From Anas platyrhynchos (Eukaryota > Chordata > Aves > Anseriformes > Anatidae), in assembly GCF_047663525.1 (NCBI RefSeq), contig NC_092617.1, positions 5,933,501-5,997,500 of the forward strand: DNA of 64,000 nt, in the 5' to 3' direction. Positions 1-64,000 of this stretch are shown one piece after another. The notes beneath the pieces are model-generated. The model was given only the letters and a program-made list of their open reading frames with translations, was not told the origin of the DNA and searched no databases. Position 1 is the stretch's first letter; each line of letters starts with the position of its first letter. Made by a program: the position numbers and the translations under genes.

Positions 1-505
1 CCCACAGAAGGTCCCACCTCACCCTACAACCCACCCCATGGGACGGGACCTCCAGAAGCCCCCCAGATCTTCAGAAGACCCCCTCGAGACCCCATAAAAC
101 CTCCAAAATTTGAGGTTCCTTGGCCCATATTACGTCCCCACCTCACCCTACAACCCACCCCATGGGGCAGGACCCCTAGAAGACCACCAAACCCCCCCAA
201 AATCCCCTCGAGACCCCATAAAACCTCCAAAATTTGAGGTTCCTCGGCCCATATTTCGTCCCCACCACACCCCACAAGCCCCTCAGTTGGTCGGGACCTC
301 CAGAAGCCCCCCAGACCTTCAGAAGACCCCCTCGAGACCCCATAACACCTCCAAGATTTGAGGTGTCCCCAAGGTTCCTTGGCCCACAGAAGGTCCCACC
401 TCACCCTACAACCCACCCCATGGGGCAGGACCTCCAGAAGCCCCCCAGACCTTCAGAAGACCCCCTCGAGACCCCATAACACCTCCCATCTCCCCCTCCC
501 CGCCC
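1..505. repeat. About 125-bp tandem repeat, four copies (IgY CH1-CH2 intron)
   Basis: Each unit carries CCCCATGGGGCAGGACC-like, CCTTCAGAAGACCCCCTCGA and CCAAAATTTGAGGTTCC segments. Copies begin near 30, 150, 277 and 409. No coding potential beyond repeat frames. Confidence 0.8.
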
Positions 506-510
506 CCCAG

Positions 511-846
511 GTTGCGTCGCCACAGATGGCCAAAGCCCCCCCGAGGTCCAGGTCCTCCACAGCTCCGTCTGCTCCACCTTGGGCGACGACTCGGTGGAGC
601 TCCTCTGCGTCATCACCGGCTTCTCGCCGCCCCCCGTGGAGGTGGAGTGGCTGGTGGACGGTGCCCCGGGCCACCTGGTGGCCACCATGACCCGCCCGCA
701 GCGCGAGGCCGGCTCCAAAACCTACATGGCCACCAGCCAGACCAACGTGTCGCGAGAAGACTGGAAGGCGGGCAAGGCCTTCACCTGCCAGGTCAAGCAC
801 CCGGCCACCGGCGTCACGGCCCAGGGCCACGCCCGCTTCTGCCCAG
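511..846 (+). CDS. IGHY: IgY CH2 exon
   Basis: The acceptor CCCCCCAG ends at 510 and the donor GTGAGG starts at 847. The exon is 336 nt, phase 1 in and out, giving a C1-set Ig domain of about 112 residues. Visible are the strand-B cysteine in [12 protein letters not shown], the core tryptophan in VEVEWLVDG and the strand-F cysteine in [11 protein letters not shown]. Extra cysteines near the start (GCVATDG, SSVCSTL) and end (ARFCPG) fit inter-chain bonding. An N-glycosylation sequon NVS lies in TNVSREDW. This is the last Ig domain of the deltaFc form. Confidence 0.96.
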
Positions 847-3800
847 GTGAGGAGGAGGAGGGTGGGAGAGGTGGTGGGATCTCGGGGGGGTTCCACTTGG
901 TAGAAGGTGCCAGGTTCTGGTTGGGTTCCACCAGGCCTAGAAGGTTCCGTGACCATGATGGGTTCTACCAGGAGTAGGAGAAGGTTGGATGACCATGTAG
1001 GGTTCTACCAGGTGTAGAAGGTTCCAGAACCTGGTTGGGTTCTACCAGGGGTAGAAGGTTCCAGATCCTGGTAGGGTTCCACCAGCCTAGAAGGTTCCGT
1101 GACCATGATGGGTTCTACCAGGAGTAGAAGGTTCCAGAACCTGGTTGAATTCCACCAGGTGTAGAAGGTTCCAGGTCCTGGTTGGGTTCCATGAAGGTAG
1201 AAGGTTGGATGACCATGATGGGTTCTACCAGGTGTAGAAGGTTCCAGAACCTGGTAGGGTTCCACCAACCTAGAAGGTTCCAGGTCCTGGTTGGGTTCTA
1301 CCAAGGTAGAAGGTTGGATGACCATGATGGGTCCTACCAGTCTAGAAGGTTCCATGACCATGACAGGTCCTACCGGCCTAGAAGGTTGGACCACCAGGAT
1401 GGGTTCCTCCAGGGGTAGAAGGTTCCAGAACCTGGTTGGGTCCTACCAGGGGTAGAAGGTTCCAGAACCTGGTTGGGTTCCATGAAGGTAGAAGGTTGGA
1501 TGACCATGATGGGTTCTACCAGGAGTAGAAGGTTCCAGATCCTGGTTGAATTCCACCAGGTGTAGAAGGTTCCAGGTCCTGGTTGGGTTCCACCAGTCTA
1601 GAAGGTTCCATGACCATGACGGGTCCTACCAGCCTAGAAGGTTGGACCCCCAGGATGGGTTCCTCCAGCCCAGGAACCGGAGAACATCTCCACCTCTTCC
1701 CCCCCCCCAGAGTTCTGACCACCTTTGTTGTCCTCCTGACCCCCCTGCTGGCCATGACCACCGACCTGGAGACCCCCCCCCTCCAAAAATTTTTGGGGAG
1801 GGGGTGTGGACAACCCAGCAGGTCCTCCTCCCCCCCCTCCACCTCTTCCTTGGACCTCAGGACAACGTCGGCCACCCGCCCGTCGCCCTGGGACCTCTCC
1901 GGAACCCCGAGGAGCGGTGGGAAAAGAAAAAAATGGAAAAAATGGAGATTTTGGTGAAAAGCAACAAAAATAAAAAAGAATCAGAATCACGTGGCTGCGG
2001 TGTGTGGCACCGGCGCAGAAGGTTGGATGACCATGATGGGTCCTACCAGGTCTAGAAGGTTCCGTGGCCGTGACGGGTCCTACCAGGTCTAGAAGGTTCC
2101 GTGACCATGATGGGTTCCACCAGGTCTAGAAGGTTCCGTGACCATGATGGGTCCTACCAGGTCTAGAAGGTTCCGTGACCGTGATGGGTTCCACCAGGTC
2201 TAGAAGGTTCCGTGACCGTGATGGGTTCCACCAGGTCTAGAAGGTTCCGTGACCATGATGGGTCCTATGAGGTCTAGAAGGTTCCGTGACCGTGATGGGT
2301 CCTACCAGGTCTAGAAGGTTCCGTGACCATGATGGGTCCTACCAGGTCTAGAAGGTTCCATGACCGTGATGGGTCCTACAAGGTCTAGAAGGTTCCGTGA
2401 CCGTGATGGGTCCTACCAGGTCTAGAAGGTTCCGTGACCATGATGGGTTCCACCAGGTCTAGAAGGTTCCGTGACCGTGATGGGTTCCACCAGGTCTAGA
2501 AGGTTCTGTGACCATGATGGGTCCTACCAGGTCTAGAAGGTTCCATGACCGTGATGGGTCCTACCAGGTCTAGAAGGTTCCGTGACCGTGATGGGTCCTA
2601 CCAGGTCTAGAAGGTTCCACGACCATGATGGGTTCCACCAGGTCTAGAAGGTTCTGTGACCGTGATGGGTCCTACCAGGTCTAAAAGGTTCCGTGACCGT
2701 GATGGGTCCTACCAGGTCTAGAAGGTTCCGTGACCATGATGGGTCCTACCAGGTCTAGAAGGTTCCGTGACTGTGATGGGTTCCACCAGGTCTAGAAGGT
2801 TCCGTGGCCGTGACGGGTCCTACCAGGTCTAGAAGGTTCCGTGACTGTGATGGGTTCCACCAGGTCTAGAAGGTTCCGTGTGACCATGATGGGTTCCACC
2901 AGGTCTAGAAGGTTCCGTGACTGTGATGGGTCCTACCAGGTCTAGAAGGTTCCGTGACCACGATGGGTCCTACCAGCCTAGAAGGTTGTAGGACCATGGT
3001 GTGTTGGACCATTCTAGAAGGTCCCAAGACCATGGAGGGCTAGAATGTTCTAGAAGGTTGTAGGACCGTGGTGTGATGGAGCATCTAGAAGGCTGTAGGA
3101 CCTTCTAGAAGATCTAGAGGGCTGTAGAACCTTCTAGAACATCCAGAAGCTTGTAGGACCGTGGTGTGATGGAGCATCTAGAAGGCTGTAGGACCTTCTA
3201 GAAGATCTAGAAGCTTGTAGGACCTTCTAGAACATCTATGAGGCCGTAGAACCTTCTAGAACACCCAGAAGCTTGTAGGACTGTGCTGCGTTGGCCCATT
3301 CTAGAAGGTCCCAAGCCCCACCGCGCTTCTCCTCGCCGCCTTCCCACCCCACCCCAACCCCCCACCGTGGCCACCAGCCCCCAGGGGGTTTTGGTGGCCA
3401 CCTCCAACGCCCTCCTCCCACCCCGCAGGCTCCGGCCCCCAGAGCTGCAGCCCCATCCAGATCTTCGTGGTCCCACCAAGCCCCGGTAGCCTCTACATCC
3501 GCCAGGACGCCAAGGTCCACTGCTTGGTGGTCAACCTGCCCAGCGACGCCAGCTTGAGCATCTCCTGGACCCGCGAGAAGAGCGGCGCCCTCCGGCCCGA
3601 CCCCATGGTCCTCACCGAGCACTTCAACGGCACCTTCACGGCCAGCAGCTCCTTGGCCATCTCCACCCAGGACTGGTTGGCCGGCGAGCGCTTCACCTGC
3701 ACCGTGCAGCACGAGGACCTCCCCGAGCCCCTCGGCAAGAGCATCGCCAAGCACGCAGGTTGGTGGCCCACCACGTGGGGTTGGGGTCCCACCACGTAAT

Positions 3801-6800
3801 TTGGTGTCCCAACATGTCAGTTGGTGTCCCACCACCATGTAATTTGGGGTCCCACCACGTAATTAGGAGTTCCTCCATGTGATTTGGGGTCCCACCACCT
3901 AGTTTGGGGTCCCACCACCTAGTTTGGGGTCCCACCACGTGGAGTTGGAGTCCTACCATGTGGAATGGAGTCCCACCAAAACCTAGTTTGGGGTCCCACC
4001 ACCTAGTTTGGGGTCCCACCACGCGGGGTTGGAGTCCTACCATGTGGAATGGAGTCCCACCACCACGTAATTTTGGGTCCCACCACGTAATTTTGGGTCC
4101 CACCACATAATTTGGGGTCCCACCACGTGGGGTTGGAGTCCTACCATGTGGAATGGAGTCCCACCACCACGTAGGTTGGAGTTCCTCCACGTAATTTGGG
4201 GTTCCACCACGTAATTTTGGGTCCCTCCACGTAATTTGGAGTTCCTCCACATAATTTAGGGTCCCACCACCTAGTTTGGGGTCCCACCACGTGGGGTTGG
4301 AGTCCTATCATGTGGAATGGAGTCCCACCACCACGTAGGCTGGTGTCCCACCACGTAATTTGGGGTCCTACCACTCAATTTGGGGTCCCACCACATAATT
4401 TGGGGTCCCACCACGTAATTTGGGGTCCCACCACATAATTTGGGGGCCCACCACCTAGTTTGGGGTCCCACCACGTGGGGTTGGAGTCCTACCATGTGGA
4501 ATGGAGTCCCACCACCACGTAATTTGGGGTCCCACCATGTAATTTGGCATTTCTCCACGTAATTTGGTGTCCCACCATGTGGGGTTGGAGTCCTACCATG
4601 TGGAATGGAGTCCCACCACCACGTAGGTTGGCGTCCCACCACGTAATTTGGAGTTCCTCCACTCAATTTGGGGTCCCACCACCTAGTTTGGGGTCCCACC
4701 ACCTAGTTTGGGGTCCCACCACGTGGGGTTGGAGTCCTACCATGTGGAATGGAGTCCCACCACCACGTAATTTGGGGTCCCACCACGTAATTTGGGGTCC
4801 CACCACGTAATTTGGTGTCCCACCACCACGTAATTTGGGGTCCCACCACGTAATTTGGCGTTTCTCCACATAATTTGGGGTCCCACCACGTAATTTGGCG
4901 TTCCTCCACTCAATTTGGTGTCCCAACATGTCAGTTGGTGTCCCACCACCACGTAATTTGGGGTCCCACCACGAGGGGTTGGAGTCCTACCATGTGGAAT
5001 GGAGTCCCACCACCACGTAGGTTGGTGTCCCACCACGTAGTTTGGGGTCCCACCACATAATTTGTTGTCCCATCATGTATTTTGGTGTCCCACCACATAA
5101 TTTGGGGTCCCACCACGTGGGGTTGGAGTCCTACCATGTGGAATGGAGTCCCACCACCACGTAGGTTGGCGTCCCACCACGTAATTTGGAGTTCCTCCAC
5201 TCAATTTGGGGTCCCACCACGTAATTTGGGGTCCCACCACATAATGTGGTGACCCACCACCTAGTTTGGGGTCCCACCACGTGGGGTTGGAGTCCTACCA
5301 TGTGGAATGGAGTCCCACCACCACGTAATTTGGGGTCCCACCACGTCATTTGCCGTTTCTCCACATCATTTTCCACCCCACCACGTCGTTTCCCACCCCA
5401 CCACCAACCCCGCCCCCAAAACCCACCCCCAAACCCCCCGATTTCGGTTAACCCCCCACCTCCTTTCCAGGCAAGGTCACCGCCCCCTACATCTTCACCT
5501 TCCCACCCCACGCCGAGGAGCTCTCCCTGGCCGAGGTCACCCTCACCTGCCTGGTGAGGGGCTTCCAGCCCGAGCACGTGGAGGTCCAGTGGTTGAGGAA
5601 CCACAACAGCGTCCCCGCCACCGAATTCGTCACCACCCCACCCCTCAAGGAACCCAACGGGGACGGGACCTTCTTCCTCTACAGCAAGATGACCGTCCCC
5701 AAGGCCAGCTGGCAGGGCGGCGTGTCCTACGCCTGCATGGTGGTCCACGAAGGGTTGCCCATGAGGTTCACCCAACGTCCTCTCCAGAAGACCCCCGGTA
5801 AATAGGGTTTTCGCCCCAAAATCCCGCCCCCTCCGCTTTTTTTTGGTTTGTAAATAACTTTCTGTGGCCCGAAGTTCTCCTGGTCTTCTAATAAAGCCCA
5901 CCGGCCTCGTCTCGCACCGCCTGGTCTCCAAGGAGTGGTGTCTTTGGGGGGTCTCCAAGGGGTGGGACGCTGGGGAAGGGGTTGGGGTGGAGGATGGATG
6001 GGTGGATGGATGGATGGATGGATGGATGGATGGATGGATGGATGGATGGATGGATGGATGGATGGATGGATGGATGGATGGAGGGAGGAGAAGATGGAGG
6101 AGAAGGTGGAGGAGAAGATGGTTGGATGAGAAGATAGGTGGTTGGGTGGAGAGACACCAGGCTTGATGGTTGGTTGGTTGGATGGATGGATGGTTGGAGG
6201 AGAAGATGGATGGATGGATGGATGGATGGATGGATGGATGGATGGATGGATGGATGGATGGATGGATGGATGGATGAGAAGATGGGTGGTTGGATGGAGA
6301 GACACCAGGCTTGATGGTTGGTTGGTTGGATGGACGAGAAGATGGATGGATGGAGGAGAAGATGGTTGGATGGAGAGACACCAGGCTTGATGGTTGGTTG
6401 GATGAATGGATGGATGAGAAGATAGAGGAGAAAATAGTTGGATGGATGGAGGAGAAGATGGTTAGATGAGAAGATGGATGGATGGATGGATGGATGGATG
6501 GATGGATGGATGGATGGATGGATGGATGGATGGATGAGAAGATGGATGGTTGGAGGAGAAGATGGTTGGATGGAGGGATGGTTGGATGGAGAGATGCCAG
6601 GCTTGATGGATGGTTGGATGAATGGATGAGAAGATGGAGGAGAAGATGGATGGATGGTTGGGTGGATGGATGAGAGGATGGATGGATGGAGGAGAAGATG
6701 GTTGGATGGGTGGATGTTTGGTTGGAGAGACACCAGGCTTGATGGATGAGAAGATGGGTGGATGGTTGGATGGATGGAGGGACACCAGATGTGATGGATG

Positions 6801-9188
6801 AGAAGATGGATGGATGGTTGGGTGGTTGGTTGGATGGAGAGACACCAAACTTGATGGTTGGATGGATGGATGGATGGATGAGAAGATGGTTGGATGAGAA
6901 GATGGTTGGATGAGAAGATGGATGAAAAGATGGGTGGTTGGATGGATGAGAAGATGGTTGGATGGATGGAGAGACACCAGCCATGATCCTTGGGTGGCTG
7001 GTTGGTTGAGGATGGACATCCACCTTCTCACCCATCTTCTTCTTCTCATCCATCCATCATCTTCTCATTGGACAGATCAGATCAGACCGATTGGTCGGTT
7101 GGATGGTTAGAAGATGGGTCAGATGGTCAGATGGTTGGACAGATGGACGGATGGACGGGTGGAGATGTTCTGGAGATGTTTGGGGACATCTGGGAATGGT
7201 TGGATGGATGGATGAGGAGATGATGGGTGGATGAGGAGATGGTGGATGGATGAGAAGATGGATGGATGGAAGCTCTTGAGGAGGACAGATGGACAATCGG
7301 GTGGGATGGAAGGATGGACAGTTGGTCGGATGGACTTTTGGATGTCGGTGGAGATGCCACAAGGGTTGGTGGACCCGTGGTTGGGTTGGGTGGAGGCTGT
7401 GGTGGACGGATGGGTGAGGAGGTGGTGGATGGAGAGGTTCTGGAGGTGTTTTGGACGATCTGGGTGGTTGGATGAGGAGATGGTGGGTGGATGGAGGAGA
7501 TGATGGTTGGATGGATGAGAAGATGATGGTTGAATGAGAAGATGGTTGGATTAGGAGATGATGGTTGGATGGATGAGAAGATGGTTGGATGGGAAGATGG
7601 ATGATTGGATGAGAAGATGGTTGATTGGACAAGATGATGGTTGGATGGAGGAGATGATGGATGATTGGATGAGAAGATGATGGTTGGATGAGAAGATGAT
7701 GGTTGGATGGATGAGAAGATGGATGAGGAGATGGTTGGACGGACAAGAAGATGGTTGGTTGGATGAGGAGATGGTTGGATGGATGAGAAGATGGTTGATT
7801 GGACAAGTTGATGGATGATTGGACGAGATGATGGTTGGATGGATGAGATGATGGATGAGGAGATGGTTGGATGAGGAGATGATGGTTGGATGGATGAGAA
7901 GATGATGGTTGGATGAGAAGATGATGGTTGAATGGATGAGGAGATGATGGTTGGATGGACAAGACGATGGTTAGATGATTGGATGAGGAGATGGATGATT
8001 GAATGAGAAGATGATGGTTGGATGAGGAGATGATGGGTGGATGGATGAGGAGATGGATGAGGAGATGGTTGATTGGATGAGAAGATGGATGAGAAGATGG
8101 TTGGATGGGAAGATGGTTGATTGGATGAGGAGATGGATGGATGAGATGATGGTTGGATGAGAAGATGGATGAGGAGATGGTTGGATGAGAAGATGGATGA
8201 TCGGATGAGGAGATGATGGTTGGATGGAGGAGAAGATGGTTGGACGAGATGATGGATGATTGGATGAGGAGATGGATGATTGAATGAGAAGATGATGGTT
8301 GGATGAGAAGATGGATGAGAAGATGGATGAGGAGATGGTTGGACGTATGAGAAGATGGCTGCTTGACCACCCACCCCACCCACCCCTACCCCAACCCCTC
8401 GATCCCCCCGGGGACATGGTGGGACTCAACCCCCCCGTGATCCCACCACCTCCATCGTGTCTTCTTCTCCCCCCCATCCCACCAGAGCTGGACATCTCCA
8501 CCGCCCTCTGCCCGGACGCCGGCGACCAAGAACTGGACGGGCTCTGGGCCACCATCGCCGTCTTCATCACCCTCTTCCTCCTCAGCGTCTGCTACAGCGC
8601 CACCGTCACCTTCTTCAAGGTGGGCTTCCGTAACCACGTCCCCCCCCCGGTGTCCCCCCCCCCAGGTCAAGCCACCATCACCTTCTTCAAGGTGGGCTTC
8701 CATAACCACGTCCCCCCCCCAGTGCTGCTATGGGGTGGCCGTGACCCCCCCGGTGTCCCCGTTTTGTCCCCGTGTCCCCCTCCACCATCACCTTCTTCAA
8801 GGTGGGCTTCCATAACCACGTCCCCCCGCCCCCCAACGCCGCTATGGGGCAGCCGCTATGGGGCAGCCGCTATGGGGTGGTCGCTATGGGGCGGCCGTGA
8901 CCCCCCCCGGTGTCCCCTTTTTGTCCCCCCCCCCAGGTCAAGCCACTGTCACCTTCTTCAAGGTGGGCTTCCATAACCACGTCCCCCCCCACAACGCCGC
9001 TATGGGGCGGCCGCTATGGGGTGGCCGCTATGGGGCAGCCGCTATGGGGTGGCCGCTATGGGGCGGCCGTGACCCCCCCGATGTCCCCTTTTTGTCCCCC
9101 CCCCCAGGTCAAGTGGCTTTTCTCCACCGTCCTGCAGCTGAAGAGCGCCGGCGGCCCCTACCGCAACGTCCTGAAGGAGGCGGCGTGA
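511..9188 (+). CDS. IGHY: IgY (upsilon) immunoglobulin heavy chain constant gene, 3' part (CH2 to M2)
   Basis: Encodes the constant region of IgY, the avian counterpart of IgG/IgE. Exons seen: CH2 511-846, deltaFc terminal exon 1711-1718, CH3 3429-3758, CH4 5471-5805, M1 8486-8619, M2 9108-9188. All junctions are GT-AG; the CH domains join in phase 1 and M1/M2 in phase 0. CH3 and CH4 are very close to remembered chicken IgY (for example [45 protein letters not shown]). One gene can thus give three products: full secreted IgY, truncated secreted IgY(deltaFc) and membrane IgY. CH1 and V/D/J lie left of the window. Introns are almost wholly minisatellite. The gene is tail to tail with PSME1. Confidence 0.96.
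850..1680. repeat. Minisatellite with TAGAAGGTTCCAG core (IgY CH2-deltaFc intron)
   Basis: Irregular units of about 37-42 bp alternating TACCAGG, TAGAAGGTTCCAG and GTTGGGTTCCA. It is related to the array after the deltaFc exon but more diverged. Confidence 0.85.
1711..1990 (+). CDS. IGHY: IgY(deltaFc) alternative terminal exon: Glu-Phe-stop plus 3'UTR
   Basis: A polypyrimidine tract and AG at 1709-1710 are followed by AG TTC TGA. Joined to the single G left by the CH2 donor, this reads GAG TTC TGA: Glu, Phe, stop (CDS 1711-1718). AATAAA lies at 1969-1974 and a GT-rich stretch (GCGGTGTGTGG) follows at about 1997-2007. The roughly 300 bp holding this exon are unique sequence between two minisatellites. 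Duck IgY(deltaFc) is known to end in a two-residue Glu-Phe tail from a terminal exon between CH2 and CH3, and this matches in phase, position and residues. The product lacks CH3-CH4 and so Fc effector function. The 3' end is estimated from the poly(A) signal. Confidence 0.9.
1969..1974 (+). promoter_or_regulatory. Poly(A) signal AATAAA for IgY(deltaFc)
   Basis: Canonical AATAAA about 250 bp after the Glu-Phe-stop, with a GT-rich downstream element at about 1997-2007. Use of this site versus the one at 5890 should set the ratio of deltaFc to full-length secreted IgY. Confidence 0.8.
2010..2990. repeat. 37-bp minisatellite, about 26 copies (deltaFc-CH3 intron)
   Basis: The unit contains GGTCTAGAAGGTTCCGTGAC and ATGATGGGTCCTACCA. 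Copies are highly similar, with alternation of GACCATGATGG and GACCGTGATGG and of GGTCCTACC and GGTTCCACC. Confidence 0.92.
2990..3320. repeat. Degenerate CTAGAAGG / CTTCTAGAA repeat
   Basis: Units of about 30-60 bp built from GGCTGTAGGACCTTCTAGAA and GTGGTGTGATGGAGCAT. Probably an older relative of the 37-bp array. Confidence 0.75.
3429..3758 (+). CDS. IGHY: IgY CH3 exon
   Basis: The acceptor CCCCGCAG ends at 3428 and the donor at 3759 is GTTGGT, a weak match to consensus. The 330-nt exon begins [11 protein letters not shown], close to chicken IgY CH3. It contains [33 protein letters not shown] (N-glycosylation sequon at the conserved Fc position) and [14 protein letters not shown]. The weak donor and 1.7-kb repeat-filled downstream intron may help the upstream deltaFc exon compete. 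Confidence 0.97.
3765..5390. repeat. About 20-bp minisatellite with CCCACCACGTAATTTGGGGT unit (CH3-CH4 intron)
   Basis: About 80 units with an inserted longer module containing GGAGTCCTACCATGTGGAAT that recurs about nine times, giving a higher-order period. Confidence 0.9.
5471..5805 (+). CDS. IGHY: IgY CH4 exon with secreted C-terminus
   Basis: The acceptor TCCTTTCCAG ends at 5470. The domain runs from GKVTAPYIF to LQKTPGK-stop (TAG at 5803-5805). It has [27 protein letters not shown] and [14 protein letters not shown]. The last codons contain G|GTAAAT at 5798-5803, a splice donor embedded in Gly-Lys-stop as in mammalian IgG. Using it removes the secreted stop and joins in phase to M1. AATAAA at 5890-5895 serves the secreted form. 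Confidence 0.97.
5890..5895 (+). promoter_or_regulatory. Poly(A) signal AATAAA for secreted IgY
   Basis: Canonical AATAAA 85 bp after the CH4 stop, followed within 50 bp by GT-rich sequence (GGAGTGGTGTCTTTGGGG at 5932-5949). Confidence 0.85.
5990..8370. repeat. (GGAT)n and GATGGTTGGATGAGAA repeats (CH4-M1 intron)
   Basis: Pure (GGAT)n runs at about 5995-6080, 6207-6273 and 6475-6535. The rest is mixed units such as GATGAGAAGATGGTTG. Long minus-strand frames rich in His-Pro-Ser are repeat artefacts. Confidence 0.93.
8486..8619 (+). CDS. IGHY: IgY membrane exon M1
   Basis: The acceptor ends at 8485. Phase 1 entry from the CH4 internal donor gives an acidic extracellular linker [19 protein letters not shown], then a transmembrane helix ([18 protein letters not shown]) and SATVTFFK. 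The YSATVT motif is the polar face typical of membrane Ig that contacts Ig-alpha/beta. The donor GTGGGC is at 8620. Its last about 20 nt plus donor recur three times downstream. Confidence 0.95.
8599..8990 (+). repeat. Tandem copies of the M1 3' edge with splice donor
   Basis: The sequence CACCTTCTTCAAGGTGGGCT with its flanks occurs at the true M1 end (8599-8645) and again around 8670-8715, 8782-8823 and 8941-8985. Copies 2 and 4 also start with an acceptor and GTCAAG like M2. This creates two potential 26-nt micro-exons, 8666-8691 and 8937-8962, each flanked by AG and GT. Inclusion would shift the reading frame, so normal M1-M2 splicing must skip them. Confidence 0.85.
9108..9188 (+). CDS. 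IGHY: IgY membrane exon M2 (cytoplasmic tail)
   Basis: The acceptor CCCCCAG ends at 9107; the exon is phase 0 and reads [13 protein letters not shown] then [13 protein letters not shown]-stop (TGA 9186-9188). The 26-residue tail resembles the IgG/IgE tail (KVKWIFS...). It keeps a tyrosine in YRN context, the Ig-tail-tyrosine type motif that recruits Grb2 through pYxN. The nearest plus-strand AATAAA is at 11221, about 2 kb away. Confidence 0.94.
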   Translation, partial: VKWLFSTVLQLKSAGGPYRNVLKEAA

Positions 9189-9276
9189 GCGGCCCCAAAA
9201 CGGCCGCTTTTGGCCCCAAAACGGCGACGCAAAAGAGGACGGCGGGGGGAGGACGGGAGAGGGGACGGATCCGGGA

Positions 9277-10862
9277 TTCGTGATTGGGGTGGGGTGTTAT
9301 GGGGTGATGTGGGGTGATGTGGGGTGTTATGGGGTGCTATGGGGTGATGTGGGGCGCTATGGGGTGATGTGGGGCGCTATGGGGTGCTATGGGGTGATGT
9401 GGGGTGCTGTGGGGCACTATGGGGCACTATGGGGCGCTATGGGGTGGAATGGGGAAATATGGGGTGCAGAGGGGTGCTATAGGGCACTATGGGGTGCTAT
9501 GGGGTGATGTGGGGTGCTATGGGGCACTATGGGGTGCAATGGGGCACTATGGGGTGGTGTGGGGTGCTATGGGGCACAATGGGGTGCTATGGGGTGCTAT
9601 GGGGTGATGTGGGGTGCTATAGGGCACTATTGGGCGCTATGGGGCGCTATGGGGTGGAATGGGGAAATATGGGGTGCAGAGGGGTGCTATAGGGCACTAT
9701 GGGGTGCTATGGGGTGCTATGGGGTGATGTGGGGCGCTATAGGGCACAATGGGGCACTATGGGGCACAGTATGGGGTACAGTGGGGTGTAATGGGGCACT
9801 ATGGGGTGCTATGGGGTGCTATGGGGTGCTATGGGGTGCTATGGGGTGATGTGGGGTGCTGTGGGGCACTATGGGGTGCAGTGGGGCGCTATAGGGCACT
9901 ATGAGGTGCTATGGGGCACTGTGGGGCGCTATAGGGCACAATGGGGCGCTATGGGGCACAGTATGGGGCACAGTGGGGCGTAATGGGGCACTATGGGGTG
10001 CTGTGGGGCGCTATGGGGTGCTATGGGGTGCTATAGGGCGCTATGAGGCACTATGGGGCGCTATAGGGCACAATGGGGTGCTGTGGGGTGCTGTGGGGTG
10101 ATGTGGGGTACTATGAGGCGCTATAGGGCACTATGGGGCGCTATAGGGCACTGTGGGGTGCAATGGGGTACTATGGGGTGCTGTGGGGCGCTATGGGGTG
10201 GTGTGGGGTGCTATGGGGCACTATGGGGTGCTATAGGGCACTGTGGGGTGCAGAAGGGTGCTATAGGGCACAATGGGGTGCTATGGGGTGCTATAGGGTG
10301 ATGTGGGGTGCTATGGGGCACTATAGGGCACTATGGGGCACTATAGGGCACTGTGGGGTGCAATGGGGTACTATGGGGTGCTGTGGGGCGCTATGGGGTG
10401 GTGTGGGGTGCTATGGGGCACTATGGGGTGCAATGGGGCACTATGGGGTGCAGAAGGGTGCTATAGGGCACAATGGGGTGCTGTGGGGTGCTATGGGGTG
10501 ATGTGGGGCACTATGGGGCGCTATAGGGCACTATGGGGTGCTATGGGGCACAGTGGGGTTTGAAGGGGTGCTATGGGGTACTATGGGGTGCTATAGGACA
10601 CTGTGGGGTGTTATGGGGTGCTATGGGGTGATGTGGGGCGCTATGGGGCACTGTGGGGTGCAATGGGGCACTATGGGGTGCAGTGGGGTGCTATGGGGCG
10701 CTATGGGGTGCTCTGTGGGGTGCTCTGTGGGGCACAATGGGGCACAGCAGGGCAAAATATGGGGCACAAAGGGCCGTGGGGCAGGGGGTCGCTATAGGGC
10801 AGGAGGTCTCTATGGGGCAGGGGGTCGCTATGGGGCAGGGGTCCCCTATAGGGCAGGGATCG
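9277..10862. repeat. 10-bp GGGGTGCTAT minisatellite (3' of IgY)
   Basis: About 155 units of a 10-bp motif, variants TATGGGGCAC, TATGGGGTGA and TATAGGGCAC, with higher-order repeats of a few hundred bp. Plus strand is G-rich with potential for G-quadruplexes. Confidence 0.93.
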
Positions 10863-11220
10863 CCCCATAACAAACCGGCCGCCAGGTCTACCCATAGAAA
10901 AAATCTCGGCTGCCAGGTCTACCCGTAGCACCACCTGTTTGGTTCTTTTCCCCCTAAAATCTCCAAATTTAGTGCAAACTCCCCCAAATCCAACCCCCAC
11001 CGCGTCTGCACGACCGCCTCAATTTTTAGGCCAAATCTGGCCTAAAATCTCTCTCTTTGCTCCTCATTTTTCACCGTTTTCTACCAGTTGCAAAAGATAC
11101 GGCTAAATTTGTAAAAATCGCTATTTTTTTTTTCCTCGTTTACCCCAAAACTTTGGGTATTTTCTTGCATTTTATCCCCGGAATCTTCCCTTTCACCTCA
11201 GAAACGCGCGTTTTTAGGGG

Positions 11221-11226
11221 AATAAA
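11221..11226 (+). promoter_or_regulatory. Candidate poly(A) signal for membrane IgY
   Basis: The first canonical AATAAA on the plus strand after the M2 stop; a second is at 11326-11331. Both lie in an A/T-rich island, so they may be chance. Use would give a 2-kb 3'UTR containing the 9.3-10.9 kb repeat. Confidence 0.3.
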
Positions 11227-12137
11227 AAAAAATGCATTTTATGTCCAAAAAGTACTTCTTATAGAAGAAAAATCATTTTATGGTAACGTGAAGTGTTTTA
11301 TGGTGAAAAACACCAATTTATGGCAAATAAACTTTTTTTTTAATGGCAAAAATATAGAAACATTTTATAGCTAAAAAAATGTTATATGGAAAAATATTTT
11401 ATGGGAAAAATTATTTAAAAAAGGCAAACCCCACAATTCTACGATAAAAAAATGCCATTTTACAGCAAAATAGTCATTTTTTCCCAAAATAAGTCATTTT
11501 TATGGAAAAAAAATACTATTTTATGGCATAACGAATGAAGATTTTAGGACAAAAGAATCCATATATGGAAAAAAGGTAATTTTATGACAAAAAGGGCATT
11601 TTATGGAAAAAAAAATATCTTGTAGCCAAAAAAAAGCATTTTATGGTAAAAAATATATATTTTTTGGCAAAAGCCACCATATTCTTATTTTTTAATCACA
11701 TTTATAGGAATTAATTAAAAATACAAACTAGCTTGAAACCCAATTTCTTGGTGGATGCAAAATGCCCTGTTTGCCCTCTTTTTTTCCCCAAAACACCTCC
11801 CCCGCCACCGAAAACCACCAGTTTTAGCTTTTTATGCAAAAAGCCCTTTTCCGCCTCGTTTCGCCTGGCTGCTTTTGTGCAAACAAGCGAGCCGCTGGCC
11901 CCAAAAGTTTCGATTCGCGGCCCCAAATTACAACCCTTGGCACCACCCAGGTGGAAAATCCCCAAAGGGCCGGGTTTTGCCCCAAAAAGGAGCTGCAGGG
12001 CGGGGGCGCCCCCAAGCGGCCAAGAATTGGGCAGAAAGGACTCAAAATAACAATTTCGGCTCAATTTGGATCAAATCATCGATTTTTTTTAATCAAAGTA
12101 TCCAAAAAGCATCAAATCACCCCGAAACGGCGGAGCG

Positions 12138-12199
12138 ACGTGATTGGTCACCCATGGCAAGGAAGCCCCGCCTCCTCTGCACCGTGATTGGTCACCCAT
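12138..12199. promoter_or_regulatory. Twin GTGATTGGTCACCCAT elements
   Basis: The 16-bp sequence occurs identically at 12138-12153 and 12184-12199. Each holds an inverted CCAAT (NF-Y type) inside a GTGA...TCAC palindrome. The pair is in the intergenic space between IgY and PSME1. Function is inferred only. Confidence 0.4.
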
Positions 12200-12239
12200 T
12201 TTGGGGGGGTTTTGGGGAAGGATGGGTGAAAAAGGGGAA

Positions 12240-12900
12240 ATCCCACTTTTTGGGAGGGAATTGGATCAAAATGTAAAATCCCGCTTTTTTTTTTTTTCTT
12301 TTTTTAAGTGGAAATGGGTCAAAACCTAAAATCTCAATTTTTTGGGGATGGAAATGGGATATTGAAGTCCGATTTTTAGGGATTTTGGAAAGTTGTGGTA
12401 TTTTGAGGAGGAATTGGGACAAAAAAGTGAAATTCCAGTTTTGGGGGATTTGGAATGGGACAATGAAACCCAAAATTCCACTCCTTTAGGGCAGAAATGG
12501 GAAATTGAAACCCAAAATTCCACTCCTTTAGGGCAGAAATGGGAAATTCAAACCCAAAATTCCACTCCTTTAGGGCGGAAATGGGACATTGAACCCCAAA
12601 ATCCCATTTTTTTAGGTGGGAATGGGACGCTGAAGTCCCGTTTTTGGGAAATTGTAGTATTTTGAGGAGGAATTGGGTCAAAAAGGGAAATTTCAGAAAT
12701 TTCATTTTGCAGGGATTTGGGATGGGACAATGAAACCCAAAATCCCATTATTTTGGGGTGGAAATGGGTCAAAAAAAAAAACAAATTCAATTTTTTTGGA
12801 GCGGGAACGGGGCACGAAACCGTAAAAAAATCTCTATTTTGAGCGGGAAACGGGTAAAAAAAAAAAAACTTCAATTTTTTGAAAGGGAGGGGGGAAGGGG
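12240..12900. repeat. About 40-bp repeat with CAAAATTCCACTCCTTTAGG core
   Basis: Diverged units in the PSME1 3' flank or 3'UTR. Three units at about 12470-12600 are nearly identical. Confidence 0.75.
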
Positions 12901-12958
12901 TCAGGGTCCTGAACCCGCTCTTTTTTTTGGGGGTGAAAACAGCGGGTTTTGGCTAATT

Positions 12959-13039
12959 TCAGAAAATCATGGCTTTGGGCTCCCCCCGGGGCTTGCGGAG
13001 CTTCTCCATGTTCTTCTGCAGGACATCGAGGAGCACGGC
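12959..13039 (-). CDS. PSME1: PSME1 exon 11 (C-terminus)
   Basis: 81 nt, AVLLDVLQKNMEKLRKPRG then EPKAMIF-stop (TGA). The human tail is KPRGETKGMIY; the C-terminal residues dock into 20S alpha-ring pockets. No canonical AATAAA was found on this strand within about 800 nt; ATTAAA occurs at 12088-12093. Confidence 0.95.
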   Translation of the reverse strand, partial: AVLLDVLQKNMEKLRKPRGEPKAMIF

Positions 13040-16000
13040 CTGTGGGGTGGGGGGGGGGACACAAAGGGGGTTATGGGGTCGGTTTTGGGGTCAGGATGGG
13101 GGTTTTAGGGTCGGGGACCCCAAAACTCACGTAGAGGTCCCGGAGCTCCGTCAGGGCCAGGCGCGTCGCCCCCACTTCGGCCGCGTCCAGGGCGTGGACC
13201 AGGGCCCGGTAATCCAACTGGGGGGTAATGGGGTTAATGGGAGACCCCCGGGGACCCCAAAAGACCCCATAGACCCCCAAAGACCCCAAAGACCCCAAAA
13301 GACCCCAAAAGACCCCAATAGACCCCATTGTCCCCTATGAACACCCATGGGATCCCATAGACCCCCATAGACCCCAATAGACCCCATAGACCCCAATAGA
13401 CCTCAAAGACCCCGATGTGACCCCAAAAACCCCAAAAGACCCCAATGTGACCCCATAGACCCCAAAAGACCCCAATGTGACCCCAAAAACGCCAATAGAC
13501 CCCAACAGACCTCATAGACCCCAATAGACCTCAAAGACCCCAATGTGACCCCATAGACCCCATAGAACCCCCATAGACCCCAATAGACCCCATAGACCCC
13601 ATAGACCCCAATAGACCCCAAAGACCCCGATGTGACCCCAAAAACCCCAATAGACCCCAGTGGACCCCAATGTCCCCCATGAACCCCCATGGGACCCTAA
13701 AAGACCCCAACAGACCCCATAGACCCCAATAGACCTCAAAGACCCCAATGTGACCCCATAGACCCCATAGAACCCCCATAGACCCCATAGACCCCAATAG
13801 ACCCCAATGTGACCCCAAAAACCCCAATAGACCCCAACAGACCCCATAGACCCCAATGTGGCTCCATAGACCCCAATAGACCCCAAAGACCCCAATGTGA
13901 CCCCAAAAACCCCAAAAGCCCCCAATGTGACCCCATAGACCCCATAGACCCCAATAGACCCCAAAGACCCCAATGTGACCCCAAAAACCCCCAAAGACCC
14001 CAATGTGACCCCATAGACCCCAAAAGACCCCAATGTGACCCCATAGACCCCAAAGACCCCAATGTGACCCCAAAAACCCCAAAAGACCCCAATGTGACCC
14101 CATAGACCCCAATAGACCCCCAAAGACCCCAAAGACCCCAAAAGACCCCAAAAGACCCCAATAGACCCCATTGTCCCCTATGAACACCCATGGGATCCCA
14201 TAGACCCCCATAGACCCCAATAGACCCCAAAGACCCCGATGTGACCCCAAAAACCCCAATAGACCCCAGTGGACCCCAATGTCCCCCATGAACCCCCATG
14301 GGACCCCAAAAGACCCCAATAGACCCCAAAAACCCCAATAGACCCCAACAGACCCCATAGACCCCAATAGACCTCAAAGACCCCGATGTGACCCCAAAAA
14401 CCCCAATAGACCCCAACAGACCCCCTAGACCCCAATGTGGCCCCATAGACCCCAATAGACCCCAAAGACCCCAATGTGACCCCAAAAACCCCAATAGACC
14501 CCAACAGACCCCCTAGACCCCAATGAGCCCCCATAGACCCCATAGACCCCATTGAACCCCAAAGACCCCAATGTGACCCCAAAGACCCCAATAGACCCCA
14601 ATGGACCCTAAAAGACCCCAATGTGACCCCATAGACCCCATAGACCCCAAAAGACCCTAATGTGACCCCAAAAACCCCAATGAGCCCCCATAGACCCCAT
14701 TGAACCCCAAAGACCCCAGTGTGACCCCATAGATCCCAAAAGACCCCAATGTGACCCCAAAAACCCCAATAGACCCCAACAGACCCCATAGACCCCATAG
14801 ACCCCAAAAGACCCCAATGTGACCCCAAAAACCCCAATAGACCCCAACAGACCCCCTAGACCCCAATGTGGCCCCATAGACCCCAAAAGACCCCAATAGA
14901 CCCCAGTAGACCCCATTGTCCCCCATGGACCCCCATGGGACCCCATAGACCCCAATAGACCCCAAAGACCCCGATGTGACCCCAAAAACCCCAAAAGACC
15001 CCAATGGACCCCATAGACCCCCATAAACCCCAAAGACCCCAATATGGCCCCAAAGACCCCAATGAGCCCCCGTAGACCCCATAGACCCCAATAGACCCCA
15101 AAGACCCCAATGTGACCCCATAGACCCCAAAAGACCCCAATGTGACCCCAAAAACCCCAATAGACCCCATTGGACCCTAAAAGACCCCAATGAGACCCCA
15201 TAGACCCCAATAGACCCCAAAGACCCCAATGTGACCCCATAGACCCCAAAAGACCCCAATGTGACCCCATAGACCCCAATGAACCCCCATAGACCCCAAA
15301 AGACCCCAAAAACCCCGATGTGACCCCAAAAACCCCAATAGACCCCAATGGACCCCATGGACCCCCATAGACCCCGATAGACCCCAAAAGACCCCAAAAG
15401 ACCCCAAAAACCCCAATAGACCCCCAAAGACCCTAAAAGACCCTATGGACCCCAGTGGACCCCCATGGGACCCCATAGACCCCAAAAGACCCCAACAGAC
15501 CCCAATAGACCCCAATAGACCCCAAAAAAACAAAGTGACCCCAAAGACCCCAAAATAACCCCAAAGTGCCCCCATGGACCCCAATAGACCCCATTGTACT
15601 CCACTAAGACCCCAAAGTGCCCCCAAATGACCCCAAAAGTGCCCCCATGGACCCCAATATGACCCCAATGAGCCTCCAGGGACCCCAAGGCGATCCAATC
15701 AACCCCAAATGCATCAAACAGACCCCAAAAACCCCCAAATTCACCCCAAAATTCCCCCAGATCCCAATACACCCCTACAGACCCCCCAAAAACCCCAAAA
15801 CACCCCGAATTCGCCCCAAATTTCTCACCACGTGGGGGTTTTTGGCCGCCTTGGACACGGCGTCGCCCCGCTCCGACAGGTACCTGGAGGTTTTGGGGTG
15901 AGATCGGGGGATTTAGGGTCACGGGGTTTTGGGGTCGGAGGGGGGGACCCCAAAAAAAAACCCCAAAAACTCACTTGGGCAGGCGGCCCTGGAGCCCCTC

Positions 16001-19000
16001 GAGTTGGGTGCGGGATGCGGTCAGCAGCTCCAGAACCTTCTCCTATTTTTGGGGAAAATTTGGGCGGTTTTGGGTTTTTGGGGGTTTTGGGGGGTTTTAA
16101 GGGATTTTGGGGAGGATTTGGGGGGATTTGGGAAAGTTTAGGGGATTTGGGGGGGAAAGGGGAGAGTTTGGGGGATTTAGGGGAGGATTTGGAAGGGTTT
16201 GGGGGAATTTGGGGGGATTTGGGGGATTTAGGAGGGGATTTGGGGGAATTTGGGGGGATTTGGGGATTTTGAGGGAATTTAGGGGATTTTGGGGGATTTA
16301 AGGGAATTTGGAGGGATTTGGGGGAATTTTGAGGGGACTTGGGGGAATTTGGGGGAATTTGGAGGGGATTTGGGGGGATTTGGGGGAATTTGGGGTGAAT
16401 TTGGGGGAATTTTGAGGGATTTGGGGGAATTTGAGGGATTTGGGAGAATTTGGAGGGATTTGGGGGATTTAGGAGGGGATTTGGGGGATTTTGAGGGATT
16501 TGGGGGAATTTGGGGGGGTTTGGGGGAAATTTGGAGGGATTTGGGGGGATTTTGGTAGTTTGGGGTGGATTTGGGGGGAAATGGGAAGGATTTGGGGGAT
16601 TTAGGAGGGGATTTGGGGGATTTAGGAGGGGATTTGGGGGAATTTGGGGGGATTTTGGTAGTTTGGGAGGAAATGGGGAGGATTTCGGGGATTTAGGAGG
16701 GGATTTGGGGGATTTAGGGGGATTTGGGGGAATTTGGAGGATTTGGGGGAATTTGGGGGGATTTGGGAGGATTTGGGGGGGATTTTGTTAGTTTGGGGTG
16801 GATTTGGGGGGAAACGGGAAGGATTTGGGGAATCTGAGGCAATTTGGGGGGGATTTTGGGGTCCCTGGGGGATAATTGGGGGAAATAACGGGGATTTTGG
16901 GGTTCCTGGGAATTCCTGGGGTAAAATTGGGGCGAATAACGAGGATTTTGGGGTCCCTGGGTGGGATTTGGGCGAGTCGGGGCGGGATTTGGTGTAAAAC
17001 CGGGGCAATTTGGGATTAAACTAATTCGGGCCGCTTGGCTGAAAACCGGGGAGGGAATTTGGGGTTAAAAAGGGCGGATTTGGGATTTTGGGGCAAAAAA
17101 GAGAGATTTTGGGGCAAAAAAGCGGGATTTTGGGGTCCCCCCCCTTTTTTACCTGCACGGCCACCCCGAAATTATCCCCGTCCTCGATGCGGGGCACCTG
17201 CAGCTGCAGCCAGAGCGCCACCTGCCCCCAAAATCCCCCTTTTTCACCCCAAAAACTTCGTCCTCTTAAACCACGCCCCCTCCCTAAGCCCCGCCCCCTT
17301 TGACCTCCCTTAACCCCTCCAGGCCCCGCCCCCTTCCCCCTAAGCCCCTCCCCTTCCCCTAAGCCCCTCCCCCTTAGGCCACGCCCCCTCCCTAAGCCCC
17401 GCCCCCTTGCCCTCCCTTAACCCCCTCCAGGCCCCGCCCACCGCCCCCAAACCCCGCCCCCTTTGAGGCCACGCCCCCTTTAAGCCCCGCCCCCTCCCCC
17501 CTAAGCCCCGCCCCCTCGCCTGGGCCACGTGGTTCCGGGCTTCGGCCAATCGGGGGCGGCAGCGCTCCAATAGGGCCAGCAGGGCCGGGTGGCTCCCGAT
17601 TGGTGGGCAGGGGGGGGCTGGGGGGGCACGTGACCCCCTTAGCCACGCCCCCTATGACCATATATGGGGTGGGGGGCGGGGGTAACCCATGGGACCCATA
17701 AGTGCCCCATGGGACCCATAAGTGCCCCATAAGTGCCCCATAAGTGCCCCATAAGTGCCCCATAAGTGCCCCATAAGTGCCCCATAAGTGCCCCATAAGT
17801 GCCCCATAAGTGCTCCATAAGTGACCCATAAGTGCCCCATAAGTGCCCCATAAGTGCCCCGTAAGTGACCCATAAGTGCCCCATAAGTGACCCATAAGTG
17901 CCCCGTAAGTGCCCCATAAGTGCCCCATAAGTGCCCCATAAGTGCCCCATAAGTGCCCCATAAGTGACCCATGGGACCCATAAGTGCCCCATAAGTGCCC
18001 CATAAGTGACCCATAAGTGCCTCATAAGTGCCCCATAAGTGCCCCATAAGTGCCCCATAAGTGACCCATAAGTGCCCCATAAGTGCCCCATAAGTGCTTC
18101 ATAAGTGCCCCATAAGTGACCCATAAGTGACCCATAAGTGACCCATAAGTGCCCCATAAGTGACCCATAAGTGCCCCATAAGTGCCCCATAAGTGACCCA
18201 TAAGTGACCCATAAGTGCCCCGTAAGTGCCCCATAAGTGCCCCATAAGTGACCCATAAGTGACCCATAAGTGCCCCATAAGTGACCCATAAGTGACCCAT
18301 AAGTGCCCCATAAGTGCCCCGTAAGTGCCCCATAAGTGACCCATAAGTGTCTCATAAGTGCCCCATAAGTGCCCCATAAGTGCCTCATAAGTGACCCATA
18401 AGTGCCCCATAAGTGCCCCATAAGTGACCCATAAGTGACCCATAAGTGCCTCATAAGTGACCCATAAGTGCCCCATAAGTGCCCCATAAGTGACCCATAA
18501 GTACCCCATAAGTGCCCCATAAGTGACCCATAAGTGACCCATAAGTGACCCATAAGTGCCCCATAAGTGACCCATAAGTGACCCATAAGTGCCCCATAAG
18601 TGCCCCATAAGTGACCCATAAGTGCCCCATAAGTGCCCCATAACTGCCCCATAAGTGACCCATAAGTGCCCCATAAGTGCCTCATAAGTGCCCCATAAGT
18701 GACCCATAAGTGACCCATAAGTGCCCCATAAGTGCCCCATAAGTGCCCCATAAGTGACCCATAAGTGTCCCATAAGTGCCCCATAAGTGACCCATAAGTG
18801 ACCCATAAGTGCCCCATAAGTGCCTCATAAGTGCCTCATAAGTGCCCCATAAGTGCCCCATAAGTGCCTCATAAGTGACCCATAAGTGCCCCATAAGTGC
18901 CCCATAAGTGCCCCCTAAGTGCCTCGTAAGTGCCCCATAGGTGACCCATAAGTGCCTCATAAGTGCCCCATAAGTGCCCCATAAGTGACCCATAAGTGAC

Positions 19001-22000
19001 CCATAAGTGCCCCATAAGTGCCCCATAAGTGACCCATAAGTGCCCCATAAGTGACCCATAAGTGCCTCATAAGTGCCCCATAAGTGCCCCATAAGTGACC
19101 CATAAGTGCCTCATAAGTGACCCATAAGTGCCCCATAAGTGCCCCATAAGTGCCCCATAAGTGACCCATAAGTGACCCATAAGTGCCCCATAAGTGACCC
19201 ATAAGTGACCCATAGGGACCCATAAGTTCCCCATAAGTGCCCCATAAGTGCCCCATAAGTGCCCCATAAGTGACCCATAAGTGCCCCATAAGTGACCCAT
19301 AAGTGCCCCATAAGTGACCCATAAGTGACCCATAAGTGACCCATAAGGGCCCCATAAGTGCCCCATGGGACCCATAAGTGCCCCATAAGTGCCCCATAAG
19401 TGCCCCATAAGTGACCCATAAGTGCCCCATAAGGGCCCCATAAGTGACCCATAAGTGACCCATAAGTGCCCCATAAGTGACCCATAAGTGACCCATAAGT
19501 GCCCCATAAGTGCCCCGTAAGTGCCCCATAAGTGACCCATAAGTGTCTCATAAGTGCCCCATAAGTGCCCCATAAGTGCCTCATAAGTGACCCATAAGTG
19601 CCCCATAAGTGCCCCATAAGTGCCCCATAAGTGCCCCATAAGTGCCCCATAAGTGACCCATGGGACCCATAAGTGCCCCATAAGTGCCCCATAAGTGACC
19701 CATAAGTGCCTCATAAGTGCCCCATAAGTGCCCCATAAGTGCCCCATAAGTGACCCATAAGTGCCCCATAAGTGCCCCATAAGTGCTTCATAAGTGCCCC
19801 ATAAGTGACCCATAAGTGACCCATAAGTGACCCATAAGTGCCCCATAAGTGACCCATAAGTGCCCCATAAGTGCCCCATAAGTGACCCATAAGTGACCCA
19901 TAAGTGCCCCGTAAGTGCCCCATAAGTGCCCCATAAGTGACCCATAAGTGACCCATAAGTGCCCCATAAGTGACCCATAAGTGACCCATAAGTGCCCCAT
20001 AAGTGCCCCGTAAGTGCCCCATAAGTGACCCATAAGTGTCTCATAAGTGCCCCATAAGTGCCCCATAAGTGCCTCATAAGTGACCCATAAGTGCCCCATA
20101 AGTGCCCCATAAGTGACCCATAAGTGACCCATAAGTGCCTCATAAGTGACCCATAAGTGCCCCATAAGTGCCCCATAAGTGACCCATAAGTACCCCATAA
20201 GTGCCCCATAAGTGACCCATAAGTGACCCATAAGTGACCCATAAGTGCCCCATAAGTGACCCATAAGTGACCCATAAGTGCCCCATAAGTGCCCCATAAG
20301 TGACCCATAAGTGCCCCATAAGTGCCCCATAACTGCCCCATAAGTGACCCATAAGTGCCCCATAAGTGCCTCATAAGTGCCCCATAAGTGACCCATAAGT
20401 GACCCATAAGTGCCCCATAAGTGCCCCATAAGTGCCCCATAAGTGACCCATAAGTGTCCCATAAGTGCCCCATAAGTGACCCATAAGTGACCCATAAGTG
20501 CCCCATAAGTGCCTCATAAGTGCCTCATAAGTGCCCCATAAGTGCCCCATAAGTGCCTCATAAGTGACCCATAAGTGCCCCATAAGTGCCCCATAAGTGC
20601 CCCCTAAGTGCCTCGTAAGTGCCCCATAGGTGACCCATAAGTGCCTCATAAGTGCCCCATAAGTGCCCCATAAGTGACCCATAAGTGACCCATAAGTGCC
20701 CCATAAGTGCCCCATAAGTGACCCATAAGTGCCCCATAAGTGACCCATAAGTGCCTCATAAGTGCCCCATAAGTGCCCCATAAGTGACCCATAAGTGCCT
20801 CATAAGTGACCCATAAGTGCCCCATAAGTGCCCCATAAGTGCCCCATAAGTGACCCATAAGTGACCCATAAGTGCCCCATAAGTGACCCATAAGTGACCC
20901 ATAGGGACCCATAAGTTCCCCATAAGTGCCCCATAAGTGCCCCATAAGTGCCCCATAAGTGACCCATAAGTGCCCCATAAGTGACCCATAAGTGCCCCAT
21001 AAGTGACCCATAAGTGACCCATAAGTGACCCATAAGGGCCCCATAAGTGCCCCATGGGACCCATAAGTGCCCCATAAGTGCCCCATAAGTGCCCCATAAG
21101 TGACCCATAAGTGCCCCATAAGGGCCCCATAAGTGACCCATAAGTGACCCATAAGTGCCCCATAAGTGCCTCATAAGTGCCCCATAAGTGCCCCATAAGG
21201 GACCCATAAGTGACCCATAAGTGACCCATAAGTGCCCCATAAGTGCCTCATAAGTGCCCCATAAGTGACCCATAAGTGACCCATAAGTGACCCATAAGTG
21301 CCCCATAAGTGCCTCATAAGTGACCCATAAGTGCCCCCTAAGTGCCCCATAAGTGACCCATAAGTGACCCATAGGGACCCATAAGTGCCCCATGGGACCC
21401 ATAAGTGACCCATAAGTGCCCCATAAGTGCCCCATAAGTGCCCCCTAAGTGCCCCATAAGTGACCCATAAGTGCCCCATGGGACCCATAAGTGCCCCATA
21501 AGTGCCCCATAAGTGCCCCATAAGTGCCCCATGGGACCCATAAGTGCCCCATAAGTGCCCCATAAGTGCCCCATAAGTGACCCATAAGTGCCCCATGGGA
21601 CCCATAAGTGCCCCATAAGAGCCCCATAAGTGCCCCATAAGTGCCCCATGGGACCCATAAGTGCCCCATAAGTGCCCCATAAGTGCCCCATAAGTGACCC
21701 ATAAGTGCCCCATAAGTGCCCCATAAGTGACCCATAAGTGACCCATAAGTGACCCATAGGGACCCATAAGTGCCCCATAAGTGACCCATAAGTGCCCCAT
21801 AAGTGCCTCATAAGTGACCCATAAGTGCTTCATAAGTGCCCCATAAGTGACCCATAAGTGACCCATAAGTGCCCCATAAGTGCCCCATAAGTGTCCCATA
21901 AGTGCCTCATAAGTGCCCCATAAGTGACCCATAAGTGACCCATAAGTGACCCATAACTGCCCCATAAGTGCCCCATAAGTGACCCATAAGTGCCCCATAG

Positions 22001-25000
22001 GTGCCCTATAAGTGCCCCATAAGTGACCCATAAGTGACCCATAAGTGCCCCATGGGACCCATAAGTGCCCCATAAGTGCCCCATAAGTGACCCATAAGTG
22101 CCCCGTAAGTGCCCCATAAGTGCCCCATAAGTGACCCATAAGTGCCTCATAAGAGCCCCATAAGTGACCCATAAGTGCCCCATAAGTGCCCCGTAAGTGA
22201 CCCATAAGTGCCCCATAAGTGCCCCATAAGTGCCTCATAAGTGACCCATAAGTGCCCCATAAGTGCCTCATAAGTGACCCATAAGTGCCCCATAAGTGCT
22301 CCGTAAGTGCCCCATAAGTGACCCATAGGGACCCATAAGTGCCCCATAAGTGACCCATGGGACCCATAAGTGACCCATAAGTGCCCCATAAGTGCCCCAT
22401 AAGTGTCCCATAAGTGCCTCCTAAGTGACCCATAAGTGCCCCATAAGTGACCCATAAGTGACCCATAAGTGACCCATAAGTGACCCATAAGTGACCCATG
22501 GGACCCATAAGTGCCCCATAAGTGCCCCATAAGTGCCCCATGGGACCCATAAGTGCCCCATAAGTGCCCCATAAGTGACCCATAAGTGACCCAGAAGTGC
22601 CCCAGAAGTGACCCATAAGTGACCCATAAGTGACCCATAAGTGACCCATAAGTGACCCATAAGTGACCCATGGGACCCATAAGTGCCCCATAAGTGCCCC
22701 ATAAGTGCCCCATGGGACCCATAAGTGCCCCATAAGTGCCCCATAAGTGACCCATAAGTGACCCAGAAGTGCCCCAGAAGTGACCCATAAGTGACCCATA
22801 AGTGACCCATAAGTGCCCCAGAAGTGACCCATAAGTGACCCATAAGTGCCTCATAAGTGACCCATAAGTGACCCATAATGCCCCATAAGTGCCCCATAAG
22901 TGCCCCATAAGTGACCCATAAGTGCCCCATAAGTGCCCCATAAGTGCCTCATAAGTGACCCATAAGTGCCCCATAAGTGACCCATAAGTGCCCCATGGGA
23001 CCCATAAGTGCCCCATAAGAGCCCCATAAGTGCCCCATAAGTGCCCCATAAGTGACCCATAAGTGACCCATAAGTGCCCCATAAGTGCCCCATAACCACC
23101 CCCTGGGACCCATAACCACCCCTGGGACCCATAACTGCCCCATAGCGCCCCACAACCACCCCATGGGACCCCCAACCTCTGCCCCACACTCACCCTCCTC
23201 CTCCTCGTCCTTCTCCTTCTTCTTCTTTTTCTATGGGGCAGGGGTGGGGGATGAGAAGGGGGCACTTGGGGGTCCCAGCCCCACACTTGGGGGTCCCGGC
23301 CCCACACTTGGGGGTCCCAGACCCACACTTGGGGGTCCTCACCTGGGCCGGGTCTGGCAGGGGAATTTCCAGCGGCGCCCGCAGCTCCTCCGGCCCCATA
23401 GCGAAGATAGGGTCCTGGGGGGCAGCCCCATAGCGAACCCCCAGCCCCATAGAGACACCCCAGACCCATAGAGACCCCCCCAGACCCATAGCGACCCCCC
23501 AGCCCCATAGCACCCCCCCAGCCCCATAAGGTCCCCCCCAGCCCCATAGCGCCCCCCCAACCCCATATCGACCCCCCCAGCCCCATAGCTCCCCCCCCTG
23601 CCCCATAGCAACCCCCCAGCCCCATATCGACCCCCCAGACCCATAGCGACCCCCAGCCCCATAGAGCCCCCTTCAGCCCCATAGAGACCCCCCAGACCCA
23701 TAGCGACCCCCCAGCCCCATGGCGGCCCTCCCAGCCCCATAGCGAAACCCCAGCCCCATAGCGACACCCCCGCCCCATAGCGACCCCCCAGCCCCATAGC
23801 GACCCCTTCAGCCCCATATCAACCCCCCCAGCCCCATAAGGTCCCCCCAGCCCCATAGCTCCCCCCCAGCCCCATAGCGCCCCCCCAGCCCCATAGCGAC
23901 CCCCCAGCCCCATAGCGACCCCTCAGCCCCATAGCGACCCCCCCAGCCCCATAGCGACCCCCAGCCCCATAGAGCCCCCTTCAGCCCCATAGAGACCCCC
24001 CAGCCCCATAGCGACCCCCTCGGCCCCATATCGACCCCCAGCCCCATAGAGACTCCCCCAGCCCCATAGCGACCCCCCCAGCCCCATAAGGTCCCCCCCA
24101 GCCCCATAGCAACCCCCCAGACCCATAGCGCCCCCCCAGCCCCATAGCGACCCCCCCTGCCCCATATCGACCCCCCAGCCCCATATCAACCCCCCAGCCC
24201 CATATCGACCCCCCCAGCCCCATATCGACCCCCCAGCCCCATAGCGCCCCCCCAGCCCCATAGCGACCCCTTCAGCCCCATATCGACCCCCCAGCCCCAT
24301 AGCGACCCCCTCAGCCCCATAGCGCCCCCCCAGCCCCATAGCGACCCCCCAGCCCCATAGCGAAACCCCAGCCCCATACCGCCCCCCCCAACCCCATAGC
24401 GACCCCCCCAGCCCCATAAGGTCCCCCCCAGCCCCATAGCCACCCCCCAGCCCCATAGCGACCCCTCAGCCCCATAGCGACCCCCCCAACCCCATAGAGA
24501 CCCCCCAGCCCCATAGCGCCCCCCCTGCCCCATAGCGCCCCCCCAGCCCCATAGCGCCCCCCCAGCCCCATATCGACCCCCCAGCCCCATAGCGACCCCC
24601 CCGCCCCATAGCAACCCCCCCAGCCCCATAGAGACCCCCCAGCCCCATAGCGACCCCTCATCCCCATAGCACCCCCCCCAGCCCCATATCGACCCCCCAG
24701 CCCCATAGCGCCCCCCCAGCCCCATAGCGGCCCCCTCAGGCCCACAGCCACACCCCCAGCCCCATAGCGAATCCCTCAGCCCCATAGCGACCCCCCAGCC
24801 CCATATCGACCCCCCAGCCCCATAGCGCCCCCCCAGCCCCATAGCGACCCCTCAGCCCCATAGCGCCCCCCCAGCCCCATAGCGCCCCCCCAGCCCCATA
24901 GCCACCCCCCAGCCCCATAGCGCCCCCCCAGCCCCATAGCGCCCCCCCCGCCCCATATCGACCCCCCAGCCCCATAGCGCCCCCCCAGCCCCATAGCGCC

Positions 25001-26153
25001 CCCCCGCCCCATATCGACCCACCCAGCCCCATAGCCACACCCCCAGCCCCATAGCGAATCCCTCAGCCCCATAGCAATCCCCTCAGCCCCATATCGACCC
25101 CCCAGCCCCATAGCGCCCCCCTCAGCCCCATAGAGCCCCCTTCAGCCCCATAGCGACCCCCCAGCCCCATAGAGCCCCCTTCAGCCCCATAGCGACCCCC
25201 CAGCCCCATAGCGCCCCCCTCAGCCCCATAGCTCCCCCCCCGCCCCATATCAACCCCCCAGCCCCATAGCGCCCCCCCAGCCCCATAAGGTCCCCCCCAG
25301 CCCCATAGAGACCCCCCAGACCCATAGCGCCCCCCTCAGCCCCATAGAGACCCCCCAGCCCCATAGCGCCTCTCCAGCCCCATAGCCACCCCCCAGCCCC
25401 ATATCGACCCCCCAGCCCCATATCGACCCCCCCAGCCCCATAGCTCCCCCCCCTGCCCCATATCAACCCCCCAGCCCCATAGCCACCCCCCAGCCCCATA
25501 GCGCCCCCCCAGCCCCATAGCGCCCCCCCCAGCCCCATAGCGACCCCTCAGCCCCATATCGACCCCCCAGCCCCATATCGACCCCCCAGCCCCATAGCGA
25601 CCCCCCCAGCCCCATAGCGCCCCCCCAGCCCCATAGCGCCCCCAGCCCCACCTGCAGCAGGCCCTCCAGCTCCGCCACCTTGGCCGGGAAGCTCCCCAGG
25701 AGCTGCGTCATCTATGGGGCAGGAGGGGGGGGGGGGAGGTGTGGGGCTGCCCCATAGCTGCCCCACAACCCCCCCACAACCCCCCCACAACCCCCCCACA
25801 ACCGCCCCATAGAAAGTCGGGGGGTGGGGGGGGGAGACGGGGGGGGGGGTGGAAGGTGTGGGGCTGCCCCATAGCCGCCCCACATCCCCCCCCCCCCACA
25901 TCCGCCCCATAGAAAATGTGGGGCGGGGAGGGGGGGGGGGGGGGGCTCAAGGCCTTACCTGGGCGCCCACCCGGCTCCGAAAAGCTTCGACCTGATTGGT
26001 TGGGCAAAATTTTGGGGGGTGGGGGGGGTGAGGGGGGGGTGAGTGGGGGGGGGGGGGTCGCAGGGGTCACGTGAGGGTGCCCCCCAAGTCATGTGACCCC
26101 CATGTCCCCCCCTAACCCCCCCCCCGCTGCCCCCCAACCTCGGCGCCCTCCAT
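12959..26153 (-). CDS. PSME1: PSME1, proteasome activator PA28 alpha subunit (complete, 11 coding exons)
   Basis: Encodes a subunit of the 11S (PA28) ring that caps the 20S proteasome and opens its gate, aiding peptide production for MHC class I. Exons from 5' to 3': 26139-26153, 25959-25991, 25652-25711, 23343-23414, 23194-23230, 17529-17617, 17153-17221, 15975-16042, 15829-15883, 13131-13217, 12959-13039. They total 666 nt, or 221 residues (human 249). All phases agree. Order: N-terminal helix (VEAFRSRVGAQ), LRAPLEIPLPDP, a short Lys/Glu linker replacing the longer human KEKE loop, the activation loop PRIEDGDNFGVAV, and the C-terminal tail KPRGEPKAMIF. It is nearer PSME1 than PSME2 in the activation loop and tail. 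An ISRE sits just above the ATG. Position next to FITM1 supports the name. Confidence 0.95.
13131..13217 (-). CDS. PSME1: PSME1 exon 10
   Basis: 87 nt, LDYRALVHALDAAEVG then ATRLALTELRDLY, matching human DYRQLVHELDEAE. Confidence 0.96.
13235..15800. repeat. 11-bp AGACCCCAATA minisatellite (PSME1 intron)
   Basis: About 2.5 kb of 10-11-bp units (AGACCCCAAA, TGACCCCATA variants). Minus (sense) strand is G-rich. Confidence 0.93.
15829..15883 (-). CDS. PSME1: PSME1 exon 9
   Basis: 55 nt, YLSERGDAVSKAAKNPHV, matching human YFSERGDAVTKAAKQPHV. Confidence 0.96.
15975..16042 (-). CDS. PSME1: PSME1 exon 8
   Basis: 68 nt, EKVLELLTASRTQLEG then LQGRLPK, matching human EKVFELMTSLHTKLEG. Confidence 0.95.
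16045..16990. repeat. GGGGGATTT repeat (PSME1 intron)
   Basis: Units of 9-17 bp such as GATTTGGGGGAATTT. Here the plus (antisense) strand is the G-rich one. Confidence 0.9.
17153..17221 (-). CDS. PSME1: PSME1 exon 7 (activation loop)
   Basis: 69 nt, 23 codons: VALWLQLQVP followed by RIEDGDNFGVAVQ. It has Asp where human PSME1 has Asn146. Confidence 0.96.
17255..17520. repeat. GC-box minisatellite TTAAGCCCCGCCCCC
   Basis: Units of about 16-25 bp with CCCCGCCCCC cores (Sp1-like). Closely related arrays occur at 26200-26310, 37640-38435 and 45055-45305. Confidence 0.85.
17529..17617 (-). CDS. PSME1: PSME1 exon 6
   Basis: 89 nt, PPCPPIGSHPALLALLERCR then PRLAEARNH, which aligns without gaps to human PPCGPVNCNEKIVVLLQRLK onwards. 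The donor is either CAC|GTGGCC (gap-free alignment, coordinates given) or a GC donor nine bases later, CAG|GCGAGG. Both keep frame. Confidence 0.85.
17650..23100. repeat. 11-bp CCCCATAAGTG satellite, about 495 copies, in one PSME1 intron
   Basis: A near-continuous 5.45-kb array of CCCCATAAGTG and ACCCATAAGTG. A higher-order duplication is present: about 17906-19463 reappears at about 19595-21152, offset 1689 bp, with no difference that I saw. A smaller block near 22470-22620 repeats at about 22645-22795. All minus-strand frames are open for long stretches because the unit contains no stop on that strand. Confidence 0.95.
23194..23230 (-). CDS. PSME1: PSME1 exon 5 (KEKE linker)
   Basis: 37 nt, KKKKKEKDEEEE plus one base. 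This is the charged loop between helices 1 and 2, much shorter than in mammals. Confidence 0.88.
23245..23340. repeat. 20-bp TTGGGGGTCCCAGCCCCACA repeat, about five copies
   Basis: Short array directly beside the PSME1 exon 4 donor. Confidence 0.8.
23343..23414 (-). CDS. PSME1: PSME1 exon 4
   Basis: 72 nt ending LRAPLEIPLPDPAQ, matching human LKAPLDIPVPDP. Donor GTGAGG. Confidence 0.94.
23420..25645. repeat. About 19-bp CAGCCCCATAGCGACCCCC minisatellite (PSME1 intron)
   Basis: About 115 units, alternating CATAGCG, CATATCG and CATAGAG. The sense strand is G-rich. Confidence 0.93.
25652..25711 (-). CDS. PSME1: PSME1 exon 3
   Basis: 60 nt, MTQLLGSFPAKVAELEGLLQ, matching human ENLLGSYFPKKISELDAFLK. 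Donor GTGGGG. Confidence 0.92.
25715..25945. repeat. Two copies of a roughly 120-bp G-rich unit (PSME1 intron)
   Basis: Both copies contain GAGGTGTGGGGCTGCCCCAT-like sequence (GGAAGGTGTGG in one), runs of 8-18 G and CGCCCCATAGAAA. Confidence 0.7.
25959..25991 (-). CDS. PSME1: PSME1 exon 2
   Basis: 33 nt, VEAFRSRVGAQ, equivalent to human VDVFREDLCTK. Acceptor AACCAATCAG, donor GTAAGG. Confidence 0.9.
26139..26153 (-). CDS. PSME1: PSME1 exon 1 (start)
   Basis: ATG GAG GGC GCC GAG then donor GTTGGG: only MEGAE. The start is chosen because it lies 15 bp below the ISRE and joins in phase 0 to VEAFRSRV. The -3 base is C, a weak initiation context; +4 is G. Confidence 0.8.
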
Positions 26154-26167
26154 CGGGATCCGGAAGC

Positions 26168-26180
26168 GAAAGTGAAAGTG
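26168..26180 (-). promoter_or_regulatory. ISRE / IRF element of PSME1 promoter
   Basis: Plus-strand GAAAGTGAAAGTG, a direct double GAAAG repeat of the IRF-binding type (GAAANNGAAA). It lies 15 bp upstream of the PSME1 ATG, so it must be at or just above the transcription start. Mammalian PSME1 is interferon-inducible, which suits this element. Confidence 0.7.
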
Positions 26181-26199
26181 GGGAGGGGGGGGGCGGGGA

Positions 26200-26312
26200 C
26201 TCCCCCCTAAGCCCCGCCCCCTTCCCCCTTAAGCCCCGCCCCCTTCCCCTTAAGCCCCGCCCCTTCCCCTTAAGCCCCGCCCCCTCCCCCTTAAGCCCCG
26301 CCCCCTTTAAAA
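26200..26312. repeat. GC-box array upstream of PSME1
   Basis: Five or six units of TTAAGCCCCGCCCCCTTCCC immediately above the ISRE. It could act as a Sp1-rich promoter. Confidence 0.75.
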
Positions 26313-26343
26313 AAAATCCACCTCGGCGGCCCCAAAATCGGCT

Positions 26344-26349
26344 TTTATT
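26344..26349 (-). promoter_or_regulatory. Candidate poly(A) signal for FITM1
   Basis: Minus-strand AATAAA (plus TTTATT), the only canonical one I noticed between the FITM1 stop and PSME1. Use would give a 3.9-kb, minisatellite-filled 3'UTR ending 190 bp above the PSME1 start. Confidence 0.35.
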
Positions 26350-26439
26350 GGGGGAAAAATGGACGCGGGGGGGGGGGACACACAAAGATGGCGGAAGGTG
26401 GTGTCCGGGCGCCCCCCCCCCCAATTTGGGGGACTCCCC

Positions 26440-28650
26440 CCCGCCGCTACTGGGTGTTACTGGGGCATACTGGGATGAACTGGGAGCTACTGGGGCCGAC
26501 TGGGGTCTACTGGGTGTTATTGGGGCATACTGGGATGAACTGGGAGCTACTGGGGCCAACTGGGGTCTACTGGGGGGCCTCCCCCCCCCTCTACTGGGGC
26601 CTACTGGGGCTGACTGGGATGTACTGGGGTTGACTGGGGTCTACTGGGGTCTACTGGGGGGCCTCCCACCCCTCTACTGGGGTCTACTGGGTGTTACTGG
26701 GGCATACTGGGATGAACTGGGAGCTACTGGGGCTGACTGGGGTCTACTGGGGCTGACTGGGGTGTACTGGGGTCTACTGGGGCCTACTGGGGGGCCTCCC
26801 CCTCCTCTACTGGGTGCTACTGGGGCATACTGGGATGAACTGGGACCTACTGGGGCCGACTGGGGCCTACTGGGGGGCCTCCCCCCCTCTACTGGGGTCT
26901 ACTGGGGGCTTTTGGGGCATACTGGGGTGTACTGGGGCCTACTGGGGCTGACTGGGGTGTACTGGGGTCTACTGGGGGGCCTCCCACCCCTCTACTGGGG
27001 TGTACTGGGGGCTTTTGGGGCATACTGGGACAAACTGGGAACTACTGGGGCTGACTGGGGTCTACTGGGGCTGACTGGGGTGTACTGGGGTCTACTGGGG
27101 CCTACTGGGGGGCCTCCCCCTCCTCTACTGGGTGTTACTGGGGCATACTGGGATGAACTGGGACCTACTGGGGCCGACTGGGGCCTACTGGGGGGCCTCC
27201 CCCCCTCTACTGGGGTCTACTGGGGGCTTTTGGGGCATACTGGGGTGTACTGGGGCCTACTGGGACTGACTGGGGTTTACTGGGGGCTACTGGGTGGCCT
27301 CCCCCTCCTCTACTGGGGTCTACTGGGTGCTACTGGGGCATACTGGGACAGACTGGGACCTACTGGGGCCGACTGGGACCTACTGGAGCATAATGGGATC
27401 TACTGAGGCCTACTGGGGGGCCTCCCCCCCCTCTACTGGGGCCTACTGGGGTCTACTGGGATCTACTGGGACCTACTGGGGCCTATTGGGGCCTACTGGA
27501 GTCTTCTGGGGCCTACTGGAGCCTACTGGTGCCTACTGGGGTCTACTGGGGTCTGCTGGAGATTACTGGGACCTACTGGAGCCTACTGGAGTTTACTGGG
27601 GACTACTAAGGCCTACTGGGGCCTACTGGGACTTACTGGAGACTACTGGTGCATACTGGGGGCTACTGGAGCCTACTGGGGCCTACTGAAACTTACTGGG
27701 ACCTACTGGGGTCTACTGGAGCCTACTGGGGTCTACTGGGGCCTACTGGAGCCTACTGGGGCCTCCTGGGGCCTACTGGGGTCTACTGGAGCCTACTGGG
27801 GCCTACTGGGGCCTACTGGGGCCTAGTAGGACCTACTGGGCCATACTGGGGCCTACTGGGATCTACTGGGGCCTACTGAGGCCTACTGGGGCCTACTGGA
27901 GCCTACTGGGGCCTACTGGGACCTACTGGGCCATACTGGTGCCTACTGGGGCCTACTGGGGTCTACTGGAGCCTACTGGGGTCTAGTAGGACCTACTGGG
28001 CCATACTGGGGCCTACTGGGACCTACTGGGCCATACTGAGGCCTACTGGGGCCTACTGGGATCTACTGGAGCCTACTGGGGCCTACTGGGGCCTACTGGA
28101 GCCTACTGGGGTCTAGTAGGACCTACTGGGCCATACTGGGGCCTACTGGGGTCTACTGGGACCTACTGGAGCCTACTGGGCCATACTGGAGCCTACCAGG
28201 GCCTACTGGGGCCTACTGGAGCCTACTGCGGCCTACTGGAGCCTACTGGGGTCTAGTAGGACCTACTGGGCCATACTGGGGCCTACTGGGACCTACTGGG
28301 CCATACTGAGGCCTACTGGGGCCTACTGGGATCTACTGGAGCCTACTGGGGCCTACTGGGGCCTACTGGAGCCTACTGGGGTCTAGTAGGACCTACTGGG
28401 CCATACTGGGGCCTACTGGGGTCTACTGGGACCTACTGGAGCCTACTGGGCCATACTGGAGCCTACCAGGGCCTACTGGAGCCTACTGCGGCCTACTGGG
28501 ATCTACTGGGATCTACTGGAGCCTACTGGTGCATACTGGGGGCTACTGGAGCCTACTGGGGTCTAGTAGGACCTACTGGTCCATACTGGGGCCTACTGGG
28601 GCCTACTGGGGTCTACTGGGTTCTACTGGGGCCTACTGGGGCCCTGTAGA
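26440..28650. repeat. 10-bp TACTGGGGCC minisatellite
   Basis: About 220 units (TACTGGGGTC, TACTGGAGCC, TACTGGGACC) between PSME1 and FITM1. Higher-order blocks repeat, for example GTCTAGTAGGACC-containing blocks about 270 bp apart at 27981 and 28251. Confidence 0.93.
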
Positions 28651-28654
28651 GTTC

Positions 28655-30239
28655 TACAACCTCCCTTCAACTTCCCATGGCCTCCCCTCAACCTTGTATT
28701 TTCCCCCAAACTTCCACCTTTTCCCCCAAACTTTTGCCCTCCCCCCAAAATTTTAGTTTCCCCCCCCAAACTTTTCCACACCCCCCCCACAAATTTTCCC
28801 ATTACCGCCAAATTTTCACATTTTCCCCAGAATTTCCCCATTTTCCCCCAAATTTTCGCATTTCCCCCAAATCTTCACATTTTCCCCAAATTTTCGCATT
28901 TTCCCCCAAATTTCCCCATTCCCCCCCAAACTTTTGGCCTCCCCCCCCCACAAATTTTCCCATTACCGCCAAATTTTCACATTTTCCCCCAAATTTCCCC
29001 ATTTTCCCCCAAATTTTCACATTTTCCCCAAATTTCCCCATTTCCCCCAAACTTCCACCTTTTCCCCCAAACTTTTGCCCTCCCCCCAAAATTTTAGTTT
29101 CCCCCCCCAAACTTTTCCACACCCCCCCCAAATTTTCCCATTACCCCCAAATTTCCCCATTCCCCCCAAATTTCCCCATCTCCCCCAAATTTTTGCATTT
29201 TCCCCCTAAATATTGGGGTCCCCCCCAAACTTTTCCACCCCCCCCCCACAAATTTTCTCATTTTTCCCCAAATTTTCACATTTTCCCCCAAATTTTCCCA
29301 TTCCCCCCAAATTCGTCCCCCCCAAATTTTCCCACTTCCCCCAAATGTTTGCATTTTCCCCAAATTTTCGCATTTTCCCCCAAACTTCCACCTTTTCTCC
29401 CAAACTTTTGCCCTCCCCCCAAAAATATTTTCACATTTTCCCCCAAATTTTCGAATCCCCCCCATATTTTTAAATTTTCCCCCAAACTTTCCCATTTTCC
29501 CCAAAATTTCCCCATTTTCCCCCAAATTTTCACATTTTCCCCCAAACTTCCCCATTTCCCCCCAAATTTCCCCATTCCCCCCAAACTTTTGGCCTCCTCC
29601 CCCCCCCAAATTTTCCCATTACCGCCAAATTTTCACATTTTCCCCAAATTTTCGCATTTTCCCCCAAATTTCCCCATTTTCCCCCAAATTTCCCCATTCC
29701 CCCCAAACTTTTGGCCTCCCCCCCCCCCAAATTTTCCCATTACCGCCAAATTTTCACATTTTCCCCAGAATTTTCACATTTTCCCCAAATTTTCCCATTT
29801 CCCCCAAATTTTCACATTTTCCCCAAAATTTTCGCATTTTCCCCCAAACTTCCACCTTTTCCCCCAAACTTTTGCCCTCCCCCCCCAAATTTTAGGTTCC
29901 CCCACCCCAAACTTCTGACCTCCCCCCCAAACTTTTCCCCCCCCGTACAAATTTTCCTGTTTCCCCCAAATTTTCACATTTTCCCCAGAATTTTCACATT
30001 TTCCCCAAATTTTCACCTTTTCCCCCAGACTTTTGCCCTCCCCCCAAAATTTTACGACCCTCCCCCCCCAAAAAATTTTAGTGTCCCCCCCGAAACTTTT
30101 CCACACCCCCCCCCAAATTTTCCCATTACCCCCAAATTTTCACATTTTCCCCAGAATTTTCACATTTCCCCCAAATTTTTGCATTTCCCCCAAACTTTCC
30201 CATTTTCCCCCAAATTTTACCCCCTCCCCCAAAAAATTT
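28655..30239. repeat. CCCCCAAATTTTCACATTTT repeat (FITM1 3' flank)
   Basis: About 18-20-bp units of C-runs and AAATTTT. It starts directly after the FITM1 stop codon. Confidence 0.9.
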
Positions 30240-31467
30240 TTACCCCCCCCCCCTCGGCCTCAACCCCAACCCGGGCCTCCCCGGCGAGCAGGGGCAGCGG
30301 TACCAGAGCCGGTAGGTGAGGGCCCAGGCGGCCCAGCCCAGGGCGGCCCCGGCGGCGTTGGCGGCCCAGTGGCACCGGTAAGCCAAGGTGGCCACCAGCG
30401 CCCCCTGCCACAGCAGCAGCAGCCCGGCGTTGAGGAGGAAGAGGAGGCACAGGGGGGCGGTGGCCACCACCTTGGGCTCCTCGGTAGCCACCCGGGTGCC
30501 TCCGGTAGCCATACTGGTATTGGTGGCCACCCAGTTGCCTCCGGGAGCCATACTGGTATTGGTGGCCACCCAGTTGCCTCCGGGAGCCATCATGGCGTTG
30601 GTAGCCAACCGGTTGTCCCTGGTAGCCAGACTGGTGGTGGTGGCCAACCGGTTGCCTCCAGTAGCCATACTGGTGTCAGTAGCCATCCAATCGTCCCTGG
30701 TAGCCAGCCTGGGGTCAGTAGCCACCCAGTTGCCTCCGGTAGCCATACTGGGGTCAGTAGCCATCCAGTCATCCCTGGTAGCCATCATGGTGTTGGTAGC
30801 CACCCGGTTGTCCCTGGTAGCCATCCTGCGGTCACTAGCCACCCAGTCACCTCCAGTAGCCCTCCTTCCATCGGTAGCCATCCAGACGTCCCCAGTAGCC
30901 ATTCTGGTGTTGGTAGCCACCCAGTCGCCTCCAGTAGCCCTCCTGTGGTCAGTAGCCACCCAGTCGCCTCCAGTAGCCATTCTGGTGTTGGTAGCCACCC
31001 AGTCACTTCCAGTAGCCCTTTGTCCACCAGTAGCCACCCAGTCACTTCCAGTAGCCCTCCATCCATCGGTAGCCACCCAGTCGCTTCCAGTAGCCATCCT
31101 GCGCTCACTAGCCACCCAGTCACCTCCAGTAGCCCTTTGTCCACCGGTAGCCACCCGGGCGTCCCCGCTAGCCCCCCGGGGCGGGTGGAGGAGCCTCCCC
31201 AGAGCCCCCAGCTCCTCGCCCAAGCCCAGGCCGCAGAGGACGAGGCCGAAGGCCTGGGGGGACGGGCGGAGGCCGGCGGCGGCCTCCAGGGCGGCGAAGA
31301 GGCGGGGGGCGGCGGCGGCCATGACGGTTGCCCCCACGGCTAGCCGGCCGGCCGCCCGCAACAGCGCCCCCCGGCGACCGCCCCCCGGCTGGGCCAGGGG
31401 GAGGGAGGCCACCAGCAGGGACCCCAGGAGCAGCGCCGTCCAGCGGCCGGCCGAGGCGACGAGGCGG
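30240..31467 (-). CDS. FITM1: FITM1 exon 2
   Basis: The acceptor CCCCACAG precedes 31467. Membrane segments WTALLLGSLLVASLPLA, LAVGATVMAAA and FGLVLCGLGLGEELGALGRL are followed by the 39-bp repeat (30484-31163). Then come LCLLFLLNAGLLLLW and the C-terminus ending RPRGGG-stop (TAA 30240-30242). No good GT/AG pair bounds the repeat, so it is likely translated. Confidence 0.87.
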
Positions 31468-33710
31468 CTGTGGGGCAGGGATGGGGGGCTGGGGTGGGGG
31501 GACCCCATAGGGACCCCATGGAGACCCCATAGAGACCCCACAGACCCATAGCGACCCCATAGAGACCCCATAGAGCCCATAGACCCATAGAGACCCCATA
31601 GACCCATAGAAATCCCCAAGACCCCATAGAGACCCATAGAGACCCATAGACCCCATAGAATTCCCATAGAGCCCATAGACCCATAGAAACCCCATAGAAA
31701 CCCCATAGACCCATAGAAACCCCATAGAGACCCCACAGACCCCATAGACCCCATAGAGACCCCATAGACCCATAGCGACCCCATAGGAACCCCATAGGGA
31801 CCCATAGAGACCCCATAGAGACCCATAGACCCATACAAACCCCATAGAGACCCCATAGACCCCATAGAGACCCCATAGACCCATAGAAACCCCATGGACC
31901 CATAGCGACCCCATAGAAATCCCATAGACCCCCCATAGACCCATAGAGACCCCATAGGGACCCATAGACCCCATAGGGACCCACAGACCCCATAGAGACC
32001 CCATAGACCCCATAGAATTCCCATAGAGCCCATAGACCCATAGAGACCCCATAGGGACCCATAGAGACCCCATAGACCCCATAGAGCCCATAGAGACCCC
32101 ATAGAGACCCCATAGACCCCATAGAAATCCCACAGAAACCCCATAGACCCATAGAAACCCCATAGACCCATAGAGACCCCACAGACCCATAGCGGCCCCA
32201 TAGAAACCCCATAGAGACCCACAGAAACCCCACCCAGCCCCATAACCCCCATAGCACCCCCCATAGCACCCACGCTGCCCCATAGCCCCCAGCCCCATAA
32301 CTACTCCCCAGCCCCACAGATTCCAGCCCCATAGGACCCAGCCCCATAGATCCCCTGCCCCATAGATCCCAGCCCCACAGATTCCAGCCCCACAGATTCC
32401 AGCCCCATAGGTCCCCTGCCCCAGATTCCAGCCCCATAGATCTTGCCCCATAGATCTTGCCCCATAGATCCCAGCCCCATAACTCCCCAGCCCCATAGAT
32501 CCTGCCCCATAGATCCCCAGCCCCATAGATCCTGCCCCACAACCACCCCCAAACCCCATAACCAGTCTCCAGCCCCACATCTCCCCCCCAGCCCCATAAC
32601 CCCCCTTTGCCCCATAACCACCCCCAGCCCCATAGATCCCCCCACCCCACAGCTCCCTGCCCCACAACTCCTCAGCCCCACAGATCCCAGCCCCACAGAT
32701 CCCAGCCCCACAACCAGCCCCATAACCACCCCCTCAGCCCCATAGCTCCCAGCCCCACAACTCCCCAGCCCCATAGCTCCTGCCCCATAGATCCTAGCCC
32801 CATAACCACCCCCAGTCCCATAACCACCCCCTCCAGCCCCATAACTCCCCAGCCCCATAGCTCCCAGCCCCACAACTCCCCAGACCCATAACTCACCTGC
32901 CCCATAGATCCCAGCCCCATAGCTCCTGCCCCATAGATTCCCAGCCCCATAACCACCCCCAAACCCCACAACCAGCCCCACAACCACCCCCTCCAGCCCC
33001 ATAGCTCCCAGCCCCATAGCTCCCAGCCCCATAGATCCCAGCCCCATAACCACCCCCAGCCCCACAACCACCCCCTCCAGCCCCGTAACTCCCCAGCCCC
33101 ATAACTCCCCTGCCCCATAGATCCTGCCCCATAACTCCCCAGCCCCATAGCTCCCAGCCCCACAACTCCCCAGCCCCATAACTCCCCAGCCCCACAACTC
33201 CCAGCCCCACAACTCCCCAGCCCCATAACTCCCCAGCCCCATAGATCCCAGCCCCACAACTCCCAGCCCCACATCTCCCCCCAGCCCCATAACTCCCCAG
33301 CCCCATAGATCCCAGCCCCATAGATTCCCAGCCCCATAACCACCCCCTCCAGCCCCATAGCTCCCAGGCCCACAACTCCCCCGCCCCACAGCTCCCAGCC
33401 CCACAACCCCCCCCCCCCCCCGCCCCATAGATCCCTGCCCCCCAACTCACGCCTCCAGCAGGTTGTGGGGCGAGGCCAGCACCCCATGGGGGTCAGCCCC
33501 ACGGCGCAGGGCCGGCTCCAGCCCCACAAGTGCGGCCACCCCCAAAGCGTGGGCCCGGGCGAAGCCGGGGGTCCCCAGCAGCGCCGCCGCCCCCCGGCTC
33601 AGCCCCACAAGTGCCGCCCCACAGCAGCGCCCCACAAGTGCCGCCCCCCAGCTCAGCCCCACAAGTGCTGCCCCACAGAGCCCGCGGAGCCCCACGGCGG
33701 CCTCCGCCAT
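30240..33710 (-). CDS. FITM1: FITM1, fat storage-inducing transmembrane protein 1 (two exons, expanded)
   Basis: FIT proteins are ER membrane proteins for lipid-droplet formation; FIT2 is reported to be an acyl-CoA diphosphatase. Exon 1 is 33451-33710 and exon 2 is 30240-31467, joined in phase 2; 1488 nt, 495 residues (human 292). The N-terminal half aligns gap-free with human FITM1 (AAALLGTPG vs AARLLGSPC; NLLEARLVASAGRWT vs NFFNIKFVNSAWGWT). The end also aligns (APLCLLFLLN vs APLRLVFLLN; WALTYRLWY vs WYLTYGSWY; SPGRPGLGL vs SPGSPGHGL). The middle is abnormal: the loop with the first catalytic His is shortened and reads SPQAF for SSHTF. A 39-bp coding minisatellite inserts about 225 residues. 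Position between DCAF11 and PSME1 agrees with human. Confidence 0.9.
30484..31163 (-). repeat. FITM1: 39-bp in-frame coding minisatellite in FITM1
   Basis: About 17 copies of a 13-residue unit of type ATGGDWVATNTRM (variants ATGSDWVATDGWR, ATRDDWMATDPSM, APGGNWVATNTSM). It is a multiple of three with no stop. The plus-strand frames across it are open too, so openness alone is weak evidence of selection. Confidence 0.88.
31500..32250. repeat. CATAGAGACCCCATAGACC minisatellite (FITM1 intron)
   Basis: Units of about 10-19 bp; the sense (minus) strand is G-rich. Confidence 0.9.
32255..33440. repeat. CAGCCCCATAACTCCC minisatellite (FITM1 intron)
   Basis: Units of about 15-19 bp (CCCCATAGATCCCAG, CCCCACAACTCCC). 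With the preceding array it fills the 2-kb intron. Confidence 0.9.
33451..33710 (-). CDS. FITM1: FITM1 exon 1
   Basis: Starts MAEAAVGLRG with G at -3 and +4, a good Kozak context, and ends NLLE plus two bases before donor GTGAGT. It is hydrophobic and Ala/Gly/Leu-rich, covering the first membrane segments. Confidence 0.88.
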
Positions 33711-33711
33711 G

Positions 33712-35395
33712 GCTGGGGGGGGGGTGGGGGAGGGGGGGGTGGGGGGGGAGGGGAGGGGTGGGGGGGGTGGGGGAGGGGATGTGGGGGGTGGGGGGGGAGG
33801 GGCAAGGGCGGTTGGAGGGCATGGGGGGGGTGGGGGGGGGGTTGTGGGGGGGGTGTGGGGGGGTCTTAGGGGGGTGTGGGGGGGTGTGGGGGGGATTTAG
33901 GGGGTTATGGGGCAGCTATGGGGCAGCTATGGGGCAGAAAAGGGGGTTGTGGGGCAGATACAGGAGGTTATGGGGCAGCTATGGGGCGAGTTTGGGGGGT
34001 TTGGGGGCAGCTATGGGGCAGCTATGGGGCTGGTATGGGGAGATGTGGGGCAGATTTAGGGGGGTTATGGGGCAGCTATGGGGTGGATATGGGGAGATAT
34101 GGGGCAGATACAGGAGCTTATGGGGCAGATGTGGGGCAGATGTGGGGCAGATTTAGGGAGATATAGGGCAGAGTTTGGAGGTTATGGGGCAGATATGGGG
34201 CAGATGTGGGCAGATGTGGGGCAGCTACGGGGGCAAGTTTTGGGGGTTATGGGGTGGATATGGGGCAGATGTGGGGCTGGTATGGGGAGATGTGGGGCAG
34301 ATATGGGGAGATATGGGGCAGACATGGGGCAGATACAGGAGGTTATGGGGCAGCTATGGGGCGAGTTTGGGGGGTTTTGGGGCAGCTATGGGGCAGCTAT
34401 GGGGCTGGTATGGGGAGATGTGGGGCAGATTTAGGGGGGTTATAGGGTTATTTTGGAGGGGATATGGGGGGGTTATGGGGCGGATTTGGGGGTTATGGGG
34501 CAGCTATGGGGTGGATATGGGGAGATATGGGGCAGATACAGGAGGTTATGGGGCAGATGTGGGGCAGATATGGGGCAGATTTAGGGAGATATAGGGCAGA
34601 GTTTGGAGGTTATGGGGCAGATATGGGGCAGATGTGGGGAGATATGGGGCAGATGTGGGCAGATGTGGGGACATGTGGGGCAGACATGGGGCAGATGTAG
34701 GGGGATATGGGGTGGATTTGGGGGGTTATGGGGCAGCTATGGGGCAGCTATGGGGAGATGAGGGTCAGGAAAGGGGGTTATGGGGCAGATGTGGGGCAGA
34801 TACAGGAGGTTATGGGGCAGCTATGGGGCGAGTTTGGGGGGTTTGGGGGCAGCTATGGGGCAGCTATGGGGCTGGTATGGGGAGATGTGGGGCAGATTTA
34901 GGGGGGTTATAGGGTTATTTTGGAGGGGTTATGGGGGGGTTATGGGGTGGATTTGGGGGTTATGGGGCAGCTATGGGGTGGATATGGGGAGATATGGGGC
35001 AGCTATGGGGAGTTGTGGGGCAGATGTGGGGCAGATACAGGAGGTTATGGGGCAGATGTGGGGCAGATTTAGAGGGATTTGGGGCAGATTTGGGGGACTT
35101 ATGGGGCAGAAGTGGGGCAGCTATGGGGCAGAAGTGGGGCAGCTATGGGGCAGATTAAGGGGGATATGGGGCAGATTTAGGGGGGTTATGGGGCGGGTTT
35201 GGGATGGATATGGGGCATCTATGGGGCAGATGTGGGGCAGATATGGGGAGATGTGGGGCAGAAAAGGGGGTTATGGGGCAGATGTGGGGCAGCTATGGGG
35301 CAGATTTAGGGGGATATGGGGCAGATTTGGGGGACTTATGGGGCAGATGTGGGGCAGATGTGGGGCAGCTATGGGGCAGCCGCCCCCCGCCACCC
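33712..35395. repeat. G-rich flank and TATGGGGCAGATGTGG repeats (DCAF11-FITM1 intergenic)
   Basis: 33712-33900 is nearly pure G with T/A. 33900-35395 is units such as GGGGCAGATGTGGGGCAGAT and GGGGGTTATGGGGCAGCTAT, with a duplicated block (near 34300-34500 and 34790-34990). Any FITM1 promoter must lie here; no clear core element seen. Confidence 0.88.
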
Positions 35396-35466
35396 CCCAA
35401 CCCCACCCCACATCCCCCCACCCCCCTGCCCCACAGATGACGTCATCACTTGGGGGTCGCAGGGCC

Positions 35467-35472
35467 TTTATT
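35467..35472 (-). promoter_or_regulatory. DCAF11 poly(A) signal overlapping the stop codon
   Basis: AGC AAA TAA AGG: the hexamer AATAAA contains the TAA stop, so the 3'UTR would be only about 15-30 nt. It is the first signal after the WD40 domain; TGACGTCATCTGTGGGGC follows. Confidence 0.75.
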
Positions 35473-35572
35473 TGCTGTGGGGCAGGGGCGCTGTGGGGCG
35501 GCCGCCCCCGGCCTCGTCCTCGTCGTCCTCCTCCGGCTCCCGGTAGGCCCAGAGGCGCACGCTCCCGTCCCA
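35468..35572 (-). CDS. DCAF11: DCAF11 coding exon 13 (C-terminus)
   Basis: 105 nt, WDGSVRLWAYREPEEDDED then EAGGGRPTAPLPHSK-stop (TAA 35468-35470). The stop codon is inside an AATAAA poly(A) signal at 35467-35472. Confidence 0.96.
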   Translation of the reverse strand, partial: WDGSVRLWAYREPEEDDEDEAGGGRPTAPLPHSK

Positions 35573-38500
35573 CTGTGGGGCAGCCCCATAGATTCGTGCC
35601 CCATAGAGGCCAGAGCCATAGGGCCCAGACCCATAGAGGCCAGACCCATAGATTACACCCCATAGATCCCCAGCCCCATAGATACCAGCCCCATAGGTCC
35701 CAGACCCATAGATCCCAGCCCCATAGATTCCAGCCCCATAGATCCCAGCCCCATAGATTCCCAGCCCCATAGAGCCCCAGACCCATAGATCCCAGACCCA
35801 TAGATTCCCGGCTCCATAGAGCCCCAGACCCACAGATTCCAGCCCCATAGATCCCAGCCCCATAGATCCCAGCCCCATAGATTCCCAGCCCCATAGAGCC
35901 CCAGACCCATAGATCCCAGCCCCATAGATTCCCGGCTCCATAGAGCCCCAGACCCACAGATTCCAGCCCCATAGATCCCAGCCCCATAGAGCCCCAGACC
36001 CATAGAGCCCCAGCCCCATAGATCCGTGCCCCATAGAGCCCCAGACCCATAGATTCCAGACCCATAGGTTCCAGCCCCATAGATCCCAGCCCCATAGATT
36101 CCCAGCCCCATAGAGCCCCAGCCCCATAGATCCCAGCCCCATAGATCCCAGCCCCATAGATTCCCAGCCCCATAGAGCCCCAGACCCATAGATCCGTGCC
36201 CCATAGAGCCCCAGACCCACAGATTCCAGCCCCATAGATCCCAGCCCCATAGATTCCCAGCCCCATAGAGCCCCAGACCCATAGATCCGTGCCCCATAGA
36301 GCCCCAGACCCACAGATTCCACCCCATGCATCCCTCACCCCATAGATCCCAGACCCATAGGTTCCAGCCCCATAGGTTCCAGCCCCATAGATTCCAGCCC
36401 CATAGATCCCAGCCCCATAGATTCCCGGCTCCATAGAGCCCCAGCCCCACAGATTCCCTGCCCCATAGATTCCCAGCCCCATAGATTCCAGCCCCATAGA
36501 TCCCAGACCCATAGATCCCAGCCCCATAGATTCCCGGCTCCATAGAGCCCCAGACCCACAGATTCCAGCCCCATAGATCCCAGCCCCATAGAGCCCCAGA
36601 TCCATAGAGCCCCAGACCCATAGATCCCAGCCCCACAGATCCCCAGCCCCATAGATCCCAGCCCCATAGATCCCCACCCCATAGACCCCTCCCCATAGAA
36701 CCCCCACCCTATAGACCCCTGCCCCATAGATTCCCCGACCCCCTAGATCCCAGCCCCATAGGCCCCCCCCACCCCATAGACCCCCACCCCATAGATCCCA
36801 GCCCCACAGATCCCAGCCCCATAGATTCCCCACCCCATAGACCCCCACCCCACAGACACCCCCACCCCATAGACCTCTACCCCATAGAACCCCCACCCTA
36901 TAGACCCCTGCCCCATAGATTCCCTGACCCCATAGCTCCCAGCCCCATAGGCCCCCCCACCCCATAGATCCCCACCCCATATACCCCAGCCCCACAGATC
37001 CCAGCCCCATAGCTCCCCCCACCCCACATATTCCAGCCCCATAGATCCCCACCCCACAGACCCCCACCCCATAGATCCCCACACCATAGATTCCCAGCCC
37101 CATACATCCCCCCGCCCCATATATTCCAGCCCCATAGATCCCAGCCCCACAGATCCCAGCCCCATAGGCCCCCACCCCACAGACCCCCACCCCACAGACA
37201 CCCCCACCCCATAGACCCCCACCCCATAGATTCCCCACCCCATATACCCCAGCCCCATAGATCCCAGCCCCATAGACCCCAGCCCCATAGATTCCCCACC
37301 CCACATACCCCCACCCCATAGATTCCCCCACCCCATATACTCCAACCCCACAGACCCCCAGCCCCATAGATCCCAGCCCCACAGATCCCGAACCCCATAG
37401 ATCCCCACCCCATAGAACCCCCACCCTATAGACCCCTGCCCCATAGATCCTCCCACCCCATATACCCCTGCCCCATAGACCCCTCCCCCTAAGCCCCTCC
37501 CCCTCCCTTGAAGCCCCGCCCACCGAGGCGCTGGCGAGCTCCGCCCCCTGGGGGTGCCAGCAGACGTCCCGCACGCAGCCCCCGTGATTGGCCAAGCGCC
37601 GCACGGCCCGGCCAGTCAGAACGTCGTATACTGCGGGGTGGGGGGCGGGGTCACAGAGGCCACGCCCCCCTCCCTTAAACCACGCCCCCTCCCTTAAGCC
37701 ACGCCCCCTTTGGCTCCCCCCCCATTCATTCAATGGGGGCTAAGCCCCGCCCCCAGCCTTTAAGCCCCGCCCCCAGCCTCAAGCCACGCCCCCATTGGCC
37801 ACGCCCCCATCCCTTAGGCCACGCCCCTCCCCTAAGCCACGCCCCCTCCCTAAGCCACGCCCCCTTTGACCTCCCCCCATTCATTCAATTGGGGCTAAGC
37901 CACGCCCACAGCCCTTAAGCCACGCCCCCTCCCATAAGCCACGCCCCCTTTAAGCCACGCCCCCTCCCTTAAGCCCCGCCCCTTTTGACTCCCCCTACCC
38001 CACCCCATTGAATCTAAGCCCCGCCCCCAGCCTTTAAGCCCCGCCCCCTCCCCTAAGCCACGCCCCCTCCCTTAAGCCCCGCCCCCTTTAAGCCCCACCC
38101 CCCTTTAGGCCCCACCCCTCCAGACCACGCCCATTTAGGCCCCGCCCCCTTTTCCAGGCCCCGCCCCCTTTTTAAGCCCCGCCCCCTCCCCTAAGCCACG
38201 CCCCCTCCCTTAAGCCCCACCCCCTTTAGGCCCCGCCCCCTTAAGCCCCTCCCCCTTAAGCCCCGCCCCCTGGGACCCCACCCCCTTAAGCCCCACCCCC
38301 TCCAGACCACGCCCATTTAGGCCCCGCCCCCCTTTTAGGCTCCACCCCCTTTTCCAGGCCACACCCCCTTTTTCCAGCCCCGCCCCCTTTTCCAGGCCCC
38401 GCCCCCTTTTTTAGGCCCCGCCCCCTCCCCCCTTTACCCAGCACCGCCCCCGAGGCGCAGCCGGTGGCCAGGTGGCGCCCCCCGGCGGGGGCCAGGCGGC

Positions 38501-41500
38501 AGCGGATGAGGGTGTGCAGCACCGCGTGGCCCCGCAGCGTCACCAGCGAGCTGTCCCCCGGCAGCGGCGCCGTCCCCAGGGCTGCCCCAAAAAAATTTGG
38601 GGGTCAGGGGGGCCCACAGACCCCATAGGGACCTACAGGACCCCATAGGACCCCATAGAGACCCATAGAGGCCATAGGGCCCCATTGAGCCCCATAGCGC
38701 CCCATAGCAGCCTATAGGGCCCCATACACCCCATAGACCCCATAGTGCCCCATAGGGACCTATAGGACCCCATAGACCCCATAGAAACCTATAGGGACCC
38801 ATAGACCCCATAGAGGCCCCATAGACCCTATAGGGACCTATAGGACCCCATAGACCCCATAGGGACCCATAGGGACCCATAGCACCCCACAGACCCCATA
38901 GAGACCCCATAGGACCCATAGGGACCTATAGGGACCCCATAGAGACCCCATAGGACCCATAGGGCCCCATAGACCCCATATAGACCCCATAGAGACCCCA
39001 TAAGACCCATAGGGACCCATAGGGACCTATAGGGACCCATAGGACCCATAGAGACCCATAGGGACCCATGGAACCCATAGAGACCCCATAGGACCCATAG
39101 ACCCCATAGAGTCCCATAGTGCCCCATAGGACCCCATAGACCCCATAGGGCCCCATAGACCCTATAGGGACCCCATAGGACCCCATAGACCCCATAGGGC
39201 CCCATAGACCCTATAGGGACCCATGGAACCCATAGAGACCCCATAGGACCCATAGACCCCATAGAGACCCCATAGTGCCCCATAAGACCCCATAGACCCT
39301 ATAGGGACCCATAGACCCCATATAGACCCCATAGAGACCTATAGACCCCATAGACCCTATAGGGACCCATAGGGACCCATAGACCCCATAGGGACCTATA
39401 GGGCCCCATAGACCCCATAGAGCCCTATAGGGACCCATAGACACCATAGACCCCATAGGGACCTATAGGACCCATAGAGACCCCATAGAGACCTATAGAC
39501 CCCATAGACCCTATAGGGACCCATAGGGACCCATAGACCCCATAGGGACCTATAGGGACCCATAGGAACCCATAGGGCCTCTTAGACCCCATAGACCCCA
39601 TAGAGACCCCATAGACCCTATAGGGACCCATAGACCCCATAGAGACCCCATAGGACCCATAGAGACCCATAGGGACCCAAAATGACCCCATAGTGACCCA
39701 TAACCACCCCATAGTGACCCCCAACCACCCCAACCACCCCATAACCACCCCAAACCACCCCATAACCACCCCAAAACCACCCCATAGTGACCCATAACCA
39801 CCCCAAACCACCCCATAACCACCCCCAACCACCCTATAACCACCCCATTACCACCCCATAGTGACCCATAACCACCCCATAGTGACCCCAAACCACCCCA
39901 TAACCACCCCAAAACCACCCCAAAACCACCTCCAACCACCCCAAAACCACCTCCAACCGCCCCATAACCACCCCATAACTACCCCATAGGGACCCAAACC
40001 ACCCCAAACCCCCCCATAATGACCCATAACCACCCCATAGTGACCCATAACCACCCCAAACCACCCCATAACTACCCCATAGGGACCTCCAACCACCCCA
40101 AACCTCCTCCAACCACCCCATAACCACCCCAAACCACCCCAAACCACCCCAAAACCACCCCAAAACCACCCCATAGTGACCCATAACCACCCCAAAACCA
40201 CCCCAAACCACCCCATAACCACCCCATAACCACCTCCAACCACCCCATAGTGACCCCCAACCACCCTATAACCACCCCAAACCACCCCATAGTGACCCAT
40301 AACCACCCCGACCCCATAACCACCCCATAACCACCCCAAACCACCTCCAACCGCCCCAAAACCACCCCATAGTGACCCATAAACACCCCATAACCACCCC
40401 AAACCACCTCCAACCACCCCAAAACCACCTCCAACCGCCCCATAACCACCCCATAACCACCCCTGACCCCATAACCACCCCCCGGCCCCACATCTCACCC
40501 CTCCGTGGGGCGCGTTGCCAGCGGTAATCCCAACTCTGCCGGGCCACGGCTCGCCGGGCGGCCGCCAAAACCCCCGGCCCCGCCGGGCGCCGCAGATCCC
40601 AAAGTTTGGCCGTCTGGTCCTTGGAGTTGGTCACCAGGTAGCGCCCGTCACCCTACGGGGGGGGGTGACGTCATCGCTGAGGTCATCGGGGGGGAGTTGG
40701 GGGTCAACGGGGTGAGGAACGGCAAGTTTGGGGTCAATGGGGTGAAAAATGTCATATTTGGGGTCAATGGGGTGAGGAACGGCAAGTTTGGGGTCAATGG
40801 GGTGAAAAATGTCATATTTGGGGTCAACAGGGATGGTAGAACCATGAAAAATGTCATATTTGGGGTCAGTGGGGTCAATGGGGTGAGGAACATCAAAATT
40901 GGGGTCAATGGGGTGAAAAACGTCAAGATTGGGGTCATCATGGTCAACAGAACCATGAGAAACGTCATATTTGGGGTCAATGGGGTCAATGGGGTGAGGA
41001 ACATCAAAATTGGGGTCAATGGGGTGAAAAATGTCATATTTGGGGTCAATGGGGTGAAAAACGTCATATTTGGGGTCAATGGGGTGAGGAACGGCAAGTT
41101 TGGGGTCAATGGGGGGAAAAATGTCATATTTGGGGTCAATGGGGTGAAAAATGTCAAGATTGGGGTCAATGGGGTGAAAAACGTCGTATTTGGGGTCAAT
41201 GGGGTGAAGAACGTCAAGATTGGGGTCAATGGGATGAAAAACGTCAAGGTTGGGGTCAATGGGGTGAAAAACTTCAAAATTGGAGTCATCATAGTCAATA
41301 GAACCATGAGAAACGTCGTATTTGGGGTCAATGGGGTCAATGGGGTGAAAAACGTCAAGATTGGGGTCAATGGGGGTGGTAGAACCATGAGGAACATCAA
41401 AAATGGGGTCAATGGGTGAAAAATGTCAAGATTGGGGTCAAAAATGACGGTGGAATCATGGAGAATGTCATATTTGGGGTTAATGGGGTGAAAAATGTCA

Positions 41501-44500
41501 TATTTGGGGTCAATGGGGTCAATGGGGTGAGGAACATCAAAATTGGGGTCAATGGGGTGAAAAATGTCATATTTGGGGTCAATGGGGTGAAGAATATCAA
41601 GATTGGGGTCAATGGGGTGAAAAATGTCAAGATTGGGGTCAACGGGGTGAGGAATCATGAGGAACATCATAGTCCCCTCCCAGTGCCTCCCAGTCCTCCC
41701 AGTCCCCTCCCAGTATATCCCAGTATCCCCCAATCCCCTCCCAGTCCCTCCCAGTCCCCCCATATCCCCCCCATATCCCCCCAAATCCCCTCCCAGTCCC
41801 TCCCAGTCCCCCCATAACCCCTCCCAATCCCCTCCCAGTCCCTCCCAGTGCCTCCCAGTCCCTCCCAATCCCCTCCCAGTCCCCCCATATCCCCCCCAAT
41901 CCCCTCCCAATCCCCCCAAATCCCCTCCCAGTCCCTCCCAATCCCCTCCCAGCCCCTCCCAGCCCCTCCCAGTCCCCCCCAGTCCCCCCCAGTTCCCCAC
42001 CCGGGGGTGCAGGAAGGTGACCCCGTCGCGGTGCCCCGCCAGGACCCCCACGGGCTGGGGGCGCTCCTGGCTCAGGCAGCGCCGGTCCCAGGCCCGGCAG
42101 ACGGCGTCGTCCCCCCCCGACAGCAGGAGGTGGCCCCCGGCGTCCCCCAGCGCCACCGCGTTCACGTCGTCCTCGTGGGCGGGCACCTAGTTTGGGAGGA
42201 TTTGGGGCTTTTTGGCGATTTTTGGCGATTTTGGGCGATTTTGGGCGATTTTGGGCGATTTTTAGCATTTTTGGCGTTTTTTAGCGTTTTTTGGCGTTTT
42301 TTAGCGTTTTTTTGGCGTTTTTTTAGCATTTTTTGGTGCTTTTTTAGCTTTTTTTGGAGTTTTTTGATGCTTTTTTTAGCGTTTTTAGTGGTTTTTTTTT
42401 GCATTTTTAGCGTTTTTTTGCGTTTTTTTAGTGTTTTTTGGAGTTTTTTAGCATTTTTTGGCGTTTTTTAGCGTTTTTTTGGTGTTTTTTTTGCGTTTTT
42501 GATGCTTTTATAAAGCGTTTTTTAATGTTTTTTTTGGGGGCGTTTTTTGGCGTTTTTTTTGTGTGTGTGTTTTTTAGCGTTTTTTGGCGTTTTTTGGCGT
42601 TTTTAGTGTATTTTGGTGTTTTTTAGCGTTTTTTAGCGTTTTTTGTTTTTTTTTTTTTTAGCGTTTTTTAGTGGTTTTTTGGCTTTTTCTTTTTTTGGCG
42701 TTTTTGTGGTTTTTTGGGCTTTTTTTGGTGTTTTTTTATCGTTTTTTTTTTTGCTTTTTTTTTGGTGTTTTTGGTTCTTTTTGTCTTTCTTTTTACGTTT
42801 TTGGATTTTTGTGTTTTTTTGGGGGGGGTTAGGGGTTTTGGGGGTTTTGGGGGTTTTGGGGGGGTTTGGGGGTTTTGGGGGGTTTCGGGGGGGGTTGGGG
42901 GTTTTTTGGGGTTTTGGGGGTTTTGGAGGGTTTTGGTGTTTTTTGGTGTTTTGGGGGGTCCCCCCCCGACAGCAGCAGCTGCCCCCCGGCGTCCCCCAGC
43001 GCCACCGCGTTCACGTCGTCCTCGTGGGCGGGGACCTGGTTTGGGAGGATTTGGGGGGTTTTTGGTGATTTTTGGCGTTTTTAGCGTTTTTTGGCATTTT
43101 TTGGAGCTTTTTGGCTTTTTTTTGGCATTTTTTGGGTGCTTTTTGGCGCTTTTTTGGCTTTTTTTGCGGTTTTTTACACTTTTTTTTAGCGTTTTTTAGT
43201 GGTTTTTGGCGTTTTTTGCCGTTTTTTGGCGTTTTTTTTTTCCGTTTTTTAGCGTTTTTTTGGCGTTTTTTGGCGTTTTTTTGGTGTTTTTTGGCTTTTT
43301 TTAGCGTTTTTTAGTGATTATTTTTGCGTTTTTGGCTTTTTTTGGCGTTTTTTGGCGTTTTATGGCGTTTTTGCTGTTTTTTAGGATTTTTTTGCCGTTT
43401 TTTAGTGTTTTTTGGTGTTTTCTGGTGTTTTTAGGTGTTTTTAGACGTTTTGAGGGGTTTTGGGTGTTTTTTTTTTTGGCGTTTTTTTGTGGTTTTTTTT
43501 GGCAGCTTTTGGAGTTTTAGGTTGTTTTTTTTTGGCGTTTTATAGCGTTTTTTGGCGTTTTTTGGCGTTTTTTGGCTTTTTTTTTTTTGGTGGCTTTTGG
43601 AGTTTTTTGTTGTTTTTTTTTTTTTTTTTTGCGTTTTATGGCGTTTTTTGCCGTTTTTTAGCGTTTTTTGGCGTTTTGGGGGGTTTTGGGGGGTTTGGGG
43701 GCATTTGGGGGGGGTCACCACGACCCCATAACCATCTATGGGGCCACCGCCCCCCAAACACAATCTATGGGGCCACTGGGCGATCTATGGGGCCACCACC
43801 CCCCAACCATGATCTATGGGGCCACCACAACCCCATAACCATCTATGGGGCCACCTGGTCATCTATGGGGCCACCACCCCCCAACCACAATCTATGGGGC
43901 CAGCGGGCGATCTATGGGGCCACCCCACCCCATAACCATCTATGGGGCCACCACCCCCTCAACCACAATCTATGGGGCCACCACGACCCCATAACCCTCT
44001 ATGGGGCCACCGGGCGATCTATGGGGCCACCTCAACCCAACCATGATCTATGGGGCCACCCCACCCCATAACCATCTATAGGGCCACCACCCCCCAACCA
44101 CAATCTATGGGGCAAGCGGGCGATCTATGGGGCCACCCCACCCCATAACCATCTATGGGGCCACCACGACCCCATAACCATCTATGGGGCCACCAGAAGA
44201 TCTATGGGGCCACCACCCCCCAACCTTGATCTATGGGGCCACCATGACCCCATAACCATCTATGGGGCCACCTGGTCATCTATGGGGCCACCGCCCCCCA
44301 ACCTTGATCTATGGGGCCACCATGACCCCATAATGATCTATGGGGCCAGCGGGCGATCTATGGGGCCACCCCACCCCACAACCCCACCCCACAACCCCCC
44401 CCCCCGGCCGTGGGGCTGACCCGTAGGACGCGGCGCTGGGCCTCGCGGTCGTAGACGTAGACGCAGCCGTCGTTGGCGCCCCCCAGGACCTCGCGCCCGT

Positions 44501-47500
44501 CCGGCCCCACAGCCAGGGAGAAGACGGCGAAGCGGCGCTCCTCCGGCCTGTGGGGCGGCCCCATAAGTCCTCCAGGCCCCCCATAAGTCCTCCAGGCCCC
44601 CCATAAGTCCTCCAGGCTGCCCCATAAGTCCTCCAGGCCCCCCATAAGTCCTCCAGGCTGCCCCATTGACCTCCAACTTGACCTTTTGACCCCTACCTTG
44701 ACCCCTTGACCTCTACCTTGACCCCCTGACCTCTACCTTGACCTTTTGACCTCCAACTTGACCTTTTGACCCCTACCTTGACCCCTTGACCTCTACCTTG
44801 ACCCCCTGACCTCTACCTTGACCTTTTGACCTCCTACTTGACCTTTTGACCTCTACCTTGACCCATTGACCTTCAGGGACCTCCAACCCACCCCATTGAC
44901 CTCCGCCTTGACCCCTTGACCTCCACCTTGACCCCTTGACCTCCCCCCCGCCCCAGGCCCCACCTGAGGTCGAGCGCCGTGTGGTTGTCGCCGTCCCCGT
45001 AGATGTCGTAGACGTGGACTGGGGGGGGAAGGGGAGGGGCCAGGAGTGGGCGGGGCACTTTAAGCCCCTCCCCCTTCCCCCTTTAGCCCCTCCCCCTTCC
45101 CACAAGCCCCTCCCCCTTCCCATAAGCCCCTCCCCCTCCCCTTGACCCAACGCCGGGAGGTCAACGCCCTTGGGTCTTGACCTCTACCACCAAGCCCCAC
45201 CCCCTTCCCCAAGCCCCGCCCCCTTTCCCCAAGCCCCGCCCCCTCCCCACAAGCCCCGCCCCCTCCCCATAAGCCCCGCCCCCTCCCCCCTAAGCCCCGC
45301 CCCCCACTCACTGTAGTCGGACCAGCTGGAGTAGAGGCACTGGGAGGCGTCGGGGCTGAAGGCCACGTCCAGGATGCTCCAACCAACGTCGCGGCCCCGC
45401 GTCGAGCGCAGCAGCCGCAGGGCCCGGCCCCGGCACGTGTACACCCGCAGGGTCTGGTCTGGGGCACCGGGGGTCACGGCAAATCCCCAAATCCCCCCAA
45501 AATCCCAAAATCCCCAAAATCCCACAAAAATTCCCCAAAACACGGCTTTTTCCCCAGCAAAATGCCACTTCGCGCGCCCGAAATAGGCGTTTTCGCACCC
45601 AAAATACGCCAAAATGCACTTTTCTGGCTCCAAATGGAGCTTTTCCCACCCAAAATGGAGCTTTTCTCACCTAAAATACCCCAAAAAGCACTTTCTCCCA
45701 TCAAAATATCGCTTCGCGTGCCCAAAATCAGGATTTTCCCACCCAAAAGACCCCAAAATGCACTTTTCTGGCTCAAAGTTGAGGTTTTCCCACCCAAAAT
45801 CGCGTTTTTCTCACCCAAAATAACCTAAAATGCATTTTCCCCCGTCAAAATGCCACTTTGCACGCCCAAAATCAGGATTTTCCCACCCAAAATATGCCAA
45901 AATGCAATTTTCTGGCTCAAAGTTGAGCTTTTCCCACCCAAAACGGAGTTTTTCTCGCTCAAAATACCCCAAAAAGCACTTTCTCCCATCAAAATATCAC
46001 TTTGCATGCCCAAAATTGGGATTTTCCCACCCAAAATATGCCAAAATGCAATTTTCTGGCTCAAAGTTGAGCTTTTCCCACCCAAAACGGAGTTTTTCTC
46101 GCTCAAAATACCCCAAAAAGCACTTTCTCCCATCAAAATATTGCTTTGCATGCCCAAAATAGAGGTTTTTCACACCCAAAATACGCCAAAATGCACTTTT
46201 CTGACTCCAAGTTGAGCTTTTCCCATCCGAAATTGAGTTTTTCTCTTTCTCAAATAGCCCGAGATGGGCTTTTTCCAATCAAAATATTATTTGGTTGCCC
46301 AAAACCCTCCTCGTCCCACCCAAAATACCTAAAAAACCACCTTTTTTTCTAAAAATACCGCTTTTTACACCCTGAAACACCCCAAAATCCATTTTTCCTG
46401 CCAAATAGCCCCGTTTTCCTGCTAAATCCACCAATTTTCCTTCCCCAAAACACCCCTTTTCCTCCCCTTTTCCATCCAAACCACTTTTTCCCCTAAAAAC
46501 ACCCAAAACCCTTCTTTTTCACCCCAAACCCATTTCCTACCCCAAACCCCTCATTTCCCTTAAAAAAACATCCAAAAACCTCACTTTTCTCCCCCCAAAC
46601 CCTGCGTTTTTCTCCCCAAAACCCCTCCCTACACCCTCCACCCCATTTTTTTTCCCAAAAACCCCGTTTTTCGCCCCAAAACCTTGGCAGGCGGAGACGA
46701 AGAGCTCGCCGTCGTCGGAGAAGATGCCGCAGAACGCCTTCTGCGGGTAGGACTCCACCGCCGCCACGTGATTGGGCAGGAAGCTGGGGGGCGGGGACAG
46801 AGTGGGGGAGGGGCCTCGGGAAGCCCCGCCCACCGGCACCACCCCCAGGCCTCCAGGGGGTCAACGCAACGTCTCTATGGTCAACGTCTCTATGGTCAAC
46901 GTCTCTATGGTCATCCCAACATCTCTATGGTCAACGTCTCTATGGTCAACATCTCTATGGTCCTCCCAACGTCTCTATGGTCAACCCATCGTCTCTATGG
47001 TCAACCCAACAACTCTATGGTCAAGGTCTCTATGGTCAACGTCTCTATGATCAAGGTCTCTATGGTCAACTCAATGTCTCTATGGTCATGCCAACATCTC
47101 TATGGTCCTCCCAATGTCTCTATGGCCAACCCAGCGTCTCTATGGTCAACGTCTCTATGGTCAACATCTCTATGGTCATGCCAACTTCTCTATGGTCATC
47201 GTCTCTATGGCCAACCCAACGTCTCTATGGTCAATGTCTCTATGGTCAACATCTCTATGGTCATCCCAACGTCTCTATGGTCATTCTAAGTTCTCTATGG
47301 TCATCCCAACATCTCTATGGTCCTCCCAACGTCTCTATGGTCAATGTCTCTATGGTCAACGTCTCTATGGTCATCCCAACGTCTTTGTGGTCATCCCAAT
47401 GTCTCTATGGTCAACAACTCGATGGTCATCATCTCTATGGTCATCCTAACATCTTTATGGTCCTCCCAACATCTTTGTGGTCATCCCAATGTGTCTATGG

Positions 47501-50470
47501 TCAACGTCTCTATGGTCAACCCAAAGTCTCTATGGTCATCATCTCTATGATCAACCCAATGTCTTTATGGTCCTCCCAACCTCTCTATGGTCATCCCAAC
47601 ATCTCTATGGTCAACATCTCTATGGTCACCCCAACGACTTTATGGTCAACCCAATGTCTCTATGGTCAGCGTCTCTATGGTCAACATCTTTATGGTAAAC
47701 CCAACGTCTCTATGGTCCTTCTAACTTCTCTATGGTCATCCCAACATCTCTATGGTCTTCCCAACGTCTCTATGGTCATCCCAATGACTCTATGGTCATC
47801 GTCTCTATGGTCAACTCAATGTCTCTATGGCCCTCTCAACATCTCTATGGTCCTCCCAACCTCTCTATGGTCAACCCAAAGTCTCTATGGTCAGTATCTC
47901 TATGGTCAACATCTCTATGGTCACCCCACCATCTCTATGACCTCCCGAGCCCTCCCACACCCCCATACACGACCCCTCCCCCCCCACGTGACCCCCCCCC
48001 CACGTGACCCCCCCCCACTCACTGCTCCCCCAGCCGCGCCTTCTCCCCCGCCGAGAAGCTCCCGGCCCGGCACCGGCCCCACTCGCGCTGCAGGGACCCA
48101 AAATCGCAGGGTTTCAGCCCAAAAAAAGAGCACGCCCGGCCCAAAATACCAAAAAACAGCCTTTCCCCCCCCCGAAATAACAGCTTTTTGCCCCAAATAC
48201 CACTTTTTCCCACCAAAATAGCAAAAAATGCTGTTTTCCTAACAAAATACCACTTTTTCTACCCAAAATTCCACTTTTTCCACCCAAAATACCTCTTTTC
48301 CCACCCAAAATACCGCTTTTCCCACCAAAACCCCACAATTTCCCCCAAAATACCTGTTTTTCTGCCCAAAAGTCCAGTTTTTTCCCCAAAATACCAGTTT
48401 TTCCCACCAAAATACCACTTTTTCCCCAAAAATAACCACTTTCTTCCCCAAAATACCACTTTTTTTCCCCAAAATACCACTTTTTCCACCCAAAACACCC
48501 TTTTTAACCCCAAACTCCCACATTTTCCCCCAAAACACCAATCATTCAACCCAAAATCCCACTTTCCCACCCCAAAATCCCCCTTTTCCACCCCAACCCC
48601 CAAAACTCCATTGTTTTCACCCCAAAATGCCCCAAAACCCCCATTTTTCCCCCAAAACCCCTTTCTCCCCCCAAACTCCCAAAACTCCATTTTTTCCCCC
48701 CCAATGCCCCAAAACCCCCATTTTTTTCCCCAAACTCCATTTTTCCCCCAAAACAACCCAAAATCCCCCTTTTTCCCCTCAAACCCCTTAATTTCCAGTT
48801 TTTCCCCCCAAATGCCCCAAAACCCCCATTTTTTTCCCCAAACTCCCCAAACTCCATTTTTTCCCCCCAAATGCCCCAAAACCGCCCTTTTTCCCCCCAA
48901 ACCCTCCCCCCCCCCCACCTGCCGGATGAGCCGGGGGAGGTTCCTCTCGCAGCCCCGCCCCCCGGCCAGCTCCAGCTCCGCCCTCAGCTCGTGCTCGGCC
49001 AGCGCTGATTGGACGAGAGGAGGCTCAGGGGGCGGGGCCACCGCCAGGACACGCCCCCTCCTCCTCCAGGCCACGCCCCCTCCCCTAAGTCACGCCCCCT
49101 CCCCTCTGGGGTTACCCGAGGGGGCGGGGCCAGCGGCGGTGACGTCATCGGTGATGTCATCGGTGACGTCATCGCTGTCGTCGTCGTCCGAGGGGTCCTG
49201 GGGGGGGCCCTGGCCCCTAAAAAAAAATTGGGGGGGGAGTGGGAGGAAGGGGGGGAGGGGGAGGGGGAGGGGGAGATGCTTTGCGGCCCCAAAAAGGGCT
49301 GGTTTTGACCCAAAATCCCCAGGGAGCACAAAATCACCCGAAATTGGGCCAAAATGACCCGAAATTAGCCCAAATCCTCCAACCCCCCCCCAAATCCCCC
49401 ATAAAGACCCCAAAAACCCCCCAAATCGCCCCCAACTCCCCTCAAATCCCCCCCATAACCCCTCCATCTCCCCCTCTAACCCCCCTATAAACCCCCAACC
49501 CCCCCCCCAATCCCCTCCCAAACCCCCCCAAACCCCCCCCATATCCCCCCCAAATCCTCCCCAAATCCCCCAATCCCCCCATAACCCCCCAATTCCCCCC
49601 CAAACCCCCCCATAACCCCCTCAACCCCCTCCTAAAGACCCCAAAACTCCCCAAACTCCCCCCAAACCCCCCCAACTCCCCTCCAGTTCCCCCCAACTCC
49701 CCCCAAACCCCCCATAAAGACCCCAAATTCCCCCCAAATCCCCCCCTTACCCCCCCGTAACCCTCCCAACCCCCCCCAAACCCCCCAAACCCCCCCATAA
49801 CCCCCCCATCTCCCCTCATCCCCCCACATAACCCCCTCAAATCCCCCCAAATCCCCCCTAAAGACCCCAAAACCCCCCAAATTCCCCCCAAATCCCCCCC
49901 ATAACCCCCCCAAACCCCCCCCAACCCCCCCCCCACCCCCCCTTTCCCCCCCTCCCCCACCTCCTGAGCAGCGCCTCCAGCACCTGGGCCAGGTCCACGT
50001 CGCCCCCCCCCCCCCTCCCCCCTCCCCCCCCCCCTCCCCCTCCCCCTTCCTCTTCCTCCTCTTCCTCCTCCTCCTCCCGGGGGGGGTCTCGCCCCTCCCC
50101 CCCCGCGCTGCTGCTGCTCCGCGACCCCATCTGCGGGGGGGGGACAGGGGGGACCCCCGGGGTTACCATGGCAACCGCGGGGCCCCCCTCCCCCTCCCCA
50201 TTTTCCCGGAAACCGCCCCAAAATCCACCCCCCCCCCCCCAAATCCCCCACTTCCGGGTGCTGCGGCCCCTTTAAGAGCAGCCTCCCCCCGTCGCCATGG
50301 CAACCGCGCGCCCCCCGCCCCTATTGGGTAACCATGGCAACGCCCCCGGCCCGGCAGCCAATCAGGAAGCGGGGGGGGGGGAGGCGCTGGGCCAATCAGG
50401 AGCCGCCCCCGCCCCCTCCCCTCACCTCGGGCCCCGCCGGGTGTTTACGGCGGAGAGACCGGAAGTGGGC
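35468..50470 (-). CDS. DCAF11: DCAF11, DDB1- and CUL4-associated factor 11 (WD40; complete)
   Basis: Substrate receptor of the CUL4-DDB1 E3 ubiquitin ligase (WDR23). Coding exons 5' to 3': 49961-50130, 49116-49216, 48919-49004, 48023-48087, 46683-46783, 45312-45458, 44964-45018, 44421-44547, 42001-42186, 40499-40652, 38438-38581, 37524-37630, 35468-35572; 1548 nt, 515 residues (human about 546). Every junction keeps phase. The start MGSRSSSSAGG and DVDLAQVLEALLRR match human. WD40 blades follow (SYPQKAFCGIF, GRDVGWSILDVAF, ERRFAVFSLAV, EDDVNAVALGD, NSKDQTAKLWDLRR, VLHTLIRCRL, CVRDVCWHP, WDGSVRLW). The WDRR and WDLRR sequences are WDXR boxes for DDB1 binding. Exon 1 is noncoding. Introns are minisatellites. 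Confidence 0.97.
35578..37490. repeat. 15-bp CCCATAGATCCCAGC minisatellite (DCAF11 last intron)
   Basis: About 125 units (CCCATAGATTCCCAG, CCATAGAGCCCCAGA) in two subfamilies, split near 36660. Sense strand G-rich. Confidence 0.93.
37524..37630 (-). CDS. DCAF11: DCAF11 coding exon 12
   Basis: 107 nt, VYDVLTGRAVRRLANHG then GCVRDVCWHPQGAELASAS. Confidence 0.96.
37640..38435. repeat. GC-box minisatellite TTAAGCCCCGCCCCC (DCAF11 intron)
   Basis: About 40 units, many perfect CCCCGCCCCC or CACGCCCCC, same family as 17255-17520 and 26200-26312. Confidence 0.9.
38438..38581 (-). CDS. DCAF11: DCAF11 coding exon 11
   Basis: 144 nt, PLPGDSSLVTLRGHAVLH then TLIRCRLAPAGG and CASGAVL. Confidence 0.96.
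38600..39680. repeat. CATAGGGACCC minisatellite (DCAF11 intron 10)
   Basis: 10-11-bp units such as CCATAGACCCCATAGGGAC. Confidence 0.9.
39680..40490. repeat. ACCACCCCATA minisatellite (DCAF11 intron 10)
   Basis: Units ACCACCCCATA, ACCACCCCAAA and GTGACCCATA of 10-11 bp. Confidence 0.9.
40499..40652 (-). CDS. DCAF11: DCAF11 coding exon 10
   Basis: 154 nt, GDGRYLVTNSKDQTAKLWD, LRRPAGPG, then RQSWDYRWQRAPRR. Second WDXR box. Confidence 0.96.
40680..41665. repeat. About 30-bp repeat with TTTGGGGTCAATGGGGTGA core (DCAF11 intron 9)
   Basis: About 32 units; G-rich on the plus (antisense) strand, an exception to the general trend. Confidence 0.9.
41665..42000. repeat. CCTCCCAGTCCCTCCCAGT repeat (DCAF11 intron 9)
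   Basis: 9-10-bp units ending against the exon 9 donor. Confidence 0.88.
42001..42186 (-). CDS. DCAF11: DCAF11 coding exon 9
   Basis: 186 nt, phase 0, VPAHEDDVNAVALGDAGG, LLLSGGDDAVCRAWDRR (WDXR box) and PVGVLAGHRDGVTFLHPR. A partial copy of its 5' half lies at 42963-43047. Confidence 0.97.
42195..43710. repeat. T-rich GCGTTTTTTGGCGTTTT repeats (DCAF11 intron 8)
   Basis: Two blocks (42195-42960 and 43050-43710) of 8-12-bp units flank the partial exon 9 copy, suggesting one segmental duplication of exon edge plus repeat. Confidence 0.88.
42963..43047 (-). pseudogene. Partial duplicate of DCAF11 exon 9 with acceptor
   Basis: About 73 bp of exon (24 codons, VPAHEDDVNAVALGDAGG then QLLLSGG) plus acceptor CAAACCAG (AG revealed at 43036-43037) and flanking intron match the true exon almost exactly. 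The rest of the exon and the donor are absent. It lies in intron 8 between T-rich repeats. Confidence 0.9.
43715..44400. repeat. ATCTATGGGGCCACCACCCC repeat (DCAF11 intron 8)
   Basis: About 20-32-bp units (GATCTATGGGGCCACC, CCCATAACC, CCCCCAACC). Confidence 0.9.
44421..44547 (-). CDS. DCAF11: DCAF11 coding exon 8
   Basis: 127 nt, PEERRFAVFSLAVGPDGRE then VLGGANDGCVYVYDRE. Confidence 0.96.
44560..44950. repeat. CATAAGTCCTCCAGGCCCC and TTGACCTCTACCTTGACC repeats (DCAF11 intron 7)
   Basis: Five units of a 19-bp repeat, then about 20 units of an approximately 15-bp TTGACC repeat. Confidence 0.88.
44964..45018 (-). CDS. DCAF11: DCAF11 coding exon 7
   Basis: 55 nt, IHVYDIYGDGDNHTALDLR; human IHICNIYGEGDTHTALDLR. 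Confidence 0.96.
45055..45305. repeat. GC-box type CCCCTTCCCCAAGCCCC repeat (DCAF11 intron 6)
   Basis: About 12 units, related to the GC-box arrays elsewhere in the window. Confidence 0.85.
45312..45458 (-). CDS. DCAF11: DCAF11 coding exon 6
   Basis: 147 nt, DQTLRVYTCRGRALRLL then GRDVGWSILDVAFSPD and LYSSWSDY. Confidence 0.96.
45480..46680. repeat. CCCAAAATGCACTTTTCTGG-type repeat (DCAF11 intron 5)
   Basis: About 22-bp units with a higher-order period near 130-170 bp; the block at about 45860-45990 recurs at 46010-46160. Confidence 0.88.
46683..46783 (-). CDS. DCAF11: DCAF11 coding exon 5
   Basis: 101 nt, FLPNHVAAVESYPQKAFCG then IFSDDGELFVSACQ, first WD40 blade. Donor CAAG|GTTTTG is weak. 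Confidence 0.95.
46858..47945. repeat. 15-bp CAACGTCTCTATGGT minisatellite (DCAF11 intron 4)
   Basis: About 70 units. Being a multiple of three it gives long plus-strand frames of repeated Val-Ser-Met-Val-Asn that are not genes. Confidence 0.93.
48023..48087 (-). CDS. DCAF11: DCAF11 coding exon 4
   Basis: 65 nt, REWGRCRAGSFSAGEKARLG; human RERGLCHRGSFSLGEQSR. Confidence 0.93.
48110..48910. repeat. CAAAATACCACTTTTTCCC repeat (DCAF11 intron 3)
   Basis: About 19-20-bp units, changing to CCCCAAAACCCCCATTTTT. Confidence 0.88.
48919..49004 (-). CDS. DCAF11: DCAF11 coding exon 3
   Basis: 86 nt, ALAEHELRAELELAGG then RGCERNLPRLIRQ; human FNEIKTQVELATG...FPRMLHQ. Confidence 0.9.
49116..49216 (-). 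CDS. DCAF11: DCAF11 coding exon 2
   Basis: 101 nt encoding GQGPPQDPSDDDDSDD and then VTDDITDDVTAAGPAPS. Acidic and unlike the human segment, but phase and position fit. Confidence 0.8.
49220..49955. repeat. CCCCCAAATCCCCCCATAAC repeat (DCAF11 intron 1)
   Basis: 9-10-bp C-rich units; G-rich in sense RNA. Confidence 0.88.
49961..50130 (-). CDS. DCAF11: DCAF11 coding exon 1
   Basis: MGSRSSSSAGG through a run of ten Glu and long Gly runs to DVDLAQVLEALLR. The ATG is the first codon after the splice acceptor. Homopolymer expansion is larger than in human. Confidence 0.93.
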
Positions 50471-50640
50471 GGGGCTTAAAGGGGAGCAGAGGGGGCGGGG
50501 CCTAAAAGGAGGGCGCTGATTGGCTGGAGGGGTCACGTGGTGCGCGAGGCCCCGCCCGCGCCCCTGGGAAAGGCGGAAGGGCGCAGCGCGGTACTGACGT
50601 CACATCCGGGACACTTCCGGTTTGGTTTTATTGGTGCGGG
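50426..50640 (-). promoter_or_regulatory. DCAF11: DCAF11 core promoter and noncoding exon 1
   Basis: A minus-strand donor GAG|GTGAGG ends a short noncoding exon at 50426; the matching acceptor lies exactly before the ATG at 50130. Just upstream are an ETS site (ACCGGAAGTG, 50457-50466), an inverted CCAAT (about 50518), an E-box in GTCACGTGG (about 50531), a TGACGTCA palindrome (50595-50602) and a second ETS-type site (CACTTCCGG, 50612-50620). The exact start site is not visible. Confidence 0.7.
50627..50632 (-). promoter_or_regulatory. Candidate PCK2 poly(A) signal
   Basis: Minus-strand AATAAA (plus TTTATT), the only canonical one I found between the PCK2 stop and DCAF11. It would place the PCK2 3' end inside the DCAF11 promoter, after a 1.5-kb repeat-filled 3'UTR. 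Confidence 0.4.
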
Positions 50641-51309
50641 GAGCCCCCCGGGGGCGGGGCTTGCGGCAGGGAACAGCCAATGGGGGAGCAGGGAGCACAA
50701 GGGCGGCCAATCAGGGCAAAGAGGGGGGCGGGGCGCGCGGCAGCCAATGGGAAGGGAGCTCGGATCCAGGAAGTGGCTGCTGATTGGCTGGGGGAGGGGG
50801 TGGGGGAGATGGGGGGCGGGGATTGGTCGTGGGGGTCACGTGGGCGGGGCGACGGGGGGCTGCGGTTGGCCAATGGGGTCAGGGGGGCGGCCAATGGGGG
50901 GGGAGGAGGGACACAGGAAGTGACGTCAGCCAAGATGGCCGCCAGGGGGTGTCCCACAGCCAATCAGGAGGCGGGGCGGGGCTGTCAGCCAATCAGGAGG
51001 CAGGGCGGGGCTGTCAGCCAATCAGGAGGCGGGGCGGGGGCCATCAGCCAATCAGGAGGCAGGTGGAGGAGGCGGGACTTTGGGCAGCCAATGGCGATGC
51101 AGAGCGAGGGTCACGTGACAACAAGATGGCCGCCAGGAGGGAGGGAGGTGGCCACCAAGATGGCCGCGGGGTCACCCAACCCCCCCCCCCCCCCCCCCCC
51201 CATGGGTGGCCACCAAGGACCCAAAATGGCCCCCAAACAAGATGGCCGCCAGCCAAGATGGCCGCCAGGCTTCCAAAATGGCTGCCAGCCAAGATGGCCG
51301 CCCTTTTTT

Positions 51310-52108
51310 GGTAGCCAACCCCCCGAATCCGGTAGCCAACCGCCATTGTTTGGTAGCCAAACCCCCAAAAACGGTAGCCACCACCCCAAAACCAGTAGCC
51401 ACCACCCCCTGACCACCATTTCTCGGTGGCCACCCACCCAACTTGCTGGCCACCATCTTGTGTTGCCCAAAAAAGACCCCGCCCACCATTTTATGAAGCC
51501 AAGATGGCCACCAACCCCTCTGACCACCATTTTTTGGTAGCCAAATCCCCAAAAATGGTAGCCACCACCCCCAGGGCCACCATTTCTCGGTGGCCACCAA
51601 CCCAATTCGCTGGCCACCATCTTGTGTTGCCCAACGAAGAGCCCGACCACCATTTTATGACCTCCTACCACCCCGATGGCCATTTTTTTGGTAGCCAACC
51701 CCCCAAAAACGGTAGCCACCACCCCAAAACCAGTAGCCACCACCCCAAAAACGGTAGCCACCACCCCCTGCCGCCCAACAAAGACCACGACCACCACTTG
51801 ACGAAGCTCCACCACCACTTTATGCCCCCAAGATGGCCTCCGACCCTTTTGACCTCCATTTTTTGGTAGCCAAACCCCCAAAAACAGTAGCCAACCACCA
51901 TTTTTTGGTAGCCAACCGCCATTTTTTGGTACCCAACCCCCCAAAATAGGTAGCCAACCGCCATTTTTTGGTAGCCAACCGCCGTTTTTTGGCAGCCAAC
52001 CCCCAAAAATGGTAGCCAACCACCATTTTTTGGTAGCCAACCCCCCAAAAACGGTAGCCAACCCCCCAAATCCGGTAGCCAACCCCCCGAATCCGGTAGC
52101 CAACCCCC
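51310..52108. repeat. GGTAGCCAACCGCCATTTTT repeat (PCK2 3'UTR/flank)
   Basis: Units of about 20-40 bp made of GGTAGCCAAC/GGTAGCCACC and CCATTTTTT or CCCCAAAAACG, beginning directly after the PCK2 stop codon. GTAGCCACC is shared with the FITM1 coding repeat. Confidence 0.88.
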
Positions 52109-52110
52109 TC

Positions 52111-52574
52111 CTACATCTTCTTCAGCCTCCCCTCCAGCGCCTCCAGCTCGGCCATGACCTCGCGGGGCAAATCCTCGCCGAAATTCTCCTCGTAGTAGGC
52201 CCGCAGCTCCCGGGCTTCCTTCTCCCAAAACTCCTTGCCCACCTCGAAGAGGTCCCGGTGGGCCACCCCGGGGAGCCCCCGCAGGTCCAAAGCCCCCTCG
52301 CGGGGCACCCAACCGATGGGGGTGGCCTGGGCGTTGTCTTCTCCTTCCAGCCGGCCGAAAATCCAAGCCAAAACGCGGGCGTTGTGGCCAAAACCGGGCC
52401 ACAAAAATTTTTGGGGGCGGGCGGGGTCGCGCAGGAACCAGTTGACGTGGAAGAAGCGGGGCAAGCGCGCGCCCCCCCCCCGCTCGCCCATGGCCAGCCA
52501 GTGGGCCAGGTACTGGCCCGCGTTGTAGCCGAAAAAGGGGCGCATGGCGAAGGGGTCGTGGAGGATGCGGCCAC
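52111..52574 (-). CDS. PCK2: PCK2 terminal exon
   Basis: 464 nt from [17 protein letters not shown] through [52 protein letters not shown] to the C-terminus GRLKKM-stop (TAG 52111-52113). Confidence 0.97.
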
Positions 52575-55500
52575 CTGGGGGGGGGGTACAAAAAAAGGGG
52601 CATCATTTTGGGGCATTTTGGGGTCTTTAAGTCAAAAACAGCGTTGTAGGGTTGGTGGATATTGTTATAGGGTGGTAGAACATGGTTTTGGGGTAAAAAG
52701 AGGTCATTTTGGGAATGGTTGAGAGGGTGGTGAGGTCATCAAATGTAATTATGGGGTCTCGGGGGGGCATTTTATGATTTTGGGTCATTTTGGGGTTGTT
52801 AAGTCAAAAGGTGGAGGTAGAAACTTGGTGGACATCCTTATAGGGTGTTTTGGGGTAAAAAGAGGTCATTATGGGATTGGCGAAGAGCGTGATGACATCA
52901 TCAAACGTCATTATGGAATCTAGGGACATCATGGTACAATTTTGGGTGGTTTTGGGGTTTTTAAGTCAAAAGATGGAGTTAGAAACTTGGTGAACACCCA
53001 TATAAGGTGGTAGAACGTCGTTTTGGGGCAAAAAGAGGTCATTTTGGGATTGGTCAAGATGGTCATGACATCATCAAACGTCATTATGGAATCTAGGGGG
53101 GGCTTTTTACCATTTCGGGCATTTTTGGGTCATTTTGGGCGAAAACCTTGGTTTTGGGGCAGGTAGAAACCATTTGGGGGCATCACAACCCCAAGGGGGC
53201 TATGGGGACATCGGGGGACCAATGAGAAGCCGGGACGAACCCAGCCAACCAATGAGGAGCCAGGAAACACCCAGCCGACCAATGAGGAGCCGGGAGGAGG
53301 TCGGGACGGACCAATCAGAAGGCTCGGAGGACCCGTGAGGACCAATCAGAAGCCTTGGAGGACTTTACCTTTGTGCTCGGCGGCGGCGGTGGCCTCGCTC
53401 CTCATGGCGCTGCCCACGAAGACCCCGTGGCGCCAGCTGAAGGCCTCGAACACCAAGGGGACCCCTGGGGGGGCATCAATGACGTCATCATGACGTCATC
53501 ATGACGTCATGATAAGGTCATCAGGGTTTGGGGCTTACCTCGGGGGCGGCGCCCCCCGAAGATGATGGCGTCGATGGGGACCCCCCGGGGGTCCTCCCAG
53601 GCCGGGTCCATGATGGGGCACTGCCGGGCGGGGGCGCAGAAGCGGGAGTTGGGGTGGGCGCAGGGCTCGGGGTCGCCTGGATTTTGGGGCGAAAAACGGC
53701 AGAAATGGGAGCGGGAAGGAGGAAATAGGCGAAAACGGGAGCGAAAACGACAAAAAAACGGCAAAAATACGCAAAATACGGAAATTTATGCGAATTACGC
53801 AAATTTCGAAATTTACGAAAGTTTATTTAAAGATGAAATTCGGAAATTTATTTAAAATTCATAGAAAGTTCGAAAATTTATTTAAATTTTAAAATTGAAA
53901 ACCAGCAAAAAAATTTAAATTATAAAAAAATAAAAAATTTTATTAAAAAATTATTTTTTTAAAAAAATTTAAAAAATTTTAAAAAATTATTTTTTTTAAA
54001 TTTAAATTTTTTTAAATTTAAATTTAAAAATTAAAACCTGCAAAAAACTTTAAAGTTTAAAAAAATATTAAAATTTTTTAAAAATTTTTAAAAATTTAAA
54101 ACCTGCCAAAGTTTAAAATTTTAAAATTTAAGCTTTTAAAAAATTTAAAATCAATTTTTAAAATTTATTTGAATTATGGAGTTTATGCGAACTGGGTAGG
54201 TTTGAAAAGGAGAGGTTATGCAGATTTTATGCGAATTACGTAAATTTGCAAATTAGGTGGGTCCGAAAATGGGGAAATATGCAAAATAGTTAAAAATAAT
54301 TTAATAATTTAATAATTTAATTAAGTAATTTATTTTTGCAAATTAGGTAGGTTCAAAAAGAAGAAAATATGCAAAAAAAGTGTGCAAATTACGTATGTTA
54401 TGCAAATTAGATGGGATAGAAAAGGAGGAAATTTGTAAATTTATTTAAAATATGCAAATTACGCAAAATATGTCCAATTTTGTGCATTTTTGTGCAATTT
54501 TATGCAAATTTATGCAAATTTATATGGGCGGGACTTACTGGGGGACCAGGGTTTGCCCAACCAGGAGGTGAGGGTGACACCGGGGGGCCATAAATAGGAC
54601 AAAAAGGCAGAATTGTGCAATTTTGTGCAAATTTGTGCAATTTTGCGTAAATGTGTGCAAATTTATGCAAATCTATGCAAATTTATGCAAATTGATATGT
54701 GCGGGGCTTACTGGGGGACCATGGCTCACCCAACCAGGAGGTGAGGGTGATGCCGGGGGGGCCATAAATAGGACGAAAAGGCAGAATTGTGCAATTTTGT
54801 GCAATTTTGCGTAAATTTGTGCAAATTTGTGCAAATTTGTGCAAAATTATGCAAATTTTTATGGGCGCCCAGGGTTTGCCCAACCAGGAGGTGAGGGTGA
54901 CGCCGGTGGGCCATAATTAGGAGCAAAAAGGAGGAATTACTTAAAATTAAACAAAATTAAGCCAAATTAAGCCAATTTAAGCCATTCACATAAATTTATG
55001 CAAATCTATGCAAATTTATGCAAATTGCTATGGGCAGGGCTTACCAGGAGACCAGGGTTTGCCCAACCAGGAGGTGAGGGTGACACCAGGGTGGCATAAT
55101 TAGGAGCAAAAAGGGGGAATTATGGAAAATTAAGCCAAATTAAGCCAATTTAAGCCATTTTATGCAAATTTATGCAAATTATGTGGGCGGGGCTTACCCG
55201 GTGACCAGGGCTTGCCCAACCAGGAGGTGAGGGTGACGCCGGGGGGGGGGTCATAAATTCGACAAAAAGGCAGATTTGTGCAATTTTGTGCAATTTGTGT
55301 AAATTTGCGCCAATTTATGCAAATTTATGCAAATTATGTGGGCGGGGCTTACCCGGCGACCACGGCTTGCCCAACCAGGAGGTGAGGGTGACGCCGGGGG
55401 GCGGGGCCTGGTCCAGCCCCTCCCAGTAGACGCCCCCGTCGCTGGTGTGGCCGACGTTGGTGAAGATGGTGTTACGGGACACCGCCGCCATCGCGTTCGG

Positions 55501-58500
55501 GTTCGTTTTGGGGGAGGTCCCCGGGGCCACCCCAAAAAAGCCACATTCGGGGTTGATGGCGCGGAGCCGACCTGAAAAAGCAGGGAAAAGGGGAAAAAAT
55601 GAGGAAAAGGAGAAAAAACGGAAAAAAAATGAGGAAAAAGGGGGAAAAATGGAAAAAATGAGAAATTAGGTGAAAAAAGGATAAAAAGGGCAAAAAAAAA
55701 ACATGAAGAAGGGGAAAAAAGGAGAAAAGAAGGAAAAAAAATGAGGAAAAGGAGAAAAAAGGAAAAAAAATGAGGAAAAGGAGAAAAAACGGAAAAAAAA
55801 TGAGGAAAAAGGGGGAAAAATGAAAAAAATGAGAAATTAGGTGAAAAAAGGACAAAAAGGGGAAAAAAAAACATGAAGAAGGGAAAAAAAGGAGAAAAGG
55901 AAAAAAATGAGGAAAAGGAGGAAAAAAGGAAAAAATGAGGAAAAGGAGAAAAAATGTAAAAAAAATGAGGAAAAGGAGAAAAAAAGGAAAAAAAATGAGG
56001 AAATGGAGAAAAAAAGGAAAAAAAATGAGGAAATGGAGAAAAAATTGAAAAAACCATAAATTAGGTGAAAAAAGGATAAAAAGGGCAAAAAAATAACATG
56101 AAGAAGGGAAAAAAAGGAGAAGAAAATGGAAAAAGTAAGAAAAGAAGAGAAAAAACGACAAAAAGGGCAAAAAAAACATGAAGAAGGGAAAAAAAGGAGA
56201 AAAAATTGAAAAAATAAAAATTAGGTGAAAAAATGATAAAAAGGGCAAAAAAAAACATGAAGAAGGGGAAAAAAGGAGAAACAATGGAAAAAATAAGAAA
56301 TTAGGTGAAAAAATGACAGAAAGTGAAAAAAAAACATGAAGAAGGGAAAAAAAGGAGAAAAAAATGGAAAAATAAGAAATTAAGTGGAAAAATGAGAAAA
56401 AGGGCAAAAAGAAACATGAAGAAGGGAAAAAAAGGAGAAACAATGGAAAAAATGAGAAATTAGGTGAAAAAACGACAAAAAGGGCAAAAAAAAAACATGA
56501 AAAAGGGAAAAAAGGAGAAAAAAATGGAAAAATAAGAAATTAAGTGGAAAAATGAGAAGAAGTGAAAAAAAAACAGGAAGAAGGTAAAAAAGGAGAAAAA
56601 ATGAAAAAAAAAGAAATTAGGTGAAAAAACGATAAAAAGGGCAAAAAAAACATGAAGAAGGGGAAAAAAGGAGAAAAAAAGGAATAAAAATGAGGAAAAG
56701 GAGAAAAAACGGAAAAAAAATGAGGAAAAGGTGGAAAAATGGAAAAAAATGAGAAATTAGGTGAAAAAAGGATAAAAAGGGCAAAAAAAAACATGAAGAA
56801 GGGAAAAAAATTAGGAAAGAATGGAAAAAATAAGAAAAGAAGTGAAAAAATGACAGAAAGTGAAAAAAAAAAAAACAAGAAATAAGGGGAAAAAAGAGAA
56901 AAAAATGGAAAAAATAAGAAATTAAGTGAAAAAACGATAAAGAGGGCAAAAAAATGATCTTCATGAAGACAATGACCAAGAACTAAGATATGGAGATCCG
57001 CCAATATCACGACATCAAAAACGGCACTTTTGGGGTTTTTGAGGTCCAAAAACCCAAATTTTTGTGGTCTTCATGAAAAAAAACACCCAAAAGCCCCCAA
57101 AAGCCATGGTCTTCATGAAGAAGACCACCAAGAAGACCCCAAAACCCAACCACCCATGGTCATCATGAAGAGGACGTCCAAGAAGACCCAAAAAACCATG
57201 ATTTTCAAGAAGACGATGACCAAGAAGAACCAAAATATGGAGATCCACTAACTTTAGGACATCAAAAATGGAATTTTTGGGGTTTTTGAGGTCCAAAAAC
57301 TTAAATTTTTGTGGTCTTCATGAAAAAGACAACCAAGAAGACCCCAAAACCCATGGCCTTCATGAAGAGAACGTCCAAGAAGAACGAAAATACGGAGATC
57401 CACCAACTTTTTGACATCAAAAACGGCACTTTTGGGTTTTTTGAGGTCCAAAAACCCCAATTTTTGAAAATTTTTGAACAAAAACCCACCCAAAAGACCC
57501 CAAAAGCCAACCATCCATGGTCATCATGAAGAAGATGTCCAAGAAGACCCAAAATACGGAGATCCACCAACTTTTTGACATCAAAAATGGAACTTTTGGG
57601 TTTTTTGAGGTCCGAAAACCCCAATTTTTGCATTTTTTTGCCCAAAACCCACCCAAAATCCCCCAAAATCCACCCCCCAGAAGTGGTGATCCAGAAGAGG
57701 ATGAAGACAACATCCAAGAAGAACCAAAATATGGAGATCCATCAACTTTTTGACATGAAAAACGGAACTTTTGGGGTTTTTGAGGTCCAAAATCCCAAAT
57801 ATCTATATTTTTGATGAAGAAAAGCACCCAAAAGACCCCAAAACCCAACCACCCATGGTCATCATGAAGAGGACGTCCAAGAAGACCCAAAACAATGTGA
57901 TCTTCATGAAGAAGACCAAGAAGAACCAAAATATGGAGATCCACCAAGTTGGGGACATCAAAAATGGAACTTTTGGGGTTTTTGAGGTCCAAAAACTTAA
58001 ATTTTTGTGGTCTTCATGAAAAAGATGACCAAGAAGACCCCAAAACCCTCTTCATAATGACCATGGGTGGTTGGAAGACCTCAAGAAGACCAAATTATGG
58101 AGATCCATCAACTTTTTGACATCAAAAACGGCACTTTTGGGTTTTTTGAGGTCCGAAAACCCCAATTTTTGAAAATTTTTGACCAAAACCCACCCAAAAT
58201 CCCCCAAAATCCACCCCCCAGAAGTGGTGATCCAAAGGGGATGAAGACAACGTCCAAGAAGACCCAAAATACGGAGATCCACCAACTTTTTGACATCAAA
58301 AATGGAACTTTTGGGTTTTTTGAGGTCCGAAAACCCACATTTTTAATTTTTTTTGACCAAAAACCCACCCAAAAGCCCCCAAAAGCCATGGTCTTCATGA
58401 AGAAGACCACCAAGAAGACCCCAAAACCCAACCACTCATGGTCATCGCGAAGAGGACGTCCAAGAAGAACCAAAATACAGAGATCCACCAACTTTTTGAC

Positions 58501-61500
58501 ACCAAAAACGGAACTTTTGGTTTTTTGAGGTCCAAAAACCCCAATTTTTGAAGATTTTTGACCAAAAACCCACCCAAAAGACCCCTAAACCCACCTACCC
58601 ATGGTCATCATGAAGAGGATGACCAAGAAGACCCAAAAAAACATGATTTTCAAGAAGATGATGACAAAGAACAAAAATATGGAGATCCACCAACATCACG
58701 ACATCAAAAATGGATATTTTTGGGTTTTTGAGGTCCAAAAACTTAAATTTTTGTGGTCTTCATGAAGAAGATGACCAAGAAGACCCCAAAACCCATGGCC
58801 TTCATGAAGAGAACGTCCAAGAAGAACGAAAATATGGAGATCCACCAACTTTTTGACACCAAAAACGGCACTTTTGGGGTTTTTAAGGTCCGAAAACCCC
58901 AATTTTTGATTTTTTTTGCCCAAATCCCCCCCGAAATCCCCCAAAATCCCACCTTCGTCGTCGAACTTCATCCAGGCGATGTCGTCGCCCACGCAGTGCA
59001 CGCGCCAGCCGGGCAGGGCGGGGCTCAGCATGGCCAAATTGGTTTTGCCGCAGGCGCTGGGGAAGGCGGCGGCCATGTAGCGCTTCCGGCCGCTGGGGGA
59101 CGTCACCCCCAAAATCTGGGGGGGGGGGGGGGGGGGAGGGGGTCAGCGCCACGGGGGGGAACCCCAAAAATCCCAAATCCAGCAGAAACGGCCCCAAAAC
59201 CAACCCCAGAAGCACAAAGGCGGCAGAAATGGCCCCAAATCCAGCAGAAATGGCCCCAAAGCTGCCCAAAATGGCCCCAAATCCAGCAGAAATGGTCCCA
59301 AATCCACCCCCAGAAGCCCAAAGCCACCCAAAATGGTCCTAAAGCCACCCAAAACGGCCCCAAATCCAGCCCCCAGAACCCCAAAGCCACAAGAAATGGC
59401 CCCAAATCCACCAGAAATGGCCCCAAAGACACCCAAAACAGCCCCAAAGACAACCCCAGAAGCCAAATCCGCTCAAAACGGCCCCAAAGACACCAAAAAC
59501 AGCCCTAAATCCAGGAGAAATGGCCCCAAATCCACCCCCAGAACCCCAAATCCAACAGAAATGGCCCCAAATCCACGAGAAATGGTCCCAAATCCACCCA
59601 AAACCACCCCAAATCCACCAGAAATGGCCCCAGCCCCAAAGCCACCCCCAGAACCCCAAAGCCACCCAAAACAGCCCCAAACCCACCCGAAACCACCCCA
59701 AATTCACCAGAAAACTCCCCAAATCCACCCCTGGAACCCTAAAGCCACCAGAAATGGCCCCAAATCCACACCCCCAAAGTCCAAAGCCACCCAAAACGGC
59801 CCCAAAACCACCTCCAGAACCCCAAAGGCACCCGAAACGGCCCCAAACCCAACCCCAGAAGCACAAAGGCAGCAGAAACGGCCCCAAATCCACCAGAAAT
59901 GGCCCCAAATCCACCCCCCAGAACCCCAAAGGCACCCGAAACAGCCCCAAATCCAGCAGAAATGGCCCCAAAGACAAGCCCAGGAGCCAGATCTGCTCAA
60001 AATGGCCCCAAAGACACCAAAAACGGCCTCAAATCCAGTAGAAATGGCCCCAAATCCACCAGAAACGGCCCCAAATCCGCCCCCCAGGACCCCAAATTCA
60101 CCAGATATGGCCCCAAATTCATCAGAAATGACCCCAAATCCACAACCCAGAAGCCCATATCCACCAAAAACGGCCCCAAAGACACCCAAAACGGCCCCAA
60201 ATTCATCAGAAATGACCCCAAATCCACAAGAAACCCACCAAATCCACCCCCCAGAACCCCAAAGGCACCCAAAACAGCCCCAAATCCAGCAGAAATGGCC
60301 CCAAAGACAAGCCCAGGAGCTAAATCTGCTCAAAACGGCCCCAAAGACACCAAAAATGGCCCTAAATCCAGTAGAAACGGCCCCAAATCCACCCCCAGAA
60401 GCCCAAAGACAACAGAAAAGGTCCCAAAGCCACCTAAAATGGCCCCAAATCCACCCCCAGAACCCCAAATCCAACAGAAATGGCCCCAAATCCACGAGAA
60501 ATGGTCCCAAATCCAGCAGAAATGGTCCCAAATCCACCCAAAACCACCCCAAAACCACCAGAAATGGTCCCAAATCCACCAGAAATGGCCCCAGCCCCAA
60601 AGCCACCCCCAGAACCCCAAAGCCACCCAAAACAGCCCCAAACCCACCCAAAACCACCCCAAATTCACCAGAAAACTCCCCAAATCCACCCCTGGAACCC
60701 TAAAGCCACCAGAAATGGCCCCAAATCCACACCCCCAAAGTCCAAAGCCACCCAAAACGGCCCCAAAACCACCTCCAGAACCCCAAAGGCACCCGAAACG
60801 GCCCCAAAGACAAGCCCAGAAGCACAAAGCCACCCAAAATGGTCCTAAAGCCACCCAAAACAGTCCTAAAGCCACCCAAAACGGCCCCAAATCCAGCCCC
60901 CAGAACCCCAAATCCACCAGAAATGGTCCCAAATCCAACCCCAGAAGCCCTAAGCCACCCAAAACGGCCCCAAATCCAGCAGAAATGGCCCCAAAGACAA
61001 GCCCAGGAGCTAAATCTGCTCAAAATGGTCTCAAAGACACCAAAAATGGCCCCAAAGCCACCAGAAACGGCCCCAAATTCATCAGAAATGACCCCAAATC
61101 CACAAGAAACCCACCAAATCCACCCCCCAGAACCCCAAAGGCACCCAAAACAGCCCCAAATCCAGCAGAAATGGCCCCAAAGACAAGCCCAGGAGCTAAA
61201 TCTGCTCAAAATGGTCTCAAAGACACCAAAAATGGCCCTAAATCCAGTAGAAATGGCCCCAAATCCACCAGAAACGGCCCCAAATCCACCCCCCAGGACC
61301 CCAAATTCACCAGAAATGGCCCCAAATCCACCCCCCAGAACCCTAAAGCCACCCAAAAAAGCCCCAAATCCACCCCCAGAAGCCCAAAGCCACCAGAAAT
61401 GGCCCCAAAGCCAACCCCAGAACCCAAATCTGCTCAAAACAGCCCCAAAGACACCAAAAACGGCCCCAAAAGCACCAGAAATGGCCCCAAAGCCAACCCC

Positions 61501-64000
61501 AGAAGCCCTAAGCCACCCAAAACAGCCCCAAATCCAGCAGAAATGGCCCCAAAAACTTCAAAACCACCCCAAAATCAACCCAGATCCTCAAAAAAACAAA
61601 ATCCCATGATTTCACCCCAAAACCACCCTAAACTCACCTGATCTTCTCCAAAACTCACAATCCACTCCCATTTACCGTAATGACCAACAAGAACCCAACG
61701 AAACCCAACGGAGACCCCAAAACACCTCAAAAACACCCCAAAAAAGAATAGGACCACCCCAAAAAAACATAAAAAAACTAAAAAACCATGAATTTCCCCC
61801 CAAAATCACCCCAAACCTACCTGATGTTCTCCAAAACCTGCAATCTACTCCTAACCACCATAAAACCCAACGGAAACCCAACGCAACCCAACAAAGACCC
61901 CAAAACACCTCAAAACCACCCCAAAATTGACTCAACCTTCAAAAACCCCAAAACCCCGTGATTTCACCCCAAAAAGGCCCCACCAGCATGTGCTCGGCCA
62001 GCCACCCTTCCTCCCGGGCCATGCTGGAGGCGATGCGCAGATAAAGAACGGGATCAGAAGACAAAACCCCAAGAAAAGCATGAATCCACCCCAAAACCGA
62101 CCCCAAAATTAACCCAAATCCTCAAAAACCCCAAAATCCCATGATTTCACCCCAAAAAACCCCTAAACTCACCTGATGTTCTCCAAATCCCGAAGTCCAC
62201 TCCCAACCACCCAAATGGAAAAACCCAACGGAAAAACCCAAAACCCAACAGAAACCCAACAAAAACCCCAAATGACATCCAAAACACCCCAAAATCAACC
62301 CAAATCCTCAAAAAAAAACAAAATCCCATGATTTCACCCCAAAAACACCATAAACTCACCTGATCTTCTCCAAATCCTGCATTTCACTCCCATTCACCGT
62401 AACGCCCAACGGAAACCCAACGCAACCCAACAAAGACCCCAAATGACACCAAAAACACCCCAAAAAAGAACCAGATGATAAGAAACCCCAAAATCCCATG
62501 ATTTCACCCCAAAAAAGCCCTACACTCACCTGATATTCTCCAAATCCCAAAGTCCACTCCCAACCACCCAAATGGAAAAACCCAACGGAAAAACCCAAGA
62601 CCCAACGGAAACCCAACGGAGACCCCAAATGACATCAGAAACACCCCAAAATCAACCCAAATCCTCAAAAAAAAACAAAATCCCATGATTTCACCCCAAA
62701 AACACAATAAACTCACCTGATCTTCTCCAAAACCCACAATCTACTCCTATTCACCGTAACGCCCAACGGAAACCCAACGCAACCCAACGAAGACCCCAAA
62801 ACACCTCAAAACCACCCCAAAACCAACCCAGATCCTCAAAAAACCCCAAAACCCCATGATTTCACCCTAAAAAAACCCTATACTCACCTGATGTTCTCCA
62901 AATCCCAAAGTCCACTCCCAAGCACCATAAAACCCAATGGAAACCCAACGCAACCCAACAAAGACCCCAAAACACCTCAAAACCACCCCAAAATTGACCT
63001 GGATCCTCAAAAAAAAACAAAATCCCATGATTTCACCCCAAAACCACCCTATACTCACCTGATGTTCTCCATATCTGAAGGTCCACTCCCAAGCACCATA
63101 AAACCCAACGGAAACCCAACGCAACCCAACAAAGACCCCAAAACACCTCAAAACCACCCCAAAATCGAGCTGGATCCTCAAAAAAAACCAAAATCCCATG
63201 ATTTCACCCCAAAAAACCCCTATACTCACCTGATGTTCTCCAAATCCCGAAGTCCACTCCCAAGCACCATAAAACCCAATGGAAACCCAACGCAACCCAA
63301 CAAAGACCCCAAAACACCTCAAAACCACCCCAAAAAAGAACCAGATGATAAGAAACCCCAAAATCCCATGATTTCACCCCAATAAAACCCTATACTTACC
63401 TGATGTTCTCCAAAACCCACAATCTACTCCTAACCACCATAAAACCCAACGGAAACCCAACGCAACCCAACAAAGACCCCAAAACACCTCAAAACCACCC
63501 CAAAATGGACTCAATCTTCAAAAACCCCAAAACTAGGGGATTTCACCCCAAAAAGGCCCCACCAGCATGTGCTCGGCCAGCCACCCCTCCTCGCGGGCCA
63601 TGCTGGAGGCGATGCGCAGGGCGAAGCACTTCTTGCCCAGCAGGGAGTTGCCCCCGTAGCCGCTGCCGAAGGAGGCGATGCGCCGCTCCGCGGGCACGTG
63701 GGCCACCAGGGTGCGCTCGGGGTCACACGGCCACCCGTTGACAAGGGGTTCTACAAAAAAAGAAAGAGTTTTTGGGGTGAATTCAGGGTTTTTTGGGGTT
63801 TTTGCGTTTTTTTTCTGGCATTTTTTGTGATTTTTTTACGGGTTTTGGGGGGTTTTTGGGTGTTTTGGGGTGTTTTAGGGGGTTTTGGGGACACTAGGGT
63901 CCTCGCAAGGCTACCCATTAACCCAGCGTTCTGTAAAAAAAAAAAAAAAAATTTTGGGGTAAATTCAGGCGTTTTTGGGATTTTTGCGTTTTTTTGCGTT
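52111..64000 (-). CDS. PCK2: PCK2, GTP-dependent phosphoenolpyruvate carboxykinase, mitochondrial type (3' six exons)
   Basis: Converts oxaloacetate plus GTP to phosphoenolpyruvate, GDP and CO2. Exons 5' to 3': 63563-63750, 58953-59115, 55353-55571, 53539-53676, 53369-53464, 52111-52574; 1268 nt, about 422 codons. Seen in order: [11 protein letters not shown] and AEHML (metal/substrate-binding Lys and His), PSACGKTN (P-loop with the reactive Cys), GDDIAWM (metal-binding Asp), [26 protein letters not shown], and FLWPGFGHN (guanine-binding). All hallmark residues are present. PCK2 rather than PCK1 is favoured by the C-terminus [13 protein letters not shown] (human PCK2 AELEALERRVHKM) and by adjacency to DCAF11. 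The N-terminus with any mitochondrial targeting peptide lies beyond the window. Confidence 0.96.
52615..53130. repeat. Three copies of a roughly 185-bp repeat (PCK2 intron)
   Basis: Each holds TTTTGGGGT...AAGTCAAAA, TAGAAACTTGGTG, GGTAGAAC and GGTCATTTTGGGA blocks. Confidence 0.8.
53210..53360. repeat. GACCAATGAGAAGCCGGGA repeat, about five copies
   Basis: About 30-35-bp units each with a CCAAT motif, in a PCK2 intron beside an exon donor. Confidence 0.75.
53369..53464 (-). CDS. PCK2: PCK2 exon
   Basis: 96 nt, [19 protein letters not shown] then [13 protein letters not shown]. Donor GTAAAG. Confidence 0.96.
53480..53509. promoter_or_regulatory. Three TGACGTCA (CRE) palindromes at exact 11-bp spacing
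   Basis: Perfect CRE/ATF octamers at 53480-53487, 53491-53498 and 53502-53509, in the PCK2 intron 16 bp above the exon ending at 53464. They are on the same helical face. Function is inferred only. Confidence 0.5.
53539..53676 (-). CDS. PCK2: PCK2 exon
   Basis: 138 nt, [45 protein letters not shown]. Confidence 0.96.
53760..54530. other. A/T-rich low-complexity stretch (PCK2 intron)
   Basis: Almost only A and T (TTTAAAAAATTTAAA patterns), then repeats of ATGCAAATT. No gene seen. Confidence 0.8.
54531..55250 (-). repeat. Five tandem copies of a PCK2 exon 3' edge with donor
   Basis: Copies at about 54531-54590, 54701-54763, 54862-54912, 55031-55095 and 55183-55250 match the end of exon 55353-55571 ([12 protein letters not shown]) plus its donor region, in units of about 165 bp. 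Four of five keep GTAAG-type donors. The rest of each unit is ATGCAAATT-rich sequence. Confidence 0.92.
55353..55571 (-). CDS. PCK2: PCK2 exon (guanine-pocket region)
   Basis: 219 nt, [51 protein letters not shown] and [15 protein letters not shown]. Its last about 48 bp and donor recur five times downstream. Confidence 0.96.
55580..56945. repeat. 1.36-kb polypurine GGAGAAAAAAGGAAAAAAAT repeat (PCK2 intron)
   Basis: Nearly pure purine on the plus strand, units 15-20 bp, higher-order blocks around AACATGAAGAAGGG. A candidate for triplex (H-DNA) formation. Confidence 0.92.
56950..58950. repeat. About 150-210-bp satellite, about eleven copies (PCK2 intron)
   Basis: Each unit has GAGATCCACCAACTTTTTGA, ACTTTTGGGGTTTTTGAGG, and CATGAAGAAGACCA blocks. 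Copies begin near 56991, 57239, 57391, 57557, 57735, 57935, 58101, 58275, 58471, 58681 and 58839. Confidence 0.9.
58953..59115 (-). CDS. PCK2: PCK2 exon (P-loop)
   Basis: 163 nt, [43 protein letters not shown]. Confidence 0.96.
59130..61590. repeat. About 21-bp AAATCCACCAGAAATGGCCCC minisatellite (PCK2 intron)
   Basis: About 115 units with a higher-order duplication: the stretch starting near 59520 recurs near 60480, about 960 bp apart. Confidence 0.92.
61600..63545. repeat. About 172-bp satellite carrying donor-like CAGGTGAGT (PCK2 intron)
   Basis: Ten or so copies. Each includes plus ACTCACCTGATGTTCTCCAA, that is minus GAACATCAG|GTGAGT. Copies near 61636, 61819, 62171, 62358, 62527, 62714, 62885, 63057, 63230 and 63398. 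Confidence 0.9.
61975..62040 (-). pseudogene. Copy of a PCK2 exon 3' edge with donor
   Basis: 58 bp encoding [19 protein letters not shown] and followed by the same GTGGGGCC donor as the true exon at 63563, inserted in the 172-bp satellite. There is no acceptor and no exon 5' part. Confidence 0.92.
63563..63750 (-). CDS. PCK2: PCK2 exon (active-site lysine/histidine)
   Basis: 188 nt entering in phase 1: [40 protein letters not shown], then [15 protein letters not shown]. Donor GTGGGG. Both edges of this exon have copies elsewhere in the window. Confidence 0.95.
63892..63970 (-). pseudogene. Diverged copy of the same PCK2 exon's acceptor edge
   Basis: Plus CAAGGCTACCCATTAACCC then GTTCTGTAAAAA parallels the true edge (CACGGCCACCCGTTGACAAG, GTTCTACAAAAA) at 63727-63756, and the shared A-rich tract and GGGGTAAATTCAGG-type sequence follow. 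Confidence 0.75.

Follow-up and report, generated by a model that had tools for sequence, protein, structure and literature searches.

Sequence stuttering, described from the dot chromosomes of the chicken, consists of local imperfect repeats in GC-rich genes, with intron length varying between individuals; in that paper the repeat blocks are isolated within introns, none is seen crossing into an exon, and coding regions are called "intact" (Hron et al., 2026; PMC12954441). A better known repeat of coding sequence is the 48-bp VNTR in exon 3 of DRD4, which is polymorphic in people at 2-11 repeats and lies in a disordered cytoplasmic loop (PMC3877354). Among the literature matches listed, the stuttering paper came closest on coding minisatellites of birds and on stuttering; its main text does not name FITM1, and the titles and abstract openings of the papers listed for FITM1 with birds, chicken, avian or tandem repeat record no repeats in that gene.

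Here we describe a minisatellite inside a coding exon of FITM1, which encodes a membrane protein of fat storage, in the mallard, Anas platyrhynchos, found in a stretch of 64,000 nucleotides (NC_092617.1, positions 5,933,501 to 5,997,500; the window), to which all coordinates refer. On the minus strand, 17 full units of 39 bp, or 13 residues, run from 31154 down to 30492 (30492..31154; consensus VATDTRMATGGDW) with no stop in the FITM1 frame and 81% identity to the consensus, and a degenerate array edge, VATEEPKVVATAP, occupies 30453..30491 on the same strand (its Mergus counterpart is VATEEPKLVATAP). Tandem Repeats Finder reported 30483-31134 at period 39, with 16.7 copies, 77% matches and 0% indels, and the existence of an in-frame array inside the FITM1 coding exon is thereby confirmed. 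Each 13-residue unit is a 6 + 7 pair based on Ala-Thr, and when the blocks are cut by position alone, positions 2 and 8 are occupied by Ala in 17/17 mallard units; an invariant Ala in 36/36 units of three species was set aside, as the parser had demanded Ala at those positions and the count therefore holds by construction. The array has a GC content of 61% (63% at third positions), against 78.5% (92%) in the remaining coding sequence, and the loop that it fills between two aligned FITM1 segments is 252 residues long. If translated, the units would give peptides such as MATGGDWVATDHR. The sequence-only reading had named the gene FITM1 and placed in it about 17 open, in-frame 39-bp units, in a loop between membrane helices; the gene model and homology over both flanks, the unit count, the repeat period, and the alignment and structure model presented below agree with it throughout.

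The mallard array shares with stuttering its imperfect tandem repeats, its units of tens of bases and its setting in a GC-rich bird gene, and the repeat-filled FITM1 intron resembles the published intronic form; unlike stuttering, the array lies wholly within a coding exon and in frame. It would be a coding variant of the stuttering process if the locus lies on a dot chromosome, a location to which composition and repeat content point; the contig that bears P0001 measures 6,328,656 bases. The resemblance to DRD4 lies in an in-frame unit that is a multiple of three within a predicted disordered loop of a multi-pass membrane protein; the FITM1 repeat differs in ranging over 7-17 units across three species, where the variation known for DRD4 is polymorphism in people, and in that three unrelated repeat families occupy the same FITM1 loop across birds. 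The mallard gene also resembles FITM1 of mammals, lepidosaurs and turtles (P0011, P0015-P0019, P0026 and others) in its exon-junction residues, helix pattern, C-terminal SPG.PG motif and neighbour genes (by the human gene order), but in those animals the loop has 17-18 residues, in 16/16 non-bird rows.

The mallard gene model has two coding exons encoding 495 residues in an intact frame, all on the minus strand: exon 1 at 33451..33710 (ATG at 33710; donor GGC|GTGAGT), a GT-AG intron of 1983 bp at 31468..33450 that joins both exons in one reading frame, and exon 2 at 30240..31467, including the stop codon (acceptor CCCCACAG|CCG). Arrays of 11-bp and 15/31-bp families cover 96% of the intron. 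A protein search found the product to be identical to P0001, a public "uncharacterized protein [Anas platyrhynchos]" whose cluster has one member sequence, and the exon-junction residues LLEA/RLVASAG align without gaps with most other birds. With simple frequency tables, the basis of all splice scores given here, the exon 1 donor reaches no more than 4.5. By the same tables a donor within the intron, CAG|GTGAGT at 32896 (minus), scores 12.4, and a strong acceptor lies at 33712 (minus), immediately upstream of the ATG; together they may point to a further FITM1 exon, upstream or alternative, that the annotation lacks. Exon 1 carries a second coding array, a 27-bp unit present 3.4 times in frame (33586..33678, minus; GAALVGLS... 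in the first helix), which makes that helix longer in the mallard and is unchanged in Mergus; Anser has a different expansion, and several other birds have a shorter N-terminus.

Identity and neighbourhood agree with this assignment. A FITM1 profile search placed P0001 among named FITM1 proteins at E = 1.4e-82, with a profile that itself included the trimmed duck protein, and a single-query search with residues 1-180 of kagu FITM1 recovered P0001 at 5.8e-37; these alignments indicate that the mallard gene is homologous to FITM1 over both flanks of the array. The Pfam FIT model (PF10261) did not match the duck protein, for which 0 families were returned at E <= 10; in seven other bird proteins it reached 17.3 and 19.8 bits in two, against a cut-off of 21.4, and found no match at E <= 1 in the other five. 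Human FITM1 scores 50.3 bits with the same model. The public record P0001 bears Pfam PF27023.1; our own Pfam search of the protein gave no match to that family. Upstream of FITM1 lies DCAF11 (35468..50130, minus; located with P0009, the DCAF11 protein of the cormorant, as tblastn query, start and stop codons read), and downstream lies the 3' part of the proteasome activator gene PSME1 (12962..17221, minus; tblastn with P0014), whose Pfam PF02252 match (E = 0.00099, 19.3 bits) falls under the cut-off of 20.9. By tblastn all three genes lie on one strand, in what we take to be the gene order of human chromosome 14.

The surroundings of this block hold further genes. Exons of a PCK2-like phosphoenolpyruvate carboxykinase lie upstream of DCAF11 at 52114-52602, 58699-59142 and 63536-63835 (minus), the first two matching PEPCK_GTP and the third assigned by eye, a placement that presumably agrees with the human gene order. 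On the plus strand, 480-9190 contains immunoglobulin heavy-chain constant exons (C1-set, E = 2e-24; membrane exons by eye), for which the chicken IgY heavy chain stood third among the PDB matches listed, so that an antibody locus sits about 4 kb from PSME1, beside the DCAF11-FITM1-PSME1 block. At 8722-9113 (plus) a 158-bp unit is present about 2.4 times and duplicates a segment of a likely membrane exon together with its splice acceptor (FFKVGF..NHV), apparently a case of the published stuttering of an exon in an intron.

The same loop carries repeats in other birds. Three protein searches, each scoring about 8,000 best candidates, yielded 14 bird models from 13 species, nine of which have both flanks and form the bird comparison; P0009, P0028 and P0037, which depart from FITM1 at or before the loop, the partial and mis-modelled P0033, and P0027, a model of Strigops (kakapo) without the loop seen in P0008 from that species, stand outside it. 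Between fixed points the loop measures 252 residues in Anas, 134 in Mergus, 180 in Anser, 365 in Grus, 223 in Rhynochetos, 226 in Pseudopodoces, 49 in Strigops, 25 in Aegotheles and 19 in Calidris. When one ruler is laid on birds and non-birds alike, the nine birds span 20-366 residues and the non-birds 17-18 in 16/16 aligned rows (16 of the 26 non-bird matches of the profile search were aligned, four of the 16 being classed as non-bird by resemblance). Anas, Mergus and Anser have one common 13-residue repeat, in 17, 7 and 12 units as parsed by script, with degenerate edges, and with Trp at position 13 in 25/36 units. A common 10-residue repeat occurs in the crane (Grus) and the kagu (Rhynochetos), and a 7-residue repeat in the ground tit (Pseudopodoces). 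A period test took in seven loops, those of Aegotheles and Calidris being too short, and in six of the seven the period exceeded all 300 shuffles, including periods 10/20 in Grus, 10 in Rhynochetos and 7 in Pseudopodoces; the period of the Strigops loop did not rise above its 300 shuffles.

Loop similarity reached z > 22 within a repeat family and z <= 3.3 between families, so that, compared as protein sequences, the three families are mutually unlike. Because non-bird loops have 17-18 residues and the families are unrelated, three or more groups of birds would each have expanded the loop with units of unrelated sequence, or it was expanded once and then overwritten. Within the Anatidae the flanks are identical at 237/243 positions between Anas and Mergus (97.5%) and at 201/243 between Anas and Anser (82.7%). 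Units of Anas, Mergus and Anser have identities of 0.55, 0.65 and 0.62 within species, 0.42-0.43 between the goose and either duck, and 0.57 between the two ducks; since the units of the two ducks are no more alike within than between species, unit turnover is visible against the goose only. The sequence-only reading had expected length to vary between individuals and had looked to relatives for unit numbers that break the frame: between species the numbers do differ and the frame is kept, with the qualification that the relatives are annotated proteins and hence in frame by construction, and that three of the 14 bird models depart from FITM1 at or before the loop. Bird models that leave FITM1 or skip the loop tell against a simple reading. 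In gene, frame, unit length, copy number and loop position its interpretation is nonetheless supported, translation and variation between individuals being what it predicts, and the comparison of bird proteins appears to make the finding broader, with the same loop bearing unrelated repeats in other birds.

An AlphaFold model built from 27 aligned sequences (mean pLDDT 57.6, pTM 0.52) replaced a poor first model from nine sequences (mean pLDDT 43). It shows helices at residues 9-45, 50-63, 65-71, 84-107, 119-151, 157-180, 186-194, 424-450 and 454-475, with pLDDT mostly 70-90 in the helical core and below 50, without secondary structure, over residues 196-410, a low value that is expected either way because few sequences cover the insert. 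Mean hydropathy over residues 192-415 is -0.57, and no 19-residue window exceeds 0.14. The model thus predicts that the insert forms a disordered loop between membrane helices 157-180 and 424-450. FITM proteins are described as having six membrane segments with both termini cytosolic and the conserved histidines lumenal (PMC11484260); on that topology the loop would be cytosolic, yet the model shows seven long helices. Neither a PDB sequence search with mammalian FITM1 P0011 nor a PDB fold search with the duck model found a relative.

This picture presupposes that the loop is kept in the mRNA. It would not be if the array were an exitron, spliced out to leave a mature protein with a short loop. 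Inside the array there are indeed two fair donors, with the sequence GAG|GTGACT and a score of 7.3, at 31123 and 30850, and past it a pyrimidine-rich stretch, which codes for the next helix, ends at an acceptor at 30404. That acceptor is weak, however (4.2), and is the sole one beyond the array above 4, and joining it to the donor at 31123 would cut 719 nt, not a multiple of three, along with the helix as far as residue 441. No pair of sites in exon 2 that both score >4 would remove the array with its flanks in frame, the simplicity of the frequency tables tempering every such score. In the kakapo, P0027 passes directly from one side of the loop to the other, and the short Calidris loop (P0006) could share this origin, but kakapo P0008 retains the loop, as do the models of mallard, goose, merganser, crane, kagu and ground tit. 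Because use of the acceptor at 30404 shifts the frame and deletes the next helix, splicing of this kind is unlikely, and we proceed with retention of the loop.

A second alternative is that FITM1 is decaying or dead in ducks, the array being neutral debris in an exon free of selection, and here the catalytic residues speak first. The conserved FIT histidines are given as H155 and H214 (PMC11484260), and both aligned positions are changed in the mallard, to Q158 and C452. In the first column Gln occurs in 11/11 bird rows and Pro or Ala in 4/4 turtle rows, with His in 11/12 other non-birds (Asp in a shark) and in 11/16 non-birds overall; in the second, which we take by numbering to be FITM1 H244, the numbering being matched through the human sequence, the nine bird rows with a residue have His in five, Cys in three (the Anatidae) and Asn in the ground tit, and lizards and turtles are also variable. 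The three Anatidae lack some 30 residues that the crane, kagu and sandpiper models have ahead of the first histidine site, and pN/pS in the array is close to that of other frames. Because both histidines are replaced, we file duck FITM1 as an ortholog by descent and not as a working FIT enzyme, and the residue columns suggest that FIT catalysis is altered or lost in FITM1 of turtles and birds and that the function of the gene may have been relaxed or altered in turtles and birds before the bird loop expansion. Against death of the gene stand the intact frame of 495 codons, flanks that are 97.5% (mallard-merganser) and 82.7% (mallard-goose) identical, figures read here with no neutral yardstick between these species, arrays of 17, 7 and 12 units in the mallard, merganser and goose models without loss of frame, and many residues invariant over nine birds. 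We therefore consider outright decay improbable, and favour a gene that is maintained, probably under relaxed constraint.

How unusual the array is depends on what surrounds it. Arrays cover 78.6% of the bases of the window, and 36% of FITM1 exon 1 and 57% of exon 2. In the 12 DCAF11 and PSME1 matches with >=38% identity, array cover is 0-8% in 11 and 29% in one; this count leaves out four DCAF11 matches of 29-37% identity, whose array cover is 30-66%, as well as a match in which the P0014 query hit FITM1 itself. Among those four, 50199-49927 overlaps the true first DCAF11 coding exon, which is Glu/Gly-rich with its ATG at 50130, so that simple sequence in coding exons is not wholly confined to FITM1. 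Arrays being the rule in the window, the remarkable part of this one is its position inside a coding exon. It is very improbable that misassembly produced the array or its number of repeats: a window so rich in repeats is hard to assemble, but the units differ among themselves (81% identity to consensus) and are therefore anchored, and the same repeat type appears in merganser and goose records, the goose cluster having two members from two contigs.

Several properties of the array carry less weight than they might seem to. Two plus-strand frames are also without stops across it, since a 39-bp unit free of stops remains open once copied, and we therefore rejected the open frame as weak proof of coding; a star simulation gave P = 0.021 for zero stops in the FITM1 frame, with 3.6 stops expected. 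Between mallard units (16 of the 17), pN/pS is 0.63 in the FITM1 frame, the lowest of six frames; three others have 0.66, 0.73 and 0.79, and because the value is barely below these, selection on the units is not demonstrated. The absence of indels was likewise rejected as proof, loci 2017-2987 and 9290-10712 also having 0%. The second of these is a 10-bp-based array with 75-76% matches and 0-1% indels at periods 20-50, a nested 10-bp row with 10% indels, and stops in all six frames; it is nearly indel-free though non-coding. Hairpin formation was discarded as a special cause because it is not specific to this array (z = -4.07, against -3.11, +0.88 and +3.67 in three other arrays, from 20 shuffles per array). 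An origin of the unit in another part of the window was not accepted either, as the matches were mostly weak ones to the 10-bp array around 26486-28567, with a best E of 2.4e-4 in low-complexity sequence.

We think it probable, on the evidence as a whole, that the FITM1 array is a coding minisatellite made by a dot-chromosome process and tolerated in a permissive loop of a relaxed FITM1. The tandem duplication with which introns and intergenic sequence on avian dot chromosomes become filled may also have hit the FITM1 coding exon, most likely through slippage during replication or through unequal exchange on a microchromosome that recombines often. The surviving arrays have units that are divisible by three and stop-free in the FITM1 frame, a pattern that selection may have left. 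In the protein models, the loop between helices 157-180 and 424-450 would accept almost any polar, disordered insert, as it joins two helices and would need no fixed length; such tolerance could account for the way in which unrelated repeats have lengthened it in three or more groups of birds, with an apparent turnover of copies between duck and goose. A relaxed constraint on the gene, which in birds and turtles has already lost the first histidine, may have aided this tolerance. Most likely the insert is translated and forms a long, floppy and probably cytosolic loop in an ER protein of several helices, with little or no function that depends on its sequence.

FITM1 thus appears to be a concrete exception to the description of dot-chromosome instability in birds as sparing coding sequence, one that concerns an economically important duck and, with unrelated repeats, two further bird groups. 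It suggests a boundary of tolerance, namely a unit divisible by three, an open frame and a disordered loop, and it offers a locus at which genotypes for protein length could be compared with fat storage in muscle. The repeats may also explain why bird annotations read "uncharacterized", "ZFP36L3-like" and "basic salivary proline-rich protein 1-like". More speculatively, and with a good deal of doubt, we can imagine bird FITM1 as a non-catalytic, TAG-handling scaffold of muscle whose length-variable loop dot-chromosome instability keeps rewriting with in-frame repeats, so that tether length would differ between species and individuals and be exposed to selection, for example on lipid use in flight muscle. 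If that were true, a chromosomal repeat process would act as a source of new protein sequence in birds, beyond its contribution to the bulk of introns.
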